Below, piece after piece: positions 1 to 64,000 of a stretch of DNA of 64,000 nucleotides (its first letter is position 1; each line of letters starts with the position of its first letter). A model generated the notes under the pieces. It did not search any database. It saw nothing but the letters and a program-made list of their open reading frames with translations, and was not told the origin of the DNA. The stretch lies in contig NZ_AUNE01000045.1 of the NCBI RefSeq assembly GCF_000447755.1, positions 1-64,000 on the forward strand. Reading direction: 5' to 3'. The DNA comes from Bacteriovorax sp. BSW11_IV. GTDB lineage: Bacteria; Bdellovibrionota; Bacteriovoracia; Bacteriovoracales; Bacteriovoracaceae. The translations under genes and the position numbers were made by a program.

Positions 1-1371
1 TAGGGTGAAGATGCGATTAGAGTTTCACCATCAATTTTTGTTACAAAACCAAATTTGTCATTGGCCTGTGAGTTGAGGGCCTTGTTGTACGATTCAAAAA
101 CCCACTGATTATCTTTAAAAAGGTAAGTTGAAATTGAACCAGCGTTAGGTGCATCAATATCATTTGGAAGTGGTTGTGTACTCCATGATGCATTTCCTGT
201 AGTTGAATCGCCATGTGCTGCGATTGCAATAGCGTTATGTGAGATAGAAACTTTACTACCAAAGTTTTGACTTTGATTTGAGTTTTCGGCTTTGAAATAT
301 GCTTCTTGCTCCCATAATGAATCAGAATTTCTTTTAAATAGATATGCTGAACCAGAGTTAGACATACCATTTGATTCTAAAAATGTAGTACCTACATGGA
401 CTCCAGAGAGATTGTTGTCTTCATATGGTGCACCTACAATTATTCTTTGGTCATAAATATCGACAGATGATCCAAAGTTATCCGAACTTCCTGGGTTTGA
501 GGCCTTGAAAAAGGCAGCGAGACTCCAAGTTGAACCATCTCGTTGATAGACATAGGCTGCACCGGAATTACTGAATGAGTTATTTGTGGAAGGAGAAGAA
601 CTATTAGATACACCCGATAAACTCGTATCTTCTTGAGGTGAACCGACAACAATTGTATTTTCATAGATAGCAACAGAAGTACCAAAGAGATCATTTGAAC
701 TATTGTTAATAGGTTTTATGTAAGCTTCTTGAATCCAGTTTACACCTGTTCGTTTATAGACATAAACGGCACCAGAGCCTGTGAACGAGTTATTTATTGA
801 TGCTGATGGACCATTAGTGATTCCTGATGTACTGGAATCTTCGCCCGGAACACCTACAACAATCGTGTCTTGATGGATATCAATATCAAAACCAAAAGAG
901 TCATTATCATCAGCATTTACGGATTGAAGATAGGCCTCTTGTGCCCATGTTGTTCCCGTTCTAGTAAAGATATAAACAGAACCACGATTATTGGCAACGT
1001 TGTCCGTACTTCCAATTGGGCCATTGATAATGACATTCGTTGATGAATCATCAAGAGTCGCTCCTACGATTAATGTGTCACCATTGATCGCAATTGAAGT
1101 ACCGAACTCATCGCCAGCATCAGGCGCAGTCGCTTTGATGTAGGCTTCTTGAACCCAAGTGTCACCAGTTCTTTTATAAACATAGACAGCACCACTATCT
1201 GCGCTAGAGTTGTCAGCACTTGAGCCTACGCCATTTGTAATTGTCGTTTGATTGCTGTCTTCTTTTGGCGCACCGACTACGATAGTGTCTCCGGATATAT
1301 CAGCACTAAATCCAAATGAATCATCAATTCCAGAGTTAGAGCTTTTAATAAAGGCTTCTTGATACCAACCT
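1..1371 (-). repeat. FG-GAP/integrin-like beta-propeller repeats
   Basis: About six complete units and the start of a seventh share DDxFGxSVxIxGDTIVVGAPxEDS, then GAVYVYKRTGxxWxQEAYIK, about 65-70 residues each. This is the FG-GAP/integrin-alpha-like pattern that forms one blade per repeat, so a seven-bladed propeller would close just beyond the edge. The DNA copies also resemble each other (for example recurrent tgtaxgcttcttg segments), which points to duplication within the gene. Confidence 0.75.
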
Positions 1372-4300
1372 TTTTTGATTGTTATCATGTGATTGGTTAA
1401 TGTCGCAGCAGAATTTGTAAAGCCCACAAAGTCTGAAATTAATCCTGCTCCAATATTGATCCCAATCACTCCTTCACCAGAAAGTCCACTTAGGGTTACG
1501 ATGAAGTTGGTATTATCCCCAGTGTTCGTTATGGTTATTGTTGATGCAGTAATATTTGAGCCTGATGCAAATTGAATATCAGAAGTCGTGAAACTTGTGG
1601 CATCAATTTCTTCAGAAAAAGTTACTCTGTATCTCAATGGTTCAATTGATGCAGGATTGGCCTGATTGATATCGCGTGAAATAGTAAGAGTAGGGATATC
1701 CTGATCGTATTTGACGATATTATCTACAGAGGTAGAGGGAAGATTTCGGTTGTAATATGGATCATAGACAGTGAAGCGCTCAATCACGGGAATAATTGTT
1801 CCACCACCATTAATACTCGTTGTTGTGATTAAGAAGTTTCTGTTGTCACCACAGTTTGTGATTGACCAATCTAAACCACCAGCGCCAGCTGTACCCATAT
1901 TTTTGATATCGGAAGTCGTAAATGAACTAGTGAGAATTTCCTCTGAAAAAGTTACGAGGTAGTTAATACTTGGATCATTTGTAAATGAAATCTGAGTTGA
2001 AACGATCGGACAAGAACCGACAACTCCACCAGGGTGTTTTTCAATTGCTACACTTGGAGCTGTGATATCAAAGTAGATCGAATTATTTATACTAGTAGAA
2101 GCGCTTCCTAAATTATTAAAAATATCTTCAACAAGATTTGCTCCAATTGTCGGTTGGATGAATCCATCACCTTCAACAGCGATGGCCTCTAAAAGAAAGG
2201 TCATGTTGTCGCCACAATTAGTGATAGACCAACTAAGATTTCCACTTCCCCCTGAACCAGCATTTGAAATATCACTTAAATCAAACGTTTCAGGAAGAAT
2301 AACTTCATCAAATTGAACCAAATACTTAAGGGATAGTTCTCGTGTGATTTCTTCTTGCACTGGAATAAGTGCACAGTTTCCGTAAGTACCACCTGGATAA
2401 ATTTCAATTGAGACTTCAGGACCTTTTACATCATATAAAACAGAGTTATCAACAGAACTTGAGGCCAAGTTGATATTACCCGCAATATCATTAACCATAT
2501 TTGCGGGTAGAGTCGGTTGAATTGTTCCATCTCCAGTTATCGCATTTGCACTAACTAAGAAATTCAAATTATCCCCACACGAAGTAATATTCCATGTGAG
2601 TGCAGTAGAACCACCTGTTCCTACGTTTACGATATCTGAAGCTGTAAAAGTAGAGGGATCAATCGGATTATCAAAAGTTAAAATATAATTGATATCGAGG
2701 GCCGCTACAGGATCAGCTTGTGTAGTGATATTTGGACATGAGCCAATAACTCCACCAGGGTGTTGCTCTATGGTTGGATTGATGGCCAAAGAACTGTAAA
2801 GAACACTTCCATCACTACTACTTGATTCATTGTTAAAGTTTCCTAGTGTGTCTTGAATAGTGTTGGCCAAAATCTTAGGCCATATAGTTCCACCGCCTAC
2901 GATTGCAGTAGTTGTGAGAAGATAATTTCTTTGATCACCACATGATGTAATATTCCAACTCAGGGTTGTCCCGCCACCAGTTCCAATATTACTGATATCA
3001 CCGATTGTGAATGTTGAATTCGTGATTTGTTTTGAAAAAGTGATGAGATAATTTATTGTCTGTGAACTCGTCGGATCAACTTGTGCAGTAATATTTGGAC
3101 AGCTTCCAACGACACCTCCAGGGTGTTGATTAATAACTACATATGGACCCGCATTATCAAAAGTAACTTGGTTATCAACGCCATAAGTTGGAAGAGCATT
3201 ACTATTGCCGGCCTTGTCATAAACTTTACCGGCCTGCATATTTGGAATGATTGTTCCTGAAGTACCTACGGCAGTTGCTTGCAATGTAAAATTTTGATCG
3301 TCACCAGAGTTCACAATCGACCAAGAAGAAACGTAGGCACTGGCTCCAGAGTTTAAGTAAATATCATCAGTCGTAAATGATGTTGGATCTATGGCCTCAT
3401 TGAATACAACATCAAAGAGGATAGGCGTTGTGGCCGTAGGATCTTGCTGAGTAGGTCTTTGAGAGAATATTACACTTGGTGCAGTGGTATCATATCTGAC
3501 ATTATTTCCATTTCCAGTAGGAATACTTGCTGGGAAGTCCTGTCCACCTAGAGCTTTAACTGTATTGGCATTTAGCGAAGGAATGACTGTACCATCATTA
3601 CTTGCTGTAAGGGCCTTTAGGATAAAATTCTTACTATCTCCAGAATCTGTAATTTCCCAAGTAATACCTGTAACTGTCCCATTTTGAATAATATCAGATG
3701 TACTGAGAGTTGCTTGATCGACAACAGTATTAAATGTAATTAGAAATTCAATGGGCAAACTATTTGTACTTGCATTCACTCCGTGAGATGAAGCAATTGT
3801 CGGTGCTGCGATCAGAGTATTGTCTACTGTAACAATATTATCTGCACCATAGATCGGACTTGTATTAAAGTTTCCTGCCAAGTCTCTAACAACTCCTGCA
3901 GTCATTCTTGGTGAGATGGTTCCACTTGAACCGATTGAGACGGCTTCGATAACAAAATTCTGTCCATCTCCTGTGTTAATAACGTTCCAGCTTCCAACTG
4001 TGTTTGTTGAAGAACCATCAAGAACAATATCTAAACTTGAAAATGAACTCGTATCTATGGGCTCACTAAATTGCACATCGAATCGAACTGGTGCTCCCCC
4101 TGTGGGATCATCTTGATCAGCTCTTTGGGCAATTGTCATTGTTGGAGAGATTGAGTCAAAGGTTACGGTATTATTTAATGAAGATGAAGGAGTATTATTT
4201 TTTAGAGAAACAGTTTGAACAGAGGATGCACTCAATCGGGGAATGATGGTCCCTTGTCCAGTGATCGCTGTTGTTTGCAATTTAAAGTGAGTACTACTAC

Positions 4301-5024
4301 CACAATTTGTAATTGACCAATTTAGAGTTGTTGCCCCACCTGTTCCATTATTAATAATGTCGGAAGTTGTAAATGTTGAGGGGTCAATAGGGTTGTTGAA
4401 AACGACTTCGTATTCTATGAGCTGTGAATTCGTAATACTTGGAGTTGTAGAAAAGGTACAACTACCAACACTTTTGGCAGTGGCCTTTTCAATTGTGACG
4501 TTCAAAGATGTATTGACATAGGTAATGGAAGAATCAGTGCCTGAAGAATTGTTGTTCAAAAGTCCTGTAGCTGTTTCAACAGAGTTTGCAGCGATTGTTG
4601 GAATTACTGAACCATCACCTTCAATTGTATTAACGACTAGTTGAAAGTTTTGATTGTCTCCACAATCAACAAGGCTCCAATTTAAGTTTAAGCTACCTCC
4701 CTTTCCAGAGTTCGTAATGTCAGAAATATCAAATGATGTAGGGTCAATTGATTCCGAAAACGAAATTTTGAAAGAGTTTCCAGCTGTTGTTGATGGGTCG
4801 AGAGTTTCTGTGAAAGTACATGATCCGATAGTTTCGTTAATGGCCTGATTGATTTCGACATTTAAAGTTGGACCGGGAGTAGGGCCGCCGGAAGGAACTT
4901 CTTCACTATTGTCGCCACCGAATAATTGATTAGACGTAGGGAGGCTAACTCTAATTTTAGAGTTATCACAGCTAGAATAGAGAGCTATCATTGTTAATAG
5001 GAGAAGAATCTTTAAAAACTTAAT
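1..5024 (-). CDS. Giant surface lipoprotein, Ig-like repeats then FG-GAP-like repeats (partial, cut by left edge)
   Basis: A minus-strand frame stays open from about 5024 to the left edge, giving about 1,674 codons with no stop, so the C-terminus lies outside. The predicted N-terminus is a signal peptide with lysines at residues 2 and 5, a leucine-rich core and a Ser-Ser-Cys lipobox-like end near residue 19. A Gly/Pro/Ser linker follows, then ten repeats of about 115 residues (4860-1372) and FG-GAP/beta-propeller-like repeats (1371-1). The start is odd: the in-frame ATG (4991) leaves only seven residues before the cysteine. A full signal peptide needs an ATT codon at 5024, preceded by an AGTAGGG sequence; an in-frame TAA lies just upstream. 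The likely role is a cell-surface adhesin or scaffold. No specific ligand can be inferred. Confidence 0.85.
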   Translation of the reverse strand, partial: MKFLKILLLLTMIALYSSCDNSKIRVSLPTSNQLFGGDNSEEVPSGGPTPGPTLNVEINQAINETIGSCTFTETLDPSTTAGNSFKISFSESIDPTSFDISDITNSGKGGSLNLNWSLVDCGDNQNFQLVVNTIEGDGSVIPTIAANSVETATGLLNNNSSGTDSSITYVNTSLNVTIEKATAKSVGSCTFSTTPSITNSQLIEYEVVFNNPIDPSTFTTSDIINNGTGGATTLNWSITNCGSSTHFKLQTTAITGQGTIIPRLSASSVQTVSLKNNTPSSSLNNTVTFDSISPTMTIAQRADQDDPTGGAPVRFDVQFSEPIDTSSFSSLDIVLDGSSTNTVGSWNVINTGDGQNFVIEAVSIGSSGTISPRMTAGVVRDLAGNFNTSPIYGADNIVTVDNTLIAAPTIASSHGVNASTNSLPIEFLITFNTVVDQATLSTSDIIQNGTVTGITWEITDSGDSKNFILKALTASNDGTVIPSLNANTVKALGGQDFPASIPTGNGNNVRYDTTAPSVIFSQRPTQQDPTATTPILFDVVFNEAIDPTSFTTDDIYLNSGASAYVSSWSIVNSGDDQNFTLQATAVGTSGTIIPNMQAGKVYDKAGNSNALPTYGVDNQVTFDNAGPYVVINQHPGGVVGSCPNITAQVDPTSSQTINYLITFSKQITNSTFTIGDISNIGTGGGTTLSWNITSCGDQRNYLLTTTAIVGGGTIWPKILANTIQDTLGNFNNESSSSDGSVLYSSLAINPTIEQHPGGVIGSCPNITTQADPVAALDINYILTFDNPIDPSTFTASDIVNVGTGGSTALTWNITSCGDNLNFLVSANAITGDGTIQPTLPANMVNDIAGNINLASSSVDNSVLYDVKGPEVSIEIYPGGTYGNCALIPVQEEITRELSLKYLVQFDEVILPETFDLSDISNAGSGGSGNLSWSITNCGDNMTFLLEAIAVEGDGFIQPTIGANLVEDIFNNLGSASTSINNSIYFDITAPSVAIEKHPGGVVGSCPIVSTQISFTNDPSINYLVTFSEEILTSSFTTSDIKNMGTAGAGGLDWSITNCGDNRNFLITTTSINGGGTIIPVIERFTVYDPYYNRNLPSTSVDNIVKYDQDIPTLTISRDINQANPASIEPLRYRVTFSEEIDATSFTTSDIQFASGSNITASTITITNTGDNTNFIVTLSGLSGEGVIGINIGAGLISDFVGFTNSAATLTNHMITIKKGWYQEAFIKSSNSGIDDSFGFSADISGDTIVVGAPKEDSNQTTITNGVGSSADNSSADSGAVYVYKRTGDTWVQEAYIKATAPDAGDEFGTSIAINGDTLIVGATLDDSSTNVIINGPIGSTDNVANNRGSVYIFTRTGTTWAQEAYLQSVNADDNDSFGFDIDIHQDTIVVGVPGEDSSTSGITNGPSASINNSFTGSGAVYVYKRTGVNWIQEAYIKPINNSSNDLFGTSVAIYENTIVVGSPQEDTSLSGVSNSSSPSTNNSFSNSGAAYVYQRDGSTWSLAAFFKASNPGSSDNFGSSVDIYDQRIIVGAPYEDNNLSGVHVGTTFLESNGMSNSGSAYLFKRNSDSLWEQEAYFKAENSNQSQNFGSKVSISHNAIAIAAHGDSTTGNASWSTQPLPNDIDAPNAGSISTYLFKDNQWVFESYNKALNSQANDKFGFVTKIDGETLIASSP
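1372..4860 (-). repeat. Ten tandem Ig-like (beta-sandwich) domain repeats
   Basis: Within the giant lipoprotein, ten units share the pattern SFTTSDI - GTGG - LSWxIxxCGDNxxF - GxGTIxP - DxxGN - DNxVxYD. Six units (1, 2, 6, 7, 8, 9) carry one cysteine near the unit start (GSC) and one in the NCGDN/SCGDN position. Four units (3, 4, 5, 10) lack both. This suggests one disulfide per cysteine-bearing unit. Such units resemble bacterial Ig-like or cadherin-like extracellular domains; the exact family was not checked. Confidence 0.8.
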
Positions 5025-5211
5025 GTTGAACCCTACTTCTTTTTAAGTTTTGTTTTCGCTACCCATCAACGCAATTTATTTGCGCTTCCTAAATTATAAA
5101 TTTTTATTGAAATTCTTTCACAAATAGAGTTTCGTTACGTGTTAAAAAGGTTGAAGAGTGCCCTAATGTCAGGCGGTTAAGTGAGGTGTAGGGGGTTTTT
5201 GTTGAGAATAT

Positions 5212-5244
5212 TTTGCCTAATGAGTGAGCTAAAAAATAGGCAAA
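5212..5244. other. Inverted repeat in the 291-bp gap between two lipoprotein genes
   Basis: An 8-bp inverted repeat (TTTGCCTA / TAGGCAAA, 5212-5219 and 5237-5244, 17-base loop) lies between the stop of the propeller lipoprotein and the start of the giant lipoprotein. It could end the upstream minus-strand transcript, but the loop is long and no U-run follows directly. I saw no gene in 5025-5315. Confidence 0.3.
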
Positions 5245-5315
5245 TACGAATAATTGAGGTCCAAACTTGTTGGATTCTGATGACCTTTAGTCATTTAGTG
5301 GTATGTCGAAATTAT

Positions 5316-7289
5316 CTAAGAAGCAAAGACAGTTGCGAACCATTTAGAGAGAATTTTTCGGTTTCCAGATTTGGTGTTGATTTTGAAGAGTTCGCCATTG
5401 GACTCAACATAGATGTACGTTCTGTCTTTGTTTATCCATATTGCATTGATTTTTGAAGGAATAATATTTCCTTTCCCTTTTTTATAAGGAGTACTGATAG
5501 ACGCTTCGTTACCTGTTGTCGCATCTAATTCTGTAATATCACCATTGAGAGCTATGATGAATTGATTTTCATTGTCCGTTGAAAGCACTAGCGGCTGGTT
5601 AAAATCTAGGTCGAAGTTAAGTAATAGAGCATCAGTTTTTGTCGTTCTTTGAAGTGTTACAAGGTCTATCTCGACAAAACCAGAAGTTGAACAATTGAAT
5701 GAATAGAGTTTTGTTTCGCTTTGGTTAATTGTAAAATCTTTTGGCCCACACAAAGAAACACCACTTCCAACTCCAGAATTGTCGGCAATTTTTATAAAAC
5801 TTCCGTTGTCTACATCGAGGCGATATATTTCGTCATTAAATTGACTCGTAAAATAGAGATATTGATTCGTCGGGCCTAATTTCATTAAGGAAAATGTTGC
5901 GAATGGAAAAGACGGTGAAGACGTAGCGTCGATGATTATTGTTCTATTTCCTGTGGCAATTTCAACTTTCAATACATATTGAGACTTTTGCCCAAAATAA
6001 TAAATGAAGTTGTCATCACTCGTAATTGCAATCTGCGGGTTGTCTTCATTATCGTAAAGTGGTCCTGTCCCTAGAGAGTTATCAGATGTGATTGATCTAT
6101 TTCCAGTTTGGGGATTAACTTCTTTGATACCAAGTTCATAAGTCGATGAAAAAAAGATTCTCGATTCATCTGAAGTTACTACCATTGATGAACTTTTGAT
6201 TATATTGGGGCCACTTGCGGTGTAACCAGAAGCGACTAAAGATCCTGATGGTGCTGTCAAATTCATTTTGTAGATTAAGGGACTATTGCTCCCTCCATTT
6301 AAAAAAGCAAAAGATTTGTCAAAAGGATCGAGTGTAAATCCTCTGTAGTTGAAGATGTCAAATCCAGGAATATCGCCATCATCAAAGAGAACAACTCTAT
6401 CACCTGTTGTTTTATCTACTTCGAAAATATATCTTTCAGCATATGCATAAAGATAATTGTTATCAAATTGTTCTATATTTAAAATATTTCTGAAAATGAA
6501 TGATGTTCCTGTTCCAATATCGTAGTTTGAAAAAAGAGATTTGTTTCCAGTTGTTAAATTAACTTTAAAAATATACCCCTGTGAGAATGGTGTGAAATAG
6601 CCATAATCTGTAATGTAAGCTTCATCGTTCAGCTCATCAACATAGATATCTTTCGGCGAATTAAATAAAGAACCGCCTGTTCCAATTGCGTTACTTGAAA
6701 TTAGCGTAGCTAAACTTGATGTGAGGTTTAATCTTATCAATGATTGAGAACCACCATCTAAGATATAAAGATTTTCACAGGCCATATCGAGACGAGCACC
6801 ATTGGGGAATTGAAGTTCTGCGATATTTGAATCTGTTGAAGTAATAACAGATGTCACTTTTGTAGAAAGATCTATTTTTAAAAATTCAGTAACATCTGTC
6901 TGTGTATTTTGAACTTCTAGAATTCCAAAGTTTTGAGAAGTACAGAGGTAGAGTTGCTTCATTCTTTTGTAATCAGAAGACTGCAATTCATAACGTAGAA
7001 AAATAGGATTGTGCACACCTGATGTTGTATTAAGTTCAAAAATGGCCTGCGCATTATTATCGAGAAAGTAAGACTTGTTATCTACACTATTTGTCTGAAT
7101 GAGTCCTGGAGCAGAAAGGATGTAATTAAAATTATCATCTTCTGTTGCATCGGAATCATTGTTTGCATCGGAAGATTTTCCAGCAGAAGAATTGCCAAGA
7201 ACTTTTTCAAAGGACACGGTAATGTTTGAGTTTATACAGGACGTAAACCCAAGTGCTAAAAATAGAATATAAATTAAGCCTCTACCCAT
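5316..7289 (-). CDS. Beta-propeller lipoprotein with TGNR repeats
   Basis: A 657-residue predicted lipoprotein: basic N-terminus, hydrophobic core and Phe-Thr-Ser-Cys at residue 18. After a Ser/Asp/Asn-rich linker (about 32-53), about twelve repeats follow the pattern Y-hydrophobic-K-V-N-x-x-T-G-N-R-x-x-hydrophobic-S, several followed by a GTG segment. This is typical of NHL/TolB-like propeller blades, and twelve blades could form two six-bladed propellers. The protein should sit on the outer membrane or cell surface. No catalytic motif is visible. It is in the same direction as the giant lipoprotein, 291 bp upstream of it. No clear ribosome-binding site precedes the ATG. Function unknown. 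Confidence 0.75.
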   Translation of the reverse strand: MGRGLIYILFLALGFTSCINSNITVSFEKVLGNSSAGKSSDANNDSDATEDDNFNYILSAPGLIQTNSVDNKSYFLDNNAQAIFELNTTSGVHNPIFLRYELQSSDYKRMKQLYLCTSQNFGILEVQNTQTDVTEFLKIDLSTKVTSVITSTDSNIAELQFPNGARLDMACENLYILDGGSQSLIRLNLTSSLATLISSNAIGTGGSLFNSPKDIYVDELNDEAYITDYGYFTPFSQGYIFKVNLTTGNKSLFSNYDIGTGTSFIFRNILNIEQFDNNYLYAYAERYIFEVDKTTGDRVVLFDDGDIPGFDIFNYRGFTLDPFDKSFAFLNGGSNSPLIYKMNLTAPSGSLVASGYTASGPNIIKSSSMVVTSDESRIFFSSTYELGIKEVNPQTGNRSITSDNSLGTGPLYDNEDNPQIAITSDDNFIYYFGQKSQYVLKVEIATGNRTIIIDATSSPSFPFATFSLMKLGPTNQYLYFTSQFNDEIYRLDVDNGSFIKIADNSGVGSGVSLCGPKDFTINQSETKLYSFNCSTSGFVEIDLVTLQRTTKTDALLLNFDLDFNQPLVLSTDNENQFIIALNGDITELDATTGNEASISTPYKKGKGNIIPSKINAIWINKDRTYIYVESNGELFKINTKSGNRKILSKWFATVFAS

Positions 7290-7532
7290 AACTATATTAT
7301 CGGTGTGTTTTCAAACTTTAGTTAAGGACCATTGAAAATCATATGAGTCAGTGTGGCAAAAATGAAAATTCCACAACAATGGAATGGATAATTTATTGTT
7401 AATAGGTGAGGTGCGCTAATTGACCGTACAGTGCTTTTAAGGCTTAAGCGGGGATCACTTAGCATCTTTTGGAGGCATTTACCTTATATTAGGCCCTTGA
7501 AGGAACGTGATTGATTAGGGTATTTTAATTAG

Positions 7533-8573
7533 ATGAAAATATACGGTTTTACCCTTCTAAGAAATGGAATTAAGTTCGATTACAGTTTTCGCGAGTGCTT
7601 AAAAAGCTTATCGCCTCTGGTGGATAAGATTTATATCGCCGTTGGAGATTGTGATGATGGCACAAAAGAGGCCCTAAAAGAATTTGATAATCTCGTCATC
7701 ATCGACACTATCTGGGATCCAGCCATCATGGGTGATGGTGGACAGATTCTTTCACAACAAACGAATATTGCTCTTGAAGCTCTACGTAAAGATCATGGTG
7801 CAGAAAATGATGCTTGGGGATTTTATCTTCAATGTGATGAACTTTTGCATGAAGATGAGATTGAAAGAATTAGGCATGATATTGAAGAGGCCCAGAAAAC
7901 GGGTTGCGATGCGGCTCGATTTAGATATTTCCATTTTTGGCAAAGCCATTACGAGATCGCTCTTTCAAGAAGATGGTATCCTCATGAAGTGCGTGCCGTA
8001 AAACTTAATTCAAATATCCAAAGCTACGGGGACGCTCAGGGCTTCAGTGGCATCACAAAGGCCTATGAGTCAGAATGTAGAATTCTTCATTATGGTCACG
8101 TTCGTGAAGCGGGAAGTTATGCTGAAAAGCAAAAGCTCCTTATTCAAATGATTCGCCCAGCTGAAAAGTTCAAAAAATATTTCAATCGTGAGAAAAAAGC
8201 ATTCGCTGCTACAGAAACGGCCAAAGTTCTCATGAAGCATCCTGCAGTCATGCAAAAACGTATCGAGAGAATGGGTGAGCCATACTCATTTGATACTCGT
8301 GAGATTGTTTATGTTGTCGGAGATTGGACTGAATTTTCTGATGAGCTTGTTGCGAGTATAAATGCTAAAGAAGTTCATTTCGTTAGCTCGACAGAAGAAG
8401 TTCCTTTTGAACACAGATTCAAAAATATGGTAGTCATGAATCCAAGTCTTATGGATCGCTTCCAATATAGTCAGAAAAAAGACTTCAATATGAAGTCTGA
8501 TTTCGCAAGACCTTGGGGAAAAGATCTAGAACTACTTATGAGATTGTCTGCGATTGGCGTCTCTCAAAGATAG
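7533..8573 (+). CDS. Glycosyltransferase, GT2-like
   Basis: This 346-residue soluble protein has a GT-A fold signature: an N-terminal beta strand leading to GDCDDGT (about 38-44) and an acidic YLQCDE motif (about 98-103) in the place of the metal-binding DxD of GT2 enzymes. It should transfer a sugar from a nucleotide donor, but acceptor and donor cannot be read from the sequence. It stands alone between lipoprotein genes, 2 kb before the polysaccharide locus, and ends in a strong terminator hairpin, so it is probably monocistronic. It might modify a protein or lipid rather than the O-chain. A 243-bp gap precedes it, in which I see no further gene. Confidence 0.7.
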   Translation: MKIYGFTLLRNGIKFDYSFRECLKSLSPLVDKIYIAVGDCDDGTKEALKEFDNLVIIDTIWDPAIMGDGGQILSQQTNIALEALRKDHGAENDAWGFYLQCDELLHEDEIERIRHDIEEAQKTGCDAARFRYFHFWQSHYEIALSRRWYPHEVRAVKLNSNIQSYGDAQGFSGITKAYESECRILHYGHVREAGSYAEKQKLLIQMIRPAEKFKKYFNREKKAFAATETAKVLMKHPAVMQKRIERMGEPYSFDTREIVYVVGDWTEFSDELVASINAKEVHFVSSTEEVPFEHRFKNMVVMNPSLMDRFQYSQKKDFNMKSDFARPWGKDLELLMRLSAIGVSQR

Positions 8574-8625
8574 GTGCCACGTTCCCTAAATATATCTTTA
8601 GGGAACATGGCACATCTCTTTTTAT
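8574..8625 (+). terminator. Rho-independent terminator, possibly bidirectional
   Basis: A 17-bp stem with one mismatch (8574-8590 pairs with 8597-8613, 6-base loop), starting directly after the TAG stop, is followed by a T-rich run (8615-8625). The mismatch is C opposite A on the plus transcript and becomes a G-U wobble on the minus transcript. The hairpin lies between convergent genes. Confidence 0.8.
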
Positions 8626-9182
8626 TTATCACAACTATTGTAATCCACTTCAAATGATAGATTGGAATTATTAAATCCTGACGATGTCCAAGATGTGCCG
8701 TTAAAGATGTTAATATCTGAGACGGCGATTTTGGTTGGTGAAACGTAGGGGATCGTGAAAGAGCCGCCAGTTGGAGAGAGAACGAAGTAGTAGCTGTTTC
8801 CAACTTCAAAATAAATTTCAGATGAAAGCATGAATTCAATTTTCGTTCCTGTGTCACTACTTCCAAGGCCGGAAGTTACTGTCGTTGACCCAAGTAGCGT
8901 TCCTGTATCATTTGAGCCAGTGTCACCTTTGTAAACGTCTAGTTTAATCGCAGTAAGATTACTTGACTCCATTTGGAAGGTGACTTTATTGGAATAAATC
9001 TTAGTTCCAACAATGCCGTTCATGTGCATTCGTTGGGAAATTTTTTGAGTGGCCCCAACCGTAACAGAGCTTGTGTTGCCATAAAAGGTTTCTTTGTCTG
9101 GACAGGCGAAAATTGATTCAGGGTCAATTTCTCCACATGATTGGAGAAGAACAAATAAAGGTAGCAAAAATAATAACTTCAT
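8622..9182 (-). CDS. Small lipoprotein of unknown function
   Basis: This 186-residue protein begins with a lysine-led hydrophobic signal peptide ending in Leu-Gln-Ser-Cys (cysteine at residue 16), a good lipobox. The mature part is rich in Thr, Ser and Gly and reads as an all-beta domain (alternating strands such as KVTFQM and KLDVYKG, then a YYFVLSP strand). It resembles carbohydrate-binding-like or choice-of-anchor beta-sandwich domains, but I cannot name a family. Its stop codon lies in the T-run of the terminator shared with the convergent glycosyltransferase gene. Confidence 0.6.
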   Translation of the reverse strand: MKLLFLLPLFVLLQSCGEIDPESIFACPDKETFYGNTSSVTVGATQKISQRMHMNGIVGTKIYSNKVTFQMESSNLTAIKLDVYKGDTGSNDTGTLLGSTTVTSGLGSSDTGTKIEFMLSSEIYFEVGNSYYFVLSPTGGSFTIPYVSPTKIAVSDINIFNGTSWTSSGFNNSNLSFEVDYNSCDK

Positions 9183-9254
9183 ATCTCTATTGTATTCTTT
9201 TTGGAATTATTTTCACTATCTTTATTGTTAATTTATCTTAATCTAGCATTTTGA

Positions 9255-10388
9255 TTATGCAGCAATTTTTGAATTTAGCTTTTGGTAAATAATTTGATTT
9301 TGATAATCAAACATTGCTCCAATTTGTGAAATACAAATTTTCCCGTCATTTAGGTCCATGTAGAATTGTCTTTCAATTGATTTAAAATCAACATCATCAC
9401 GCAAAATCTCATTTCGAACTATTTTTAAATTTTTCAAAAAACCCATATGCTCTTTTGTATTTATTTCTTTGAAAGCTTGAAGAGTTATATTTACAAAAAA
9501 CTCACTAAAATTCTTATGGGCCCACAGGTCATCATGAAGTATTTCAAGTGCAATTGCGGTGGATTTTAAGAGGTAGGCATCTTTATTGGGAAGAGTATTT
9601 TTAGCTAGATCATCCATATATTTATTATAGCTATCTAAGCAGCTTTTAAATTGTGAACTTTTCCTTGAGTATAATTGCCAGGTTGCAACACTTATAAAAC
9701 CAAAGATTGCTGCAATAAAAGAAAGGAGTCTTTGTTTTTTAGTGTTTGCAATCGCTAGGATGATATTCGCTCTTTGGTACTCTAGAGATGGCGAATTAAC
9801 ATTATAGCTTAAGTTTTTGTTATCTGTACTAGCATATAGTCTACCCTCATCTTTGATGAAGTTAGTTACAACTAACGCATCTTTTTTTTCTAAGAAATTT
9901 AGATTTGATGAGTGTCCAAGAAAGGAAGAATAATTCAGAGTTAGAAAAATGAATCCATGCAAAAAAATTGGAAAAGACATTCTAAAGAATATAACGTCCC
10001 ATTTTGGATAATTTCGAAAAGTACTAAACTTCAAGAATAAAATTTTATTAATAAAGTGATTAATTGTTTTTATGAATGAATGCGTGATCTTGTTTATCTG
10101 ATCCATTCTAAATCTATTTTTAAAATATCTATTTAAAAACTCTAGGATAAAAATCAGAGAATAACCAAAGAGTATGTAGAAGTAGTATGTGTTTTTATTA
10201 GTTTCAAAATTGTAATATGTTGTCGTGTCATTAAAAAAAGATACTAGAAAGTAAGTTCCGAGAGATATAGGAACTAAAAGATACATCCATCCAAAAAAAT
10301 CATCCTGTGTTTGAGTCTGTAGCTTAATTGGAGAATGGACCTCATCTATAACTCTTTGTCCGTTCTCTTTGATGGAAAAGTGTGACAT
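9255..10388 (-). CDS. Membrane protein of unknown function
   Basis: This 377-residue protein has four predicted membrane segments (about 32-52, 68-86, 133-153 and 220-240), a basic stretch between the second and third (87-130), an exported loop of about 65 residues before the fourth, and a C-terminal soluble region of about 135 residues rich in Lys, Asp and Asn. I do not recognise a family. It is divergent from rmlA and is not clearly part of the polysaccharide locus. The 268-bp intergenic stretch up to rmlA probably holds both promoters, but none is convincing. Confidence 0.55.
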   Translation of the reverse strand: MSHFSIKENGQRVIDEVHSPIKLQTQTQDDFFGWMYLLVPISLGTYFLVSFFNDTTTYYNFETNKNTYYFYILFGYSLIFILEFLNRYFKNRFRMDQINKITHSFIKTINHFINKILFLKFSTFRNYPKWDVIFFRMSFPIFLHGFIFLTLNYSSFLGHSSNLNFLEKKDALVVTNFIKDEGRLYASTDNKNLSYNVNSPSLEYQRANIILAIANTKKQRLLSFIAAIFGFISVATWQLYSRKSSQFKSCLDSYNKYMDDLAKNTLPNKDAYLLKSTAIALEILHDDLWAHKNFSEFFVNITLQAFKEINTKEHMGFLKNLKIVRNEILRDDVDFKSIERQFYMDLNDGKICISQIGAMFDYQNQIIYQKLNSKIAA

Positions 10389-10680
10389 GTTTATACACTC
10401 CTGAATGGTTAATGTTTTAGAAGCATAAATAACTTTTGACTCATATCTATATCGAGTAACGCCTAAGATTTAAAATTTATTTTAATATCAGAGAGTTATA
10501 AAACTATTTTTCTGCAGAGAGTTAAGGAATCTTGATTTTAATAACGATTGAGATGTCTTGTTTTTGTGTCGCTACTAACAATGTGTCTTTTACAAAATTC
10601 AAAAAATGAATTAATTTATTTACTTAAATTATTGATTACTTGTATGGTTTTACGCCATGCAAATTGAGAAGGTTTGGGGT

Positions 10681-11550
10681 ATGAAGGGAATTATTCTCGC
10701 AGGCGGTTCTGGAACACGATTAAATCCTGCAACTTTATCGATATCAAAACAAATTATTCCCATCTACGACAAGCCGATGATTTATTATCCGCTGTCAGTG
10801 TTAATGCTCTCTAATATCAGAGAGATTCTTATTATCTCGACTGAAAGAGATATCATTCATTTTGAAAACCTATTTGGAAATGGCCATCAACTTGGTCTTG
10901 AGATTTCTTATAAAGTTCAACCTTCTCCGGATGGTCTTGCACAGGCCTTTATTTTAGGTGAAGACTTTATTGGTGATGATAGTGTTTGTCTTGTTTTGGG
11001 AGACAACATCTTCTACGGACAAGGTTTAACTGGAAAATTAGAAGAGGCGGCAAGACTTGAAAAAGGGGCCACTATTTTTGGTTACTATGTTCAAGATCCT
11101 GAGAGATATGGGGTTGCTGAATTTGATAAAGATTTAAAAGTTTTATCTCTTGAAGAAAAGCCTGAAGTTCCTAAATCTAATTATGCAGTAACTGGCCTTT
11201 ACTATTTTGATAATAAAGTCATTCAAATTGCTAAGAACGTTAAGCCATCTGATCGTGGAGAGTTAGAGATTACAAGTGTAAACCAAGAGTACTTGAAAAA
11301 TGGCGAGCTCTCGCTTCAACTTCTTGGAAGAGGAGTGGCCTGGTTAGATACGGGAACTCACACTTCACTCCTAGAGGCTTCAAACTTCATTCAAACAATT
11401 GAGAAAAGACAGGGGCTAAAGGTCGCTTGTCTTGAAGAAATTGCTTATAATAAAAAATGGATTACGAAAGACGTTGTAAAAGAAGCGATTCAAAAAATGA
11501 AAAATAGTGAGTACGGAAAGTACTTACAACGTATTATAAAAGAAGACTAA
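10681..11550 (+). CDS. rmlA: Glucose-1-phosphate thymidylyltransferase
   Basis: RmlA joins glucose-1-phosphate and dTTP to give dTDP-glucose, the first step of dTDP-deoxysugar synthesis in the cytoplasm. The nucleotide-binding [11 protein letters not shown] motif is at the N-terminus, then [16 protein letters not shown] and [10 protein letters not shown]; all are family hallmarks. The frame opens at 10657, but the ATG at 10681 gives the usual MKGIILAGG start, 289 residues, and an AGAAGG ribosome site 8 bases upstream. It is followed one base later by rmlB. No rmlC or rmlD is adjacent, so the product probably does not go to rhamnose; the fdt-type genes at 48.9-50.9 kb are the likely users. Confidence 0.95.
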
Positions 11551-11551
11551 A

Positions 11552-12535
11552 ATGAAAAATATTCTTGTTACTGGCGGCGCAGGCTTTATTGGTTCAAACT
11601 TTGTTCACTACTTTTTGGCAAAGCATAGCGATTACCACCTCATTAACCTCGATCTTCTAACTTATGCGGGAAATCTTGAGAACTTAAGTGGTGTAGACGA
11701 GTCAAAACATACTTTTGTAAAAGGTGATATTTGTGACCGCCCTTTAGTGGAAAGTCTTTTTGAAAAATATGATATTCAAGGTGTGATTCATTTCGCAGCT
11801 GAGTCTCACGTTGATAATTCAATTCTTGACCCTGATGAGTTTGTGAGAACAAATGTAATGGGTACATTTACTTTAATTGATGTTGCTAGAAAGTTTTGGA
11901 TGGATGGTCCGTTTAACTACAAAGACAAATATAAAAATTGTCGATTCCACCATATTTCAACTGATGAGGTTTATGGAACTTTGGGAGATACTGGTTATTT
12001 CACTGAAGAAACTCCTTATGCTCCCAATTCACCATACTCAGCGTCTAAGGCATCTTCAGATATGATCGTAAGATCATATTTTCATACTTTTGGTATGAAC
12101 GTCGTAACCACGAATTGTTCAAATAACTATGGCCCTCGTCAACATGATGAAAAGCTTATCCCAACTATCATTCGTTCGGCGCTTGCTAGTAAACCTATTC
12201 CTATTTATGGGGATGGGAAAAATATTAGAGACTGGTTGTTTGTAGATGATCACTGTTCGGCAATTGATGTTGTTTATCACAAAGGTAGAGCAGGAGAGAC
12301 ATACAATGTTGGTGGAGATGCTGAGAAAACAAACTTAGAAGTTGTTCATACGATTTGCGAAATTTTAGACAATAAGAAGCCACGTGCAACTGGAAGCTAT
12401 AAAGACTTAATTACTTTTGTAAAAGATAGACCAGGTCACGATAAGAGATATGCTATTGATGCTAGTAAGCTCAAGAGCGAGCTTGGGTGGAAGCCCGAGC
12501 ATACTTTTATGCAAGGGCTTGAGACAATAGTTTAA
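11552..12535 (+). CDS. rmlB: dTDP-glucose 4,6-dehydratase
   Basis: RmlB converts dTDP-glucose to dTDP-4-keto-6-deoxyglucose with bound NAD. It is an extended SDR: GGAGFIGSNFVHY (NAD site) at the N-terminus, FAAESHVDNSI, the STDEVYGTLG active-site segment, and YSASKASSD for the Tyr/Lys pair. Length 327 is close to the usual 330-360. It starts one base after the rmlA stop. Its stop TAA overlaps the stop of the convergent acyltransferase gene in a shared TTAA. Confidence 0.95.
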   Translation: MKNILVTGGAGFIGSNFVHYFLAKHSDYHLINLDLLTYAGNLENLSGVDESKHTFVKGDICDRPLVESLFEKYDIQGVIHFAAESHVDNSILDPDEFVRTNVMGTFTLIDVARKFWMDGPFNYKDKYKNCRFHHISTDEVYGTLGDTGYFTEETPYAPNSPYSASKASSDMIVRSYFHTFGMNVVTTNCSNNYGPRQHDEKLIPTIIRSALASKPIPIYGDGKNIRDWLFVDDHCSAIDVVYHKGRAGETYNVGGDAEKTNLEVVHTICEILDNKKPRATGSYKDLITFVKDRPGHDKRYAIDASKLKSELGWKPEHTFMQGLETIV

Positions 12536-14538
12536 TTGATTATTTCAAAAACTTTATTCTTAAGAATATTGTTTACGTAATAAGATAAGTGGTCTGTGTC
12601 AGTGAACAGAAATTCCATGTGGTCAAAACCATAGCATTTATTTTCTGTTCCTGAGCAGGTTATATCCATAGGGTCGATAAAGACAATATTTGGATACTTC
12701 TTCTGCATTTCATAGAGAAAATCTGTTACTTTACTTCTTCTTTTTTGAGCAACATTCTTATCAATCACAAGAAGTTCTTTGAGCTCACTTGGAGTTTTTA
12801 CTCTTTTTTCAAGTTTAATTGCACGACTGATTACATCCCATCCATTCGTATGTCCTGGTAGAATTATGATAAGTTTATCAGCATTCAAAGACATTTCAGT
12901 TACACTCTTCTCAAGTGATTTAAAAAACAAAGCTTCTCTTTGTGCTAGAGGAAGTCTTGGTTCTGTTGAGGCGTAGTATGGCTCTCTTTTTTCAACACCA
13001 CCCATTTCGTTATCAAAACCATCACCGTAAAGATAAAGAGGAAGTCTCGCTGTTGTCACGATAGTAAGATTATTCTTTATTTCTTTTCTCAGTTTTCTAA
13101 AATAAGAAAGTCTCTTGTTCTGATACTCAGGTGTACATCTTGTTGTGTGGTGATTGTGATAAATCTGAAGATCAAGTAAGAAAGGACATCCCCCACCACT
13201 TAGATCATAAAAATTTGAATAACCAGAGTTGTCTCCATAAAAAGACTCAGTCAGAACACGAGCGTGACTGTCTCCAACAATAACGACACTCTTGTCTTTC
13301 TTTTGCCCGCTTGTATTACATACATATTCATCAATCGGTGGAAATGGACAACTTTTCTTATTCTCTTCATGGCCACCGTATTTAACAGGAACTTCTTTTT
13401 CATAGAAAGGGAAAGTTACTTTTTCAACAGGCTTAGTTGTTAAGCTACCATATCCACCAACGGCAATGAATATTACTGATGATACAACTGCAAAACGAAC
13501 AAGTGATGGAATAGAAATTCGTTTTGAGAATCGAATTGGTTGTTCAACAAATCTCCAGCTAATATATCCAAGTGCAAGTGATGAAAATACGAGCATTGAT
13601 TTTTCAAAGACTGTAAACGAAAGCATTTTGTAGGCATGGTAAAAGGCAATAAGTGGCTGGTGCCATAGATAAGTACTGTAGCTTATCATTCCAATCCCAA
13701 CGAGTAACTTGTTTCCGAGAAGTTTTGCCGTGATTGATTTTTCGTTGTAGAAAAATAGTATCAGTGCCGTACCGATTGTTGGGAAAAGGGCATAGAAGCC
13801 TGGAAATGGAGTGTCTGCATCAAAAGCAAAGATACCAATTAGAATTAGTGTTAGTCCAAGAAGTCCCATGGAATTTGATTTTCTTAATGTATAGGCCTTC
13901 ACTGGAAGAAATGCTAAAAAGGCGCCAAGGGCGATTTCCCAAGTTCTCCACGGATGTAAATAGAAATTTGCAGTTGGATTATGGCGGCTTGAGTAACAAG
14001 ATGCCGCAAAACTTAGAATCATAAATCCTGTTAAAAATTTAAATATTTGGTTTTTACTCCATTTTTTATACGCAAAAAGCATCAATGGAGGAAATATCAA
14101 ATAATATTGTTCTTCTACCGCTAAACTCCATGTGTGAAGTAGTGGTTTCAGCTCAGATGCCGTATCAAAGTAGCCGCTTTCATACCAAAATAAAAAATTT
14201 GAAGAAAACAGTGGCACAAAAAATAAACTTTCAAAAAAGTTCTTTAAATCAAGGGCCGGTAACAGTTGGGGTGCGATAATTACACAAGCAACCATGACAA
14301 CCGTCAAAGCAGGCATCAAGCGTTTAACTCTTCGTAAATAAAAGTCCTTCAAACTGAATGAATTATCATCTAACGATTTAAGAATAATTGATGTGATGAG
14401 GTATCCACTAATGACAAAGAAGACATCGACTCCGGTATAACCACCTTCGAAAAGTTTAAATCCTGAGTGAAATAGTATTACTGGCAATACAGCAATGGCC
14501 CTAAGACCATCTATATCTCTTCTGTACTTTATGGACAT
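12532..14538 (-). CDS. Acyltransferase-3 / SGNH fusion O-acyltransferase (OafA/YrhL type)
   Basis: A 668-residue inner-membrane enzyme expected to O-acetylate a sugar. The N-terminal half (about 1-350) has the acyltransferase-3 pattern: RRDIDGLRAIAV, His24 in the first helix, GVDVFFVISGYLI, and HTWSLAVEEQYY, with about ten membrane helices. The C-terminal half (about 400-668) is an SGNH domain: VIVGDSHAR holds the nucleophile serine, and DTDHLSYY near the end the Asp/His pair. OafA-type proteins with this fusion carry acetyl groups across the membrane and place them on O-antigen units. It is the only gene in its strand block, convergent with rmlB (4-bp overlap) and divergent from the polymerase gene. 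Confidence 0.9.
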   Translation of the reverse strand: MSIKYRRDIDGLRAIAVLPVILFHSGFKLFEGGYTGVDVFFVISGYLITSIILKSLDDNSFSLKDFYLRRVKRLMPALTVVMVACVIIAPQLLPALDLKNFFESLFFVPLFSSNFLFWYESGYFDTASELKPLLHTWSLAVEEQYYLIFPPLMLFAYKKWSKNQIFKFLTGFMILSFAASCYSSRHNPTANFYLHPWRTWEIALGAFLAFLPVKAYTLRKSNSMGLLGLTLILIGIFAFDADTPFPGFYALFPTIGTALILFFYNEKSITAKLLGNKLLVGIGMISYSTYLWHQPLIAFYHAYKMLSFTVFEKSMLVFSSLALGYISWRFVEQPIRFSKRISIPSLVRFAVVSSVIFIAVGGYGSLTTKPVEKVTFPFYEKEVPVKYGGHEENKKSCPFPPIDEYVCNTSGQKKDKSVVIVGDSHARVLTESFYGDNSGYSNFYDLSGGGCPFLLDLQIYHNHHTTRCTPEYQNKRLSYFRKLRKEIKNNLTIVTTARLPLYLYGDGFDNEMGGVEKREPYYASTEPRLPLAQREALFFKSLEKSVTEMSLNADKLIIILPGHTNGWDVISRAIKLEKRVKTPSELKELLVIDKNVAQKRRSKVTDFLYEMQKKYPNIVFIDPMDITCSGTENKCYGFDHMEFLFTDTDHLSYYVNNILKNKVFEIIN

Positions 14539-14789
14539 GAAAACGCCTTATTGAACTGATTTTTTTAGAATAAATGTTATGAAAATATAAAGAAATGAAT
14601 GCCGCTGTGTCAATGTGCGAGAGGGATGACGCACTTCTGTGTATCAATGAAAAAATCCAAACTTAGAGTAAGCAAGTGCTGGAAGTCTCGTAATTTCTAG
14701 TGTTAAATGAGTACATCAAATTTATTTTTATGAATCTGACCTTTAGAGAGAGAGTCTTTCGTAAATAAGTAGAGAGAAAAAGGTAATAT

Positions 14790-16430
14790 ATGAATGAGGT
14801 CACTAAGCGTCAGGCTAAGTCTTTGTTGAATCTCCAATCAATCAATAAATTAATGAATACGGTGGAAAATAACATTCCATTGTCCCTTAAAAACATCATC
14901 AGCTTCTCTCTCTTTTTCTTCCTTGCACTTTTCTTAATGAGTTTTGGCTATTTCCAAGAATTTAGTGAAATGCGCTTCAATATTTATTTTGTGGCAATAC
15001 TGTCTTGGGGAGTATTTTTTGTTCTATGGGCATGGCGTAATTTAACTTACTTTCAAACATTTTATACTTGGCTAATTTTTCTTCTCTTTTTTCCTAAGAA
15101 AGAACTAGTGGGGCAGAGCACGCTTAATCTTTTTAATCTCGGGTTTGGCCTTTTAGAAGATGCGGGATCAATTCATCTTATATTGGAGTTCTTTTTCATC
15201 ATTGCGCTCTTATTCAATTTAATAAAAGAGCGTAAGAGTGTTCTGAACTTTGAAAATAAAGTATTCAAATATATTTTCTATTCATTATGTACGGTAGGGC
15301 TTATTGGTCTTATGCACATTCTAGTAGTGGGTCACAGAGTGGACAAAAACCCATTCATCTCGTTATTTGAATTAGATCAAATATTTTTAGCAATTTTTGC
15401 CCTGTTGTTCGCTCCACTGATTCAGACAAAGAAACAAGTGAAGACAATTTTGATTCCATTTGTCGTAATGGGGACACTGCTTGCTCTTGAATACTTCCTT
15501 GGAAGATTTAGAATTTCACCATTATCTGTTCGCTATTATTCTTTCAATTATAGAAATGCTTTTAGAAGCATCTTTATGGCGAACGATTTGATGATGGGAC
15601 TCATGAGCTTTGCAGCGATTGGTTCTGCATTCTATTTTTATTTAAATACTAAAAAGAATAGATATTTGATTATGTTTATTGCTTTTCACTTATTAGTTCT
15701 TGAAACATTTAATAGGGCACATAGTTTTCCACTCTATATTGCAATTTTCTTGGCCTGTTTAATAAGCCGAAAAATAAAATTTATCGCCGGCTATATTGTT
15801 ATTGTGATTGGCTTAAATTTAATATCACTTAAACTTTCAACAATTCAACCGCCAAAAGATATGGGTAGAGATTCTTTGAGTGAATATGAGTGGGTGGCAA
15901 ATTATTCTGGTTACTCAAAACCTGTTCATTATGGATATGACAGACCTGGTGGTTATCTTTCTAAGACTTCATCACTAGAGAGATTCGGTGCATTTTATAG
16001 AGCATTTGATTTAATTGTGACAAATCCTCTTATGGGGATTGGACCAGGAAATTCTAAGAAGGCCATGATGTCTGATAGATTTAAATCATATTTTGATTTA
16101 TCAAGTCTTCCTTATTCTTCTCAAGAATTTTATCAAAAAATCAAAAATGGTGAACATCCATCGAACTCGCATAATTTGTATATCCATCTTGTTGCTGAGT
16201 ACGGGATAACTATACTTCTCGCATTACTAGCGATTGGATATCTGATTTTTAGGAAAACGGCGCAAATAATTGTGAAAGGCGTAAGTGCAAATAATGAGAA
16301 CTTATCTTTTCTCTTTGTAACTTATGCCATGGCCGGATACTTTTGTTTTCAAGTAAAACCATTGTTATTGGCCTTATTTATTCTGTTTATGTATTTATTT
16401 ATTAGATTTGATGAATTGAGAGAGGAGTAA
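14790..16430 (+). CDS. O-antigen polymerase/ligase-like membrane protein (Wzy_C family)
   Basis: A 546-residue protein with about ten to twelve membrane helices and a large exported loop. Before the last helices it has NPLMGIGPGNS (near residue 412) and HPSNSHNLYIHLVAEYG (near 456-472), the Wzy_C/WaaL signature in which a conserved His sits in the exported loop. It should either polymerise lipid-linked repeat units or ligate glycan to an acceptor at the outer face of the inner membrane. A good AAGG ribosome site precedes the ATG. The following GT2 gene begins one base after its stop, so they are co-transcribed. A second WaaL-like protein is at 59006-60193. Confidence 0.8.
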   Translation: MNEVTKRQAKSLLNLQSINKLMNTVENNIPLSLKNIISFSLFFFLALFLMSFGYFQEFSEMRFNIYFVAILSWGVFFVLWAWRNLTYFQTFYTWLIFLLFFPKKELVGQSTLNLFNLGFGLLEDAGSIHLILEFFFIIALLFNLIKERKSVLNFENKVFKYIFYSLCTVGLIGLMHILVVGHRVDKNPFISLFELDQIFLAIFALLFAPLIQTKKQVKTILIPFVVMGTLLALEYFLGRFRISPLSVRYYSFNYRNAFRSIFMANDLMMGLMSFAAIGSAFYFYLNTKKNRYLIMFIAFHLLVLETFNRAHSFPLYIAIFLACLISRKIKFIAGYIVIVIGLNLISLKLSTIQPPKDMGRDSLSEYEWVANYSGYSKPVHYGYDRPGGYLSKTSSLERFGAFYRAFDLIVTNPLMGIGPGNSKKAMMSDRFKSYFDLSSLPYSSQEFYQKIKNGEHPSNSHNLYIHLVAEYGITILLALLAIGYLIFRKTAQIIVKGVSANNENLSFLFVTYAMAGYFCFQVKPLLLALFILFMYLFIRFDELREE

Positions 16431-16431
16431 A

Positions 16432-17388
16432 ATGGAACAACCATTTGTTTCAGTCATTATTAATTGTTTAAACGGCGAAGACTACCTTAAAGAGGCCATC
16501 GATTCAGTTTACGCACAAACATATACAAATTGGGAAATCATTTTCTGGGATAATAACTCTACGGATTCCACTGCTGAAATTGCCAAGTCTTATGGTGAAA
16601 AAGTAAAATACTATAAGGCAGATGTTACTGTTCCACTTGGCGAGGCAAGAAACCTTGCTTGGAAAAAAGCGACGGGAGATTTGATTGCTCTTTTAGATGC
16701 CGACGATATTTGGCTTCCAACAAGACTAGAAGAAGGGATAAATGCTCTTTGGAATTCTCCCCACTCTGTTTGTTATGCTGGATTGGAGAAAATTACAGAG
16801 GATGGAGCTCACATTGATAATGCTCTCCCACTATATGAACCAGGAAATTTATTTTCAAAATTACTACGCCAATTTGATGTGAATATTTCGACACTATTGA
16901 TTAAGCGTAAGGATCTTGAAAAGTATAATTTTGAATTTGATAAGAATATTACAGCAAGTGAAGAGTACAATCTCTTCGTTAGAATTGCTGCAAAATTGAC
17001 TTTCTGTCCAATTCACAAAGTATTGGCAAAACTTAGAATCCACGGAAATTCTCTTACAGATAAGGCCATAAGTAAGTGGGCCTATGAGAGAGAATATACT
17101 TTAAATCAAGTTCGTAATGAAAATCCTGGAATTGAAAAAGATTTTCCTAGAGAGTTCGAAGAAGCTTATGCGAGAGGAAATTATTATAGAGCAAGATATT
17201 TAATGAGCTTGAATGAAAAAAGTAAGGCGAGAGAGGAAATGGGCAAAGTAAAAAGTGTCGATTTCAAATACTTCCTTCTTTATGTGACACTCTTTTTCCC
17301 TAAAGAAGTATGGCATCTAATTCATACACCAGAGATGAAACACAAAATTCTTCCTCTGGTCTTTGGAATAAACAATAAAAAAAGCTAG
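16432..17388 (+). CDS. Glycosyltransferase family 2
   Basis: This 318-residue protein has the classical GT2 plan: VSVIINCLNGEDYL at the N-terminus, WDNNSTDST, then ARNLAWKKATGD and LLDADDIW with the metal-binding acidic motif. It adds one sugar during repeat-unit assembly on the cytoplasmic side. The C-terminal region (about 220-318) is helical and may dock to the membrane. A strong ribosome site (GAGAGGAG) overlaps the end of the polymerase gene. Its TAG stop lies inside the stem of the downstream bidirectional terminator. Confidence 0.88.
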   Translation: MEQPFVSVIINCLNGEDYLKEAIDSVYAQTYTNWEIIFWDNNSTDSTAEIAKSYGEKVKYYKADVTVPLGEARNLAWKKATGDLIALLDADDIWLPTRLEEGINALWNSPHSVCYAGLEKITEDGAHIDNALPLYEPGNLFSKLLRQFDVNISTLLIKRKDLEKYNFEFDKNITASEEYNLFVRIAAKLTFCPIHKVLAKLRIHGNSLTDKAISKWAYEREYTLNQVRNENPGIEKDFPREFEEAYARGNYYRARYLMSLNEKSKAREEMGKVKSVDFKYFLLYVTLFFPKEVWHLIHTPEMKHKILPLVFGINNKKS

Positions 17389-17406
17389 CATAAGCTAGCT
17401 TTTTTT
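17377..17406. terminator. Symmetric bidirectional terminator
   Basis: Seven A, then GCTAGC, a 4-base loop, GCTAGC and seven T. It reads as an intrinsic terminator on both strands and separates the convergent GT2 and Gfo/Idh genes. The GT2 stop (17386-17388) is in the stem; the Gfo/Idh stop (17405-17407) is in the T-run. Confidence 0.9.
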
Positions 17407-18463
17407 ATATTTCGAATCCTTCAACCGAATCCACTAATTTATACTTTTCTCTCCATTGATCATCAGCACAGTAGATCTTGTATACAAGTTCCATTGTTTT
17501 GAAAGCATCTCTAGAAGTTCCAAACTTAATTGGAGTATTATCAAGAACGGCATTAGCAAACTCTTGAATTTCATCACTCCAAGAATTGTCTTGGTTGTAA
17601 CGAATAGTCGTTTCCATTGGGTCTCCAGCATCATCTTCACCTGGGCGAACAATTGTAATTGTCTCTGCACCATAGCTCTTTGACCCTGAAAGGATACCAG
17701 AGAGAATAATTGCACCTTTAGAAAGTGAAATTTCTAGGTGAAATCTATGTCTCCATTGAGTTGCAGTAGAATTAAGGAAGGCCACAACGCCTCTTTCTGA
17801 TTTCATAAGAGCGTATGCGTTGTCTTCTACATCATGACCCCAGAAATGATTGTCTACATAGCTTTTGAATTCAACAAATTCTCCAGCGAACATTCTCATC
17901 AAGTCGGCCATGTGGATACCTTGATCTAGAAGGATTCCACCACCTGCGATATCTCTTTTTGCACGCCAAGTTGACTGGTAAGAAATAATTTTCGATTTAC
18001 CATAAACACCTCTCATATTGATTAGTGTTCCCAGTTCACCTGATTCAATGATCTCAAGCGCCTTTAGAATTGACTCATGATATCTGTGGTTGAAACCATA
18101 TTTAAGTTTTAAATGTGGGTTTTTTCTCTCTGCTGCGATCACATCTGCAATATCTTTAAGATTACGGCCTGGTGGCTTCTCGCAGAAAACGTGCATATTG
18201 TTATTTAATCCAGCGATTGTTACTTCTGCTGCAATATCGTTTGTTAAACAAACAAAAAGAACATCAATCTTTTCATTTGCAAGCATGTCTTTATAGTTTG
18301 TGTAAACATTTGCACCTTGCTCAGAACTTACAGGATTTTCTTTGTACTTAATGTCGCAAACAGCAACTGTGTTAAAGTTTGGATGAGAATCGATGTATCC
18401 TCTTCTTCTTTGACCAACAACTCCATAACCAGCTATGGCAACATTATAAGTTTTGTTATTCAT
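17405..18463 (-). CDS. Gfo/Idh/MocA-family oxidoreductase
   Basis: An NAD(P)-dependent sugar or cyclitol oxidoreductase. The N-terminal Rossmann fold has VAIAGYGVVGQRR and the family hallmark CEKPPGRN; the C-terminal half carries the alpha/beta domain with GGGILLDQGIHMADLM, where the catalytic lysine/histidine surroundings are kept. The frame begins at a TTG (18475), but the ATG at 18463 has a GGAG site 6 bases upstream and is preferred (352 residues). The gene follows the KdsB-like gene directly and is last of a four-gene minus-strand unit (methyltransferase, aldolase, KdsB-like, this). The likely substrate is an intermediate of the unusual sugar made by this unit. Confidence 0.85.
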   Translation of the reverse strand: MNNKTYNVAIAGYGVVGQRRRGYIDSHPNFNTVAVCDIKYKENPVSSEQGANVYTNYKDMLANEKIDVLFVCLTNDIAAEVTIAGLNNNMHVFCEKPPGRNLKDIADVIAAERKNPHLKLKYGFNHRYHESILKALEIIESGELGTLINMRGVYGKSKIISYQSTWRAKRDIAGGGILLDQGIHMADLMRMFAGEFVEFKSYVDNHFWGHDVEDNAYALMKSERGVVAFLNSTATQWRHRFHLEISLSKGAIILSGILSGSKSYGAETITIVRPGEDDAGDPMETTIRYNQDNSWSDEIQEFANAVLDNTPIKFGTSRDAFKTMELVYKIYCADDQWREKYKLVDSVEGFEI

Positions 18464-18464
18464 A

Positions 18465-19247
18465 TTAGACTCCAAAAGTTTCTCTGTATGTTTGGAAAAG
18501 GGCTTCAGACTTTAAGTAGTCTTCCACGATACCTACGTGTTCAGGAATATCTACATATAGACATTTTTGTTCAGCAAGAATCATTCTTACTTTGATCCCA
18601 TTTTCAATTAGTCTCATCATATCTACTGACTCAACTTCTTCAAGCATCGTCGGCGCCATATTGTTGAACTCGATCAAGAAGTCTCTCTTAAAGAAGATAA
18701 GTCCCGTTTGTCTGTATTTAGGATAATCTCCACTAAACTTCTTATTACTTGGGATTGGCTCTCTAGAATATGTAATGGCATTTGAGTTTTTATCAATGAT
18801 TACTTTTACAGAATTTGGAGATCTAAACTCTTCATCTGAAGTAATCATATTCATGATATTTACGATAGAAAGATCAGATGATGCTTGAAGAGCATCTAAG
18901 GCCTTAACGAAAACATCTGGAACAACAGTTGGCTCATCTCCTTGAACCATACCGATAATATCGTATTTAATTCCAGAAGCAGCTTCGATTTTTTGCAGAG
19001 CTTCAGCAGTTCTGTCAGTACATCTTTCGTGAGTATTGGCCGTCATCACAGCTTTACCGCCAATGCTCTCAACGTAGTCATAGATTTCTTGGTCACATGT
19101 CGCTACATAAACTTCATCAAAGCACTTCTTCATAATTGTTCTTTGATAGATGTGACCGATCATTGGAATACCGTTAATTTTTGCTAATGGTTTTCCTGGG
19201 AACCTAGTCGCTGCCATCCTTGCTGGAATGATTGCAATTGATTTCAT
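18465..19247 (-). CDS. KdsB-like CMP-ulosonate cytidylyltransferase
   Basis: KdsB enzymes activate 3-deoxy-2-ulosonic acids as CMP-sugars. Motifs: IPARMAATRFPGKPLAKI near the N-terminus, VQGDEP, and a TDR segment (HERCTDRTAEA). Length 260 is slightly above the usual 245-255. Residues that differ from E. coli KdsB include RQTG where KdsB has RHLG, and ESVDMMR where it has EMLEQLR, both in the substrate half. With an HpcH/HpaI aldolase immediately upstream instead of KdsA, the substrate is probably not ordinary KDO. A good AGGA ribosome site precedes the ATG. The specific substrate is inference; the CMP-transferase family is secure. Confidence 0.85.
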   Translation of the reverse strand: MKSIAIIPARMAATRFPGKPLAKINGIPMIGHIYQRTIMKKCFDEVYVATCDQEIYDYVESIGGKAVMTANTHERCTDRTAEALQKIEAASGIKYDIIGMVQGDEPTVVPDVFVKALDALQASSDLSIVNIMNMITSDEEFRSPNSVKVIIDKNSNAITYSREPIPSNKKFSGDYPKYRQTGLIFFKRDFLIEFNNMAPTMLEEVESVDMMRLIENGIKVRMILAEQKCLYVDIPEHVGIVEDYLKSEALFQTYRETFGV

Positions 19248-19264
19248 TTTATCCTCTCTAATAT

Positions 19265-20017
19265 TTATAATATCTCTATTGCTTTTCTACATGAAACATC
19301 GATCATTCTAATGTCGACACTGTAAGCGATAAATCGAAGTTTCTTTGCGATTACTTCTTTTAACTTTTCAGGATCTGGTTCAACAATGTGAAGCCCTCCC
19401 GGTTTGTTATATTTTGTAATAGCATCTTCAATTTTCTTCATCGCGCTCAAAAAATCTGGGTGTTGGAAATCTCCAGGGACACCAAGTGATGCTGAAAGAT
19501 CGTATGGTCCAATAATGTAACCATCAAGTTCATCCATCGTTAAAATCTCTTCAAGATTATTAACGGCATCAATATGTTCAATTTGAGCAATCAAAACAGA
19601 ACTCTCATTCAGCCATTTTTTATAATCTTCAAAACCAGCACCATATTTTTGAGCTCTAGCAAGTCCAACTCCTCTAAAACCTTTATTCGGATAGTGCATT
19701 GCTTTGTAAGCGGCCAAAACATCTTCTTTTGAATTAATCATTGGCACGATGATGCCGTGAGCACCTGCATCCATAACGCGCTTAATTTGAACAGGATCAT
19801 TTGAAGAAAGGCGAACTAGGGGGGCGCAGTTATTGGCATCAATAATGGCAATAAGATCACCGGCCTGTTCGATCGTTGTTACTGTGTGTTCAAGATCTAC
19901 ACACAACCAATCAAATTTTGCGTTGCACATGATCTCAGCGATGGAACGATTTGGAATTGTAATCCAACTTCCAAGGGTAACTTCTTTGTTTTGTCTAAGC
20001 TTGCTTTTTAAATTCAT
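19265..20017 (-). CDS. HpcH/HpaI-family 2-keto-3-deoxy-acid aldolase
   Basis: These metal-dependent class II aldolases make or split 2-keto-3-deoxy acids from pyruvate and an aldehyde. The 250-residue protein has GSWITIPN and VDLEHT (catalytic His), PLVRLSSND (pyruvate-binding Arg), AQIEHIDAVNN (metal-binding Glu) and YIIGPYDLSASLG (metal-binding Asp). Its place between a methyltransferase and a KdsB-like enzyme suggests a synthetic role: condensing pyruvate with an aldehyde to give the ulosonic acid that the next enzyme activates. A catabolic role is less likely here. An AGAAG ribosome site lies at the end of the upstream gene, only a few bases away. Confidence 0.85.
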   Translation of the reverse strand: MNLKSKLRQNKEVTLGSWITIPNRSIAEIMCNAKFDWLCVDLEHTVTTIEQAGDLIAIIDANNCAPLVRLSSNDPVQIKRVMDAGAHGIIVPMINSKEDVLAAYKAMHYPNKGFRGVGLARAQKYGAGFEDYKKWLNESSVLIAQIEHIDAVNNLEEILTMDELDGYIIGPYDLSASLGVPGDFQHPDFLSAMKKIEDAITKYNKPGGLHIVEPDPEKLKEVIAKKLRFIAYSVDIRMIDVSCRKAIEIL

Positions 20018-20021
20018 ATAT

Positions 20022-20984
20022 CTACTTCTTAGCTAGCACCCAAGTGTGTGAGCTTAATTTATGTTTTACTAAAAATTCTTGGAATTCTTTTAGGGCGTTT
20101 TCACCACGTCTTTGAAGAGCATTGATGAAATGGTTGTCAGTTGTTGCATTGCAAACGATATCGACATCGAGCTTGCCTGGCGTCCAAACTTCTACTTCCT
20201 TGAATCCAGCGCCTTTGAATACTTCTTCAAAACCTTGAACGCTTAGGAAATTTAAATGGTGTGGAGCAGAAATTGAATTCGACTTTCCTTGGAGAGTCAG
20301 AATGTCAAAACCTTCGTATCCAAGGCCAGTGATCAGAACATAGCCGCCGTCTTTGGCAAGATTGTAGAGTGAGCTGACAAAATTAAATGGCGAATGAACG
20401 TGTTCCATAACCTCTAAGCTTAGAACTAAGTCGAAGCGATTATGCCATTCTGTGGCATTTTCTGAAACTTCAAGAAGAACTTCGATACCCTTTTTACGAC
20501 ATTCCGCGGCCGAATCTGAATCTGGTTCAATAGCGTGAAGCTTGTAGTCAGAAGAAATCTTCGAAATCTCCTCTAGGAGCAGTCCGTGGCCTGCACCAAC
20601 GTCACAGATATTTTTAACACCTAGGTTTTTCTCTTTTATTAAATGAACAATATCATGGGCTTTCGGTTTGAACATCTTCTCACGACGCGCTTCCTTCACG
20701 GCCGGAAAGAACTTTGTAGACCAGAATTTAGAAGATTCACTCGAAAAGTAAAACTCATCTAATTGAGTTTTGTTAGGACGAGGTGAGCAAAACAGCGTAT
20801 GGCATTTTGCACATTCGTTGTAATTGTAGTCATTTTTTAAAAATTTATTGGAAGAAGAGTCAGTGTTACAGGCAGGGCAGGAAATGTGTTCAAATTGGTC
20901 GTGGTTGAGCTTTTTCCCATCAAGTTCGCTTAGCCTAAGATATTCTTCAAATATCTCCTTAGGTCTGATTTCTGCCTCTTTCAT
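20022..20984 (-). CDS. SAM-dependent methyltransferase with zinc-ribbon N-terminus
   Basis: A 320-residue class I methyltransferase. The N-terminal part has two CxxC pairs (CPAC near 35-38 and CAKC near 57-60), a putative zinc knuckle seen in Methyltransf_13-type sugar methyltransferases. The SAM-binding part includes CDVGAGHGLLLEEI, a HAIEPD acidic strand end, and LVLSLEVMEHVHSP. First gene of the minus-strand unit with the aldolase, KdsB-like and Gfo/Idh genes; AAAGGA ribosome site. It probably methylates the sugar or an intermediate. It is similar in plan to the gene at 44808-45734. Confidence 0.82.
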   Translation of the reverse strand: MKEAEIRPKEIFEEYLRLSELDGKKLNHDQFEHISCPACNTDSSSNKFLKNDYNYNECAKCHTLFCSPRPNKTQLDEFYFSSESSKFWSTKFFPAVKEARREKMFKPKAHDIVHLIKEKNLGVKNICDVGAGHGLLLEEISKISSDYKLHAIEPDSDSAAECRKKGIEVLLEVSENATEWHNRFDLVLSLEVMEHVHSPFNFVSSLYNLAKDGGYVLITGLGYEGFDILTLQGKSNSISAPHHLNFLSVQGFEEVFKGAGFKEVEVWTPGKLDVDIVCNATTDNHFINALQRRGENALKEFQEFLVKHKLSSHTWVLAKK

Positions 20985-21091
20985 ATCAATCCTTTATAAA
21001 TAGAAAACATTCGCAAGCAAGGATGACTCAAAAAACGCTGTCAGACAAGCCCTAAAGGGGTTTATAATACAATAATATTTAGTAAGTTCTA

Positions 21092-21121
21092 TTGACTTCA
21101 AGAAAAGCACTCTGTTAGTAT
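21092..21121 (+). promoter_or_regulatory. Predicted sigma-70 promoter for the 21-31 kb operon
   Basis: TTGACT (21092-21097), an 18-base spacer and TAGTAT (21116-21121) lie about 40 bp upstream of the SIS gene start, in the 178-bp divergent gap. Both boxes match the consensus in five of six (-35) and four to five of six (-10) positions. The divergent minus-strand unit should also start here, but I see no clear boxes for it. Confidence 0.5.
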
Positions 21122-21162
21122 TTTCCGTAATTATTATAACGTTATTTTCAGGGGCCAGAGCA

Positions 21163-21768
21163 ATGAATCAAGTTGAAAAAATCTTTAGCGAAAATAGAAG
21201 TGCATCTAGTTTTTGCAAGTCATACGTGACTTACCTTGGATCATTGTTACAGACTCTAGACTTCGACGCAATCGAGTCATTCGTAAACGATATTCTTAAG
21301 GCCAGAGAAGAAGGTAAAAGAGTAATCTTCCTAGGTAACGGTGGAAGTGCTGCAACAGCTTCTCACTTTGCAAATGATATCGGTATCGGAACAAGAGAAT
21401 ACGATAAGCCATTTAAGGCCATGAGCTTCACAGATAACAATGCTATTATTACAGCTCTTGGTAACGACAATGGATACGAAGAAATCTTCAAAAAACAACT
21501 TCAAGTTTATATGGAAAACGGCGACGTTGTCGTAGTTATTTCTGCTTCAGGAAATTCTGAAAACCTTGTAAGAGCTGTTGATTACGCAAAATCAAAAGGC
21601 AATAAGACTGTAGGTCTTCTTGGTTTTGATGGTGGTAAGCTAAAAGATATGTGTGACAGCAGTATTGTTGTTACTACAGCTAAGGGTGAGTACGGTCCAG
21701 TTGAAGACGTTCACATGGTACTAGATCACATGATCGGAAATTACCTTTACCAATTAATCAGAAACTAA
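21163..21768 (+). CDS. SIS-domain sugar-phosphate isomerase, GmhA-like
   Basis: A 201-residue single SIS domain. It has GNGGSAATASHFANDI, matching the GmhA metal-site region (His kept, the following acidic residue Asp instead of Glu), ISASGNSENLVRA (phosphate-binding loop) and VEDVHMVLDHM, aligned with the second GmhA His. GmhA converts sedoheptulose-7-phosphate to glycero-manno-heptose-7-phosphate. None of the usual partners (HddA kinase, GmhB, HddC) follow; instead an SDR and an AroB-like cyclase do. So the same fold may isomerise a ketose phosphate for this pathway. Start supported by a CAGGGG site nine bases upstream. Confidence 0.82.
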   Translation: MNQVEKIFSENRSASSFCKSYVTYLGSLLQTLDFDAIESFVNDILKAREEGKRVIFLGNGGSAATASHFANDIGIGTREYDKPFKAMSFTDNNAIITALGNDNGYEEIFKKQLQVYMENGDVVVVISASGNSENLVRAVDYAKSKGNKTVGLLGFDGGKLKDMCDSSIVVTTAKGEYGPVEDVHMVLDHMIGNYLYQLIRN

Positions 21769-21780
21769 AAGGTCTTTTAA

Positions 21781-22515
21781 ATGATGAACCTATCTGGCAA
21801 AAACGTTTTTGTCACTGGCGGAACTAGGGGAATCGGGGCTGAAATTGTAAAATCATTTTTAAACGCTGGAGCTACCGTTCACACGAACGGTAGAAACCAG
21901 GTTGAAATCAATGAACTCAATGAAAAAGCTGCTGACAATCTCTTTTATCACTGTGTCGATTTTCAAAACAACGAACAATTCGCAACATTTCTAGAAACTA
22001 TAAAAAATCTTAATATTGATATCCTTATTAACAACGCAGGAATTAACAAAGTTTCCTTGGCCCATGAAATTGCTACTGAAGACTTTGATAATATCCAGTT
22101 GATTAATGTGAAAAGACCCTTTGAACTAGTGAAGGCCGTTATTCCTCATATGCGTGAGAATAACTGGGGAAGAATTGTTAATATCACTTCTATTTTTGGT
22201 CATGTGACGAGATCGAAAAGACTTTCTTACACAACAAGTAAGTTTGCTATCAAGGGCATGACTAAAACATTGGCCGTGGACTATGCCGCAGACAATGTTC
22301 TAGTGAATTCTGTCGGTCCAGGTTTTATTGACACTGAATTGACTAGAACAATTTTATCTCAAGCTGAAATAGATGAACTTGTTTCAAGTGTTCCAGCGAA
22401 AAGACTTGGCAAGCCTGAAGAAGTTGCAAATCTCGTATTATTTCTTGGAAGTAATATGAATACATTTATTACAGGACAAAATATTCTAATTGATGGGGGA
22501 TTTACCTGTGTCTAA
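21781..22515 (+). CDS. Short-chain dehydrogenase/reductase
   Basis: A classical SDR of 244 residues with FVTGGTRGIGAE (NAD(P) binding), NNAGINK, ITSIFG with the active-site Ser, and YTTSK with the Tyr/Lys pair. The C-terminal GQNILIDGG is FabG-like. In this operon it most likely oxidises or reduces a hydroxyl of a sugar or cyclitol intermediate rather than a fatty-acid chain. Two adjacent ATG codons could start it; an AAAGG site fits the first. It overlaps the AroB-like gene by eight bases, so translation is probably coupled. Confidence 0.85.
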   Translation: MMNLSGKNVFVTGGTRGIGAEIVKSFLNAGATVHTNGRNQVEINELNEKAADNLFYHCVDFQNNEQFATFLETIKNLNIDILINNAGINKVSLAHEIATEDFDNIQLINVKRPFELVKAVIPHMRENNWGRIVNITSIFGHVTRSKRLSYTTSKFAIKGMTKTLAVDYAADNVLVNSVGPGFIDTELTRTILSQAEIDELVSSVPAKRLGKPEEVANLVLFLGSNMNTFITGQNILIDGGFTCV

Positions 22516-23575
22516 AACATTTGAAATTCAATCTTATACTGGTGCATATCAAGTATATTTCGAGAACGATCCATTTAGCATTATCGGAAAGTATGATGCC
22601 AATCAAACACACTTCATCATTGATGAAAATGTATTGAATCTATATAAAGACCAATTTTCTAAATTCGAGAATTTGAAAATTGTTCCCGTGAATGCAACGG
22701 AAGAAAATAAGAGCTTTGAGAAGGTTGATACTTATCTTGATCTTCTTCTTGATAATGAAATTAAACGTGATCACAAATTAGTGGCCATAGGTGGTGGTAT
22801 TACTCAAGATATCACTTGTTTTATAGCCTCAACTCTTTATAGAGGAATTGATTGGGATTTCTTTCCATCAACACTTCTTGCTCAATCAGATTCTTGCATC
22901 GGTTCAAAAAGTTCTATCAATTACAAAAAATATAAGAACTTAATCGGAACTTTCAATCCACCTCGTTCTGTTTATATCTCTACTGAATTTCAAAAAACTC
23001 TTCAGTACGATGATGTCAGATCAGGTATTGGTGAAATGATTAAAGTTCATATCATTGATTCAATCGATTCATATCGTAATCTTATCAAAGACTACGACCA
23101 ATTAAACAATGCTGAAACAATGATTAAGCACCTCTATCAATCACTTCAAATTAAGAAAAAAATTATTGAAGTTGATGAATTTGATAAAGGTATTAGAAAT
23201 GTAATGAATTACGGTCACTCATTTGGTCATGCCATTGAGTCTGCTACAAATTTTGGAATGCCTCACGGAGTTGCTGTAACTCTAGGAATGGATATTGCAA
23301 ATTATGTTTCTATGAGAGAAGGATATATCTCAGAAGAGCTTTACAACGAAATTCATGAAGGTCTTGTTAAAAATTATAAAGGCTTTGAGAAAACTGTAAT
23401 TCCTTTTGATAGCTTCATTGGTGCCCTAGGAAAAGATAAGAAAAATAAGAGCAATCAATTTGCAGTAATCTTGATTAACAAAGATTTAAAAGTTCAGAAA
23501 ATGTTCTTTGATAAGAACACTGTTCTTGAAAGTCATTGCCAAGACTTCTTTAATAAAGTGCTTAAGGAAATTTAA
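22508..23575 (+). CDS. AroB-like sugar-phosphate cyclase (3-dehydroquinate synthase family)
   Basis: This 355-residue protein has the DHQS-family NAD and metal sites: GGGITQD, TLLAQSDSCIGSKSSIN, KNLIGTF, GIGEMIK with the metal-ligand Glu (about 176), NYGHSFGHAIE (His about 237) and PHGVAVTLGM (His about 253). The family cyclises C7 sugar phosphates (DAHP to dehydroquinate; sedoheptulose-7-phosphate to valiolone-type products). Its place in a sugar operon, after a GmhA-like isomerase, argues for a cyclitol-forming or related role rather than shikimate synthesis. The frame opens at a TTG at 22490, but GTG at 22508 has GGGGGA seven bases upstream and overlaps the SDR stop. Exact product unknown. 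Confidence 0.85.
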   Translation: MSKTFEIQSYTGAYQVYFENDPFSIIGKYDANQTHFIIDENVLNLYKDQFSKFENLKIVPVNATEENKSFEKVDTYLDLLLDNEIKRDHKLVAIGGGITQDITCFIASTLYRGIDWDFFPSTLLAQSDSCIGSKSSINYKKYKNLIGTFNPPRSVYISTEFQKTLQYDDVRSGIGEMIKVHIIDSIDSYRNLIKDYDQLNNAETMIKHLYQSLQIKKKIIEVDEFDKGIRNVMNYGHSFGHAIESATNFGMPHGVAVTLGMDIANYVSMREGYISEELYNEIHEGLVKNYKGFEKTVIPFDSFIGALGKDKKNKSNQFAVILINKDLKVQKMFFDKNTVLESHCQDFFNKVLKEI

Positions 23576-24495
23576 TGAAAATTGCAGTCACTTCACGTTC
23601 GTTTTCAGCTAATAAAGACCTGACATCAAGTCTTTTAGAGAAGTATTCAGATGTTAAGCTAAATACTGAAGGGCTTAGCCTGGCAGGTGAAGAGCTTTAT
23701 GAGTACTTAAAAGATGCTGATGCTGCAATCATTGCTCTTGAGAAAGTCGATAAGAGTATTCTCGATAGACTTCCTAACTTAAAAATTATTTCAAAGTATG
23801 GTGTTGGGCTTGATAACTTAGATCTTGCGGCCATGAAAGAGAAGGGCATTAAGCTTGGTTGGGCCAGTGGGGCCAACAAGCGTTCCGTTGCAGAGCTTAC
23901 TCTATGTTTTGCAATTGGTATGATTAGAGATGTTTTCTCATCTTACGAGTTTGTAAAAAATGGCGGATGGAAACAATTTCTTGGAAATCAGCTAACTGAT
24001 AAAACTTATGGAATTGTTGGTCTTGGTAATGTTGGACAAGATCTTGTTAAACTTCTAAAGCCGTTTAATTGTCGCATAATTGCTTGTGATGTTTTAGATA
24101 AATCAGATTTCTGTAAAGAATATAATGTAGAACAAGTTGATATGAAGACTGTATTCAGTCAATCTGATGTCGTCAGTATTCACGTTCCTTGTCAAAGTGA
24201 TACGATCAATCTGATCAATAAAGATTCATTCGCTCTTATGAAGCAAACGGCAATTCTTATCAATACAGCAAGAGGCCGTATTGTTAATGAAGACGATCTT
24301 TATAGTGTATTGATTGAAAAGAAAATCGCTGGTGCCGCTTTTGATGTACTAGCTGAAGAACCACCAAAAAATAATCCGTTAATTTCTCTGGAAAACTTTT
24401 ACATCACTCCCCATATTGGCGGGTCTGCAAAAGAAGCTGTTCTCGCTATGGGAATGGGAGCAATTAACGGTCTGGAAAATTTTGTAGAGTATTAA
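23575..24495 (+). CDS. D-2-hydroxyacid dehydrogenase (SerA-like)
   Basis: A 306-residue NAD-dependent D-isomer-specific 2-hydroxyacid dehydrogenase. The NAD site is GIVGLGNVGQDL; the catalytic Arg is in INTARGRIV, Glu in FDVLAEEPP and His in ITPHIGGS, all present. Family members interconvert 2-keto and 2-hydroxy acids, for example 3-phosphoglycerate in serine synthesis; the ACT regulatory domain of SerA is missing. It shares one base with the AroB-like gene (TAATG) and touches the next gene. It probably acts on an acid intermediate of the same pathway. Confidence 0.87.
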   Translation: MKIAVTSRSFSANKDLTSSLLEKYSDVKLNTEGLSLAGEELYEYLKDADAAIIALEKVDKSILDRLPNLKIISKYGVGLDNLDLAAMKEKGIKLGWASGANKRSVAELTLCFAIGMIRDVFSSYEFVKNGGWKQFLGNQLTDKTYGIVGLGNVGQDLVKLLKPFNCRIIACDVLDKSDFCKEYNVEQVDMKTVFSQSDVVSIHVPCQSDTINLINKDSFALMKQTAILINTARGRIVNEDDLYSVLIEKKIAGAAFDVLAEEPPKNNPLISLENFYITPHIGGSAKEAVLAMGMGAINGLENFVEY

Positions 24496-25155
24496 ATGTC
24501 ATTAATCTACTTGTCTCATTTTTTAGAAGAAAGCACTCCTGGTTACGGCGGTAATCAGGGTTTCTTTGTTAAAAAAACAAAGAATATGTGCTGTGGAGAT
24601 AGCTGTAATCAGCAAGAATGGGTGATTAATAATCATATCGGTACTCATATAGATTGCCCAAAGCATTTTTCAGAAAATGGAAAAACAATAAGTGATTACG
24701 ATCCAAGCTTTTGGGTTTCTGCAAAAGTTCAAATGATTGAGATTCCTAATATGGATAATCAACTAATCAAATTAGATGATTATTTAGAAACCATCTCTAA
24801 AGATACTGAGTTTCTCATTATTAAAACAGGACACCAAAAACACAGAGGCAATCTTGAGTATTGGAATAATGGACCTGGGATGAGTCCTTGCTCTGGTTCA
24901 CTTTTAAGAGAGAATAGACCAAGTTTAAAATTCATTGGTTTTGATTTCATTTCATTAACAAGTTATCAATTTCGCCCAGAGGGGAGAGTTGCTCATAAAA
25001 ATTATCTCGATCCAAGTTTAGAGGGAAATCCTATCTTGATTGTCGAAGATATGAAGTTAGATGGACTTAAAGTAGCACCTAAGTCTGTTCAAATATTTCC
25101 ACTGTTAGTAAAGGATGCTGACGGTGGACAAGTAACAGTCGTTGCCGAGGTATAG
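24496..25155 (+). CDS. Cyclase/kynurenine-formamidase-like metal hydrolase
   Basis: A 219-residue protein with the family signature HIGTHIDCPKHF, whose His and Asp residues bind Mn or Zn in kynurenine formamidase and isatin hydrolase. Known members hydrolyse amides or lactams. Here, in a sugar operon, it could open or close a lactone or lactam or remove an N-formyl group; which one is unknown. It follows the 2-hydroxyacid dehydrogenase with no gap and overlaps the alternative start of the sulfotransferase gene. Confidence 0.82.
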   Translation: MSLIYLSHFLEESTPGYGGNQGFFVKKTKNMCCGDSCNQQEWVINNHIGTHIDCPKHFSENGKTISDYDPSFWVSAKVQMIEIPNMDNQLIKLDDYLETISKDTEFLIIKTGHQKHRGNLEYWNNGPGMSPCSGSLLRENRPSLKFIGFDFISLTSYQFRPEGRVAHKNYLDPSLEGNPILIVEDMKLDGLKVAPKSVQIFPLLVKDADGGQVTVVAEV

Positions 25156-25159
25156 TTTC

Positions 25160-26191
25160 ATGGAAGAGAAACAATTTATTGATGTTTCCGGTGTCGGCAG
25201 TTCTGGAAAAAGTGCCGTAGTAGATATTTTAAGAGAATTTGAAGGAATATTTGTTCCCGCAAATTCATTCGAGTTTGATCTCGTGAGAGCACCTGGTGGT
25301 GTTCTTGATTTGTATCACGCACTTTGCGAAGACTGGTCACCTGTTAGATCTCACAATGCTGTTCGCAGATTTCAAAAGCTTGTTAATCTTGTAGGGCGTT
25401 CAGAGTCAAGTTTGAACTTATGGGCGGCCGCTCAATCAACTGGTAATCGATATGACTCTGTTTTTCATGGTCAATTTACAAAACTTGCCAATGAGTTTTT
25501 AGATAGCTTCATCAAAGGGTCATATAAGGCATATTGGCCATACGATTCGTATGAGATGGCCGCACCTCAAAGATTTTTTAATAAGTTCTATCGTAAATTC
25601 GATTTTCATAAGAAAGTTTGTTCAGAAGTTCTTCTTTGTGATGGAGAGAACTTTGCGAATGAGTTTTCAAAATTTATGAACGCTCTATTTAATCAAATAT
25701 GCAAAGATTCAAATAAAGTTGTTCTTAATAACGCATTTGAGGCCTTTAATCCTGCTCGCAGTCTTAATCTTTTAAAGTCTGCAAAATCAATTATCGTAAC
25801 TAGAGATCCTCGCGATATTTATGTTTCTGGATTGAGTTCATTTAACGTCAGCGAATCGGATAAGGCGCTGCAAGCGGTTGAAAATGACGGTATCAATAAG
25901 TCATTTCTAGCGACAGATAATTTGAATAATTTTATCACACGCTACAAATTATATATGGATCATTTAACTAAGAATCAAGACGATCGCGTATTGATTTTAA
26001 AATTTGAAGATCTTGTAGAGAATTATGATGAATCCCTTAAAAAGATAATTTCTCATCTAGGTCTAAAAGATAGTGATCATGTGAGAAAGGGAATGTGTTT
26101 TGACCCGTCGAAATCGGGACAAAATATTGGCAAATGGAAGTTGTTCTCAGACCAGAAGACAGTTTCTATTATTAGCGAGCATCTATGTTAA
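25160..26191 (+). CDS. Sulfotransferase-family protein
   Basis: A 343-residue PAPS-type sulfotransferase. The N-terminal GVGSSGKSAV (11-20) is the 5'-phosphosulfate-binding loop, and IIVTRDPRDIYVSG the 3'-phosphate-binding strand and helix. KFEDLVENYDESLKKI is the usual C-terminal segment, and SGQNIGKWK near the end fits the family. It should sulfate a sugar hydroxyl. The frame opens at TTG 25142, but ATG 25160 fits the domain start. It overlaps the following glycosyltransferase by seven bases. It could also be a distant P-loop kinase, but the RDPRD motif favours sulfotransferase. Confidence 0.78.
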   Translation: MEEKQFIDVSGVGSSGKSAVVDILREFEGIFVPANSFEFDLVRAPGGVLDLYHALCEDWSPVRSHNAVRRFQKLVNLVGRSESSLNLWAAAQSTGNRYDSVFHGQFTKLANEFLDSFIKGSYKAYWPYDSYEMAAPQRFFNKFYRKFDFHKKVCSEVLLCDGENFANEFSKFMNALFNQICKDSNKVVLNNAFEAFNPARSLNLLKSAKSIIVTRDPRDIYVSGLSSFNVSESDKALQAVENDGINKSFLATDNLNNFITRYKLYMDHLTKNQDDRVLILKFEDLVENYDESLKKIISHLGLKDSDHVRKGMCFDPSKSGQNIGKWKLFSDQKTVSIISEHLC

Positions 26192-27435
26192 AAGACAAGA
26201 ATCTCGTATTCGTTTTTCCCTATAGAGGTACAGGTGGTGTATCTCTTTTATTTTTAAGATTGGCCGAATATATTGGTCAAAACTTTAAAGATGACTTTAA
26301 AGGAATTTATCTCGTCGATTTCGAAGACGGATTTATGGCCAAGAATAAAAAAGATCCTTCAATTCAATTGATTCCCTATTCGGATGATCAAATTGAAATT
26401 CCTGAGCAGGCGATCATGATTTATCAGTCCATGACACCATGGACGATTTTTAAGAATTTTAATTATAAACAAGATACAAGAATTCTCTTTTGGAATTGTC
26501 ATCCTTTTAATCTCGTGCCAACTTTCCCTGGATTAAGAGAGTTAATGGGAAAATCGAGAAAATTCTCTCGTTTTGCCTTTTCAACATTTCTGTTCACCTT
26601 CAAAAATACTTGTGTGAATTTTCTAAGGCTGTTGGAAAATAAAAGTGCGATTGTTTTTGTCGATGGACCAAATGTAACTAATACTGAAGCCTATTTGGGC
26701 CTTAGGATTCATAATCCTTTTTATCTCCCTATTTTTCTTGGTCAGGATCAATTTGTTGGCAATGAAGTTTCTAGGGCCAAAGATGAACTCCACTTTGGCT
26801 GGGTTGGTCGTGTTGTAGATTTTAAGTTCTTCATATTAAAACATACTCTTGAGCGACTAGAGAAGCTCAGTGCTAAATCTGGTCAGAAAATTAAGTTCAC
26901 TGTGGTCGGAACAGGGGATTATATTGGGCAATTGAAAGATGCCGTTAAAACTTTCAATCATTTAGAGATCGAGTTTATCGATCATATTGGTCCCTCTGAG
27001 CTTACTGGATTTATCAAAGAGCTCGATATTTTATTTGCGATGGGAACTTCTGCCCTTGAAGGTGGAGCTGCCAAGGTGCCAACTGTGCTTCTTGATTTTA
27101 CTTATGGAGAGTTGGAGCAAGATTACATATTCAAATTTCTCTATGAGTCACAAAATTTTTCAGTGGCCGATTACATAGGTTCAGAGCACTACCAAAATAA
27201 CAATACAAGTTTGGATACTATTGTTGACGAGGTGCTTCGTCGCAAGGAAGTCCATGGGCAAAAGTGCTACGAATACGTTAGTAAAAACCATTCCATAGAT
27301 GTAATATATAAAAAATTTGTTTTAGCTGTTATGAATACTCAGTTAACATATAGCAATCTTCAAGAGGCGAACTTGCTTCGAGTTCCCTTAGTTTATAGAA
27401 TTTTTAAGAAAGTCAGAGCTTTAATAAAAGGATGA
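26185..27435 (+). CDS. Glycosyltransferase, GT-B fold (GT4-like)
   Basis: A 416-residue protein with the GT-B pattern: YRGTGGVSLLFLRLAEYI as the N-terminal glycine-rich loop, GWVGRVVDFK opening the C-terminal domain, VVGTGDYIGQLK, and AMGTSALEGGAAKVP corresponding to the ExxxxxE-type donor-site segment. It adds one residue of the repeat unit, perhaps the product of the preceding pathway. It overlaps the sulfotransferase gene and shares ATGA with rfbF's frame. C-terminal about 30 residues are basic and may attach to the membrane. Confidence 0.75.
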   Translation: MLKDKNLVFVFPYRGTGGVSLLFLRLAEYIGQNFKDDFKGIYLVDFEDGFMAKNKKDPSIQLIPYSDDQIEIPEQAIMIYQSMTPWTIFKNFNYKQDTRILFWNCHPFNLVPTFPGLRELMGKSRKFSRFAFSTFLFTFKNTCVNFLRLLENKSAIVFVDGPNVTNTEAYLGLRIHNPFYLPIFLGQDQFVGNEVSRAKDELHFGWVGRVVDFKFFILKHTLERLEKLSAKSGQKIKFTVVGTGDYIGQLKDAVKTFNHLEIEFIDHIGPSELTGFIKELDILFAMGTSALEGGAAKVPTVLLDFTYGELEQDYIFKFLYESQNFSVADYIGSEHYQNNNTSLDTIVDEVLRRKEVHGQKCYEYVSKNHSIDVIYKKFVLAVMNTQLTYSNLQEANLLRVPLVYRIFKKVRALIKG

Positions 27436-27437
27436 GT

Positions 27438-28214
27438 ATGAAAGTTGTAATTTTAGCAGGTGGTCTAGGAACAAGATTGGCTGAAGAAACAAACTTAAGA
27501 CCAAAACCAATGGTTGAGATCGGTGGAATGCCAATTTTGTGGCACATTATGAAAATTTACTCTCACTATGGTTACAACGAATTCTTACCAGCACTTGGAT
27601 ACAAGGGTCACGTTATTAAAGAATTCTTCACAGATTATCTAACAAGAAGTTGCGATATTACAGTAAATCTTGGATCTGGAAAGATTGAGCATAAGAATAA
27701 TAAAATTAGTGAAGATTGGATTATTCGTTTGAATGATACAGGTAAAGATTCTCTAACTGGTGGAAGACTTCACCGTTTGGAGTCTGAGCTTGCTGGTGAA
27801 GAAACATTCATGCTTACTTATGGTGATGGAGTTGCAAATGTAGATATTGAAAAGCTAGTTGCGTTCCACAAGTCACACGGAAAAATTGCGACTGTAACAG
27901 CAGTTCGTCCTCCTGCACGTTTTGGTGCCTTAGAAATTAACGAAGGAAAAGTAACTCAGTTCCACGAGAAACCACAAGTAGGTGAAGGGTGGATCAATGG
28001 TGGTTTCTTCGTATTCAATAAAGAAGTATTCAAGTATTTAAATGGTGATATGACTATTCTTGAAAAAGAGCCTCTAGAGAATCTTGCAAAAGATAATCAA
28101 CTAATGGCGTTCAAGCACGACGGTTTCTGGCACTGTATGGATACAATCAGAGACAAAGATACTTTAAATAATCTTTGGGCCTCTGGCGATGCTCCTTGGA
28201 AAGTTTGGAAATAA
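27438..28214 (+). CDS. rfbF: Glucose-1-phosphate cytidylyltransferase
   Basis: RfbF makes CDP-glucose from glucose-1-phosphate and CTP. It has VVILAGGLGTRLAEET, KPMVEIGGMPILWHIMK and GWINGGFFVFNKEVF, all hallmarks of the enzyme; 258 residues, as usual. The frame starts at 27432, but the ATG at 27438 has AAAGG at a proper distance and gives the family's usual MKVVILAGG start. It is followed three bases later by rfbG. Confidence 0.95.
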   Translation: MKVVILAGGLGTRLAEETNLRPKPMVEIGGMPILWHIMKIYSHYGYNEFLPALGYKGHVIKEFFTDYLTRSCDITVNLGSGKIEHKNNKISEDWIIRLNDTGKDSLTGGRLHRLESELAGEETFMLTYGDGVANVDIEKLVAFHKSHGKIATVTAVRPPARFGALEINEGKVTQFHEKPQVGEGWINGGFFVFNKEVFKYLNGDMTILEKEPLENLAKDNQLMAFKHDGFWHCMDTIRDKDTLNNLWASGDAPWKVWK

Positions 28215-28217
28215 GCG

Positions 28218-29318
28218 ATGTTTGGAAATATTTATAAAGGCAAAAAAGTAATTGTAACGGGCAACACTGGCTTTAAGGGATCATGGCTAACGACATGGTT
28301 ACTTGAGCTAGGGGCCAATGTCGTTGGAATTTCTGACTGTGTTCCAACAACTCCTTCAATGTTTGAAGAGCTAAAGCTTCGTGAAAAAATTAAGTATTAC
28401 GAACTTGATATTAGAAACTTCGAACAGCTTAAAGAAGTCATTGTTGCAGAGAAACCTGATTTTGTATTTCACTTGGCCGCTCAGGCCATCGTTTCAACTT
28501 CATATTCAAACCCTCTTGAAACAATTCAAGTAAATGCAATGGGAACTGCCCATGTTCTTGAATCACTGAGAGCTCTCACAAACAACTGTGTGGCCATCAT
28601 GATTACAAGTGATAAGTGTTACGAAAATGTAGAATGGTGTTGGGGATATAAAGAAACAGACGCTCTTGGTGGAAAAGATATTTATTCTGCTTCTAAGGCC
28701 GCTGCTGAAGTAATCATCCACGCATACCAAAAATCATTCTTTGCTGATGAAAATGGCAACGTGAAAATTGCTGTTGCTCGCGCTGGTAATGTTATTGGCG
28801 GTGGTGACTGGGCAAAAGATAGAATCGTTGTTGATTGCGTGAAAAGTTGGAGTAATGGTGAAGTTGTTGAAATTCGCTCACCAAGTGCAACTAGACCATG
28901 GCAACACGTTCTCGAGCCACTAAGTGGTTACTTGGCCCTAGGACAAGATATTTCATCTGATAATTCTCTTCATGGTGAAGCATTTAATTTTGGTCCAAGA
29001 GCAGAGCAAAACAGAACGGTTCTTGAGCTACTAGAAGACCTTTCTAAGTTCTGGCACTTTGATAATGCAAATGAAGCCTACTCTGTAGTTGAAAATAGAC
29101 CATTTAATGAAGCAGGACTTCTGAAGCTTAATTGTGACAAGGCCCTTTTCTCAATGAAGTGGCAAGCAACAATGAATTACAAGAGCACTGTTAGCTTTGT
29201 AAGTAAGTGGTACTACAGCTTCTATAAAGAGAAAAAAAATATGTTCGATTTAACTATTGGGCAAATTAAAGAATATTCAGAAATGGCATGTGAACAAGAG
29301 TTGAAATGGACAAAATAG
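28218..29318 (+). CDS. rfbG: CDP-glucose 4,6-dehydratase
   Basis: RfbG converts CDP-glucose to CDP-4-keto-6-deoxyglucose with NAD. Its extended-SDR motifs are VTGNTGFKGSWLTTWL (a signature of this subfamily), FHLAAQAIVSTSY, ITSDKCYENVEW and YSASKAAAEVI with the Tyr/Lys pair. Length 366 is typical. It overlaps the next gene by 13 bases. With rfbF it supplies the CDP branch; the usual next enzyme, the His-type RfbH dehydrase, is not here. Confidence 0.95.
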   Translation: MFGNIYKGKKVIVTGNTGFKGSWLTTWLLELGANVVGISDCVPTTPSMFEELKLREKIKYYELDIRNFEQLKEVIVAEKPDFVFHLAAQAIVSTSYSNPLETIQVNAMGTAHVLESLRALTNNCVAIMITSDKCYENVEWCWGYKETDALGGKDIYSASKAAAEVIIHAYQKSFFADENGNVKIAVARAGNVIGGGDWAKDRIVVDCVKSWSNGEVVEIRSPSATRPWQHVLEPLSGYLALGQDISSDNSLHGEAFNFGPRAEQNRTVLELLEDLSKFWHFDNANEAYSVVENRPFNEAGLLKLNCDKALFSMKWQATMNYKSTVSFVSKWYYSFYKEKKNMFDLTIGQIKEYSEMACEQELKWTK

Positions 29319-29743
29319 AAGGACTCGTTCTTACTCCATTAAAGATCATTGATCATCCTCTTGGCAATATTATGCACGGGATGAAGGCCTCTGATGAGAC
29401 TTATAAGTCTTTTGGTGAGGCCTATTTTTCATTCGTAAATTGCGGCTCTGTTAAGGGCTGGAAGCTACATACTAAAATGATTTTGAATTTGGTTGTACCA
29501 CTTGGGGAAATCAGATTTGTGGCCTTTGATGATAGAGAGAACTCTAAAACGAAAGGACAATTTCAAGAAATCATTTTATCGCGCAATAACTATCAAAAAT
29601 TAACTGTTCCTCCTGGTGTTTGGTTGGCCTTTCAAGGTCGCTCACAAGGTGAGAATCTGTTGTTAAATATGGCCTCGATTGAACACGATCCTAGTGAGGC
29701 CATCAATAAATCTCTTGAGGAAATCCAATATGACTGGAACTAA
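29306..29743 (+). CDS. RmlC-like cupin, nucleotide-sugar epimerase/isomerase family
   Basis: A 145-residue protein resembling the dTDP-4-dehydrorhamnose 3,5-epimerase family but shorter than RmlC (about 180). GWKLHTKMILNLVVPLGEIRFVAFD corresponds to the jelly-roll core with one His kept, and TVPPGVWLAFQG to the active-site end. Between rfbG and an aminotransferase it probably epimerises or isomerises the CDP-4-keto-6-deoxy sugar before amination. It overlaps the genes on both sides, which suggests tight coupling. Confidence 0.75.
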   Translation: MDKIEGLVLTPLKIIDHPLGNIMHGMKASDETYKSFGEAYFSFVNCGSVKGWKLHTKMILNLVVPLGEIRFVAFDDRENSKTKGQFQEIILSRNNYQKLTVPPGVWLAFQGRSQGENLLLNMASIEHDPSEAINKSLEEIQYDWN

Positions 29744-30848
29744 TATTCGTCTTTCAAAATGTTCAATTTCTCAAACAGAAAAAGATGCGGTAATGCGCGC
29801 ATTGAATAATGAATACTTTGGAATGGGAAAAGAAGTTCAAGCTTTTGAATCTGAACTAAAAGAGTATTTTGGATGTGAAGGCGAAGTTATTTGTGTAAAC
29901 ACTGGAACATCTGCTCTTCATATTACTCTGGCCTGTTTAGATATTGGTCCAGGAGATGAAGTTCTTGTCCCTTCTTTGACATACGTTGCTTCTTATCAGG
30001 CGATTTCTGCAACTGGGGCAACGCCTGTTTCATGTGATGTGGATTTAGACTCAGCATTTATCAGTATTGAAGATGCGAGAAAAAAAATTACAAAAAAGAC
30101 TAAGGCGATTATGCCTGTTCACTATGCAAGCAACAGTTTGCAAATTGATGCCGTTTACAAATTAGCAAAAGAGTTCAATCTAAGAGTCATCGAAGATGCT
30201 GCTCACTCTGTGGGATGTGAACGTGATGGGAAGAGAGTTGGCGCAATCGGAGATATCCTGTGCTTTAGCTTTGATGGAATTAAAAACATCACAAGTGGAG
30301 AAGGTGGGGCCGTCGTCACTGCTGATCAAACCCTTGCTCAAAGAATTAAAGATGCCCGACTTTTAGGCGTGGAAAAAGACACAGAAAAAAGATTTTCAGG
30401 TGAAAGATCTTGGGTATTCGATGTGAATCATCAAGGATTTCGCTATCATATGAGCGACATTATGGCCGCTCTAGGTAGAGCACAGCTGTCTCGCCTCGAT
30501 TTCCTAAAGCAAAGAAGACAAGAGATTGCTCTCCAATACTTTGAGGGCCTTAACATGAATTCGGCCATCGAACTTTTCAATTTCGATTATAAAAATATCT
30601 GCTCACATATCTTTGTTATCAAAGTAAAAGATGGCAAAAGAGACGCCCTGAGAGATTATTTACAAGACAATAATGTGGCCACGGGTGTTCACTACTATCC
30701 AAACCACTTTTTATCTAAATACAAGTCTGAACCTCTCGCTAATGTTGAGACTTTATACGGACAAATTTTGACTCTTCCAATTCATCCGGACTTAACTTCT
30801 AGTGATATTTCTAGGGTGATTGAGCTGATCAATAAATTTGGCCTCTAA
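29730..30848 (+). CDS. DegT/DnrJ/EryC1 sugar aminotransferase (lysine type)
   Basis: A PLP-dependent nucleotide-sugar aminotransferase of 372 residues. NTGTSALHITLACLDIGPGDEV (PLP phosphate region), VIEDAAHSVG with the PLP Asp, and SFDGIKNITSGEGG with the Schiff-base Lys (about 185) are clear. Because the lysine is kept, it should transfer an amino group; it is not the His-type 3-dehydrase RfbH found in paratose and tyvelose pathways. Predicted product: a CDP-amino-6-deoxy sugar. The frame opens at 29679; ATG 29730 has a GAGG site nine bases upstream. The stop lies in the loop of a terminator hairpin. Confidence 0.88.
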   Translation: MTGTNIRLSKCSISQTEKDAVMRALNNEYFGMGKEVQAFESELKEYFGCEGEVICVNTGTSALHITLACLDIGPGDEVLVPSLTYVASYQAISATGATPVSCDVDLDSAFISIEDARKKITKKTKAIMPVHYASNSLQIDAVYKLAKEFNLRVIEDAAHSVGCERDGKRVGAIGDILCFSFDGIKNITSGEGGAVVTADQTLAQRIKDARLLGVEKDTEKRFSGERSWVFDVNHQGFRYHMSDIMAALGRAQLSRLDFLKQRRQEIALQYFEGLNMNSAIELFNFDYKNICSHIFVIKVKDGKRDALRDYLQDNNVATGVHYYPNHFLSKYKSEPLANVETLYGQILTLPIHPDLTSSDISRVIELINKFGL

Positions 30849-30866
30849 TTAGAGGCCTTTATTTTT
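30840..30866. terminator. Bidirectional terminator holding both stop codons
   Basis: A perfect 18-base palindrome (30840-30857, seven-base-pair GC-rich stem and AATT loop) is followed by a T-run (30858-30866). The stop of the plus gene (30846-30848) and that of the convergent minus gene (30845-30847) both lie at its centre. Confidence 0.85.
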
Positions 30867-31930
30867 TTTGCAAAATTAATAAATTTATTTTCGATAAGAT
30901 AATAAGATAGAAGAGAAAATAGAATACATAGTCCGAATATAGAAAAGAATTCTAAATATGGGTTTCCTAATTTATTTAAACCTATCGCAGTAGTTATGCT
31001 AAAGATTGGGAAATGATAAATATAAACACCATACGAAACATCTGGCATTTTAATTTTTATTGCAGGAATGAAAAGTCCAACGGCCAACACTAAAATTGCG
31101 AGAACGATTGGATAACTGAAAGAGTGGATCCAAGGACTTAAAATATGGCCGTAAAATTTGTCATAGAACATTGGAATAGAAAATAAAATTAGGAATGCAA
31201 ACGTTTTCCTCTTTTTTATGCGATCAAAAAACAGTTTTAAATATATGCCACTTAAAAAGTACGAAGCAAAAGAAAAAAATGATGTTCTAAATGATAGGGC
31301 ATAATTTAGAGTTTCAGCGCTATAATAGCTTTGATGAATCACTTCAGAGCAATAACCACTATATAAAAATAGGATTAGACTTATGTAGTGAAAATAACGT
31401 TTATCTTTAAAGAAAAGTAGAAAAGGTGCAAGAATATAAAACTGAACTTCTACTACTAGTGTCCAAAAAGCACCGTGGGCGTAATATCTGCCATGTTCAG
31501 GAAGATTGAAAATCTTTCCCCCCACCATAGGCATCATATCTTGAAAAGCAAGCATATTAAAAACTGATAGAAGATATTCTCTTTCATTAATCCCATAATA
31601 GATTGAGCTCAATAAAACGACTGTAACGGTTATTACTATGGGTGGATAAATTCTAAAAAATCTTTTCAAAGAATATTTCATAAAGCTCTTACTGTTTAAA
31701 TAGCTTGATGAAATTAAAAGGCCGCTAATAATAAAAAATGACTTTACTGCAAAGTCACCATCTAAGAAGTTAAGCTTTAGTTTTTGGTGAATAAAATACA
31801 TGACTTCAGCAGCACTCGGGAAATGACCAAAAAGAACAATTAGTGCTAAAAATAACCTCAAAAGATTCCAGTTATTATTCTGACCATTATCATCAAGAGA
31901 TGAATTTAAAAAGTTAGAGAATCGAGACAT
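30845..31930 (-). CDS. Acyltransferase-3 family O-acyltransferase
   Basis: A 361-residue membrane enzyme with about ten helices and no SGNH domain. LLRLFLALIVLFGHFPSA has the catalytic His (36); FAVKSFFIISGLLISSSYL and AFWTLVVEVQFYILAP are the other family motifs. It should O-acetylate a sugar of the repeat unit. It overlaps the upstream GT-C-like gene by 17 bases, so they are co-transcribed. Confidence 0.88.
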   Translation of the reverse strand: MSRFSNFLNSSLDDNGQNNNWNLLRLFLALIVLFGHFPSAAEVMYFIHQKLKLNFLDGDFAVKSFFIISGLLISSSYLNSKSFMKYSLKRFFRIYPPIVITVTVVLLSSIYYGINEREYLLSVFNMLAFQDMMPMVGGKIFNLPEHGRYYAHGAFWTLVVEVQFYILAPFLLFFKDKRYFHYISLILFLYSGYCSEVIHQSYYSAETLNYALSFRTSFFSFASYFLSGIYLKLFFDRIKKRKTFAFLILFSIPMFYDKFYGHILSPWIHSFSYPIVLAILVLAVGLFIPAIKIKMPDVSYGVYIYHFPIFSITTAIGLNKLGNPYLEFFSIFGLCILFSLLSYYLIENKFINFAKKIKASN

Positions 31931-33368
31931 ATAAAAAACTCAAAAATAAAAAGTAATAAGTAATATGTTTATCTGAAAATTTTTTTTCGAAAAAAGCTTC
32001 AAAACTTTTGAATTTTCCTGATACTTTAGGAAGGAATTTTAAAAACATCGTTTTACCATCATTTTCTAACCAGTAAAAACCAACTATAAAATAAGTTAAA
32101 ATTGAAGGCATAATTAATCTTGGTGTCCAGTATCCGGCCTTGTAAGTATTGAACACAAATGGCAATGGAATTAAGATAATTGAATGAAAACCAATCGCTA
32201 ATAGTAGTGCAGAGCTAATATAACTTGAAGTGACATCAGACTTCTTTTCATTTATTAATTGTTTTGTAATTGTCACAAACATAGCAAGTAGCCCAAATAA
32301 ACTAATAAATGAAATAGGCAAAGATAAAACAAGAGCCAAGGGATTTAAAACTTTTGTGATTTTATGCCTTTTTCTTTTAGGATTTTCTAATGAATCAATT
32401 CCTGCCTCTCTGATGTTTTGATTTCTACTTCCAAACTTTTTAGGCCAATCCTTTGCAGCTAATCTCTGAAAGAACGTTTGTGCATCAAAGTAGAGTGAGT
32501 AGTGGATTAAACCTAAATAACTGAATCGATGATTTTCTCTTATCGACATACTATCATCAGGCGCCATTAATAGTTTTAGATCATTAAATTTTGGGAAGGT
32601 AATGTCGATGATATTCATATCGGCAGGGCCACCCCTTTTATCCCAGTGTTGATGGGTTGTAACACTTTTTGCCTTGTAGCTTAGATACATTTGATTGAGA
32701 AATAAACTAGTTGGTATAAGAAGTGCGATAAATGGAATCAGGACATTATGAATAGTTTTTTTATCTTTGAAAAAATTGACTATATAAAGAAGTCCAAGAG
32801 GAGGAAGTAGTCCTACGAAAGTATATTTAAACCAAAGACCGATCGAAACCATGAAACTAGTAATTAACCATGCTTTTGATTTTTCGTTATTTGTCGATTG
32901 TGTAGAAATAATATCCTTTACATAAAATACAGAGAGAATAAACGGAAGAACTGTTAGTGCGTCACATGAAATAACGATTGAGTGAATTACTCTGAAGGGG
33001 ACGAACGATAATAGTAATATAAGTCCATTTTGGAGTGCTTTATTTTTGATGGTTTTTAAAATGAGAATATCAAAGAAAAATACAGCAAGAATATTAATCA
33101 GTAGTAGTAGAAATGCATAAGCTTCGAATACATATTGAGTTGATACGACACTTTCAACAAGATAACCGAGAACATAGAAGCCTGGGGGGTTTGTATTACT
33201 ATATGAAAAACCAGTGTCTTTATAGGCAAGTATCTTAGAAGAGTGCCAACCCCAATCCTGGGCAATGTATCCATATCCATATATTGCCCAAATGCCTTGT
33301 ATTACTAATATTATCGAAGATATTAGGATTATTTTTTTTTGAGTTTTATCTAGTTCTATAATTTTCAT
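31914..33368 (-). CDS. GT-C-type membrane glycosyltransferase-like protein
   Basis: A 484-residue protein with about eleven helices. The first exported loop has QDWGWHS (Asp38) and later NPPGFYVLGY, the pattern of GT39/ArnT-like enzymes that use polyprenyl-phosphate sugars. It has a long loop around 230-320 (WDKRGGPADMN region). It probably adds a side-branch sugar on the periplasmic side. It lies next to colD (4-bp overlap) and the acyltransferase. It could be another type of membrane transferase; GT-C assignment is by topology and loop motif. Confidence 0.65.
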   Translation of the reverse strand: MKIIELDKTQKKIILISSIILVIQGIWAIYGYGYIAQDWGWHSSKILAYKDTGFSYSNTNPPGFYVLGYLVESVVSTQYVFEAYAFLLLLINILAVFFFDILILKTIKNKALQNGLILLLSFVPFRVIHSIVISCDALTVLPFILSVFYVKDIISTQSTNNEKSKAWLITSFMVSIGLWFKYTFVGLLPPLGLLYIVNFFKDKKTIHNVLIPFIALLIPTSLFLNQMYLSYKAKSVTTHQHWDKRGGPADMNIIDITFPKFNDLKLLMAPDDSMSIRENHRFSYLGLIHYSLYFDAQTFFQRLAAKDWPKKFGSRNQNIREAGIDSLENPKRKRHKITKVLNPLALVLSLPISFISLFGLLAMFVTITKQLINEKKSDVTSSYISSALLLAIGFHSIILIPLPFVFNTYKAGYWTPRLIMPSILTYFIVGFYWLENDGKTMFLKFLPKVSGKFKSFEAFFEKKFSDKHITYYFLFLSFLYVSIL

Positions 33369-34543
33369 CTATTATCAATTTCTTTTAATGTTCTAATTAA
33401 TAAATCAATTTCACTTTTTATATTGAATTGATGATTTCCAACAAAAAATCCATTTTTATCAATGTAATCAGAATTTTTTAGATCTTGATGAATTTCATAA
33501 TCGAAATATTTAATGACATCATTTTTTGCAAAATTACCAGCAACGATAGGTCTACAATCAATATTCTTTTCAATTAAAATTTTGACAAGTTCATTTCTAG
33601 AAACAGGTGAATTCTTATTTAGAATAATTGCAAAGCCAAACCAGCTACTTTCTTCTATTTCCTGCTGATATCGTAAGAAAGATATTTCTTTAATTTGTTT
33701 TAGAAAGTACTTTGCATTTTCTCTTCTTTCTTTAATAAATTTTGGCAGTTTTTTTAGTTGCTCAATACCAATCGCTCCACTCATTTCTACAGGACGTACA
33801 TTGTACCCAGGCAATACAAATTTGAACGATTCTTCGAATGGATTATCAGATTTCATACCTGTGACAAGGTTCTCTTTAGGTAGATTTCTAGTCCAACCAT
33901 GAGCTCTTAATGATAAGAGAATATGGTAAAGTTCTTCGTCATCTGTATTAATTACCCCGCCCTCCATTGTGGAAATATGATGGCTGAAAAACGTACTGAA
34001 TGTACCCATTGTTCCAAAAGTACCGGCTTGTTTACCTTTGTACTTCGCACCCATTGATTCACAGTTATCTTCAATTAATATTATGTTTCTTTCTTTCATC
34101 AATGAATTAATACTGTCGAAGCAATTAGGATTTCCTAATAGATTTACAGCGACAATCATTCTAGTCTTATCAGTAAGAGATGATTTCAATGCATCTAAAT
34201 CATAATTTAGAGTATTAATATCAATATCAACGAATTTAAGTTTGAGGCCATATTGATACAGAGGATAATAAGTTGTAGACCAAGATACTGCTGGAACAAT
34301 GACCTCATCTCCACGTTTTAATGGATTATTTTTTTTATAAAATAAAGCTGCAACAGCGAGAAGATTTGCAGAAGAACCAGAATTAACCATTACTGAATAC
34401 TTTGAACCAGTGAATTCTGAGAAAGCTTTTTCGAAGTTTTGAACTTCTTTACCCATCGAAAACATATTACTATCAATTACTCTTTGAATTGCTGTAATCT
34501 CTTCTTTGTCCCAACTGCTAGATGCAAGGCTGTAGCTGTCCAT
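33365..34543 (-). CDS. colD: GDP-4-keto-6-deoxy-D-mannose 3-dehydratase
   Basis: ColD has the aminotransferase fold but a His in place of the PLP-binding Lys and removes the 3-hydroxyl with PLP and glutamate. Here FFSHHISTMEGG has His188 and His189 in place of the Lys; His188 is the catalytic base reported for E. coli O55 ColD. Other matches to that protein, from memory, are VPAVSWSTTYYPLYQYGL, LGNPNCFDSIN, IEDNCESMGAKY and RAHGWTRNLPKEN. Length 392. With gmd and colC nearby it completes GDP-L-colitose synthesis. It shares a 4-bp overlap with the GT-C-like gene. Confidence 0.93.
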   Translation of the reverse strand: MDSYSLASSSWDKEEITAIQRVIDSNMFSMGKEVQNFEKAFSEFTGSKYSVMVNSGSSANLLAVAALFYKKNNPLKRGDEVIVPAVSWSTTYYPLYQYGLKLKFVDIDINTLNYDLDALKSSLTDKTRMIVAVNLLGNPNCFDSINSLMKERNIILIEDNCESMGAKYKGKQAGTFGTMGTFSTFFSHHISTMEGGVINTDDEELYHILLSLRAHGWTRNLPKENLVTGMKSDNPFEESFKFVLPGYNVRPVEMSGAIGIEQLKKLPKFIKERRENAKYFLKQIKEISFLRYQQEIEESSWFGFAIILNKNSPVSRNELVKILIEKNIDCRPIVAGNFAKNDVIKYFDYEIHQDLKNSDYIDKNGFFVGNHQFNIKSEIDLLIRTLKEIDNR

Positions 34544-35458
34544 TTATTTAATACTCCTATAGAAATCAATTGTTTCACTTAATCCTTGTTTTAAGGAATA
34601 TGATGGCTTCCAGTCTGTTTCACTTAATAGAGAGGTATCTACTTTTTTCCTAAGCATTCCTACTGGTTTTGTAAGATCGTGTTCAAGAACTCCTTCAAAA
34701 CCTAAAATTGCACAAACTTCATTATAGTATTGATTAATTGTGAAATCAGACTCTAAACCTACGTTTAGGATATTTGGTATCTTATCAAAGTTAAGAATTG
34801 AATATTCAATGAAAGAAGCGAAATCCTTAGTATACATGAATTCTCTTCTTGCATTACCATCCCCCCAGACAACAATTTTATCAAGACCTTTTTCTTTAGC
34901 CTCAATCACTTTTCTAATTATTGCAGGAACTAGATGAGATCGTTCTTCTGAAAAGTTGTCATATTTTCCATAAAGATTGCATGGGATAATTGTTTTATAG
35001 CTAAGATTTGTTGATTCATTTAAATATTGGCATAATTTTAAAACTGTAATTTTCGCTAGAGCATAACCTTCATTTGTTGGTTCTAGCTCACCCGTCATAA
35101 GGTGTGACTCTTTAATTGGTTCGCTATAATTTCTAGGATAAATGCAAGAACTACCGATATTAAGAAAATTTTGGATATTATTTTCTTTAGCAGCAAGAAC
35201 CAAATTTTTACCCATTTCAAGATTCTCGTATAAAAAATTGAAAGGATCTTTCATATTTGCTTGAATTCCGCCGACCTTACCAGCGCAATGAATTACAAAA
35301 TCAAATTTTTTTCCTTTTAAGTAGTTTGAGACATCTTCTTTTTTTAAAAGGTTAAGAGTTTTGCTAGAGGGAGCATCTATATCAAAGTTTTTGTTTTGAA
35401 GTTGCTCAAGCAGGTTTCTTCCAACCATACCTGAGCCACCAGATATGAATATTTTCAT
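34544..35458 (-). CDS. colC: GDP-colitose synthase / GDP-fucose-synthase-like epimerase-reductase
   Basis: A 304-residue extended SDR of the WcaG (GDP-L-fucose synthase) type: ISGGSGMVGRNLLEQL, HCAGKVGGIQANM, NIGSSCIYPRN, and YALAKITVLKL with the Tyr/Lys pair. WcaG and ColC are close relatives; position between colD and gmd with no other use for fucose argues for ColC, which 5-epimerises and reduces GDP-4-keto-3,6-dideoxymannose to GDP-L-colitose. The frame opens at GTG 35479; ATG 35458 fits the Rossmann start better. It ends one base before colD begins. Confidence 0.87.
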   Translation of the reverse strand: MKIFISGGSGMVGRNLLEQLQNKNFDIDAPSSKTLNLLKKEDVSNYLKGKKFDFVIHCAGKVGGIQANMKDPFNFLYENLEMGKNLVLAAKENNIQNFLNIGSSCIYPRNYSEPIKESHLMTGELEPTNEGYALAKITVLKLCQYLNESTNLSYKTIIPCNLYGKYDNFSEERSHLVPAIIRKVIEAKEKGLDKIVVWGDGNARREFMYTKDFASFIEYSILNFDKIPNILNVGLESDFTINQYYNEVCAILGFEGVLEHDLTKPVGMLRKKVDTSLLSETDWKPSYSLKQGLSETIDFYRSIK

Positions 35459-35459
35459 C

Positions 35460-36155
35460 TTATTTGCCAAATAATTCACTTAGAAATCTTTTAATGAATC
35501 TGATTCCTGTAGGGATACTCGGTGCCCCAGTGTCTCCAGCAAGGCGATTACCTTCAATCGTCGGAAATTCTACAATATTCAATTTGTTTTTAAATGCTCT
35601 AATTGTCATCTGATATTCGATTGTATAATCAGGTGCTGTTAAATTTAAACGTTCGAACGCTTGTCGAGTAAGTGCCCTGTAGCCATTTATCGAATCATAA
35701 ATAAATGGACCAGTTTTTTTAAAGCATAGGTTGGCCATGATGTTAAATGCGTTATTGGCCCATTTTCTCCATTTGAAAAATTGATCATCTTCTTCATTTC
35801 GAGACTCTTTCATCATCCTTGAGGCAATAACAAGATCAGCTCCAGACTTAATAATATTTTTAAACTTTGGTAGATCTTCAATTGCTTCATTTCCATCAGG
35901 AGAAAAGAAAATAAGAAGATCTGAGTCTAAATTTTTAAAAGCTTGCATAAAAGCATCGCCTCTACCTTTTTTACTTTGACCAATAATACGAACACCTTTG
36001 TTTTGGAAGAATTCAACAGTACCGTCTGTCGAACCACCATCAACAGCAACAATCTCATCGTATCCTGCCTCTGGAGATGGCTTTGGAATTTTGTCAAAGA
36101 TGAGGTTAAGGCATTCAATTTCGTTAAACGTCATTAGTACAAGTGTTGTTTTCAT
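35460..36155 (-). CDS. Glycosyltransferase family 2 (DPM1-like)
   Basis: A 231-residue GT2 without membrane helices: [35 protein letters not shown], and FFSPDGNEA as the acidic motif. DPM1-like enzymes charge polyprenyl phosphate with a sugar from GDP-mannose or similar donors. Here it could make a polyprenyl-phosphate donor for the GT-C proteins at 31914 and 38878, or transfer a repeat-unit sugar. It overlaps the gmd stop by four bases (ATGA) and ends just before colC. Confidence 0.8.
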
Positions 36156-37162
36156 ATAAGATCCAATTTTTCAATGTTAATACCTTCGAGTTTCAAATCT
36201 TCGACTAGCATTAATTTTACAAGTTCATCAAATTTCGTTTTAGGTTCCCAATTTAGTTTCTCTTTTGCTTTAGAATAGTCACCAATCAATAGATCTACTT
36301 CTGTTGGTCTATAATATCTTGGATCAATCTCTACAAATTCTTCCCAATTTTTGTTAACCATAGAAAAGGCTTTATCTAGAAAATCTTTAACTGACCAGGT
36401 CTGACCTGTGGCAATTACGTAGTCGTCAGGTTTTTCTTGTTGGAGCATTAGCCACATTGCTTCGACATAATCTTTTGCGTATCCCCAATCTCTTTTCGCA
36501 TCAAGATTTCCTAGGTAAAGTTTTTTATCTTTACCAGATAAAATTCTTGCAATACCTCTAGTAATTTTTCTTGTTACAAATGTTTCTCCACGTCTTGGAC
36601 TTTCATGATTAAACAGAATTCCGTTTGATGCATGAAGATTGTAACTCTCTCTATAGTTTATTACCTGGTGATGAGCATAAACCTTAGCGCATGCGTAGGG
36701 ACTTCTTGGATAAAATGGAGTGTTTTCATCTTGGGGTACAGCGTGCACTTTTCCATACATTTCAGAACTTGAAGCTTGATAGAATCTAATATGCTCTAAA
36801 GCTCCTGTGTTTTTAATAGCTTCTAATAATCTAAGTGTCCCCATTGCAACACTGTCTACGCAATAAATAGGAGCATCAAATGAAACTCTAACGTGACTTT
36901 GAGCTCCAAGATTATAAATTTCATCAGGTTCAATTTGATGGATTAGTTTTTCAAGATTACTTGCATCACTTAAGTCACCATAGTGAAGGATTAATCTTCC
37001 ATCTTGTTCATGGATATCTTGATAAATATGCATTATGCGGCCAGTATTAAATGAAGATGATCTTCTTATGATACCGTGAACTTGATAGCCTTTACTGAGT
37101 AGAAGTTCTGCTAAGTAGGAGCCGTCTTGCCCAGTTATTCCAGTGATAAGTGCTTTTTTCAT
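36152..37162 (-). CDS. gmd: GDP-mannose 4,6-dehydratase
   Basis: Gmd makes GDP-4-keto-6-deoxymannose from GDP-mannose. The motifs [47 protein letters not shown] and [16 protein letters not shown] are diagnostic. The frame starts 34 codons upstream, but ATG 37162 gives MKKALITG, the usual start (336 residues). A hairpin and a TATAAT box lie 50-80 bp upstream. It heads the gmd-GT2-colC-colD-GT-C-acyltransferase run. Confidence 0.95.
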
Positions 37163-37208
37163 GATGAATCCAAGTGATGTGTTAAATAATTCTGTTCGAG
37201 AATTATCC

Positions 37209-37244
37209 ATAAAAAAATTATATTTGCATAGGTAAATATGCAAA
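37209..37244 (-). other. Hairpin with T-run upstream of gmd: terminator of wzx or promoter of gmd
   Basis: On the minus strand an 8-bp perfect stem (37237-37244 with 37223-37230, six-base loop) is followed by TATAATTTTTTT. As a terminator it would end the wzx transcript 90 bases after its stop. The same bases include TATAAT (37222-37217) with TTTGCA 16 bases upstream, which could be a gmd promoter. I cannot decide between them. Confidence 0.45.
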
Positions 37245-37332
37245 GTTCTTGAGGAATTCACCAATGAAAATAGTGAGAAAATGGGTATTGAGCTTTATGA
37301 TATTTATCTCAAAGTAGTTCTTTTTTTTTTCT

Positions 37333-38787
37333 TTAAATTTTACTTTTAATAAATTTAAAAACCTTATCCTTTTCATTTTTTGATAGGAGAAAAATGAAGA
37401 AGGTCGCACCTAAACCAACGAGAATAAGTGTAAAAAAGATTACAGATTCTTTAAGTGACTGAATATTATATAAATTTATAAGCGCCAGGTTTGCTAATCC
37501 ACTTAAACCAAGTGCTGTGATAATTTTTTTCCAATCAATGTTGAATGAAAAATATCTTTTTCCATAGTGCCAAATCATCGCCGGGCCAATGCAATACGTA
37601 AGAACACTACTTCCAACAGCACCCCAGACACCGAAATTTCTAACTAAAAAGAAATTCAGAGCAATGTTAATTATACATAGGATATTATAACTTTTTGCAA
37701 TGTATCCAACTTTTCTTTCGAAGATTAGACCGGCGCAAAAGATGTTTACTGAGCCATTAATTAGAATTCCCAACCCAATTATGGGAGCAAATTTTAAAGC
37801 GGGTAGAAAGCTGCCACCTTTAACAATGTATGGACCTGCAAGCATAATAAAGGCGCTTAGGGCCGTGCACAAATAAGTTCCAAGGATGAAGTAGCTTAGA
37901 GTTATAGTTGAGAAGAGTTCTTTAACTCCTTCTTTTTTTCTATACTCAACCATCATGGGGTTCCATATTTGGATAAAGGGTGCAATTAGGACAATATTAA
38001 TAACACTTCCTAGTTTGTAGCCTAGAGAGTAAATACCAACATCAGAAATTGTTAGAAATTCATTAATAAAAAAACGGTCAGACCAATCAATAGACATTCC
38101 AGCTAGACTTGAAAGTACTGTAGGAAAACCATATTTGAGCATTAGTTTGGCTTCAGTTTTATCGAAGATTATTCTGAAATGCTCTCGGTAAATGAAAATA
38201 AAGAATACTAAAATTAATAAAAAAGTACCGAGGCGGCTGTATATTGGTGCCCACAGGCCAATGTCCTTATAAACAAGGAGATAATAAGTTGTGGAAAAAT
38301 TAAGAATCATTCCGAAGATACTTAGTAATGAAACTTGTATCGACTTTCTTAGAAGTCTTGCAAAGCTATAGAAGTATTGATTTAAAAAGTTTAAAGCAGA
38401 AGAAATGGAAATATAAAATAAGTGCTCTCCATACTCTGGTGTTTTAAATATAAGTAGCGATAATGTACTTTTAAAAAGATAGACTAAAAGAACTTGGGCA
38501 AATGCGCCCATAACGATTAGGCTAAATCCTGTAGAGAACACGCCTTTTCTTTTTTCACTACATTCGTAGTCAAAGTATGACCTTGGCAGTGCCGATGTAA
38601 TTCCTAGGTAGAAAACTGAGCCAATAACTAAGCTGAATAAATCAATAAAAGAGAATGTACCGAAAATTTCAGTAGTGAAATGCTTTGTGAAAACAGGAAT
38701 CAGAAAAAATGAAACAGCAGATTGAGCTATACTCCCAATTGCATAAATGACTCCGTGTAGTCCAATTTGTTTGATTTTATCTAGCAT
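37333..38787 (-). CDS. wzx: O-antigen/oligosaccharide flippase
   Basis: A 484-residue protein of the Wzx/MOP family with about twelve to fourteen helices. The N-terminus (GVIYAIGSIAQSAVSFFLIPVFT) and ALPRSYFDYE fit the polysaccharide-biosynthesis flippase pattern, as does FGVWGAVGSSVLTYCIGP near the last helices. It moves the undecaprenyl-diphosphate-linked repeat unit to the periplasmic face. It is the only flippase in the window, so it probably serves the whole locus. Divergent from the 578-residue membrane protein. Confidence 0.9.
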   Translation of the reverse strand: MLDKIKQIGLHGVIYAIGSIAQSAVSFFLIPVFTKHFTTEIFGTFSFIDLFSLVIGSVFYLGITSALPRSYFDYECSEKRKGVFSTGFSLIVMGAFAQVLLVYLFKSTLSLLIFKTPEYGEHLFYISISSALNFLNQYFYSFARLLRKSIQVSLLSIFGMILNFSTTYYLLVYKDIGLWAPIYSRLGTFLLILVFFIFIYREHFRIIFDKTEAKLMLKYGFPTVLSSLAGMSIDWSDRFFINEFLTISDVGIYSLGYKLGSVINIVLIAPFIQIWNPMMVEYRKKEGVKELFSTITLSYFILGTYLCTALSAFIMLAGPYIVKGGSFLPALKFAPIIGLGILINGSVNIFCAGLIFERKVGYIAKSYNILCIINIALNFFLVRNFGVWGAVGSSVLTYCIGPAMIWHYGKRYFSFNIDWKKIITALGLSGLANLALINLYNIQSLKESVIFFTLILVGLGATFFIFLLSKNEKDKVFKFIKSKI

Positions 38788-38877
38788 TTTATCTCGATTC
38801 GTTTTAACTCTTACTTCACATCAATAAATTTATTTAATAACATCTCAAAACAATAATTATATTGAATTGAAGGGCTA

Positions 38878-40614
38878 ATGCGAAACATCATTAATAAATC
38901 ATCTATATACTATCTTTTGATAACGCTATTAACAATTTTAATTTTTAAAATCGCTGTCATACAAGATTTTAGTATTAGTGATCCAGCGTTTGACATCTAT
39001 TTTGACGCTATGAATATTCATGTGGCCATTAAAATGTTTCACGATGGTTTATGGTGGTGGGATAACCTGACTAGGGTATCGTTTCCTTACGGTGCTCCAA
39101 TGGGGGGATTTCCTGTCTCAGGTGGCCAATTGGATTACTTCTTCATTTGGATATTCTCTTTAATATCTAAAAATGTTTTTCTCGTAGCGAACTTGTACCT
39201 ATTGTTTACAGTTGTATTAACAGCTCTGCTCACATACTACTCTTGTTTAGAACTTAGATTTAATAAAACTTATTCGATTATAATAGCAATTCTGTATAGC
39301 TTTATTCCCCATATGTATTTTAGGAATACTGCTCATATTATGCTTACTTATTATTTATTCCCTGTTGTATTGATGTACTCAATTAAATTTTTAACAAATG
39401 AATTTGGGAATCTTTCAAAATTTAAAAAGAATATTTTCTATCTTGTGATGCTTTTAGCTGGATTGCAGTACACATATAATGGAGTCTTCATTTTATATGT
39501 TTTGTTCGCAGTTGGAGTTATTAAAATAATTGAGAAAAAAAGAGAGCATTTCAAGCCACTAATTGTCGGTACGGTTGTATTGGTTATTTCAACAATTATA
39601 AATATCGCACCTGTAGTTAAATCTTATAAGAGTAATAGTGAATTAAATCAAAAAATGACGACCTTTAAAAAGGCCAATATGATTGATGATTACCCTTTAA
39701 ATTTAAGAGATATGCTAATACCTGTACAAGATAATCATTTTTTTGTCCTTAAAGGGATTCGTTACGTTTTTGATAGAGCTGAATATAAGTACAATGGAGA
39801 ATTGAGAAGTTCATCACTTGGATTAATTGGTTGCTTAGGATTAATCATATGTATTGTTACACTTGTATTCAACACTAAACTTAAATCATTAAGGTACAGT
39901 AAAGAAATATCCCAGTTATTTATGTTTTTGTTTCTTCTTGCCATGCCAGGAGGTCTTGCTTCATTTATTAATTTAGTTAGTCCACAAATCAGATGTTATA
40001 ATCGAGTGGCCCCAATGATTTCATTTTTAGCAATATGTTCTTTCTTTGTATTTTTAGAAATGAAATTAATTAATGTAAGTAAAATAAAAAAAAATGTGAT
40101 TTTATTTGCGTTATTCCTATTTGGTCTAATTGATCAAAATCCAGGTTTTACAAATTTATATTCAAAAGGACAAAGGGGAAGCGGAAGATTAGAAGATATC
40201 GCAAATTTAGGTCCTCTACTCAATGAAGTAGAATCAAAGTTTCCTATGGCGAATAATGTCTTTTACCTGCCCTTTAATATTTACCCATCTTCTCCAAGAG
40301 TAAATAAAATGCCAGCACAAGCAGATGGATTAGCATATTTACTATCAGATAGATTGAATTGGTCGATTATGCCTTTACTACCTTCTGCTGAAGAAGAGCT
40401 GTCCAAGGTTAAAAAACTAACAGGTAATGAACTATTGTGTTTTTTATCAAAATTAAGCTACGATTCAGTTTTAATAGATAGAAGAGGCTATAGCGATAAT
40501 GGAAATGAAATTTTAAACTCAATTAAAGAAAATTATGTTCATGAAAATCTTTTAGAAAGTAGTAATAAAAATTACGTGTTTATTAAATTTTTAGCGACCG
40601 AATGTGAAAGTTAG
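38878..40614 (+). CDS. GT-C-like polytopic membrane protein
   Basis: A 578-residue protein with about ten to eleven helices in the first 420 residues and a C-terminal exported domain of about 150. The first exported loop has DPAFDIYFDA and WWWDNLTRVSFPYGAPMG, the place where GT-C enzymes carry catalytic acids. It resembles uncharacterised O-antigen-locus glycosyltransferases (YfhO-like or GT39-like). A GAAGGG site precedes the ATG. It stands alone between wzx and a hairpin. Donor and acceptor unknown. Confidence 0.6.
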   Translation: MRNIINKSSIYYLLITLLTILIFKIAVIQDFSISDPAFDIYFDAMNIHVAIKMFHDGLWWWDNLTRVSFPYGAPMGGFPVSGGQLDYFFIWIFSLISKNVFLVANLYLLFTVVLTALLTYYSCLELRFNKTYSIIIAILYSFIPHMYFRNTAHIMLTYYLFPVVLMYSIKFLTNEFGNLSKFKKNIFYLVMLLAGLQYTYNGVFILYVLFAVGVIKIIEKKREHFKPLIVGTVVLVISTIINIAPVVKSYKSNSELNQKMTTFKKANMIDDYPLNLRDMLIPVQDNHFFVLKGIRYVFDRAEYKYNGELRSSSLGLIGCLGLIICIVTLVFNTKLKSLRYSKEISQLFMFLFLLAMPGGLASFINLVSPQIRCYNRVAPMISFLAICSFFVFLEMKLINVSKIKKNVILFALFLFGLIDQNPGFTNLYSKGQRGSGRLEDIANLGPLLNEVESKFPMANNVFYLPFNIYPSSPRVNKMPAQADGLAYLLSDRLNWSIMPLLPSAEEELSKVKKLTGNELLCFLSKLSYDSVLIDRRGYSDNGNEILNSIKENYVHENLLESSNKNYVFIKFLATECES

Positions 40615-40640
40615 GAGCATCTCAATCTTTTGAGATGCTC
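40615..40640. terminator. Hairpin between convergent genes
   Basis: An 11-bp perfect stem (40615-40625 with 40630-40640, four-base loop) starts directly after the TAG stop. The T-run after it is weak on both strands, so it may stabilise message ends or terminate inefficiently. Confidence 0.6.
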
Positions 40641-40645
40641 TTGAA

Positions 40646-41371
40646 CTAATTACTAAATCTAAAACGAAGAAGAGTCCATACTGCATTAAATCCATCTTTT
40701 GGACCAATTTTCTTTCCCTCGGCCTTTGTACGTGGAATGTATCTAATAGGCACCTCGAATATTTTAATGTTTGACTTAATAAGTTTACTCGTAATCTCGT
40801 GATCAGTTTCAAACCCATTAGTTTTAATAATATTCTTTTTGAAAAAATGAGAAGGATAAATTTTGTATGCAGTTAATGTATCAGTTATCCATTTCTGGTA
40901 AAGTATAAATGTCCAGAGGGTTAAAATTATTCCAGCTAACCATGGCGCAAATTCTTGTTTTTTATGTCTTCCTGGAAAAAATTTCATTCCATCTTTTTTT
41001 TGATACTGCCAGAGAGTTCTACTTCCATAAATTGCTTGGTCAGGATTTTTGTTTAGCTCTTCGAGCATTGCAGGATAATCTTCTGGAAAGTATTCTAAAT
41101 CAGCATCTTGAACAAGAATGTAGTCTCCTGTTGAAGATCTAATACCGTTTTGAACTGCTCCACCTTTTCCTGTGTTTTTTTGCTGTATTAAAGTAACCTC
41201 TTTAAAGTCAGAGACTACGCTAGAAGTATTATCCTTGGAGCCATCGTCAACCACAATGATTTCTTTTTTGAATTGTAATGTGTCAGTATCGACAGCAAGA
41301 ATACGCTTTAATAAATCTCCAATATATCTTTCTTCATTGTATGCAGGAATAATTATAGAAATTGTTTTCAT
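40646..41371 (-). CDS. Glycosyltransferase family 2 (DPM1/DolP-type)
   Basis: A 241-residue GT2: ISIIIPAYNEERYIGDL, VVDDGSKDNT, GKGGAVQNGI and VQDADLEYFPEDY (acidic motif). It is a close relative of the C-terminal domain of the fusion gene just upstream: both end with P-basic-Y-x-PRTK-x-x-GKKI-x-x-x-DG and a short basic tail. Such enzymes commonly transfer to polyprenyl phosphate. It overlaps the fusion gene's stop; the ATG at 41371 is preferred over GTG 41383. Last gene of the minus run from 50.9 kb. Confidence 0.85.
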   Translation of the reverse strand: MKTISIIIPAYNEERYIGDLLKRILAVDTDTLQFKKEIIVVDDGSKDNTSSVVSDFKEVTLIQQKNTGKGGAVQNGIRSSTGDYILVQDADLEYFPEDYPAMLEELNKNPDQAIYGSRTLWQYQKKDGMKFFPGRHKKQEFAPWLAGIILTLWTFILYQKWITDTLTAYKIYPSHFFKKNIIKTNGFETDHEITSKLIKSNIKIFEVPIRYIPRTKAEGKKIGPKDGFNAVWTLLRFRFSN

Positions 41372-41372
41372 T

Positions 41373-44171
41373 TTAAATCTCACTATATTTGAACTTTAAA
41401 AGATTAATGATGCATTTGATGCCATCAAGCATTGTGATTTTTTTTCCATCTTTTTTTGTTCTTGGCGAATATTTCACTGGTATTTCATTAATGAAGACCC
41501 TCTTCCTGCCTAATTTTGCAATAATTTCTCCATCAAGATCGAAACCTGATGACTTCAAATTTAGATCATCAATAAGATCTTTTTTAAATACCTTAAGAGA
41601 AGTTAAGGGGTCTGTAACAAAACGATTATAGAGGAACAAGCTTATTGAGCTTAATAGCATCCCTCCATATTTACTTACAAAGTAGTCTTTAAATTTATTG
41701 TTGTAGACTTCTTTAATCTGCAAATCTAGATTGATACATTTAACTGTTCGACTTCCAAAAACTACTGAGTTTTCGTTATTATTCAAGGTTTTGATAAGAT
41801 GAATTAGATCTTTCGTATCGTATTCGGCATCTGAAGGAAAAAAAGCAATAATATCACCAGTGGCATTTTTGATTCCGTGTCTTAGTGCTGCCCCTCTTCC
41901 AAATTCTCCAACTGGAAGCTTGAGTGATTTAACATTCTTATTTTCTTTAGCTATTTCATAGCTATGATCTGTTGAACCACCATCAACAAAGATAATTTCT
42001 TTTAGAAGTCCCATGTCCATGAAGTTTAAGAGGTCTAGATCGTGAAGAACTTGTTTAAGTGTCTTCTCTTCATTTAGGGCCGGGACAACAATTGATACTT
42101 TGAAGTTCTTTCTATTTATTTTTTTAGAAAGCTTATTGTTTACAATAGAAGTAAGCTCGGCAAGAACCTGATCACCTGAGTGTGCACCTGATGCCGATTC
42201 CCAATCTAGTAGATTGACATTATTTTTTGCATAAGGAAAAGCATCTTGATCAAAAGTCACATAGCTTGCGTTATCACTTTTTGCATTTTCAAGAGAAGAG
42301 GTTTGAATAAAGAAAGTTGAAATAATATCTTTCCACTCCAATTCAATACTGTTCTTGCGCTTCATGTAAAAAAGAAGTTTTTGAGTCAATGAAGAAACCG
42401 TTTCATTTTGAATTTCATTATCTTTTAAAATATTAGAAATAAAGATCTTTTGAGAAGCTTTATTTGAAGCAATAAGCTCTCCTAGATCTTTTGTAATATA
42501 TGAAGGAAAGAGTGAAGAGTGCTGTGTTCCCGGTCCATAGATTACAATATCTGCATTTTTGATAACAGGTACGACTTCTTGATTAAGTTCTGGAAAAACT
42601 TGTTTGCTTGTGAGGTAGGAATGTTTTTGTTCAAGAGTCATAGACTGAATTTTGTCTAGTTCTTCTGGGTTTAAATAGTTTTCTAGTAAGAAGATGTCTT
42701 TAATTGAGCTGCTGTTTTGAGGGGATACGATTTGAGCTTCATCAATCAAATACGTGCCATCTTCTTTAAGACCTGTGAGTACTAAATTTTGTCCGTCAGT
42801 GATATTGATAACATCGCATTTTATATTTGCGACTTCTGATAATTTTGAAACAGTCTGATTGAAGTTTTGATTTTCTTTTAAATAGCAACCGGCAAAAAGA
42901 ATATTTCCAAAAGAGCAATCATTGAAATCGAAAAGATTGTTGTTTGCAGCTTGTTCCATAGCATAGCTTGAGAATAATTTACAATAGTCGTTAAGATAAT
43001 TTGCCGTTTCAACTTTTAAGTTTTTTATGGCGTCAGCAATTTTTGGAAATTTCTCAAGAGCATCATAGTTCAAGAAATTATTTAATAAAAAGATCCCTTC
43101 ATCAAATGATGTTTGAAGAGGTAGTCTGATTTCAAATAAAGTATAGAGGGCCTTACCTGATGGGATATTTGTATCGATAAAGCGAGAGATATTTTTTCTG
43201 AAATCACTTGGTCCAAGTAGTCCCGGGATGAATCGTCTCATGGCCCCTGTAGATAATCCATCATCGTAAGCATTCACTAGTACTTTAAGCTTGATTTGTG
43301 GATGTTGGAATAGTGATTTGCAGATCGTCTCGGTTCCTCTTCCGCCTGAGAAAACGACGACATTTACAAAGTTTTGTTCTTTCATAAATTCCTCAATTTT
43401 CTGTACATCCTCTTTCGTATTTACGCCGATGCTTTCGAATTCATCTTCAATCTGTATCGAAACAAGACCGTCTGATTCATTTTCAAACTTCGGAATAAGT
43501 GGGAGAAGATTATATTCTTGAGTGGATTCCCCAATGGCCACATCCGAGTTTTTATATTCATTTAAGATTTTAAAGAGCTCTTTAGTATCAAAAAGAAAGA
43601 CTCCTATATCACTTTCCCCATTCTTTACTATGTTGGAACTCTCTCTTGCTTGGAAAACATGAGTGATGGTTTGGTTTTGATTTCTTTCAAAGTGAATATA
43701 AGGTTTTGTCTTTAAAACTGTAGGAAGTGTTAATAGAGGATTTTTTCTCGAATTATGTATTTGAATTGCGGATGCAATTGTTTTTCTCTTAACAGTAACT
43801 TGATCTCCCCAGATAACAAGAGAGTTTTTTGTTTTAGTGGATTTTTCTGCTTTTAAGATGGCATCGGCCATTCCTCGAGGAGTTTCTTGAATAACAATTT
43901 CAAATTTCCCAGGAATGATTTTTTGCAACTCATCTCTAACAAGTTGCTCTCCCTCTTTAGAGAGGATGAAAATAAAACGGGAGCAATGCTCACTGATCGT
44001 TTCAATAATATGTTGGAGGATTGATTTGTCTAAAATTGGATAAAGAATTTTTGGTTTATCGTGACCAAGTCTTGAACCTTTTCCAGCAGCTGGAATAATG
44101 GCCGTCCACTGGTCTGCGTTTGTAGCTTCTTCATTTAAAATAATGTTTTTGATCTTAATTATTTTATTCAT
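41373..44171 (-). CDS. Three-domain fusion: sugar nucleotidyltransferase, CofD/YvcK-like, GT2
   Basis: A 932-residue soluble protein. Residues about 22-265 are a nucleotidyltransferase (PAAGKGSRLGHDKPK at 27-41, GMADAI, and a WGDQ metal-site segment). Residues about 269-680 resemble the CofD/YvcK family: FSGGRGT (274-280), NAYDDGLSTGAMRRF (300-314) and YGPGTQHSSLFP (545-556), matching YvcK's GPGS-TS loop. Residues 691-932 are a GT2 (VDGGST 729-734, acidic PSDAEYD 779-785). YvcK binds UDP-GlcNAc and CofD transfers a phosphorylated acid, so the protein may make a nucleotide-activated group, modify it and pass it on. The combined reaction is not known to me. It is followed by a paralogous GT2 and preceded by a HAD phosphatase gene. 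Confidence 0.8.
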   Translation of the reverse strand: MNKIIKIKNIILNEEATNADQWTAIIPAAGKGSRLGHDKPKILYPILDKSILQHIIETISEHCSRFIFILSKEGEQLVRDELQKIIPGKFEIVIQETPRGMADAILKAEKSTKTKNSLVIWGDQVTVKRKTIASAIQIHNSRKNPLLTLPTVLKTKPYIHFERNQNQTITHVFQARESSNIVKNGESDIGVFLFDTKELFKILNEYKNSDVAIGESTQEYNLLPLIPKFENESDGLVSIQIEDEFESIGVNTKEDVQKIEEFMKEQNFVNVVVFSGGRGTETICKSLFQHPQIKLKVLVNAYDDGLSTGAMRRFIPGLLGPSDFRKNISRFIDTNIPSGKALYTLFEIRLPLQTSFDEGIFLLNNFLNYDALEKFPKIADAIKNLKVETANYLNDYCKLFSSYAMEQAANNNLFDFNDCSFGNILFAGCYLKENQNFNQTVSKLSEVANIKCDVINITDGQNLVLTGLKEDGTYLIDEAQIVSPQNSSSIKDIFLLENYLNPEELDKIQSMTLEQKHSYLTSKQVFPELNQEVVPVIKNADIVIYGPGTQHSSLFPSYITKDLGELIASNKASQKIFISNILKDNEIQNETVSSLTQKLLFYMKRKNSIELEWKDIISTFFIQTSSLENAKSDNASYVTFDQDAFPYAKNNVNLLDWESASGAHSGDQVLAELTSIVNNKLSKKINRKNFKVSIVVPALNEEKTLKQVLHDLDLLNFMDMGLLKEIIFVDGGSTDHSYEIAKENKNVKSLKLPVGEFGRGAALRHGIKNATGDIIAFFPSDAEYDTKDLIHLIKTLNNNENSVVFGSRTVKCINLDLQIKEVYNNKFKDYFVSKYGGMLLSSISLFLYNRFVTDPLTSLKVFKKDLIDDLNLKSSGFDLDGEIIAKLGRKRVFINEIPVKYSPRTKKDGKKITMLDGIKCIINLLKFKYSEI

Positions 44172-44811
44172 AAATACTCACTATTTCTGAAAGAGAATCG
44201 ATGATTTTATGAGGAGAGAGCTTTTTAAGTTCTTCTCTTTTGTGTGCCGTTGTTATTGCGACTGTTTCAATTTCCGCAGCTAAGCTTGCTTTAATTCCAG
44301 AAAAAGAGTCTTCAATAACGACGAGATTTTCTTTGGGAATTTTCATCATTTTGGCGGCCAAGTTGTAAATCTCTGGAGAAGGCTTAGCGTTTTGAACATC
44401 TTCACCTGAAATATAGAAGGCGAAGCATTCAGTCAGACCTGATTTTTTTAAGAAAAGTTCTATGTTTTTTGATCTTGATGAACTTGCAATGCAGAGCTTG
44501 AATTTTTTATTAAGATCTTTTATTGAAGAGCACGTATCTTTATAAATGAAATCAGATTCATTTAACAAATTTGTGGCAAGACTTCTTTTTTTCTCAGTGA
44601 GGGACATGATCATATTATCATCAAAAGAAATATTATTTTTTGATAACGTTTCTTTGAAAACTTCATCCGTTCTCATCCCTGCGTAGCCGTGATAATTGAA
44701 GTTTGTAATTTCAAATTGGGCAAGAACACTCTTGAATGAATTTTCGTGTGCAGATGACGAATTCCAAAGGACACCATCTAAATCAAAAATTATTCCTTTT
44801 TTAGAGATCAT
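44164..44811 (-). CDS. HAD-family phosphatase/phosphomutase (beta-PGM-like)
   Basis: A 215-residue HAD protein: IIFDLDGVLWNSS (nucleophile Asp), IASSSRSKNI (motif II), KPSPEIY (motif III Lys) and VIEDSFSGIKA (motif IV acids). The cap is of the beta-phosphoglucomutase type. It may dephosphorylate or isomerise a sugar phosphate for the fusion enzyme. The frame begins 15 codons earlier, but ATG 44811 shares ATGA with the preceding methyltransferase stop. It overlaps the fusion gene by eight bases. Confidence 0.85.
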   Translation of the reverse strand: MISKKGIIFDLDGVLWNSSSAHENSFKSVLAQFEITNFNYHGYAGMRTDEVFKETLSKNNISFDDNMIMSLTEKKRSLATNLLNESDFIYKDTCSSIKDLNKKFKLCIASSSRSKNIELFLKKSGLTECFAFYISGEDVQNAKPSPEIYNLAAKMMKIPKENLVVIEDSFSGIKASLAAEIETVAITTAHKREELKKLSPHKIIDSLSEIVSIYE

Positions 44812-45734
44812 TTTTTTCTCGCTATAACCAGTGTTTGACCAATGTAATAGGTGCAAGGGAGCTTATCTAGTCTGAGCAATTCAACTGCCTTTCTGAAGTA
44901 TTTGAAAAAACCAAAATAAGACTCTGCTCTTTTAAGAACATAACCAAGTTCAAGAGTTTGATAGTATGGGGAGATTGTCTCAACTTTAAAATCAAACTTA
45001 TTGAGATACTCTCTAATTGTTTTTGGAGTGAAATAAAATAAATGAACACTTAAGTAAAATGGCCACTTCTTCCCTAATAGTTTGCATGGCCATGTGTCGA
45101 TATCTGGATAGTTTACAACAAAAATACCATCATCTTTTAAAATTCTTTTAATCTCTATAATCGTTTGGGCAGGATCAGTAATGTGTTCAATAACATCCCA
45201 CAAAGTTACGATATCGAAAGTCTTGTCATCAAAATGATGATCTAGCAGAATTCCTGGTCTAATGTCGAGTTTATAGGTTTCGCGACCTTTATTTGCGAGC
45301 CATTTTGCGGGTTCAATCCCTGTCACAGTAAAGCCTAGGTCGTTGGCAGCTTTTGGAAAAGCAGCTCCTGCGCACCCAATATCCAGAACTTTTTTATCTT
45401 TTGATGCCGTTATATTGTTCTTTGAAATAATTTTTTTTAGTGATTTAGAAAAAGTTCGGATTCTCTGTGGATTTTGAGAAAAGAAAGTATCGTCCTCTGC
45501 AGATGAATAGGACTCCATGATAATATCTTCTTTAACTCTAGGATTAAGATAAGATAAATCACACTTGTTACATTTTACGAGTTGATCGTATAGAACTTGA
45601 TCGCTAGAAGAAGAGTAAACTTTTAAGAAATCTTCTTCCGTTTTAAAATTTGAATAATCGCTATTGAAAACAATCTTGTAATTGTCTGAAGAGCAATTGA
45701 TACATTTTACATTTTCAAGAACATTTTCAATCAT
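44808..45734 (-). CDS. SAM-dependent methyltransferase with zinc-ribbon N-terminus
   Basis: A 308-residue class I methyltransferase. Two CxxC pairs (CINC near 11-14 and CNKC near 55-58) form a probable zinc ribbon; VLDIGCAGAAFPKAA is the SAM loop, TGIEPAK the acidic strand, and IVTLWDVIEHITDP the usual post-SAM segment. Same overall plan as 20022-20984. Its start overlaps the radical-SAM stop by four bases, so the two enzymes probably act in one pathway. Substrate unknown. Confidence 0.82.
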   Translation of the reverse strand: MIENVLENVKCINCSSDNYKIVFNSDYSNFKTEEDFLKVYSSSSDQVLYDQLVKCNKCDLSYLNPRVKEDIIMESYSSAEDDTFFSQNPQRIRTFSKSLKKIISKNNITASKDKKVLDIGCAGAAFPKAANDLGFTVTGIEPAKWLANKGRETYKLDIRPGILLDHHFDDKTFDIVTLWDVIEHITDPAQTIIEIKRILKDDGIFVVNYPDIDTWPCKLLGKKWPFYLSVHLFYFTPKTIREYLNKFDFKVETISPYYQTLELGYVLKRAESYFGFFKYFRKAVELLRLDKLPCTYYIGQTLVIARKK

Positions 45735-47248
45735 TGGGTAACCTTTTTACCAAGAATCCCTTTTAACATAAGAGTTGTGTGTAGAGCTCTATAGGGAACC
45801 ATTTCCATTTTTGTATTGAATCGTCTTCTTAAAAAACGAATGCACTGGATGGCCATTTTTATGGGTGAATAAATTAATTTATGAATCATGAATGTTCTAT
45901 AGAGAGAAATTCTAAATTTGCTTAATTTCTCATAATCATCCCTCCATGTAGGAGAGAAGTTCAGTTCGGAATATTCTTTGTAACCAGAAAACTTGTTGTC
46001 GATACTTGAGCCTGGTACTGGAGTCACAATAAAAAGAGCTGTTTCGTCGAGACCATTTTTTGTTAAGTCTTCAAGCATTTTCTTTGTGAGTACCCTGTCG
46101 GCATCAGTTTCTCCAGGAAAGCCTAGGATGAAACAGGCCTGAGAATAAATTTTACACTTATTCATGTGGCGAATTAAATTAATCGCAAGAGAAATATCAA
46201 AAGGCTTGTTAATAAGCTTCATCAGCTCTGGAGAACCACTCTCGGGAGAAATTGAAATATAATTACATCCAGCCTGTGCCATTTTTTCAATTGTGCTGGT
46301 ATTTCTTAGTGTTTCAACTTTTGTGCCTGCACATAATTTCCATTTAATATTTAATTTATTTTGGATGATGTCATCGCAAATTTCGTTAATTCTTTTATTG
46401 TTAACAGTCGGGTTAACATCTTCGAAATGAAATTCTGTGACACCAAAAGTTTTCATATAGAATTGAATTTCTTTAGTGACTGCACTGGGCGTCTTTGCAC
46501 GCCATTTTCTATCATTGGTATCTGGAATAACACAAAAGTTGCAAGCGTAAGGGCAACCTCGAGAAGTTAAGATCGGTAAATATTTACTAGAGGACTGTGG
46601 TCCATGGGCATATCTAAGATTCCAATAATTTTGAATTGGAAAGAGATCCCATGCAGCGTATGAAAGGGTATCTAGGTCTTTGATCTTATTTGAAGACCTA
46701 TTGAAGTAATCAACTCCATTTAGACGAATACCAAAACCATCTTCCTTAGAGAGATCAACTTCAATTTTGTTTTCAAGATAGGCGAGAAGCAGCTTTACTC
46801 TTTCTTCAGGCTCTCCTGCGATAATATAATCAACACCTAGGTCATGAAATTCTTTTTGCACCTTGCGAACAGCGTAGGCAGTGACCGCCTGAGAGTTTTC
46901 GAGTATTGCGATCTTTTTTTCAGGAAATTTATTTTTTAATTCTTTGATAATTTCAACAATTGAATCATGGGCAATAAGGCTCATTGCGTAAATTGCGATT
47001 AGACTCGAGTCCCTCGATACCATTGAAGAAACTTCCTGTGGAGTGAGGCCGCGGTAGATGAAATTTCCTTTCTCGCGCCATTGATTGGGTGATTCTCCAA
47101 AGGAATCAATGACATTACATTGATAATTGTGGGTACGTAATTCTCCGGCAAGATAGGCCAGGGAGACAGGCATATAGACAATGCCAGTAGTCATAATATC
47201 GTTTTTCTGCAAAACAAGATTAGGGCTTATGAGTGTAACTGCAGTCAT
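45731..47248 (-). CDS. Radical SAM protein (B12-binding-domain type architecture)
   Basis: A 505-residue protein. The 4Fe-4S motif is GCPYACNFC (cysteines 232, 236, 239). An N-terminal alpha/beta domain of about 165 residues matches the B12-binding position, but I do not see DxHxxG, so cobalamin binding is doubtful. After the core come SPESGSPELMKLI and GFPGETDADR, common in this class, and a basic C-terminus that may touch the membrane. Members methylate, epimerise or rearrange sugars and lipids. It heads the radical-SAM, methyltransferase, HAD, fusion and GT2 run, with 65 bases before it. Confidence 0.85.
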   Translation of the reverse strand: MTAVTLISPNLVLQKNDIMTTGIVYMPVSLAYLAGELRTHNYQCNVIDSFGESPNQWREKGNFIYRGLTPQEVSSMVSRDSSLIAIYAMSLIAHDSIVEIIKELKNKFPEKKIAILENSQAVTAYAVRKVQKEFHDLGVDYIIAGEPEERVKLLLAYLENKIEVDLSKEDGFGIRLNGVDYFNRSSNKIKDLDTLSYAAWDLFPIQNYWNLRYAHGPQSSSKYLPILTSRGCPYACNFCVIPDTNDRKWRAKTPSAVTKEIQFYMKTFGVTEFHFEDVNPTVNNKRINEICDDIIQNKLNIKWKLCAGTKVETLRNTSTIEKMAQAGCNYISISPESGSPELMKLINKPFDISLAINLIRHMNKCKIYSQACFILGFPGETDADRVLTKKMLEDLTKNGLDETALFIVTPVPGSSIDNKFSGYKEYSELNFSPTWRDDYEKLSKFRISLYRTFMIHKLIYSPIKMAIQCIRFLRRRFNTKMEMVPYRALHTTLMLKGILGKKVTQ

Positions 47249-47313
47249 GTTAATCCAAAAAAATATTTAGGAAATTATGCCTCAGTAAAAATCATTTGCC
47301 TATTTTTTTTGTT

Positions 47314-47970
47314 TTAAAAAAGGCCCACAATCTCGCACAAAGAAGTGATCTCTCTCACTGATTCTGGCGTCGGATATTTGTGGTAGATTCCATTTGCATT
47401 AATGATGCGAATGCTTTGCCAGCCGAGCTTTTCGGGGGCGATGAAGTCTTTTTTAGGATTATCTGCGATATAAGTATAATCACAATTTGGGAATTTTTCT
47501 TGGATCATTTCAAAGCAATTCGTATCAGGTTTTGGAGTGCCAAAAACACCTGTTCTAATAATAAAATCAATGTACTTTTCTAGTCCAAGAGATTGAATCT
47601 TATGGAGTTGTGTTTTTTCGTGTCCATCTGTCAAAAGAGCAAGTTTGTGTCCTTTTCTTCTCAGTTCTGTGAGGACAAATTCTGAGTCGATGGGAAGTTT
47701 GATATTTGGCGTGTGAAAGCGATAGATATCGATAATTTCCTTTAGATCAATTTCTTTATATTGATCACAGAGAACGTTGAGGTTTTTACCACTGCCATTG
47801 GCCACAAAGTCATTCATAAGTTCACAAAATATTTGTGATGAACAGAGATTGTGTTTTTCGAAAACATAATTGGAAACGGCCTGAAACCCACTTTTTACAA
47901 AGTCTAGTTCAAAGTAAAGAGTGTCATCCATATCGAAAACAATAACTTTAGAAGAAAATTCCTTCATCAT
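47314..47970 (-). CDS. HAD-family hydrolase (YjjG-like)
   Basis: A 218-residue HAD protein: VIVFDMDDTLYFE (nucleophile), ALLTDGHEKTQ (motif II), GTPKPDTNCF (motif III) and YIADNPKKDF (motif IV). It overlaps the ATP-grasp gene by 23 bases. Pairs of an ATP-grasp enzyme and a HAD phosphatase are often seen in polysaccharide loci, which suggests they act on one intermediate, but the reaction is not established. Either of two ATG codons could be the start. Confidence 0.82.
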   Translation of the reverse strand: MMKEFSSKVIVFDMDDTLYFELDFVKSGFQAVSNYVFEKHNLCSSQIFCELMNDFVANGSGKNLNVLCDQYKEIDLKEIIDIYRFHTPNIKLPIDSEFVLTELRRKGHKLALLTDGHEKTQLHKIQSLGLEKYIDFIIRTGVFGTPKPDTNCFEMIQEKFPNCDYTYIADNPKKDFIAPEKLGWQSIRIINANGIYHKYPTPESVREITSLCEIVGLF

Positions 47971-48886
47971 ACCTCAACATGTGTAAATTATTTTTCCACT
48001 CCACTTTAGAGGGAAGATCTTTGCCAAGTTTTTCTAATAAAATGAGTTCAAAGAAGTTGGCCCCGGCATTGTATGTAAGAGGATAACCACCTCCAAAACG
48101 TGGATTGATTTCAATTACACTCACGTCTTTGTCAGAGAGAAAAATTTGAAAACAAAATGTCCCTCTAAAACCATCAATATTTGCAACGATGTCGTGAGCG
48201 ATCTTTTCAATTTTTTCATGATACTCAGTTTTCGCCTTAGAAACCTCTCCAGAGCGAACTTCCAGCCTTTTTCTCGGAACGCAGGCCAAAAGTTTCTTCT
48301 CTTTGCTAACAAAGCAGTCCACTGTGAACTCTTCGCCATGGACTAATTCTTGAAAAACATAGTCTGATGACTTTTCTTTAAGTGATTTTGCATGTTCGTA
48401 ATTCAATACTGTGCAAGCTCCAATAGAGCGACTTGAATTATCGAGCTTAGCGAAAAGAGGGTAATTTGAAGACTCATTTGGTTCAACAATTGTTGGAGTT
48501 GGAATCTTGTGAGTATTGAAAATATCCGCAGTCGATTTTTTTGTTCTAAAAATACGGCAAATCTCAGGTGAGCTCACTTCAACGTGAATGCCTTTTTCTT
48601 CAAATAGATCGCGATCATCTGCGAGATATTCAAGTTCAGTGTCAATTGTAGGAATAACTACTTTGATATTGTGTTCGATACAATAATCCAGTACGAATTT
48701 AGTATATTCTGGATTCGAGGCCCTTGGACATGGGGCCGATTTATCAGCAACATGGCAAGCACTACTAAGTTCGGGATGCATATCAAGGGCATGAACTTCA
48801 CCTTGAAGATTTAACTTAGAAAGAGTTTCTTTAATCTGCTTAATTAGTGAAACTCTTCGGCCCGCTGATGTTAAAAGAACGTTCAT
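47948..48886 (-). CDS. ATP-grasp ligase
   Basis: A 312-residue protein: LLTSAGRRVSLIKQI at the pre-ATP-grasp domain, PTIDTELEYLA, then the ATP-grasp core (FAKLDNSSRSIGA, FQELVHGEEFTVDCF) and VIEINPRFGGGYPLTY with the metal-binding Glu and Asn. ATP-grasp enzymes join an acid, through an acyl phosphate, to an amine or thiol. In a sugar locus it could add an amino acid or other acid to an amino sugar, for example one made by the neighbouring aminotransferase. Substrates are inference. Confidence 0.8.
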   Translation of the reverse strand: MNVLLTSAGRRVSLIKQIKETLSKLNLQGEVHALDMHPELSSACHVADKSAPCPRASNPEYTKFVLDYCIEHNIKVVIPTIDTELEYLADDRDLFEEKGIHVEVSSPEICRIFRTKKSTADIFNTHKIPTPTIVEPNESSNYPLFAKLDNSSRSIGACTVLNYEHAKSLKEKSSDYVFQELVHGEEFTVDCFVSKEKKLLACVPRKRLEVRSGEVSKAKTEYHEKIEKIAHDIVANIDGFRGTFCFQIFLSDKDVSVIEINPRFGGGYPLTYNAGANFFELILLEKLGKDLPSKVEWKNNLHMLRYDEGIFF

Positions 48887-48894
48887 AAAAAATC

Positions 48895-49998
48895 CTAATA
48901 TGTGTTACATGCAGAAACAATTTGTGCCAATTCTTCTTCAGTAATAACTGGAGACATTGGCAAACTAACGATTTGTTCGTGAATTTGTGTCGTTAGTGGA
49001 TAATTGTCAGATAGATTTAAATCTTTTAATGCTTCTTGCTTATGTGGTGGAATAGGGTAGTGAATGAGTGTCGCTACACCCTTTGCTTCCAAGTGAGACA
49101 TAAATTTATTTCTATCTTCTACTCTGACTGGGAATACGTGCCACACATTATTTTCTCTGTGTGAATCAAGAACAGGTAGAGTAATTTTATCATTTTTAAT
49201 ATTGGCACAAAGAAATTCTGAGGCCTTTCTTCTGATTTCATTTTCAGTGTCTAAGTATTTCAGTTTAACATTTAAAATTGCTGATTGAAGTTCATCAAGT
49301 CGGCTGTTTACACCTTTATACTTATTTACATATTTAACTTCAGAACCATAATTTCTAAGAACGCGAACAGTTTTTGCAAGTTCATCATCATTAGTTGTGA
49401 TGGCCCCTGCATCTCCTAAAGCACCTAGGTTTTTGCCTGGGTAGAAGCTAAAACCTGAAGCATCTCCAAGGTTTCCGGCCTTTTTCTCGTTAAACTCAGC
49501 TCCTTGTGATTGAGCAGAGTCTTCAATAACAAGAAGGCCTTTCTCTTTAGCAAATTTATTAATTTCTTCCATGTCGCAAAGGCGTCCATACAGGTGAACA
49601 GGCATGATGGCCTTAACTTTATCTGTATAGTTTGTTTTTACGGCTTTAGGGCATAGGTTATAAGTATGAAGATCTGGCTCCGTTAAAACTGGAACGAGTT
49701 TATTTTCAAGAATGGCCAAAATTGTCGCAATATAGGTATTGGCCGGAACGATGACATGGTCGCCTTCTTTAAGTTTACCCATCTCTTTGTAGGCCCTAAG
49801 AATAAGAACGAGTGCATCTAAGCCGTTGGCCACGCCGATTGCATGTTTTGTTCCACAGTAAGTCGCAAAATCTTTTTCAAATTTAGTTGTATCGTTACCT
49901 AGAATATACCAACCTGAATCAAGGACTTTCGTCATTGCTTCGATGATTTCATTTCTGTACTGAGCATTGATTTTTTTTAGATCGAGAAAAGGGATCAT
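48895..49998 (-). CDS. fdtB: dTDP-3-amino-3,6-dideoxyhexose aminotransferase (FdtB/QdtB type)
   Basis: A DegT-family PLP aminotransferase of 367 residues with the Schiff-base Lys at about 189 in [16 protein letters not shown], a segment characteristic of FdtB and Qdt[12 protein letters not shown] has the PLP Asp. It aminates C3 of the dTDP-3-keto sugar produced by the FdtA-type isomerase. It overlaps the acetyltransferase gene by four bases. Fuc3N and Qui3N versions cannot be told apart by eye. Confidence 0.85.
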
Positions 49999-50453
49999 TT
50001 TTTATCCTTAATTAGTTCACGAGCAGGGTTACCTATGACTGTTGTATTTGCTGGAACGTCCTTTGTGACGACCGATCCGGCCCCAACCATGGCATTTTCA
50101 CCGATTGTTATTCCTGGCAATATTACAGCACCAGCACCGATTGATGCACCTTTTTTTATAATGGTTCTCAAAAATTCTTCAGGGTATTGCTTCGATTTCG
50201 GAGTTTTATCATTGGTAAAGGTTACGTTAGGGCCAATGAATACATTGTCTTCAATAGTGATTCCATCCCAAACATAAACGCCACACTTTACTGTAACGTT
50301 ATCGCCGATGATGACATCGTTCTCAATGAAGCAGTGAGCATTAACATTACAGTTCTTGCCAATAATTGCATTTTTTAAAACTACAGAGAATTGCCATACG
50401 TATGTGCCTTCTCCAATATTGTTGGATTGAACATCTGAAAGTTTATGGATCAT
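49995..50453 (-). CDS. fdtC: Sugar N-acetyltransferase, left-handed beta-helix (FdtC/QdtC type)
   Basis: A 152-residue hexapeptide-repeat acetyltransferase: repeated [IV]GxNxxV units ([47 protein letters not shown]) and a GNPAREL end. With the FdtA-like isomerase and FdtB-like aminotransferase on either side, it probably acetylates the 3-amino group using acetyl-CoA. It starts four bases after the isomerase stop. Confidence 0.85.
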
Positions 50454-50457
50454 GAGC

Positions 50458-50859
50458 TTACCTATTGTTATTAATCAAATTTTTGAATTGTTCGTAATCT
50501 CTAATGTAGTCGGACTCGTCATAGTAATCACTTGCAAGGACTAGGAAAATGCAGTCGGGGCTGAAATTGTGCATTTCATGCCAGACCATTGGTTCAATCA
50601 AAACACCTTGGGAACGTGAGTCAATTTTGATTGTCATTTTCTCTACACCATCATCAAGAATCATGTCACAACTGCCATTGAGGCATAGCGCCATTTGTCT
50701 TAACTCTTTATGGGCGTGAAATCCCCTTGGCTCACTGTTAAGAGAGTGGAGGTAATAAACTCTTTTAATGTCGAATGGAATGTTTTTATTTCCCTCGAGT
50801 GCCACTAGGGCCCCGCGAGAATCTGAAATGGTTTTGAAATCTGTTATGAAGTTCTTCAT
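50458..50859 (-). CDS. fdtA: dTDP-4-keto-6-deoxyhexose 3,4-ketoisomerase (FdtA/QdtA, WxcM-like cupin)
   Basis: A 133-residue cupin: [20 protein letters not shown] holds the conserved His residues of the active site, and [24 protein letters not shown] with DYIRDYEQF the usual C-terminal part. It moves the keto group from C4 to C3 of dTDP-4-keto-6-deoxyglucose, the RmlB product. The frame opens at TTG 50883; ATG 50859 with a GAGAGAG site is preferred. First gene of the long minus-strand run to 40.6 kb. Confidence 0.87.
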
Positions 50860-50875
50860 GTCTCTCTCGTAATTT

Positions 50876-50906
50876 AGGTTCAATCATTATTCAATATATT
50901 GAACCT
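50876..50906. promoter_or_regulatory. Nested inverted repeats in a divergent promoter
   Basis: AGGTTCAAT (50876-50884) and ATTGAACCT (50898-50906) form 9-bp arms with a 13-base spacer, and inside lies the palindrome TTCAATATATTGAA (50890-50903). They sit upstream of both fdtA and fnlA. TATAAT boxes at 50915 and 50929 lie on the fnlA side. This looks like an operator for a dimeric regulator, but no regulator gene is in the window. Confidence 0.4.
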
Positions 50907-50961
50907 TTCAAGTTTATAATTATTTGTCTATAATTCCAAAAACAATTTTAGTTGGTGACGT

Positions 50962-51975
50962 ATGAAAGAATTAGAAAACAAGACGATTTTAATTACTGGT
51001 GGAACAGGCTCTTTTGGTAGCACTGTGTTAAAGAAGCTTTTAAGCTACAACGTGAAAGAGATTAGGATTTTCAGTCGTGATGAAAAGAAACAAGACGACA
51101 TGAGAAATACTTTTAGAGATCCAAAACTAAAATTCATTATTGGTGACGTAAGAAATTACAAAAGTGTTTATGATGCAAGCAAAGGTGTAGATTATATTTA
51201 CCATGCAGCTGCACTGAAACAAGTTCCTTCATGTGAGTTCTATCCGTTAGAAGCAATTAAAACAAATGCACTTGGTACAGATAATGTTCTTTCAGCAGCA
51301 ATTGAGAATAAAGTTTTAAAAGTCGTCTGTCTTTCAACTGATAAAGCGGTTTACCCTGTGAATGCCATGGGAATGACAAAGGCGCTAATGGAAAAGATTC
51401 TTGTTTCTAAATCAAGAATTACTTCTGAGACTTCATTCATTGGTACTCGTTACGGAAATGTTATGGCCTCTAGAGGATCTGTAATTCCACTTTTCATTAA
51501 GCAAATTAAAAATAATGAACCTATTACAATCACTGATCCTAAGATGACTCGATTCATGATGTCATTAGATGAAGCAGTTGATTTAGTTCTCTACGCTTTC
51601 TCAGACGGAGAGAACGGTGACATTTACGTTCAAAAGGCCCCTGCCGCAACAATTGAAACTTTGGCCTTAGCTCTTAAAGAAATTTTTAAATCAGAGGTTC
51701 CAATTAAGGTTATTGGAACGAGACATGGTGAGAAGGCCTACGAGAGTTTATTAAGTAGAGAAGAATTTGTTAAGGCCGTTGATAAGGGCAACTACTATAA
51801 AGTTCCAGATGATAATAGAGATCTAAACTATCAGAATTATTTTTCTGAGGGTGAAATTGAAGTTTCAAATGTTGAAGACTACAACTCGAATAATACAAAT
51901 ATTCTAAACGTAGCTCAAATGAAGGAAGTTCTTTTAAATCTAGATTACGTAAAAGAAGAGTTAAACAATGCCTAA
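50962..51975 (+). CDS. fnlA: UDP-GlcNAc 4,6-dehydratase/5-epimerase
   Basis: FnlA (CapE) begins UDP-L-FucNAc synthesis from UDP-GlcNAc. The 337-residue extended SDR has ITGGTGSFGSTVLKKLL, FSRDEKKQDDMR, YHAAALKQVPSCE, and STDKAVYPVNAMGMTKALME with the Met/Lys active-site pattern of this subgroup. It is the first of four genes joined by overlaps or shared bases (fnlA, fnlB, fnlC, wbuB-like). The next start overlaps its end by eight bases. Confidence 0.93.
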   Translation: MKELENKTILITGGTGSFGSTVLKKLLSYNVKEIRIFSRDEKKQDDMRNTFRDPKLKFIIGDVRNYKSVYDASKGVDYIYHAAALKQVPSCEFYPLEAIKTNALGTDNVLSAAIENKVLKVVCLSTDKAVYPVNAMGMTKALMEKILVSKSRITSETSFIGTRYGNVMASRGSVIPLFIKQIKNNEPITITDPKMTRFMMSLDEAVDLVLYAFSDGENGDIYVQKAPAATIETLALALKEIFKSEVPIKVIGTRHGEKAYESLLSREEFVKAVDKGNYYKVPDDNRDLNYQNYFSEGEIEVSNVEDYNSNNTNILNVAQMKEVLLNLDYVKEELNNA

Positions 51976-53083
51976 AATTGTAACAGTTACTGGTGCGAAT
52001 GGTTTTGTTGGAAAAAATTTAATTATCCACCTCGAGAGAATGGAAGGCGTAGAAGTCCTGAAAGTCTCTCGAGAGACTTCAGAGTCTGATCTTAAAAATT
52101 TTCTTTTAAAATCTGATGCTGTTGTTCACCTTGCGGGCTCTAATCGTCCAAAGTATGAGGGTGAATATCAGGAGATCAATGTCGATTTCACTGACAAGAT
52201 TGCCTCAATCCTAAAAGACTCTTCAAAATGTAAAAAAATCATCTATTCATCAAGTCAAAAAGTTCACGATCAAAATGATTACGGTAATTCTAAACGAGGT
52301 GCTGAAGATGTATTGATCAATACTCTTGGCCCAGCGATGAATGTTGCTATCTTTAGATATACTAATATTTTTGGTAAATGGTCTCGTCCATTTTACAATT
52401 CAGTTGTTTCAACATTTTGTCACCAAATCGCTCGAAATGAGAGCATCTCAATTTCAGATCCTGCAAATGTTGTAAACCTTGTCTATATTGAAGACGTAAT
52501 CACGTCGATCCTCTCGGTTCTTAATAATGACAAAACAAATGGTCATGAAATCATTGAGAAAATAGAAGGAGAGAGGGAAATAACACTGGGAGAACTAAGC
52601 TCTTTAGTGAAAAGTTTTGGTGAAATTAGAAAAACGTCAATGGTTCCCGATTTTGCAGATTCATTTGTTCAAAAACTATATGCAACGTATACGTCTTACT
52701 TACCTGAAGATAGCTTTGCATATGATTTAGAATTGAAGACGGACAATAGAGGTGATTTATTTGAAATCATCAAGTCGCCACATTTTGGCCAAATGTTTTT
52801 TTCAACAACGAAGCCTGGTATCACTCGTGGTAATCATTACCACCATACTAAGATAGAGAAGTTTATCGTCGTTAAAGGTGAGGCACTTATTAAATTTCGC
52901 CGTATCGATAGCGATGAAGTTATTGAATATAGAGTTACAGGTGGAACGGGGAGAGTTGTAGATATCCCAATTGGTTATACTCATTCAATTACAAATATTG
53001 GCAGTGAAGATATGCTAGTGCTTTTCTATTCAACTGAAGTCTTCAATCCAGAGAAACCAGATACATACTTTAAGGAAGTTTAA
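51968..53083 (+). CDS. fnlB: UDP-2-acetamido-2,6-dideoxy-hexulose reductase with cupin domain
   Basis: FnlB (CapF) is a two-domain enzyme: an N-terminal SDR (TGANGFVGKNLI, VHLAGSNRPKYEGEY, SSSQKVHD, YGNSKRGAE) and a C-terminal cupin (about 250-371: DNRGDLFEI, TRGNHYHHTKIEKFIVVKGEA) that epimerises the keto intermediate before reduction. Length 371 is normal. Product: UDP-L-PneNAc-type sugar, the substrate of FnlC. It shares one base with fnlC. Confidence 0.93.
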   Translation: MPKIVTVTGANGFVGKNLIIHLERMEGVEVLKVSRETSESDLKNFLLKSDAVVHLAGSNRPKYEGEYQEINVDFTDKIASILKDSSKCKKIIYSSSQKVHDQNDYGNSKRGAEDVLINTLGPAMNVAIFRYTNIFGKWSRPFYNSVVSTFCHQIARNESISISDPANVVNLVYIEDVITSILSVLNNDKTNGHEIIEKIEGEREITLGELSSLVKSFGEIRKTSMVPDFADSFVQKLYATYTSYLPEDSFAYDLELKTDNRGDLFEIIKSPHFGQMFFSTTKPGITRGNHYHHTKIEKFIVVKGEALIKFRRIDSDEVIEYRVTGGTGRVVDIPIGYTHSITNIGSEDMLVLFYSTEVFNPEKPDTYFKEV

Positions 53084-54222
53084 TGAAGAAGTTTAAAGCT
53101 GCTACGATTGTGGGGACTCGTCCTGAAATTATCAGACTTTCAAGTGTCATCAAAGAGCTTGATGCGAACCCAGCAGTGGAACATATTTTAATTCATACTG
53201 GTCAAAATTATGATTACGAACTAAACCAAGTTTTCTTCGATGATCTAGGACTTAAAAAACCTGATTATTTCCTTGAAGCTGCCGGTAAAAATGCCGTAGG
53301 TACTATTGGAAATGTTCTTATTAAAGTGAGTGAGCTCCTTGAAGAAATTAAACCAGACTCTGTTTTAGTTCTTGGAGATACAAATAGTTGTTACGCTGCT
53401 CTTGCTGCGAAACTAATGAAAATCCCAACCTTCCATATGGAAGCTGGAAATAGATGTTTTGACCTTAGAGTTCCTGAAGAAATTAATAGAAGAGTTGTAG
53501 ATCATATTAGTGATATCAATCTTTGTTACAGCGATATCGCAAGAGAGTATCTAACAAGAGAAAACATTCCTCCAGAAAGAGTTATTAGAACAGGTTCTCC
53601 AATGTATGAAGTTCTTCATAGCAATATGGATAAGATCGATAGCTCTGATATTTTAAATCGTTTATCTCTTGAAAAAGGTAAGTACTTTCTTATTTCTTCA
53701 CATAGAGCAGAAAACGTAGATTCTGAAAAAGGGATCAACAATTTTCTAACTATGCTTGAAAATCTTAATAAAGAATATGGAATGAAAGTAATCGTTTCAA
53801 CTCACCCAAGAACGAGAAAGAGTATAGAAAAGACGGGAAGAAAGTTAAGTGATGAAGTTCATTTCTTGCCTCCGTTTGGCTTTTTCGATTATGTAAATCT
53901 TCAAAAAAATGCTTTTGTAACATTATCAGATAGTGGAACGATTTCAGAAGAATCTTCTATTTTAAACTTTCCGGCCCTTAATCTTCGTGAGGCCCATGAA
54001 AGACCTGAGGCCATGGAAGAGGCAAGTGTTATGATGGTTGGTTACTCTTGGGAGAGAATTAAACAAGGTGTTGAGACTCTTAAACACGATCAAAATCTTG
54101 ATAAAAGAGATTTCATGATCGTTAAGGATTACTCATACCCAAATATTTCAAAGAAAGTCGTGAGAATCATGCTTTCGTATAAAAACTTTGTAGACCAAAA
54201 AGTTTGGTATAAGTTCGATTAA
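53083..54222 (+). CDS. fnlC: UDP-sugar 2-epimerase forming UDP-L-FucNAc
   Basis: FnlC (CapG) belongs to the WecB 2-epimerase family: IVGTRPEIIRLSSVI, HTGQNYDYELN, VLGDTNSC, HMEAGNRCFDLRVPEEINRR, SSHRAENVD and LSDSGTISEESS. The reading AGNRCFDLRVPEE is typical of the FucNAc branch. Length 379. It completes UDP-L-FucNAc. It shares one base with the next gene (TAATG). Confidence 0.93.
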   Translation: MKKFKAATIVGTRPEIIRLSSVIKELDANPAVEHILIHTGQNYDYELNQVFFDDLGLKKPDYFLEAAGKNAVGTIGNVLIKVSELLEEIKPDSVLVLGDTNSCYAALAAKLMKIPTFHMEAGNRCFDLRVPEEINRRVVDHISDINLCYSDIAREYLTRENIPPERVIRTGSPMYEVLHSNMDKIDSSDILNRLSLEKGKYFLISSHRAENVDSEKGINNFLTMLENLNKEYGMKVIVSTHPRTRKSIEKTGRKLSDEVHFLPPFGFFDYVNLQKNAFVTLSDSGTISEESSILNFPALNLREAHERPEAMEEASVMMVGYSWERIKQGVETLKHDQNLDKRDFMIVKDYSYPNISKKVVRIMLSYKNFVDQKVWYKFD

Positions 54223-55421
54223 TGAGAATATTATTAGTTTCACAGTGGTGTTATCCAGAACCGGATTTAAAAGTATTGCCTCTTGCTGAGCAAATGAGTG
54301 AACTAGGCCATCAGGTGGAGATCTTAACGGGTTTTCCAAATTACCCAGGTGGCGTAGTTTATGATGGCTATAAAATTAAATTCTATCAAAAAGAAGTTAT
54401 TGGAAATATCACAGTTCATAGAGTTCCTTTATATCCTAGTCACAGTAAAAACAAATTCGAAAGGATAGCGAACTATCTTTCTTTTTTAATGTGTTCTGCG
54501 ATTTGGGGATTGTTTGTAACTAAAAAAGCTGATGTTATCTATGCCTATCATCCTCCAATTACTACAGTATATAGCGCTATTTTTTTAAAAATCTTTAAGC
54601 GCGCAAAACTAGTTATTGATATTCAAGATATGTGGCCTGATACGTTGAAGACAACGGGCATGATTAGTAATGATAAGATCATTAATATCATCGGTAAGGG
54701 TTGTCTTCTGGCCTATAAATTTGTCGATAAGATCGTTGTACTTTCTCACGGATTCAAAAAAGTCTTAGCAGGAAGGGGTGTTCCTGAAGAGAAAATTGAA
54801 GTCATCCATAATTGGTCTCTCGATATTAATGACCAAGTTGATACAAAAGAAGTTCTAAGACAAAAAGTTGGCTTTACGAAATTCACAATTTTATTTGCAG
54901 GAAATATGGGCCCGGCCCAAAGCTTAGAAACAATTATTGATGCTGCAAAAGAACTACAAGATGAAAATATCGAATTTGCATTTGTAGGCTCAGGACTCTC
55001 TAAAGAACAATTAGAAAAGTCGGCCCAAGGGCTAAATAATGTAAAGTTCTACGGTAGAGTCTCAAAAGAAGAAGTTGGAAAGTACTTAGATGCTTCGGAT
55101 GCCCTTCTCGTACACTTGAAAAGAGATGAGCTTTTCGAAGTTACTATTCCATCTAAAATTCAGGCCTATTTAAAATGTGGAAAACCAATCCTTGTTGGTG
55201 TTCTTGGTGATGCTAAGAATATGATTGAAGGAAATGGGGCGGGGATTTCATTTTTACCCGAAGATGCACAATCGCTAAAGAGTGCTGTTAAAAAAATGAT
55301 CTCTTTAAATAGTTCAGAACTTGAAAGTATGGGAGAGAAGGGAAAGAGGTTTTACAATGAAAACCTCTCTCTTGAAGTCGGGTCAAAGAAATTTGATAGC
55401 GTCTTTTCTAGCTTTCAATAA
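54222..55421 (+). CDS. wbuB: Glycosyltransferase family 4, WbuB-type L-FucNAc transferase
   Basis: A 399-residue GT-B enzyme: SQWCYPEPDLKVLPLAEQM and TGFPNYPGGVVYDGYK are strongly WbuB-like, DIQDMWPDTLKTTG marks the central segment, and LFAGNMGPAQSLETIIDAA with FEVTIPSKIQAYL forms the donor site. WbuB transfers FucNAc in E. coli O26-type loci, where it follows fnlABC just as here. Its 3' end overlaps the convergent PglE-like gene by 14 bases. Confidence 0.88.
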   Translation: MRILLVSQWCYPEPDLKVLPLAEQMSELGHQVEILTGFPNYPGGVVYDGYKIKFYQKEVIGNITVHRVPLYPSHSKNKFERIANYLSFLMCSAIWGLFVTKKADVIYAYHPPITTVYSAIFLKIFKRAKLVIDIQDMWPDTLKTTGMISNDKIINIIGKGCLLAYKFVDKIVVLSHGFKKVLAGRGVPEEKIEVIHNWSLDINDQVDTKEVLRQKVGFTKFTILFAGNMGPAQSLETIIDAAKELQDENIEFAFVGSGLSKEQLEKSAQGLNNVKFYGRVSKEEVGKYLDASDALLVHLKRDELFEVTIPSKIQAYLKCGKPILVGVLGDAKNMIEGNGAGISFLPEDAQSLKSAVKKMISLNSSELESMGEKGKRFYNENLSLEVGSKKFDSVFSSFQ

Positions 55422-56553
55422 ATCCTTTTATATTATTGATCACAGTAATCTGTTCTTCTAAAGTCATATCACATGCACTTGGAAGACAGATGCTTGATTC
55501 AAAAAGTTTCGAGCACACATCTTCTTGATCACAAATATAGTCAGCATCTTTGAAAAGTGGTTGAAGGTGCATTGGTTTCCACACCTGTCGTGCTTCAATA
55601 TTTGATTCATTAAGAGCTTTTACAAGGGCCACCGTTTTTTCAAAGCTAACATTTTTAATAGTTAGGCAAGAAAGCCAGTAGTTTGAATCTGTACCAGCAG
55701 ATACATTCAACATTTTATATCTATCAGAACCCTTAAAGGCCTCTTGATAACGTTCGTGAATGGCCTTCTTAAGTTCAATTTTATTTCTTAGTGTCTCTAG
55801 TTGAGCAACGCCGATGGCCGCGCAAATATTACTCATTCTATAGTTGTAACCCATAACTGAGTGCTCGTAATAAGGAGCATTGTCTCTGGCCTGAGTAATT
55901 AGAAATTGAGCTCTTTGTGCTAATTCTTTCGTTTTAGTAACGAGAGCACCACCACCTGAAGTTGTGATGATTTTATTTCCATTGAAAGAAAAGATTCCGT
56001 AATCGCCAAAAGTTCCACAGGCCTTGCCATTAAAGCTAGATCCTAGGGCCTCTGCAGAGTCTTCAATAATCTTAACATCGTATTTCGTACAGATTTCTTG
56101 AATTTTATTGTAATTGGGACTGTTTCCAAAAAGATCGACACAAATTAAAGCTTTTGGCCTTTTTCCAATTTTCTCATATTTAATCAGGGCCTTTTCTAGC
56201 GACTTCTCGCAGATACACCATGTTTCAGGGTCAGCGTCGATAAAAACGGGAACAGCTTTTTTATATAGAATTGGATTTGCACTTCCAATGAAAGTAAAGC
56301 TTGAGCAGAAGATAATATCCCCTGATTGAACTCCAATAAGATCAAGAGCAATATCGATGGCCCCTGTCCCACTGTTAAGGGCAACAACATATCCACCGTC
56401 TTTAATTTCAGTGCGAAGATCTTCTTCAAATTTATTTACGTAAGGTCCGAGAGGAGCAACCCAGTTTGATTCGATTGCTTCAGTTACATATTTGATTTCG
56501 TTACCTGTAACGTGAGGACAAGAGAGGTATAGCTTTCTATCCATTTTAATCAT
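55408..56553 (-). CDS. pglE: UDP-4-amino-4,6-dideoxy-GlcNAc aminotransferase (PglE-like)
   Basis: A DegT-family PLP aminotransferase of 381 residues. The Schiff-base Lys is in FSFNGNKIITTSGGG (about 194), a PglE/LegC-type segment; IIEDSAEALGSSF has the PLP Asp. It aminates the 4-keto product of the PglF-like dehydratase. The frame opens upstream at 56610, but ATG 56553 has GGATC eight bases upstream and overlaps the PglC-like stop. The acetyltransferase PglD, needed for bacillosamine, is not next to it. Confidence 0.87.
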   Translation of the reverse strand: MIKMDRKLYLSCPHVTGNEIKYVTEAIESNWVAPLGPYVNKFEEDLRTEIKDGGYVVALNSGTGAIDIALDLIGVQSGDIIFCSSFTFIGSANPILYKKAVPVFIDADPETWCICEKSLEKALIKYEKIGKRPKALICVDLFGNSPNYNKIQEICTKYDVKIIEDSAEALGSSFNGKACGTFGDYGIFSFNGNKIITTSGGGALVTKTKELAQRAQFLITQARDNAPYYEHSVMGYNYRMSNICAAIGVAQLETLRNKIELKKAIHERYQEAFKGSDRYKMLNVSAGTDSNYWLSCLTIKNVSFEKTVALVKALNESNIEARQVWKPMHLQPLFKDADYICDQEDVCSKLFESSICLPSACDMTLEEQITVINNIKGFIES

Positions 56554-57160
56554 TTTTTGATCCTTTAAACTTTTCCATTGTTTGGCCGTTTGACTGATAC
56601 ACACCATCACTCTTAATAACTTTTAAGAATGTCATAAATAAAATTTTTACATCAAGAGCGAATGAAATATTCTCTGTGTACCAAACGTCGTTTGCAAGTC
56701 TTTTTTCCCAAGTTGTATTATTTCTGCCATTCACTTGGGCCCAACCAGTGATTCCTGGTTTTACATTGTGTCTTTTTCTTTGAGTTTCATCATATAGATC
56801 AAGATATTCTACTAGGAGCGGTCTTGGTCCAATGAGGCTAAGTTCACCCTTAATTACATTTATAAGTTGTGGAAGTTCGTCGAGACTAGTTTTTCTAAGA
56901 AATTGACCAATCTTTGTCGTTCTTTGCTCGTCTGGAAGCAAATTACCTTGCGAGTCTTTTAGGTCGCTCATTGTTTTAAATTTATAGATTTTCAGGATTT
57001 TTTCGTTCTTGCCCGGTCTTGCTTGGGTGAAGAACACTTCACCCGTTTTAAGTTTTAGAAGTAAGCAAACAACCAAAAAGATCGGTAGCAAAACAATGAA
57101 TAAACAAAGGGCAAAAGTTCTATCAATAAGGCCCTTGATGCAATTACTGTACAATTTCAT
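56546..57160 (-). CDS. pglC: Initiating phosphoglycosyl transferase (PglC-like)
   Basis: A small monotopic phosphoglycosyl transferase of 204 residues. One hydrophobic reentrant segment (about 14-36), KIYKFKTM, the catalytic Asp94-Glu95 dyad in TSLDELPQLINV, and LSLIGPRPLL. It transfers a sugar phosphate to undecaprenyl phosphate and so starts repeat-unit assembly. With PglF and PglE homologues on either side, the first sugar is probably an amino-dideoxy-GlcNAc derivative. It is the only initiating transferase in the window. Confidence 0.93.
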   Translation of the reverse strand: MKLYSNCIKGLIDRTFALCLFIVLLPIFLVVCLLLKLKTGEVFFTQARPGKNEKILKIYKFKTMSDLKDSQGNLLPDEQRTTKIGQFLRKTSLDELPQLINVIKGELSLIGPRPLLVEYLDLYDETQRKRHNVKPGITGWAQVNGRNNTTWEKRLANDVWYTENISFALDVKILFMTFLKVIKSDGVYQSNGQTMEKFKGSKND

Positions 57161-59009
57161 TATCGTCGCTTTTATTCAACTCTGGTGAGTAAGTTTTAAT
57201 TAAATCACTAATAAATAATTTAATATCGTTATTATTCAAAAGGTGAACAGTTTTTTCTAATTCTCTAATCCTATCGATAAAATTAGTTTCAGGAATAGTT
57301 GCTGCCGCACTTTTTACTAAAGTATGGGCCGTATCAGTGATGGCCTCTGAAGAGTTAAAAAGTTCTTCATAAAGTTTTTCACCAGGTCTAAGTCCAGTGA
57401 ATTTAATTTCAATATCTTCATAAGGTCTAAGACCTGAGAGTTTAATGAGCTCCTCTGCAAGCCTTGTAATCTTAATTGGCTCTCCCATATCAAGAACAAA
57501 AATATCTCCACCTTTTCCTAGAGTTGCTGCTTGTAACACAAGCTGACATGCCTCAGGAATAGACATGAAATATCTTGTAATATCTTGGTGGGTGATCGTG
57601 ATCGGTCCGCCATTTTTAATTTGTTCTTTAAAAAGAGGAACAACGCTTCCTTTACTTCCTAGAACGTTACCAAAACGAACTGTCGTAAAGTTTGTATCTT
57701 TGTGACTTATTGAATAGTGCTGACAAATCATCTCCGCGGTTCTTTTGCTGGCACCCATGATATTTGTTGGGTTAACGGCCTTGTCTGTAGAAACGAGAAC
57801 GAATTTTTTTATTCGATGTTCTGCACATGCCCTGACTAAAGTCTCAGTACCAAATACATTGTTCTTGATACATTCTCTTGCATCGCCTTCCATTAGTGGA
57901 ACGTGTTTATAGGCGGCCGCATGGAGGACAACTTCTGGATCATGCTTAATAAGAAGCTCTTTAATTCTTTGATGATCACAGATGTTTCCAATAGCGGGTA
58001 CAATCTCGATTGAATTGTCTTGGCATTTTTCGGCAAGTTTGCGATCAATTTCGTAAAGGCCGAACTCTGAAGTATCTAGAAGAACGAGTTTTTGAGGTTT
58101 AAATGAAAGGACTTGATTGCAAAGCTCACTTCCAATTGATCCAGCAGCTCCAGTGATGAGGATAGATTTCCCTTGAATCATTTCACTGATTTTCTTTGTA
58201 TCTAAGCGAACAGGTCTTCTACCAAGTAAATCTTCTGGATCAATATCTTTGATTAAAGAAATATCAACAAACTCAGAAGTTAGCTGACTCATACTTGGCA
58301 GAATTTTCACTTTAAGATCTTCGAGTTGAGGAATTTTAGAAACGATTTTACTTACTTCTTTTGCATTGGCAGAAGGAATAGCAATGATAACCGTTTTAAC
58401 ATTTCTTTGATCCACAAGCGTTGCGATATCATCTGAAGTCCCCATGATTGGACAACCATGAATCAAACGACCTTTTTTACTTCTATCATCGTCTAGAAAA
58501 CCAACTACTTTAAGATTTGTGTCGTGGGAAGATTTAATCGACTTATATAGCTGAGAACCAGCATCTCCAGCTCCCACAATAAGAGTGTTGTCTCCATTAT
58601 TCTTGTATAGACTGTCTTTGTAAAGTCTATAAGAGAAGCGACCAGCACTTAGAAGGATGATATTTAGAAGATAGTAAATAATAAAAGAAGAGCGAGGTAC
58701 GTCATCTAAATTATGCGTAAAAAAGAAAAGTGTTAGAGTTAAAATAAGACCAATACTTGATGATTTAATAATTTGAATTAAATCGTGAGTACTCGCATAT
58801 CTCCATATCCCTTTATACTGACCTGTGATTAAAAATATGACTTGGTGACAAAGAAGAATAATAAGAATCTTTGTCGTCATCGTTTGATTCAGGACTGGAT
58901 TTGAGAAGCTTCCATAACGTAGGGCCGTTGCAAGAGGAAAGGTCGCAACAACAATGGAGCTGTCATAGATAAAAGCAATAGTTCTTTTGTACTTAATATT
59001 TAACATCAA
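57144..59009 (-). CDS. pglF: Membrane UDP-GlcNAc 4,6-dehydratase (PglF/WbpM-like)
   Basis: A 621-residue two-part enzyme: four N-terminal helices (about 10-115), a first Rossmann-like domain (TLIVGAGDAGSQL near 140), and the catalytic SDR domain (SILITGAAGSIGSELCNQ near 285; VLHAAAYKHVPLME; STDKAVNPTNIMGASKR). It makes UDP-2-acetamido-4-keto-2,6-dideoxy-hexose for the PglE-like enzyme. It overlaps the PglC-like gene by 17 bases and the ligase gene by four, so they form one unit. Confidence 0.92.
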   Translation of the reverse strand: MMLNIKYKRTIAFIYDSSIVVATFPLATALRYGSFSNPVLNQTMTTKILIILLCHQVIFLITGQYKGIWRYASTHDLIQIIKSSSIGLILTLTLFFFTHNLDDVPRSSFIIYYLLNIILLSAGRFSYRLYKDSLYKNNGDNTLIVGAGDAGSQLYKSIKSSHDTNLKVVGFLDDDRSKKGRLIHGCPIMGTSDDIATLVDQRNVKTVIIAIPSANAKEVSKIVSKIPQLEDLKVKILPSMSQLTSEFVDISLIKDIDPEDLLGRRPVRLDTKKISEMIQGKSILITGAAGSIGSELCNQVLSFKPQKLVLLDTSEFGLYEIDRKLAEKCQDNSIEIVPAIGNICDHQRIKELLIKHDPEVVLHAAAYKHVPLMEGDARECIKNNVFGTETLVRACAEHRIKKFVLVSTDKAVNPTNIMGASKRTAEMICQHYSISHKDTNFTTVRFGNVLGSKGSVVPLFKEQIKNGGPITITHQDITRYFMSIPEACQLVLQAATLGKGGDIFVLDMGEPIKITRLAEELIKLSGLRPYEDIEIKFTGLRPGEKLYEELFNSSEAITDTAHTLVKSAAATIPETNFIDRIRELEKTVHLLNNNDIKLFISDLIKTYSPELNKSDDNEIVQ

Positions 59010-60193
59010 ACTTCCTCTTTTTGGTTGTGAGCATTGTTAAAAACTGTCGTTGCAGCAAAGACAAATAGGATAAAGAAAACGTTCTCTCCATCAGTGAATG
59101 TACATTGAGTAAGACCACCGATGATAAAACAGCTAATAAATGAGAGCGAAACCTTTTTAGAAAGTTCATTTTTCGATTGAATAGATTCTTTGATCCAAAA
59201 AAAGATCCAAAGCAGAAAGCTGATAAAACCGAAAATTCCTGTTGTCGCAAGGATTTCAAAGAAATTACTATGAGCATGACCTTGGAAATCTTGGCCAGGA
59301 ATATTGTATTTAATTTTTAATGGGATCGCGTTTCTTTCAAAATTTAGAAAACCCATTCCAAAAACAGGTCTTTCTTTGAAGCCATTGTAAGCTGCTTCCC
59401 ATAAATAAAGTCTTTGCATAGATGAACTCGAACGAACAACTTGTTCATCGATAAATTCTTTTTTAGCAGAATAAATACCAAGGCCTGCAACAATTCCAAC
59501 AAGGAGAGCAATTGCTATGAATTTCTTTCCAAGTGTTGAAAGAGAGGCCATAAAGGCTAAAATTGCTCCACGAGTAAAACTTAGAACTAGTCCTACAATA
59601 TTGATGGCAAAGCCAATCAGAACGAGTCGAGTTTGATTCTTATTGAGAATTTTCTTTTTATAATTGTAAATCGCTATTGGAAGTAGAAGTGATCCTAGAA
59701 GAGCCGCTTGATGAGAATAAGTCATAAGCATCCCAAAAAGACCTCTGTTTCTATCTGTTCCTTTGAATTCAAATCTTAATGGGTGAAAGTCGAAAAAATA
59801 TTGTGTCAAACCTGACAACGTCGCCACAAGAGATGAAATAAGAAGAACTTGTAATACTCGCCATAAAAACGTTTTTCTTTTTTCTTCATCAAAATAATGA
59901 AAAAGCAAATGGCGGATAGGGAAGTAACTAAGTGCTCCAATAAGGTAGTACTTTATTTTCTTCAAATTTTTGAAACTGCCTAAAAGGTCTTGATTAAAGA
60001 AAACGGAAAAAGCGATGGCAATAGAAAAGAGTATTAAGAACCATACACTGAGCGGCGTTTTTTTTAATCGACTCTTAAAAGCGAAAAAAAGTGAAGGGAT
60101 TGATATAAAAATGTGAAAGCCAGACATTATCGAAATTGATGTAAAGGCCCCGATTGCCAAGATAAAAATTGCGCCAAGTGTTAATTGATTCAT
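59006..60193 (-). CDS. O-antigen ligase family membrane protein (WaaL/Wzy_C)
   Basis: A 395-residue protein with about eleven helices. LSFTRGAILAFMASL and an RPVFGMGFLNFE segment precede the exported-loop HAHSNFFEI (near 303-312), the WaaL/Wzy_C signature with the functional His. It should join the finished chain to an acceptor or polymerise it. It is upstream of pglF on the same strand with a four-base overlap. A similar but larger protein is at 14790. Confidence 0.85.
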   Translation of the reverse strand: MNQLTLGAIFILAIGAFTSISIMSGFHIFISIPSLFFAFKSRLKKTPLSVWFLILFSIAIAFSVFFNQDLLGSFKNLKKIKYYLIGALSYFPIRHLLFHYFDEEKRKTFLWRVLQVLLISSLVATLSGLTQYFFDFHPLRFEFKGTDRNRGLFGMLMTYSHQAALLGSLLLPIAIYNYKKKILNKNQTRLVLIGFAINIVGLVLSFTRGAILAFMASLSTLGKKFIAIALLVGIVAGLGIYSAKKEFIDEQVVRSSSSMQRLYLWEAAYNGFKERPVFGMGFLNFERNAIPLKIKYNIPGQDFQGHAHSNFFEILATTGIFGFISFLLWIFFWIKESIQSKNELSKKVSLSFISCFIIGGLTQCTFTDGENVFFILFVFAATTVFNNAHNQKEEV

Positions 60194-60245
60194 AATCGTC
60201 CTTTTATGAGTGCAAATAATACTCGTTTTTGTGAGGTTCGTTAAC

Positions 60246-61403
60246 TTATTCTTTCACTTTCAAGCTTTTTGTGGACAGGTAAAAAAACGAAAGAAGGAAA
60301 ATTGGCAGAGGCGCAAAAAGCATAGGGTTAGATAAAGACAAAATTAAGATTGCCGCGGAGCATGTGAATGTTAAAAATGATTCTCTTTTTTCAAATTCGA
60401 CGAGACTGCTTCTAAAAACTAGGTAGATCAAAAAGAAGATAAAAAATGAATTCACTCCGTACTTATGAATGATATTTCCCATAGTCATCTCAAAGGCATA
60501 GGAAAAGTTTGGATCAAAGGCAAGAAGGTTTTTGAGTCCACTACCAAGCCCATTGCCCAGAGGCATTGAGTCAATAACAAGACTATAGAGTTGGTAAAGC
60601 CTAATCTCCTTGTCTTTAACAAAAGAGAGAAGCGCAAGGGGAGTAAGGGCAATAATCACTATTTTTGAAAAGTGTGTTGAAATCAAAGCATGATACTTTT
60701 TGATTGGATAATAAAGAGCGACAAGAAGTATCACGAGAAGAAATATGATTTTGGAATTCAAGTGAAGTAAATTAAAGACGGCAAGACCAATGACAACAAG
60801 CTGTAAAAGAGTGTTTAAAACTTTCTTTTGAGGAGAGTTAACAAGACAGTGAAACCCGTAAAAAAAAGATAAAATTGGAAAAAGTGCCATTTCATTATAA
60901 TAGGTTCTAGAAAAAGCATACGAGAGTCCGAGCTTTTCAATATTAAACACACTTGCTATGGCGAGAAAAAGATTTGCAAAGTGTGAACTCAATAAAAGTG
61001 TGTTCCAGTAAGCACTTTTTGATTTTTCAGTATTGATTAGAAAAAGTGGAACGGCCAAAACAAAAGTACCGAAAAAATTTCGAAGAACTACTTGAAGAGG
61101 TACATCTCCTATAAAAAAACCATAGAAAAGAGTGTTTATATGGATTGCAATTATCGTCAGGATAAGAGGATATTTTTTTAAATTAAAAATATTCTTGATA
61201 TGAAACAAAGGAATAAGGGCAAAAAAACCATAGAAAAAATAATTCTTTTGCTTGAAGATTTCTTTTGGAAGAAGAAAGGGTTCTCCCAGTAAAGGGTAGT
61301 TGTAGCCGAGATATACATTGAAAACCATTTCTAAGGCCAACAGCGCCGAAGGAATAAGAAGGACAAAAAATAGTAAAAATGAGTAACTATTGTTTCTTTT
61401 CAT
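60246..61403 (-). CDS. Wzy-like polymerase candidate
   Basis: A 385-residue protein with about ten to eleven helices. The motif MPLGNGLGSGLKNL near residue 285, then HKYGVNSFFIFF, resembles the G-x-G-x-G and (H/x)-x-x-G-x-x-x segments found in Wzy and ligase proteins at the exported loop. It lacks the HxxSHN pattern. It overlaps the 180-residue gene by 17 bases. A polymerase role is the best guess; another polysaccharide membrane protein cannot be excluded. Confidence 0.6.
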   Translation of the reverse strand: MKRNNSYSFLLFFVLLIPSALLALEMVFNVYLGYNYPLLGEPFLLPKEIFKQKNYFFYGFFALIPLFHIKNIFNLKKYPLILTIIAIHINTLFYGFFIGDVPLQVVLRNFFGTFVLAVPLFLINTEKSKSAYWNTLLLSSHFANLFLAIASVFNIEKLGLSYAFSRTYYNEMALFPILSFFYGFHCLVNSPQKKVLNTLLQLVVIGLAVFNLLHLNSKIIFLLVILLVALYYPIKKYHALISTHFSKIVIIALTPLALLSFVKDKEIRLYQLYSLVIDSMPLGNGLGSGLKNLLAFDPNFSYAFEMTMGNIIHKYGVNSFFIFFLIYLVFRSSLVEFEKRESFLTFTCSAAILILSLSNPMLFAPLPIFLLSFFYLSTKSLKVKE

Positions 61404-61929
61404 AAGTACGCGCGAAAAATGTATAAATCAAAATATTAATAATATAGAAAAATAAGAGGGCCATTACTTTAAAAGGTGAAAATGGTGGCACTTGGTTAGT
61501 TAGAAGCATATTTTGATCTAACTCTTTTTGAATTTGGTCAATTGTCATCTCTACAATTGGTCTTGTGTCATCGGTACAATCTCTAAAGAAAAAGGCTGGT
61601 TCTCCAAGAATGTGTGTCTGTTCTTCTGGAAGAATTGAAAGATAATCTTTCATTTCATGTAACGTCTTTTGAATTTTCACAAACGATATTTCTGATCCAT
61701 GATGATCAGCAATCTCAAGCATGACTTTTAAATTTCTAAAAGTTAGCTTAAATGAAGAAACATTTTTTTTAATTAAAGTTACAGTACAAGAAATTGGGTG
61801 TTCGTAATTTTGAATAAAGTTTTGTTTTGAATAAAACTTATCTCTTTCTTGGAAAAGAAAGATCGAATGGCATATAGCTAGGAGAACTCCAATCACTATT
61901 GGAAAATAGAATTTCATTTTTTTATTCAT
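61387..61929 (-). CDS. Small two-helix membrane protein, possible Wzz-like chain-length regulator
   Basis: A 180-residue protein with helices at about 7-26 and 154-173 and about 125 exported residues between them, rich in Lys, Glu and hydrophobic heptads. A proline cluster (Pro148, 149 and 152) lies just before the second helix, as in polysaccharide co-polymerases, though it is shorter than Wzz (about 325). It overlaps the Wzy-like gene. Function not established. Confidence 0.5.
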   Translation of the reverse strand: MNKKMKFYFPIVIGVLLAICHSIFLFQERDKFYSKQNFIQNYEHPISCTVTLIKKNVSSFKLTFRNLKVMLEIADHHGSEISFVKIQKTLHEMKDYLSILPEEQTHILGEPAFFFRDCTDDTRPIVEMTIDQIQKELDQNMLLTNQVPPFSPFKVMALLFFYIINILIYTFFARTYEKKQ

Positions 61930-61982
61930 TTGTAATGAGATTATATGATGCGAGTAGGTCTGTGAAGGTCTTTTATTTGATC

Positions 61983-62011
61983 AGAAAAAAGAGAGGGTGC
62001 TACTTGCACCC
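61983..62011 (-). terminator. Rho-independent terminator of the protease gene
   Basis: On the minus strand, GGGTGC (62011-62006), a five-base loop and GCACCC (62000-61995) are followed by TCTCTTTTTTCT. The TAG stop of the protease (62002-62000) begins in the loop. Confidence 0.8.
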
Positions 62012-63181
62012 AAACTCCACAGTATAATCTTTCCAAGAATCAATCGAATGTTTTTCCATTGGGACATTATAGGCCCTGCCATCTTTTAAATCGCGGAATG
62101 TATCTTTACGATTAATATATGTTTCCCCGCGATTAATCGAGGCCGCGAAATAAAATACACCATTTTTCGTTGTGGCCACATTAATTGTTTCTTTTGGTTC
62201 AATAGGCAATAGACCTACGGCGAGCCATTCATTATCTGTATTTTTATAGTAGTAGGCCGTGTAGATACGCTTGTTGCATTTATTTTTTATAAAAAGGTCG
62301 ATAACCTTATCATGTTTATGCTCAATTGAAGTCCATTGTTCTTCAAATTTCTCGGGAGAAAATTGATTAGTGATAATGGACTTTATAATTTGATGGCGCT
62401 CTTTTGTGAGGAATGATCCACCATTTGAAAAACGTCCATGAGATGAAATAACGCCCATCACGTAATGAAATCCATGCTCTTTAGAGAACATTAAAATGGG
62501 GCCACCACTTTGACCACTGTAGATATCGCAATCGAGATTAAGCTCTTTGTTATCTACAATATGGGCAACACAATCTCTTTCATAGTATTGAGTACTTTCT
62601 CTCAAATCACCCGGATAACCAATTGTTAGAACTGATCCTAGATCAAATTCTGCTCGTCCCCAATATGAGAGATAACCAAGGATTTCTCCTGCATGTTTTC
62701 CGTCTTTATTGGATTCAAGCTCCATTACGGCCATATCATCGGCATCATTAACAATTTGTCTGTTGTTAGCATAATTTCTAACGAGATAGGACTTTTTAAT
62801 TTTAAAACGACCAAATGGAATATCGTTCAGGCGTTTAACTCCAGGAATGAAGTAGGCATTTTCAATAGCTGGATTATCGGTTGCTGATGAAAAGACACAA
62901 TGGGCCGCTGTTATAATAAAGTTCTTCGCGATTAAGCTCGCTGAACATCTTGTCTTTTTCTCCAGTCCAGAATCATCTGTATAGGTTGACTCTATTAGCC
63001 CAACTTTATTAGACATGATTTTGTCTAGGCTTCCATACTCACTGATAATTCTATTGTCCTGGCCAATGACCATAGCAGAGCTCTTAATTTGAGAGTTTGC
63101 GCTTTCTCCTACTTCTGTTTTACAGGCAGCTGCTAGAAATGTGAGAGAGAGACTAAGAACAAGTGTGTTTGTGTATTTCAT
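62000..63181 (-). CDS. Trypsin-like serine protease lipoprotein
   Basis: A 393-residue secreted S1-type protease. Signal peptide with lipobox LAAAC (Cys20), then a propeptide-like stretch. The catalytic triad is His94 in TAAHC, Asp149 in DDMAVME and Ser225 in SGQSGGP. About 110 residues follow the protease domain and may form a binding module. Secreted trypsin-like proteases are common in predatory Bdellovibrio-type bacteria. An AAGGG site precedes the ATG; a stretch of about 115 bp separates it from the sulfatase gene. Confidence 0.88.
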   Translation of the reverse strand: MKYTNTLVLSLSLTFLAAACKTEVGESANSQIKSSAMVIGQDNRIISEYGSLDKIMSNKVGLIESTYTDDSGLEKKTRCSASLIAKNFIITAAHCVFSSATDNPAIENAYFIPGVKRLNDIPFGRFKIKKSYLVRNYANNRQIVNDADDMAVMELESNKDGKHAGEILGYLSYWGRAEFDLGSVLTIGYPGDLRESTQYYERDCVAHIVDNKELNLDCDIYSGQSGGPILMFSKEHGFHYVMGVISSHGRFSNGGSFLTKERHQIIKSIITNQFSPEKFEEQWTSIEHKHDKVIDLFIKNKCNKRIYTAYYYKNTDNEWLAVGLLPIEPKETINVATTKNGVFYFAASINRGETYINRKDTFRDLKDGRAYNVPMEKHSIDSWKDYTVEFGCK

Positions 63182-63275
63182 AAAAAACCCTTAGATACTG
63201 ATTTCTTTTATTCTAAATAAAATAATCATTACTAGGGTCAAATATTGAAAAATATTCAGGTGTGTAAAGAAAGCG

Positions 63276-63292
63276 AACACTTTTTAAGTGTT
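63276..63292 (-). terminator. Weak hairpin after the sulfatase gene
   Basis: AACACTT / AAGTGTT (7-bp stem, three-base loop) lies a few bases after the minus-strand sulfatase stop. The following T-run is poor (CGCTTTCTTT), so termination is uncertain. Confidence 0.4.
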
Positions 63293-63297
63293 TGAAA

Positions 63298-64000
63298 TTA
63301 TTGAAGATTTTCTTCGTTAAAGTGAAACAAATCGCGTACTTTTAGTGAGGTGTTGGAAGGGACCACTTGAGGCCTTTTTTCAAAAGGGTCATTGCCTAAG
63401 TCATACATTAGAGTTTCATCATATCTTTTGGACCAGACATATTTTTTTGGCCATTCGATGGCGCCAATATATTGTCCATCGTAAGGTTGAAGAACTGGTG
63501 CGAATGATTCTGTTGCGCTCAACATAGATTGGCCCATAACTCGCGCATCGCCGTTGAAGTGAATCAACTCGTAAATTGTTGGAGCAATATCAATTTGTGA
63601 AAAGGCGAGATGATCAATCTTTTTGGGTTCAATTTTCCCTTTCCAAATAGCAATAAAAGGAACTTTGAAATTTTCTTCAAAGCTTCCCATTTCATTTGAG
63701 TAATAATCATGTTCACCAGCAGGAAAGCTGTGATCACCCGTTATAATAATTAAGCTATTTTCGTAAAGATTTTTTTCCTTCAAAAGAGAGATGAACTCCC
63801 CAAGATATTTGTCGCTTAAGTGAAGAGAGTTTAAAAATCTTTCCTTTCTTCCTTCTCCTTTTTCCCCTGGAAATAGGAATCGTTGAGACACAGGGATGCG
63901 ATTGAATTTCATGTGATGACTAATGGTCGCCATCATAGAAAAAAGAGGCCGATCAGATTTTTTAATGAGTTCTAAGGACTCATCAATGAATTGTTTATAG
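63298..64000 (-). CDS. LtaS-type sulfatase, C-terminal part (partial, cut by right edge)
   Basis: The minus frame stays open from its stop at 63298 to the right edge, so the ATG at 63936 is not the true start and the N-terminus is outside. ATISHHMKFN and IITGDHSFPAGEHDYY carry the metal-binding Asp and His of LTA-synthase-like sulfatases, and DIAPTIYELI the usual C-terminal segment. Such enzymes transfer phosphoglycerol or cleave phosphate or sulfate esters outside the cell membrane. In a Gram-negative cell it may be an OpgB- or LtaS-like phosphoglycerol or phosphoethanolamine transferase. Confidence 0.8.
   Translation of the reverse strand, partial: YKQFIDESLELIKKSDRPLFSMMATISHHMKFNRIPVSQRFLFPGEKGEGRKERFLNSLHLSDKYLGEFISLLKEKNLYENSLIIITGDHSFPAGEHDYYSNEMGSFEENFKVPFIAIWKGKIEPKKIDHLAFSQIDIAPTIYELIHFNGDARVMGQSMLSATESFAPVLQPYDGQYIGAIEWPKKYVWSKRYDETLMYDLGNDPFEKRPQVVPSNTSLKVRDLFHFNEENLQ

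Follow-up and report, generated by a model that had tools for sequence, protein, structure and literature searches.

A cluster of nine genes from Bacteriovorax sp. BSW11_IV probably makes a CMP-activated acidic surface sugar along a route that differs from those already known. It lies in the window, as we call the whole stretch of 64,000 nucleotides that was analysed. To our knowledge, all the established CMP-ulosonic routes (Kdo, sialic, legionaminic, pseudaminic and Kdn) depend on one PEP-dependent reaction, and the first-pass annotation had stressed that the cluster contains no such synthase. This still stands: NeuB was not found anywhere in the window genome, and its kdsA is located outside the cluster, beside the housekeeping kdsB. 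The comparisons themselves show the gene set with its recurrence, the patterns in which members replace one another, a KdsB clade of its own and active-site motifs that are intact; the product and all reactions of the pathway are those that we infer from the genes. It is likely that the cluster encodes a CMP-ulosonic-acid pathway. For the whole explanation, namely a CMP-activated 2-ulosonic acid made for the surrounding surface polysaccharide without any PEP-dependent synthase, the chances look about even, and the exact order of reactions proposed below is rather doubtful.

The nine genes are intact and form two tight divergent operons within a polysaccharide locus, neighbours inside each operon overlapping or being separated by at most 17 bp. 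As described in the first-pass annotation, all nine reading frames are open and match the families named for them, as seen in the window ORFs and by profile searches; judged from sequence, the folds of the encoded proteins are clear. The minus-strand operon starts with a SAM methyltransferase carrying an N-terminal Cys motif (20022..20984; PF13489), followed by an HpcH/HpaI class II 2-keto acid aldolase (Ald, 19265..20017; PF03328, alignment and tree), a KdsB-like CMP-sugar (ulosonic acid) cytidylyltransferase (18465..19247) and a NAD-type oxidoreductase of the Gfo/Idh/MocA family (17405..18475; PF01408/PF22725), whose first ATG is at 18463. A terminator-like hairpin with a 15-bp stem (17375..17408, minus strand) closes this operon. 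The plus-strand operon encodes a GmhA-like SIS-domain sugar-phosphate isomerase (21163..21768), a short-chain dehydrogenase matching its family profile (SDR, 21781..22515), a predicted AroB-like sugar-phosphate phospholyase (22508..23575) with a GTG start assigned by homology with locus L037, a NAD-type D-2-hydroxyacid dehydrogenase (2HAD, 23575..24495; PF02826) and a kynurenine-formamidase-like metal hydrolase, termed Cyc, which is a putative lactonase (24496..25155; PF04199). Beyond 25155 this operon continues with genes for a sulfotransferase and for a protein that has no Pfam match, and with CDP-sugar genes. Promoter-like matches are present on both strands (21072-21121) of the 178-bp divergent intergenic region (20985..21162), a signal that is weak since the matches there are below shuffle expectation.

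It had also been proposed that these genes act jointly, and the same gene set indeed recurs in at least ten other bacterial phyla and in one archaeon. The bacterial carriers include members of Bdellovibrionota, Bacteroidota, Bacillota, Omnitrophota and the desulfobacteria. The locus comparison, which drew on 80 of 239 confirmed loci, reveals a constant core made of 2HAD, Cyc and a CMP transferase that belongs to any of four clades. Alongside this core stand two side sets that exclude each other: type A, to which the window cluster belongs, comprises Gfo/Idh, SIS and either SDR/AroB or an inositol monophosphatase (IMPase) instead, and type B an extended SDR and a HAD phosphatase. The loci of other Cyc proteins, taken as controls, lack all of these. 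Around Cyc homologues, 2HAD is found in 36/52 loci (p = 6e-10), a cluster-type CMP transferase in 28/52 (p = 5e-7) and the aldolase in 19/52 (p = 2e-4), versus 0/26 control Cyc loci in each case. Fifteen further loci from the window organism's phylum, found by Cyc only, show this pattern, 13 of them from genomes outside the first set; five of the 15 carry the same six-gene cluster (Ald-EPIM-Cyc-HAD-2HAD-CMP transferase). Cyc was found in 19 of the 369 genomes of the window organism's phylum. Close matches to AroB and Cyc were not found in phage and plasmid records, and scanning the genome collection with AroB alone retrieved zero relatives. Cultured carriers include Mucilaginibacter (M. gossypii Gh-67, which lacks the aldolase, and M. 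phenanthrenivorans, which has it), Syntrophomonas wolfei and Fluviispira multicolorata. A full-text search of open-access papers returned no description of this gene set, in line with the initial impression that no described pathway has such a composition. None of the observations named in the first-pass annotation as refuting its proposal was made.

The window KdsB-like protein is the second copy of the genome, the housekeeping kdsB being encoded elsewhere (G000:C2) with kdsA and kdsC. It scores above cut-off with NF009905 (270.6 bits) and NF003952, and below the equivalog cut-offs of TIGR00466 (148.5 versus 155.2) and NF003948 (168 versus 281). Its closest solved structure is KpsU. In the tree, it falls into a separate cluster-specific clade (support 93/92), with housekeeping KdsB and KpsU on the opposite side (95/90), which bears out the earlier suggestion of activation by a non-housekeeping transferase. 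Tree analyses also show that the same slot is filled in the recurring clusters by four different CMP-transferase clades. This shared slot and the position of the window protein apart from housekeeping KdsB/KpsU both argue for CMP activation. KdsB and NeuA enzymes act on a 2-keto acid in its hemiketal form, the usual substrates of the KdsB family being 3-deoxy acids. Kdo and NulO are unlikely products, because no KdsA above cut-off was found in the archaeon, Syntrophomonas and Peptococcaceae carriers, and both NeuB and KdsA are missing from carriers G389 and G392. The presence of NeuB and NeuC next to the cluster in locus L035 prompted a legionaminic acid reading, which was rejected since the window genome lacks NeuB and the gene set occurs without it. 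A ketose-acid intermediate is suggested by the presence in 13 loci of YhcH, a sialic acid anomerase (PMC8141875).

The AroB-like protein reaches 450 bits with TIGR04425 (cut-off 400), against 259.5 bits with the DHQ synthase (DHQS) model TIGR01357 (cut-off 305), and a separate AroB is encoded elsewhere in the genome (G000:C30). Its metal ligands E176, H237 and H253, initially noted as intact, are correct and invariant in its relatives. Among 15 cluster members, the metal and phosphate residues are invariant except at the K187 and E266 positions and for one N244 to Q replacement. The residues aligned with DHQS K250 and R264, which bind the substrate carboxylate, are kept, and all 15 members have V, I or Q instead of the Glu that follows the metal His in DHQS (E266 of the E. 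coli enzyme). All 14 AroB-bearing type-A loci also contain SDR. Of the 18 type-A loci, 14 carry AroB and SDR and three carry IMPase, never both, while a HAD phosphatase is present in 12 of the 14 type-B loci, with Gfo, SIS and AroB in none.

The SIS protein scores 111.6 bits with the GmhA model TIGR00441 (cut-off 209), its best solved-structure matches being phosphoheptose isomerases (GmhA). Cyc falls within the PF04199 fold family and reaches 46.7 bits with the arylformamidase (KynB) equivalog, versus a cut-off of 223; its HxGTHxD His/Asp motif is invariant. Glucose-fructose and aldose-aldose oxidoreductases are among the closest structural matches of Gfo/Idh, copies of which are 55-66% identical in L035, L036 and L037. 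The methyltransferase had been counted in the pathway; it is present, and recurs adjoining the Ald-KdsB pair in L057, L068 and L081, but it is accessory and lies outside the core.

Of all members of the cluster, the aldolase is accounted for least well. Its catalytic motifs (His, Arg, Glu and Asp; DLEH, VR, QIEH and GPYDLS in the alignment) are intact, and it scores below the HpaI, GarL and RhmA equivalog cut-offs. It is present in 30/32 genomes with two of the CMP-transferase clades and in 0/10 with the other two (p = 4e-8). G180 and G378 hold a cluster-type KdsB without aldolase. All 19 aldolase-bearing Cyc loci contain a KdsB-clade or NeuA-like CMP transferase, often adjoining. Two candidate losses were rejected, since the aldolase was located on another contig in G033, paired with KdsB, and 11 kb away in G136; absences were thus counted only after whole-genome search, and those of KdsA, NeuB or the aldolase may be gaps because most carrier genomes are drafts. 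The aldolase is absent genome-wide in some carriers with complete other steps and the two other CMP-transferase clades. Since it follows the transferase clade and is missing with two others, it would alter the activated sugar and cannot be the sole ulosonate-forming step, and the initial view of the aldolase as a replacement for the PEP-dependent synthase was not supported in the form first given. Monophyly of all cluster aldolases is unsupported, as some forks are weak and the outside sequence L161, itself an Ald-KdsB pair, nests inside.

The occurrence of complete sets in genomes without any aldolase points to an oxidative route. The starting compound would be a ketose phosphate (probably sedoheptulose 7-phosphate), which SIS would isomerize to an aldose phosphate. 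Gfo/Idh would then oxidize C1 of the aldose or aldose phosphate to a lactone, which Cyc, acting as a lactonase, would hydrolyse to an aldonic acid, and 2HAD would oxidize the C2 hydroxyl to give the 2-keto acid. AroB and SDR may form a deoxygenating pair: AroB would oxidize the sugar, eliminate its terminal phosphate and re-reduce it, and SDR would reduce the ketone left by AroB, yielding a terminally deoxygenated sugar, whereas the sister clusters would use a plain phosphatase at this step (IMPase, or HAD in type B). The aldolase may then make, exchange or re-set the C3-C4 bond, the outcome being epimerization or, with pyruvate taking the place of hydroxypyruvate, a 3-deoxy acid. Finally, CMP would be added by the KdsB-like enzyme, and the methyltransferase would decorate the sugar. 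Tentatively, the 2-keto acid would thus be built by aldose oxidation (C1 dehydrogenase, lactonase, C2 dehydrogenase) and not by PEP addition, in a widespread and horizontally shared system where the aldolase and the AroB-type phospholyase are diversifying modules.

The less probable, although still sizeable, alternative is that the other enzymes yield an aldehyde, which the aldolase condenses with pyruvate into a 3-deoxy-2-ulosonic acid, replacing KdsA/NeuB, before activation by KdsB. The intact motifs, the usual preference of KdsB-family enzymes and the association of the aldolase with particular transferase clades (30/2 versus 0/10, and 19/19 aldolase-bearing Cyc loci) are all consistent with it, but the same core is found with other CMP transferases in aldolase-less genomes, and if the aldolase forms the ulosonate from pyruvate, no role is left for 2HAD and Cyc, whose presence is the most constant of all. 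A carbocyclic product, with ring closure by AroB as in DHQ synthase or sedoheptulose-7-phosphate (SH7P) cyclases and a CMP transferase serving another sugar of the same glycan, appears improbable. TIGR04425 is annotated as a cyclising phospholyase, and the DHQS metal and phosphate residues are all kept. However, the DHQS Glu is replaced in all 15 members, type B does without AroB and SDR, and the cyclitol option of the first-pass annotation is weakened because KdsB/NeuA require a hemiketal acid and because a plain phosphatase can stand in for AroB/SDR in clusters that are equal in other respects.

The separability of the Ald-KdsB pair, which stands on its own contig in G384 and L161, together with G180, where the first set occurs without Ald, could evoke two independent adjacent pathways, one using Gfo/SIS/SDR/AroB/2HAD/Cyc and the other the methyltransferase, Ald and KdsB. 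This is very improbable in view of the type-B loci L088, L184, L185 and L188, where one operon unites the CMP transferase with Ald, 2HAD and Cyc, and of the type-A Bacteroidota operons, which carry them all in one string. Capsule-type Kdo synthesis, with the window protein as a KpsU-like second CMP-Kdo synthetase and the remaining genes devoted to unrelated sugars, has slightly poorer prospects still and is already largely refuted: KpsU is the best solved-structure match and KdsA is encoded in the genome, but KpsU clusters with housekeeping KdsB, apart from the window clade, KdsA-less carriers include the archaeon and two Bacillota, and the genes travel as a set across phyla.

If the favoured reading of a 2-ulosonic acid made without PEP is true, this recurrent pathway represents a class of surface sugars so far unseen. 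Functions would be assigned to orphan families (TIGR04425, this PF04199 group, and the HpcH/HpaI and KdsB clades found here), and automatic annotation as 'AroB', 'KdsB' or 'kynurenine formamidase' would be corrected in many cases. Aldose oxidation, if it does build the 2-keto acid, would add a third principle for making CMP-sugars to the condensations of the KdsA and NeuB types. Two patterns provide directly testable predictions: a phosphatase in place of AroB/SDR, and the link between the aldolase and the CMP-transferase clade.

Comparison with known systems highlights both shared and distinctive features. With the Kdo pathway (KdsD-KdsA-KdsC-KdsB), the cluster shares a SIS-fold sugar-phosphate isomerase, phosphate loss and CMP transfer by a KdsB-family enzyme. 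In contrast, it lacks the PEP-dependent KdsA step, its KdsB belongs to a separate clade, it adds the Gfo/Idh, 2HAD, PF04199, AroB-like and HpcH/HpaI proteins, and this cluster type is also present in KdsA-less genomes. The sialic, legionaminic and pseudaminic pathways (NeuB/LegI/PseI with NeuA/LegF/PseF) likewise end with CMP activation, and some recurring clusters use, as they do, a NeuA-like transferase, a relative of the YhcH anomerase and Maf-like PF01973 proteins; however, NeuB is missing from the set and from the window genome, there is no nucleotide-linked amino-sugar precursor, and 2HAD and Cyc are not used in those pathways. The AroB-like protein has the fold, metal site, and phosphate and carboxylate residues of DHQ synthase and SH7P cyclases, but it belongs to TIGR04425, has lost the conserved Glu (V/I/Q), and is always paired with SDR here, in a surface-polysaccharide context. 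Fold and catalytic motifs are also shared between the window aldolase and the HpcH/HpaI pyruvate aldolases HpaI, GarL and RhmA, which are catabolic, whereas its group adjoins CMP transferases in surface-sugar loci. A further parallel to the proposed route is non-phosphorylating aldose oxidation, where an aldose dehydrogenase (Gfo/Idh or SDR) and a lactonase lead to an aldonate, the succession of oxidoreductase and hydrolase being the same. This catabolic route continues by a dehydratase, while the cluster instead carries a 2-hydroxyacid dehydrogenase and a CMP transferase.

The nine open reading frames that the first-pass annotation had placed at 17405-25155 were all found intact, and the gene families proposed for them agree with the family model matches, including Pfam. 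They make up two divergent, closely spaced operons. By these matches, the minus-strand operon encodes a methyltransferase, an HpcH/HpaI aldolase, a KdsB-like protein and a Gfo/Idh oxidoreductase, with a terminator-like hairpin at its end (17375-17408). The plus-strand operon encodes a SIS isomerase, an SDR, an AroB-like protein, a 2-hydroxyacid dehydrogenase (2HAD) and a kynurenine-formamidase-like hydrolase of family PF04199 (Cyc), and continues beyond Cyc with sulfotransferase and CDP-sugar genes. A set for a CDP-sugar, RfbF-RfbG(-cupin)-DegT (27432-30848), follows Cyc here and is again found next to it at loci from other phyla (L053, L054, L057, L066 and L095). The cluster sits in a polysaccharide locus, with an O-antigen ligase/Wzy domain, several glycosyltransferases, a polysaccharide flippase and nucleotide-sugar enzymes. 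Within this locus, a 931-residue protein (41373-44168, minus strand) fuses an NTP-transferase domain, a CofD domain (2-phospho-L-lactate transferase-like, PF01933) and a family-2 glycosyltransferase, a combination of which we know no other example. The minus strand there also encodes a radical SAM protein (45731-47245) and, at 47948-48883, a PylC-like ATP-grasp protein.

The KdsB-like and AroB-like proteins are not the housekeeping copies. The genome (3.65 Mb in 59 contigs, 98% complete) carries a second kdsB on contig C2, next to pyrG, kdsA and a kdsC-like gene, with a product 27.6% identical to the cluster protein, and a separate aroB on contig C30. In the tree, neither housekeeping KdsB nor KpsU, the capsule enzyme, falls in the clade of the cluster KdsB (support for the separation 93/92 and 95/90). 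The AroB-like protein scores 450 bits against TIGR04425 ('AroB-related putative sugar phosphate phospholyase', cut-off 400) and 259 bits against the DHQ synthase model, under its cut-off of 305. NeuB was not found in this genome.

Cyc proteins of four genomes in the phylum gave a profile (A1) with which 85,000 species genomes were scanned. The 52 resulting loci with close Cyc relatives were compared with 26 control loci holding more remote PF04199 proteins, neighbours being assigned by Pfam. Close-Cyc loci contain 2HAD (36/52), a cluster-type CMP transferase (28), SIS (21), the aldolase (19), Gfo/Idh (18), a HAD phosphatase (17), AroB-like protein (15), extended SDR (15), YhcH (13) and inositol-monophosphatase (IMPase, 5), each of which occurs in 0/26 controls. 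Among the 11 KdsB matches tabulated, two in Cloacimonadota (L087, L094) group with housekeeping KdsB and are excluded from the 28. The set recurs widely: 2HAD, Cyc and a CMP transferase occur together in Bdellovibrionota, Bacteroidota, Balneolota, Ignavibacteriota, Thermodesulfobacteriota, Omnitrophota, Cloacimonadota, Spirochaetota, Bacillota, Pseudomonadota and one uncultured archaeon. Inside the window's phylum the distribution is patchy (19/369 genomes), and the sole other genome of the genus among these 369 is without the set. The pattern was repeated in 15 of these in-phylum loci fetched later, 13 of them from genomes outside the first set; five share the six genes Ald-EPIM-Cyc-HAD-2HAD-CMP transferase. 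Genome G136 has the divergent layout of the window, with IMPase replacing SDR and AroB, and an aldolase (56% identical) 11 kb away.

Two arrangements surround the conserved genes. In the 18 loci with Gfo/Idh and SIS (type A), AroB with SDR is present in 14, IMPase in three, neither in one and both in none. The 14 loci with extended SDR and 2HAD (type B) have a HAD phosphatase in 12, and Gfo/Idh, SIS and AroB in none. These counts leave 2HAD, Cyc and the CMP transferase as the constant core, which a single sugar oxidoreductase and a single module for phosphate removal would feed. In two clusters without the HpcH aldolase, alternative carbon-carbon enzymes lie at an equivalent position, either flanked by Cyc and 2HAD or otherwise within the core: a split transketolase in L050 (9894-11656), and a transaldolase/FSA with an FGGY kinase in L070 (4326-5009).

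We infer the enzymatic steps and the product entirely from the genes. To our knowledge, none of the known CMP-ulosonate pathways uses 2HAD or Cyc, which are the most constant members here. Gfo/Idh or the extended SDR would act as an aldose 1-dehydrogenase, Cyc as a lactonase and 2HAD as an aldonate 2-dehydrogenase, which would lead directly to a 2-keto sugar acid, exactly the kind of substrate activated by KdsB/NeuA enzymes. E. coli YhcH is an anomerase for N-acetylneuraminate (PMC8141875), and its presence in 13 loci would fit a ketose-acid intermediate. Comparison with solved structures shows the SIS protein to be GmhA-like, which suggests sedoheptulose 7-phosphate as a possible entry substrate.

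The AroB-like protein could be thought to make a carbocycle, as the cyclitol option of the first-pass annotation would have it. All mapped DHQS residues are kept in the 15 cluster proteins, except at three positions: E. coli E266 (V, I or Q in 15/15), K187 (H in 10/15) and N244 (Q in one). Those kept include A. nidulans K250 and R264, the DHQS residues that hold the carboxylate of the substrate. We read this as a DAHP-like substrate (an ulosonic acid phosphate) with altered chemistry. Chiefly because AroB/SDR and phosphatase are equivalent across loci, AroB would rather be the phosphate-eliminating step: phosphate would be lost with no ring closure, and the SDR would then reduce the ketone to give a terminally deoxygenated acid. 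The TIGR04425 AroB and SDR pair has a second context (L039-L042, in G283, G281, G248 and G269), with a ThDP-dependent enzyme, CDP-sugar genes and, in several but not L042, a remote HpcH/HpaI-like protein; this is perhaps another AroB-using sugar pathway.

Four clades fill the CMP-transferase slot: that of the window KdsB, two NeuA-like clades (NeuAct and KdsB22) and a side branch of NeuAct. The aldolase accompanies the window KdsB or NeuAct clade in 30/32 genomes, versus 0/10 for KdsB22 or the side branch, where whole genomes were searched (p = 4e-8, counting genomes rather than independent events). Since the aldolase tracks the transferase clade, it would alter what the CMP transferase sees; since clades without it exist, a CMP-activatable product would be made without it too. 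Its catalytic motifs are intact in alignment, and it may either condense pyruvate with an aldehyde or cut and re-form the keto acid at C3-C4. PF01973 (MptE/Maf-like) proteins adjoin the aldolase or CMP transferase at ten loci (L052, L061, L066, L070, L074, L075, L076, L077, L078 and L085); since Maf proteins are nonulosonic acid transferases, the PF01973 proteins are candidates for the transfer of the new sugar. Genome G180, that of L054, has the core and lacks the aldolase. A KdsB-like gene there (contig C9, about 23.4 kb), accompanied by a class-I aminotransferase-like gene, another Gfo/Idh and an acetyltransferase-like protein, may serve a different CMP-sugar.

KdsA (TIGR01362) is absent or under cut-off in the archaeal carrier, Syntrophomonas wolfei and a Peptococcaceae carrier. 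Neither KdsA nor NeuB was found in G389 and G392, which hold the full type-A set with aldolase; in G381, of KdsB22 type, NeuB was not found and there is no KdsA over cut-off and no aldolase. In draft genomes of unstated completeness each absence is weak alone, but jointly they agree that the pathway would work without a classical synthase. A pathway of this make-up was not found in the open-access literature, the part searched; it is probably a form of CMP-ulosonic acid biosynthesis, and possibly a new principle. It has its final step in common with the Kdo and sialic-type pathways, whereas the PEP-dependent synthase that defines them has no counterpart in the set.
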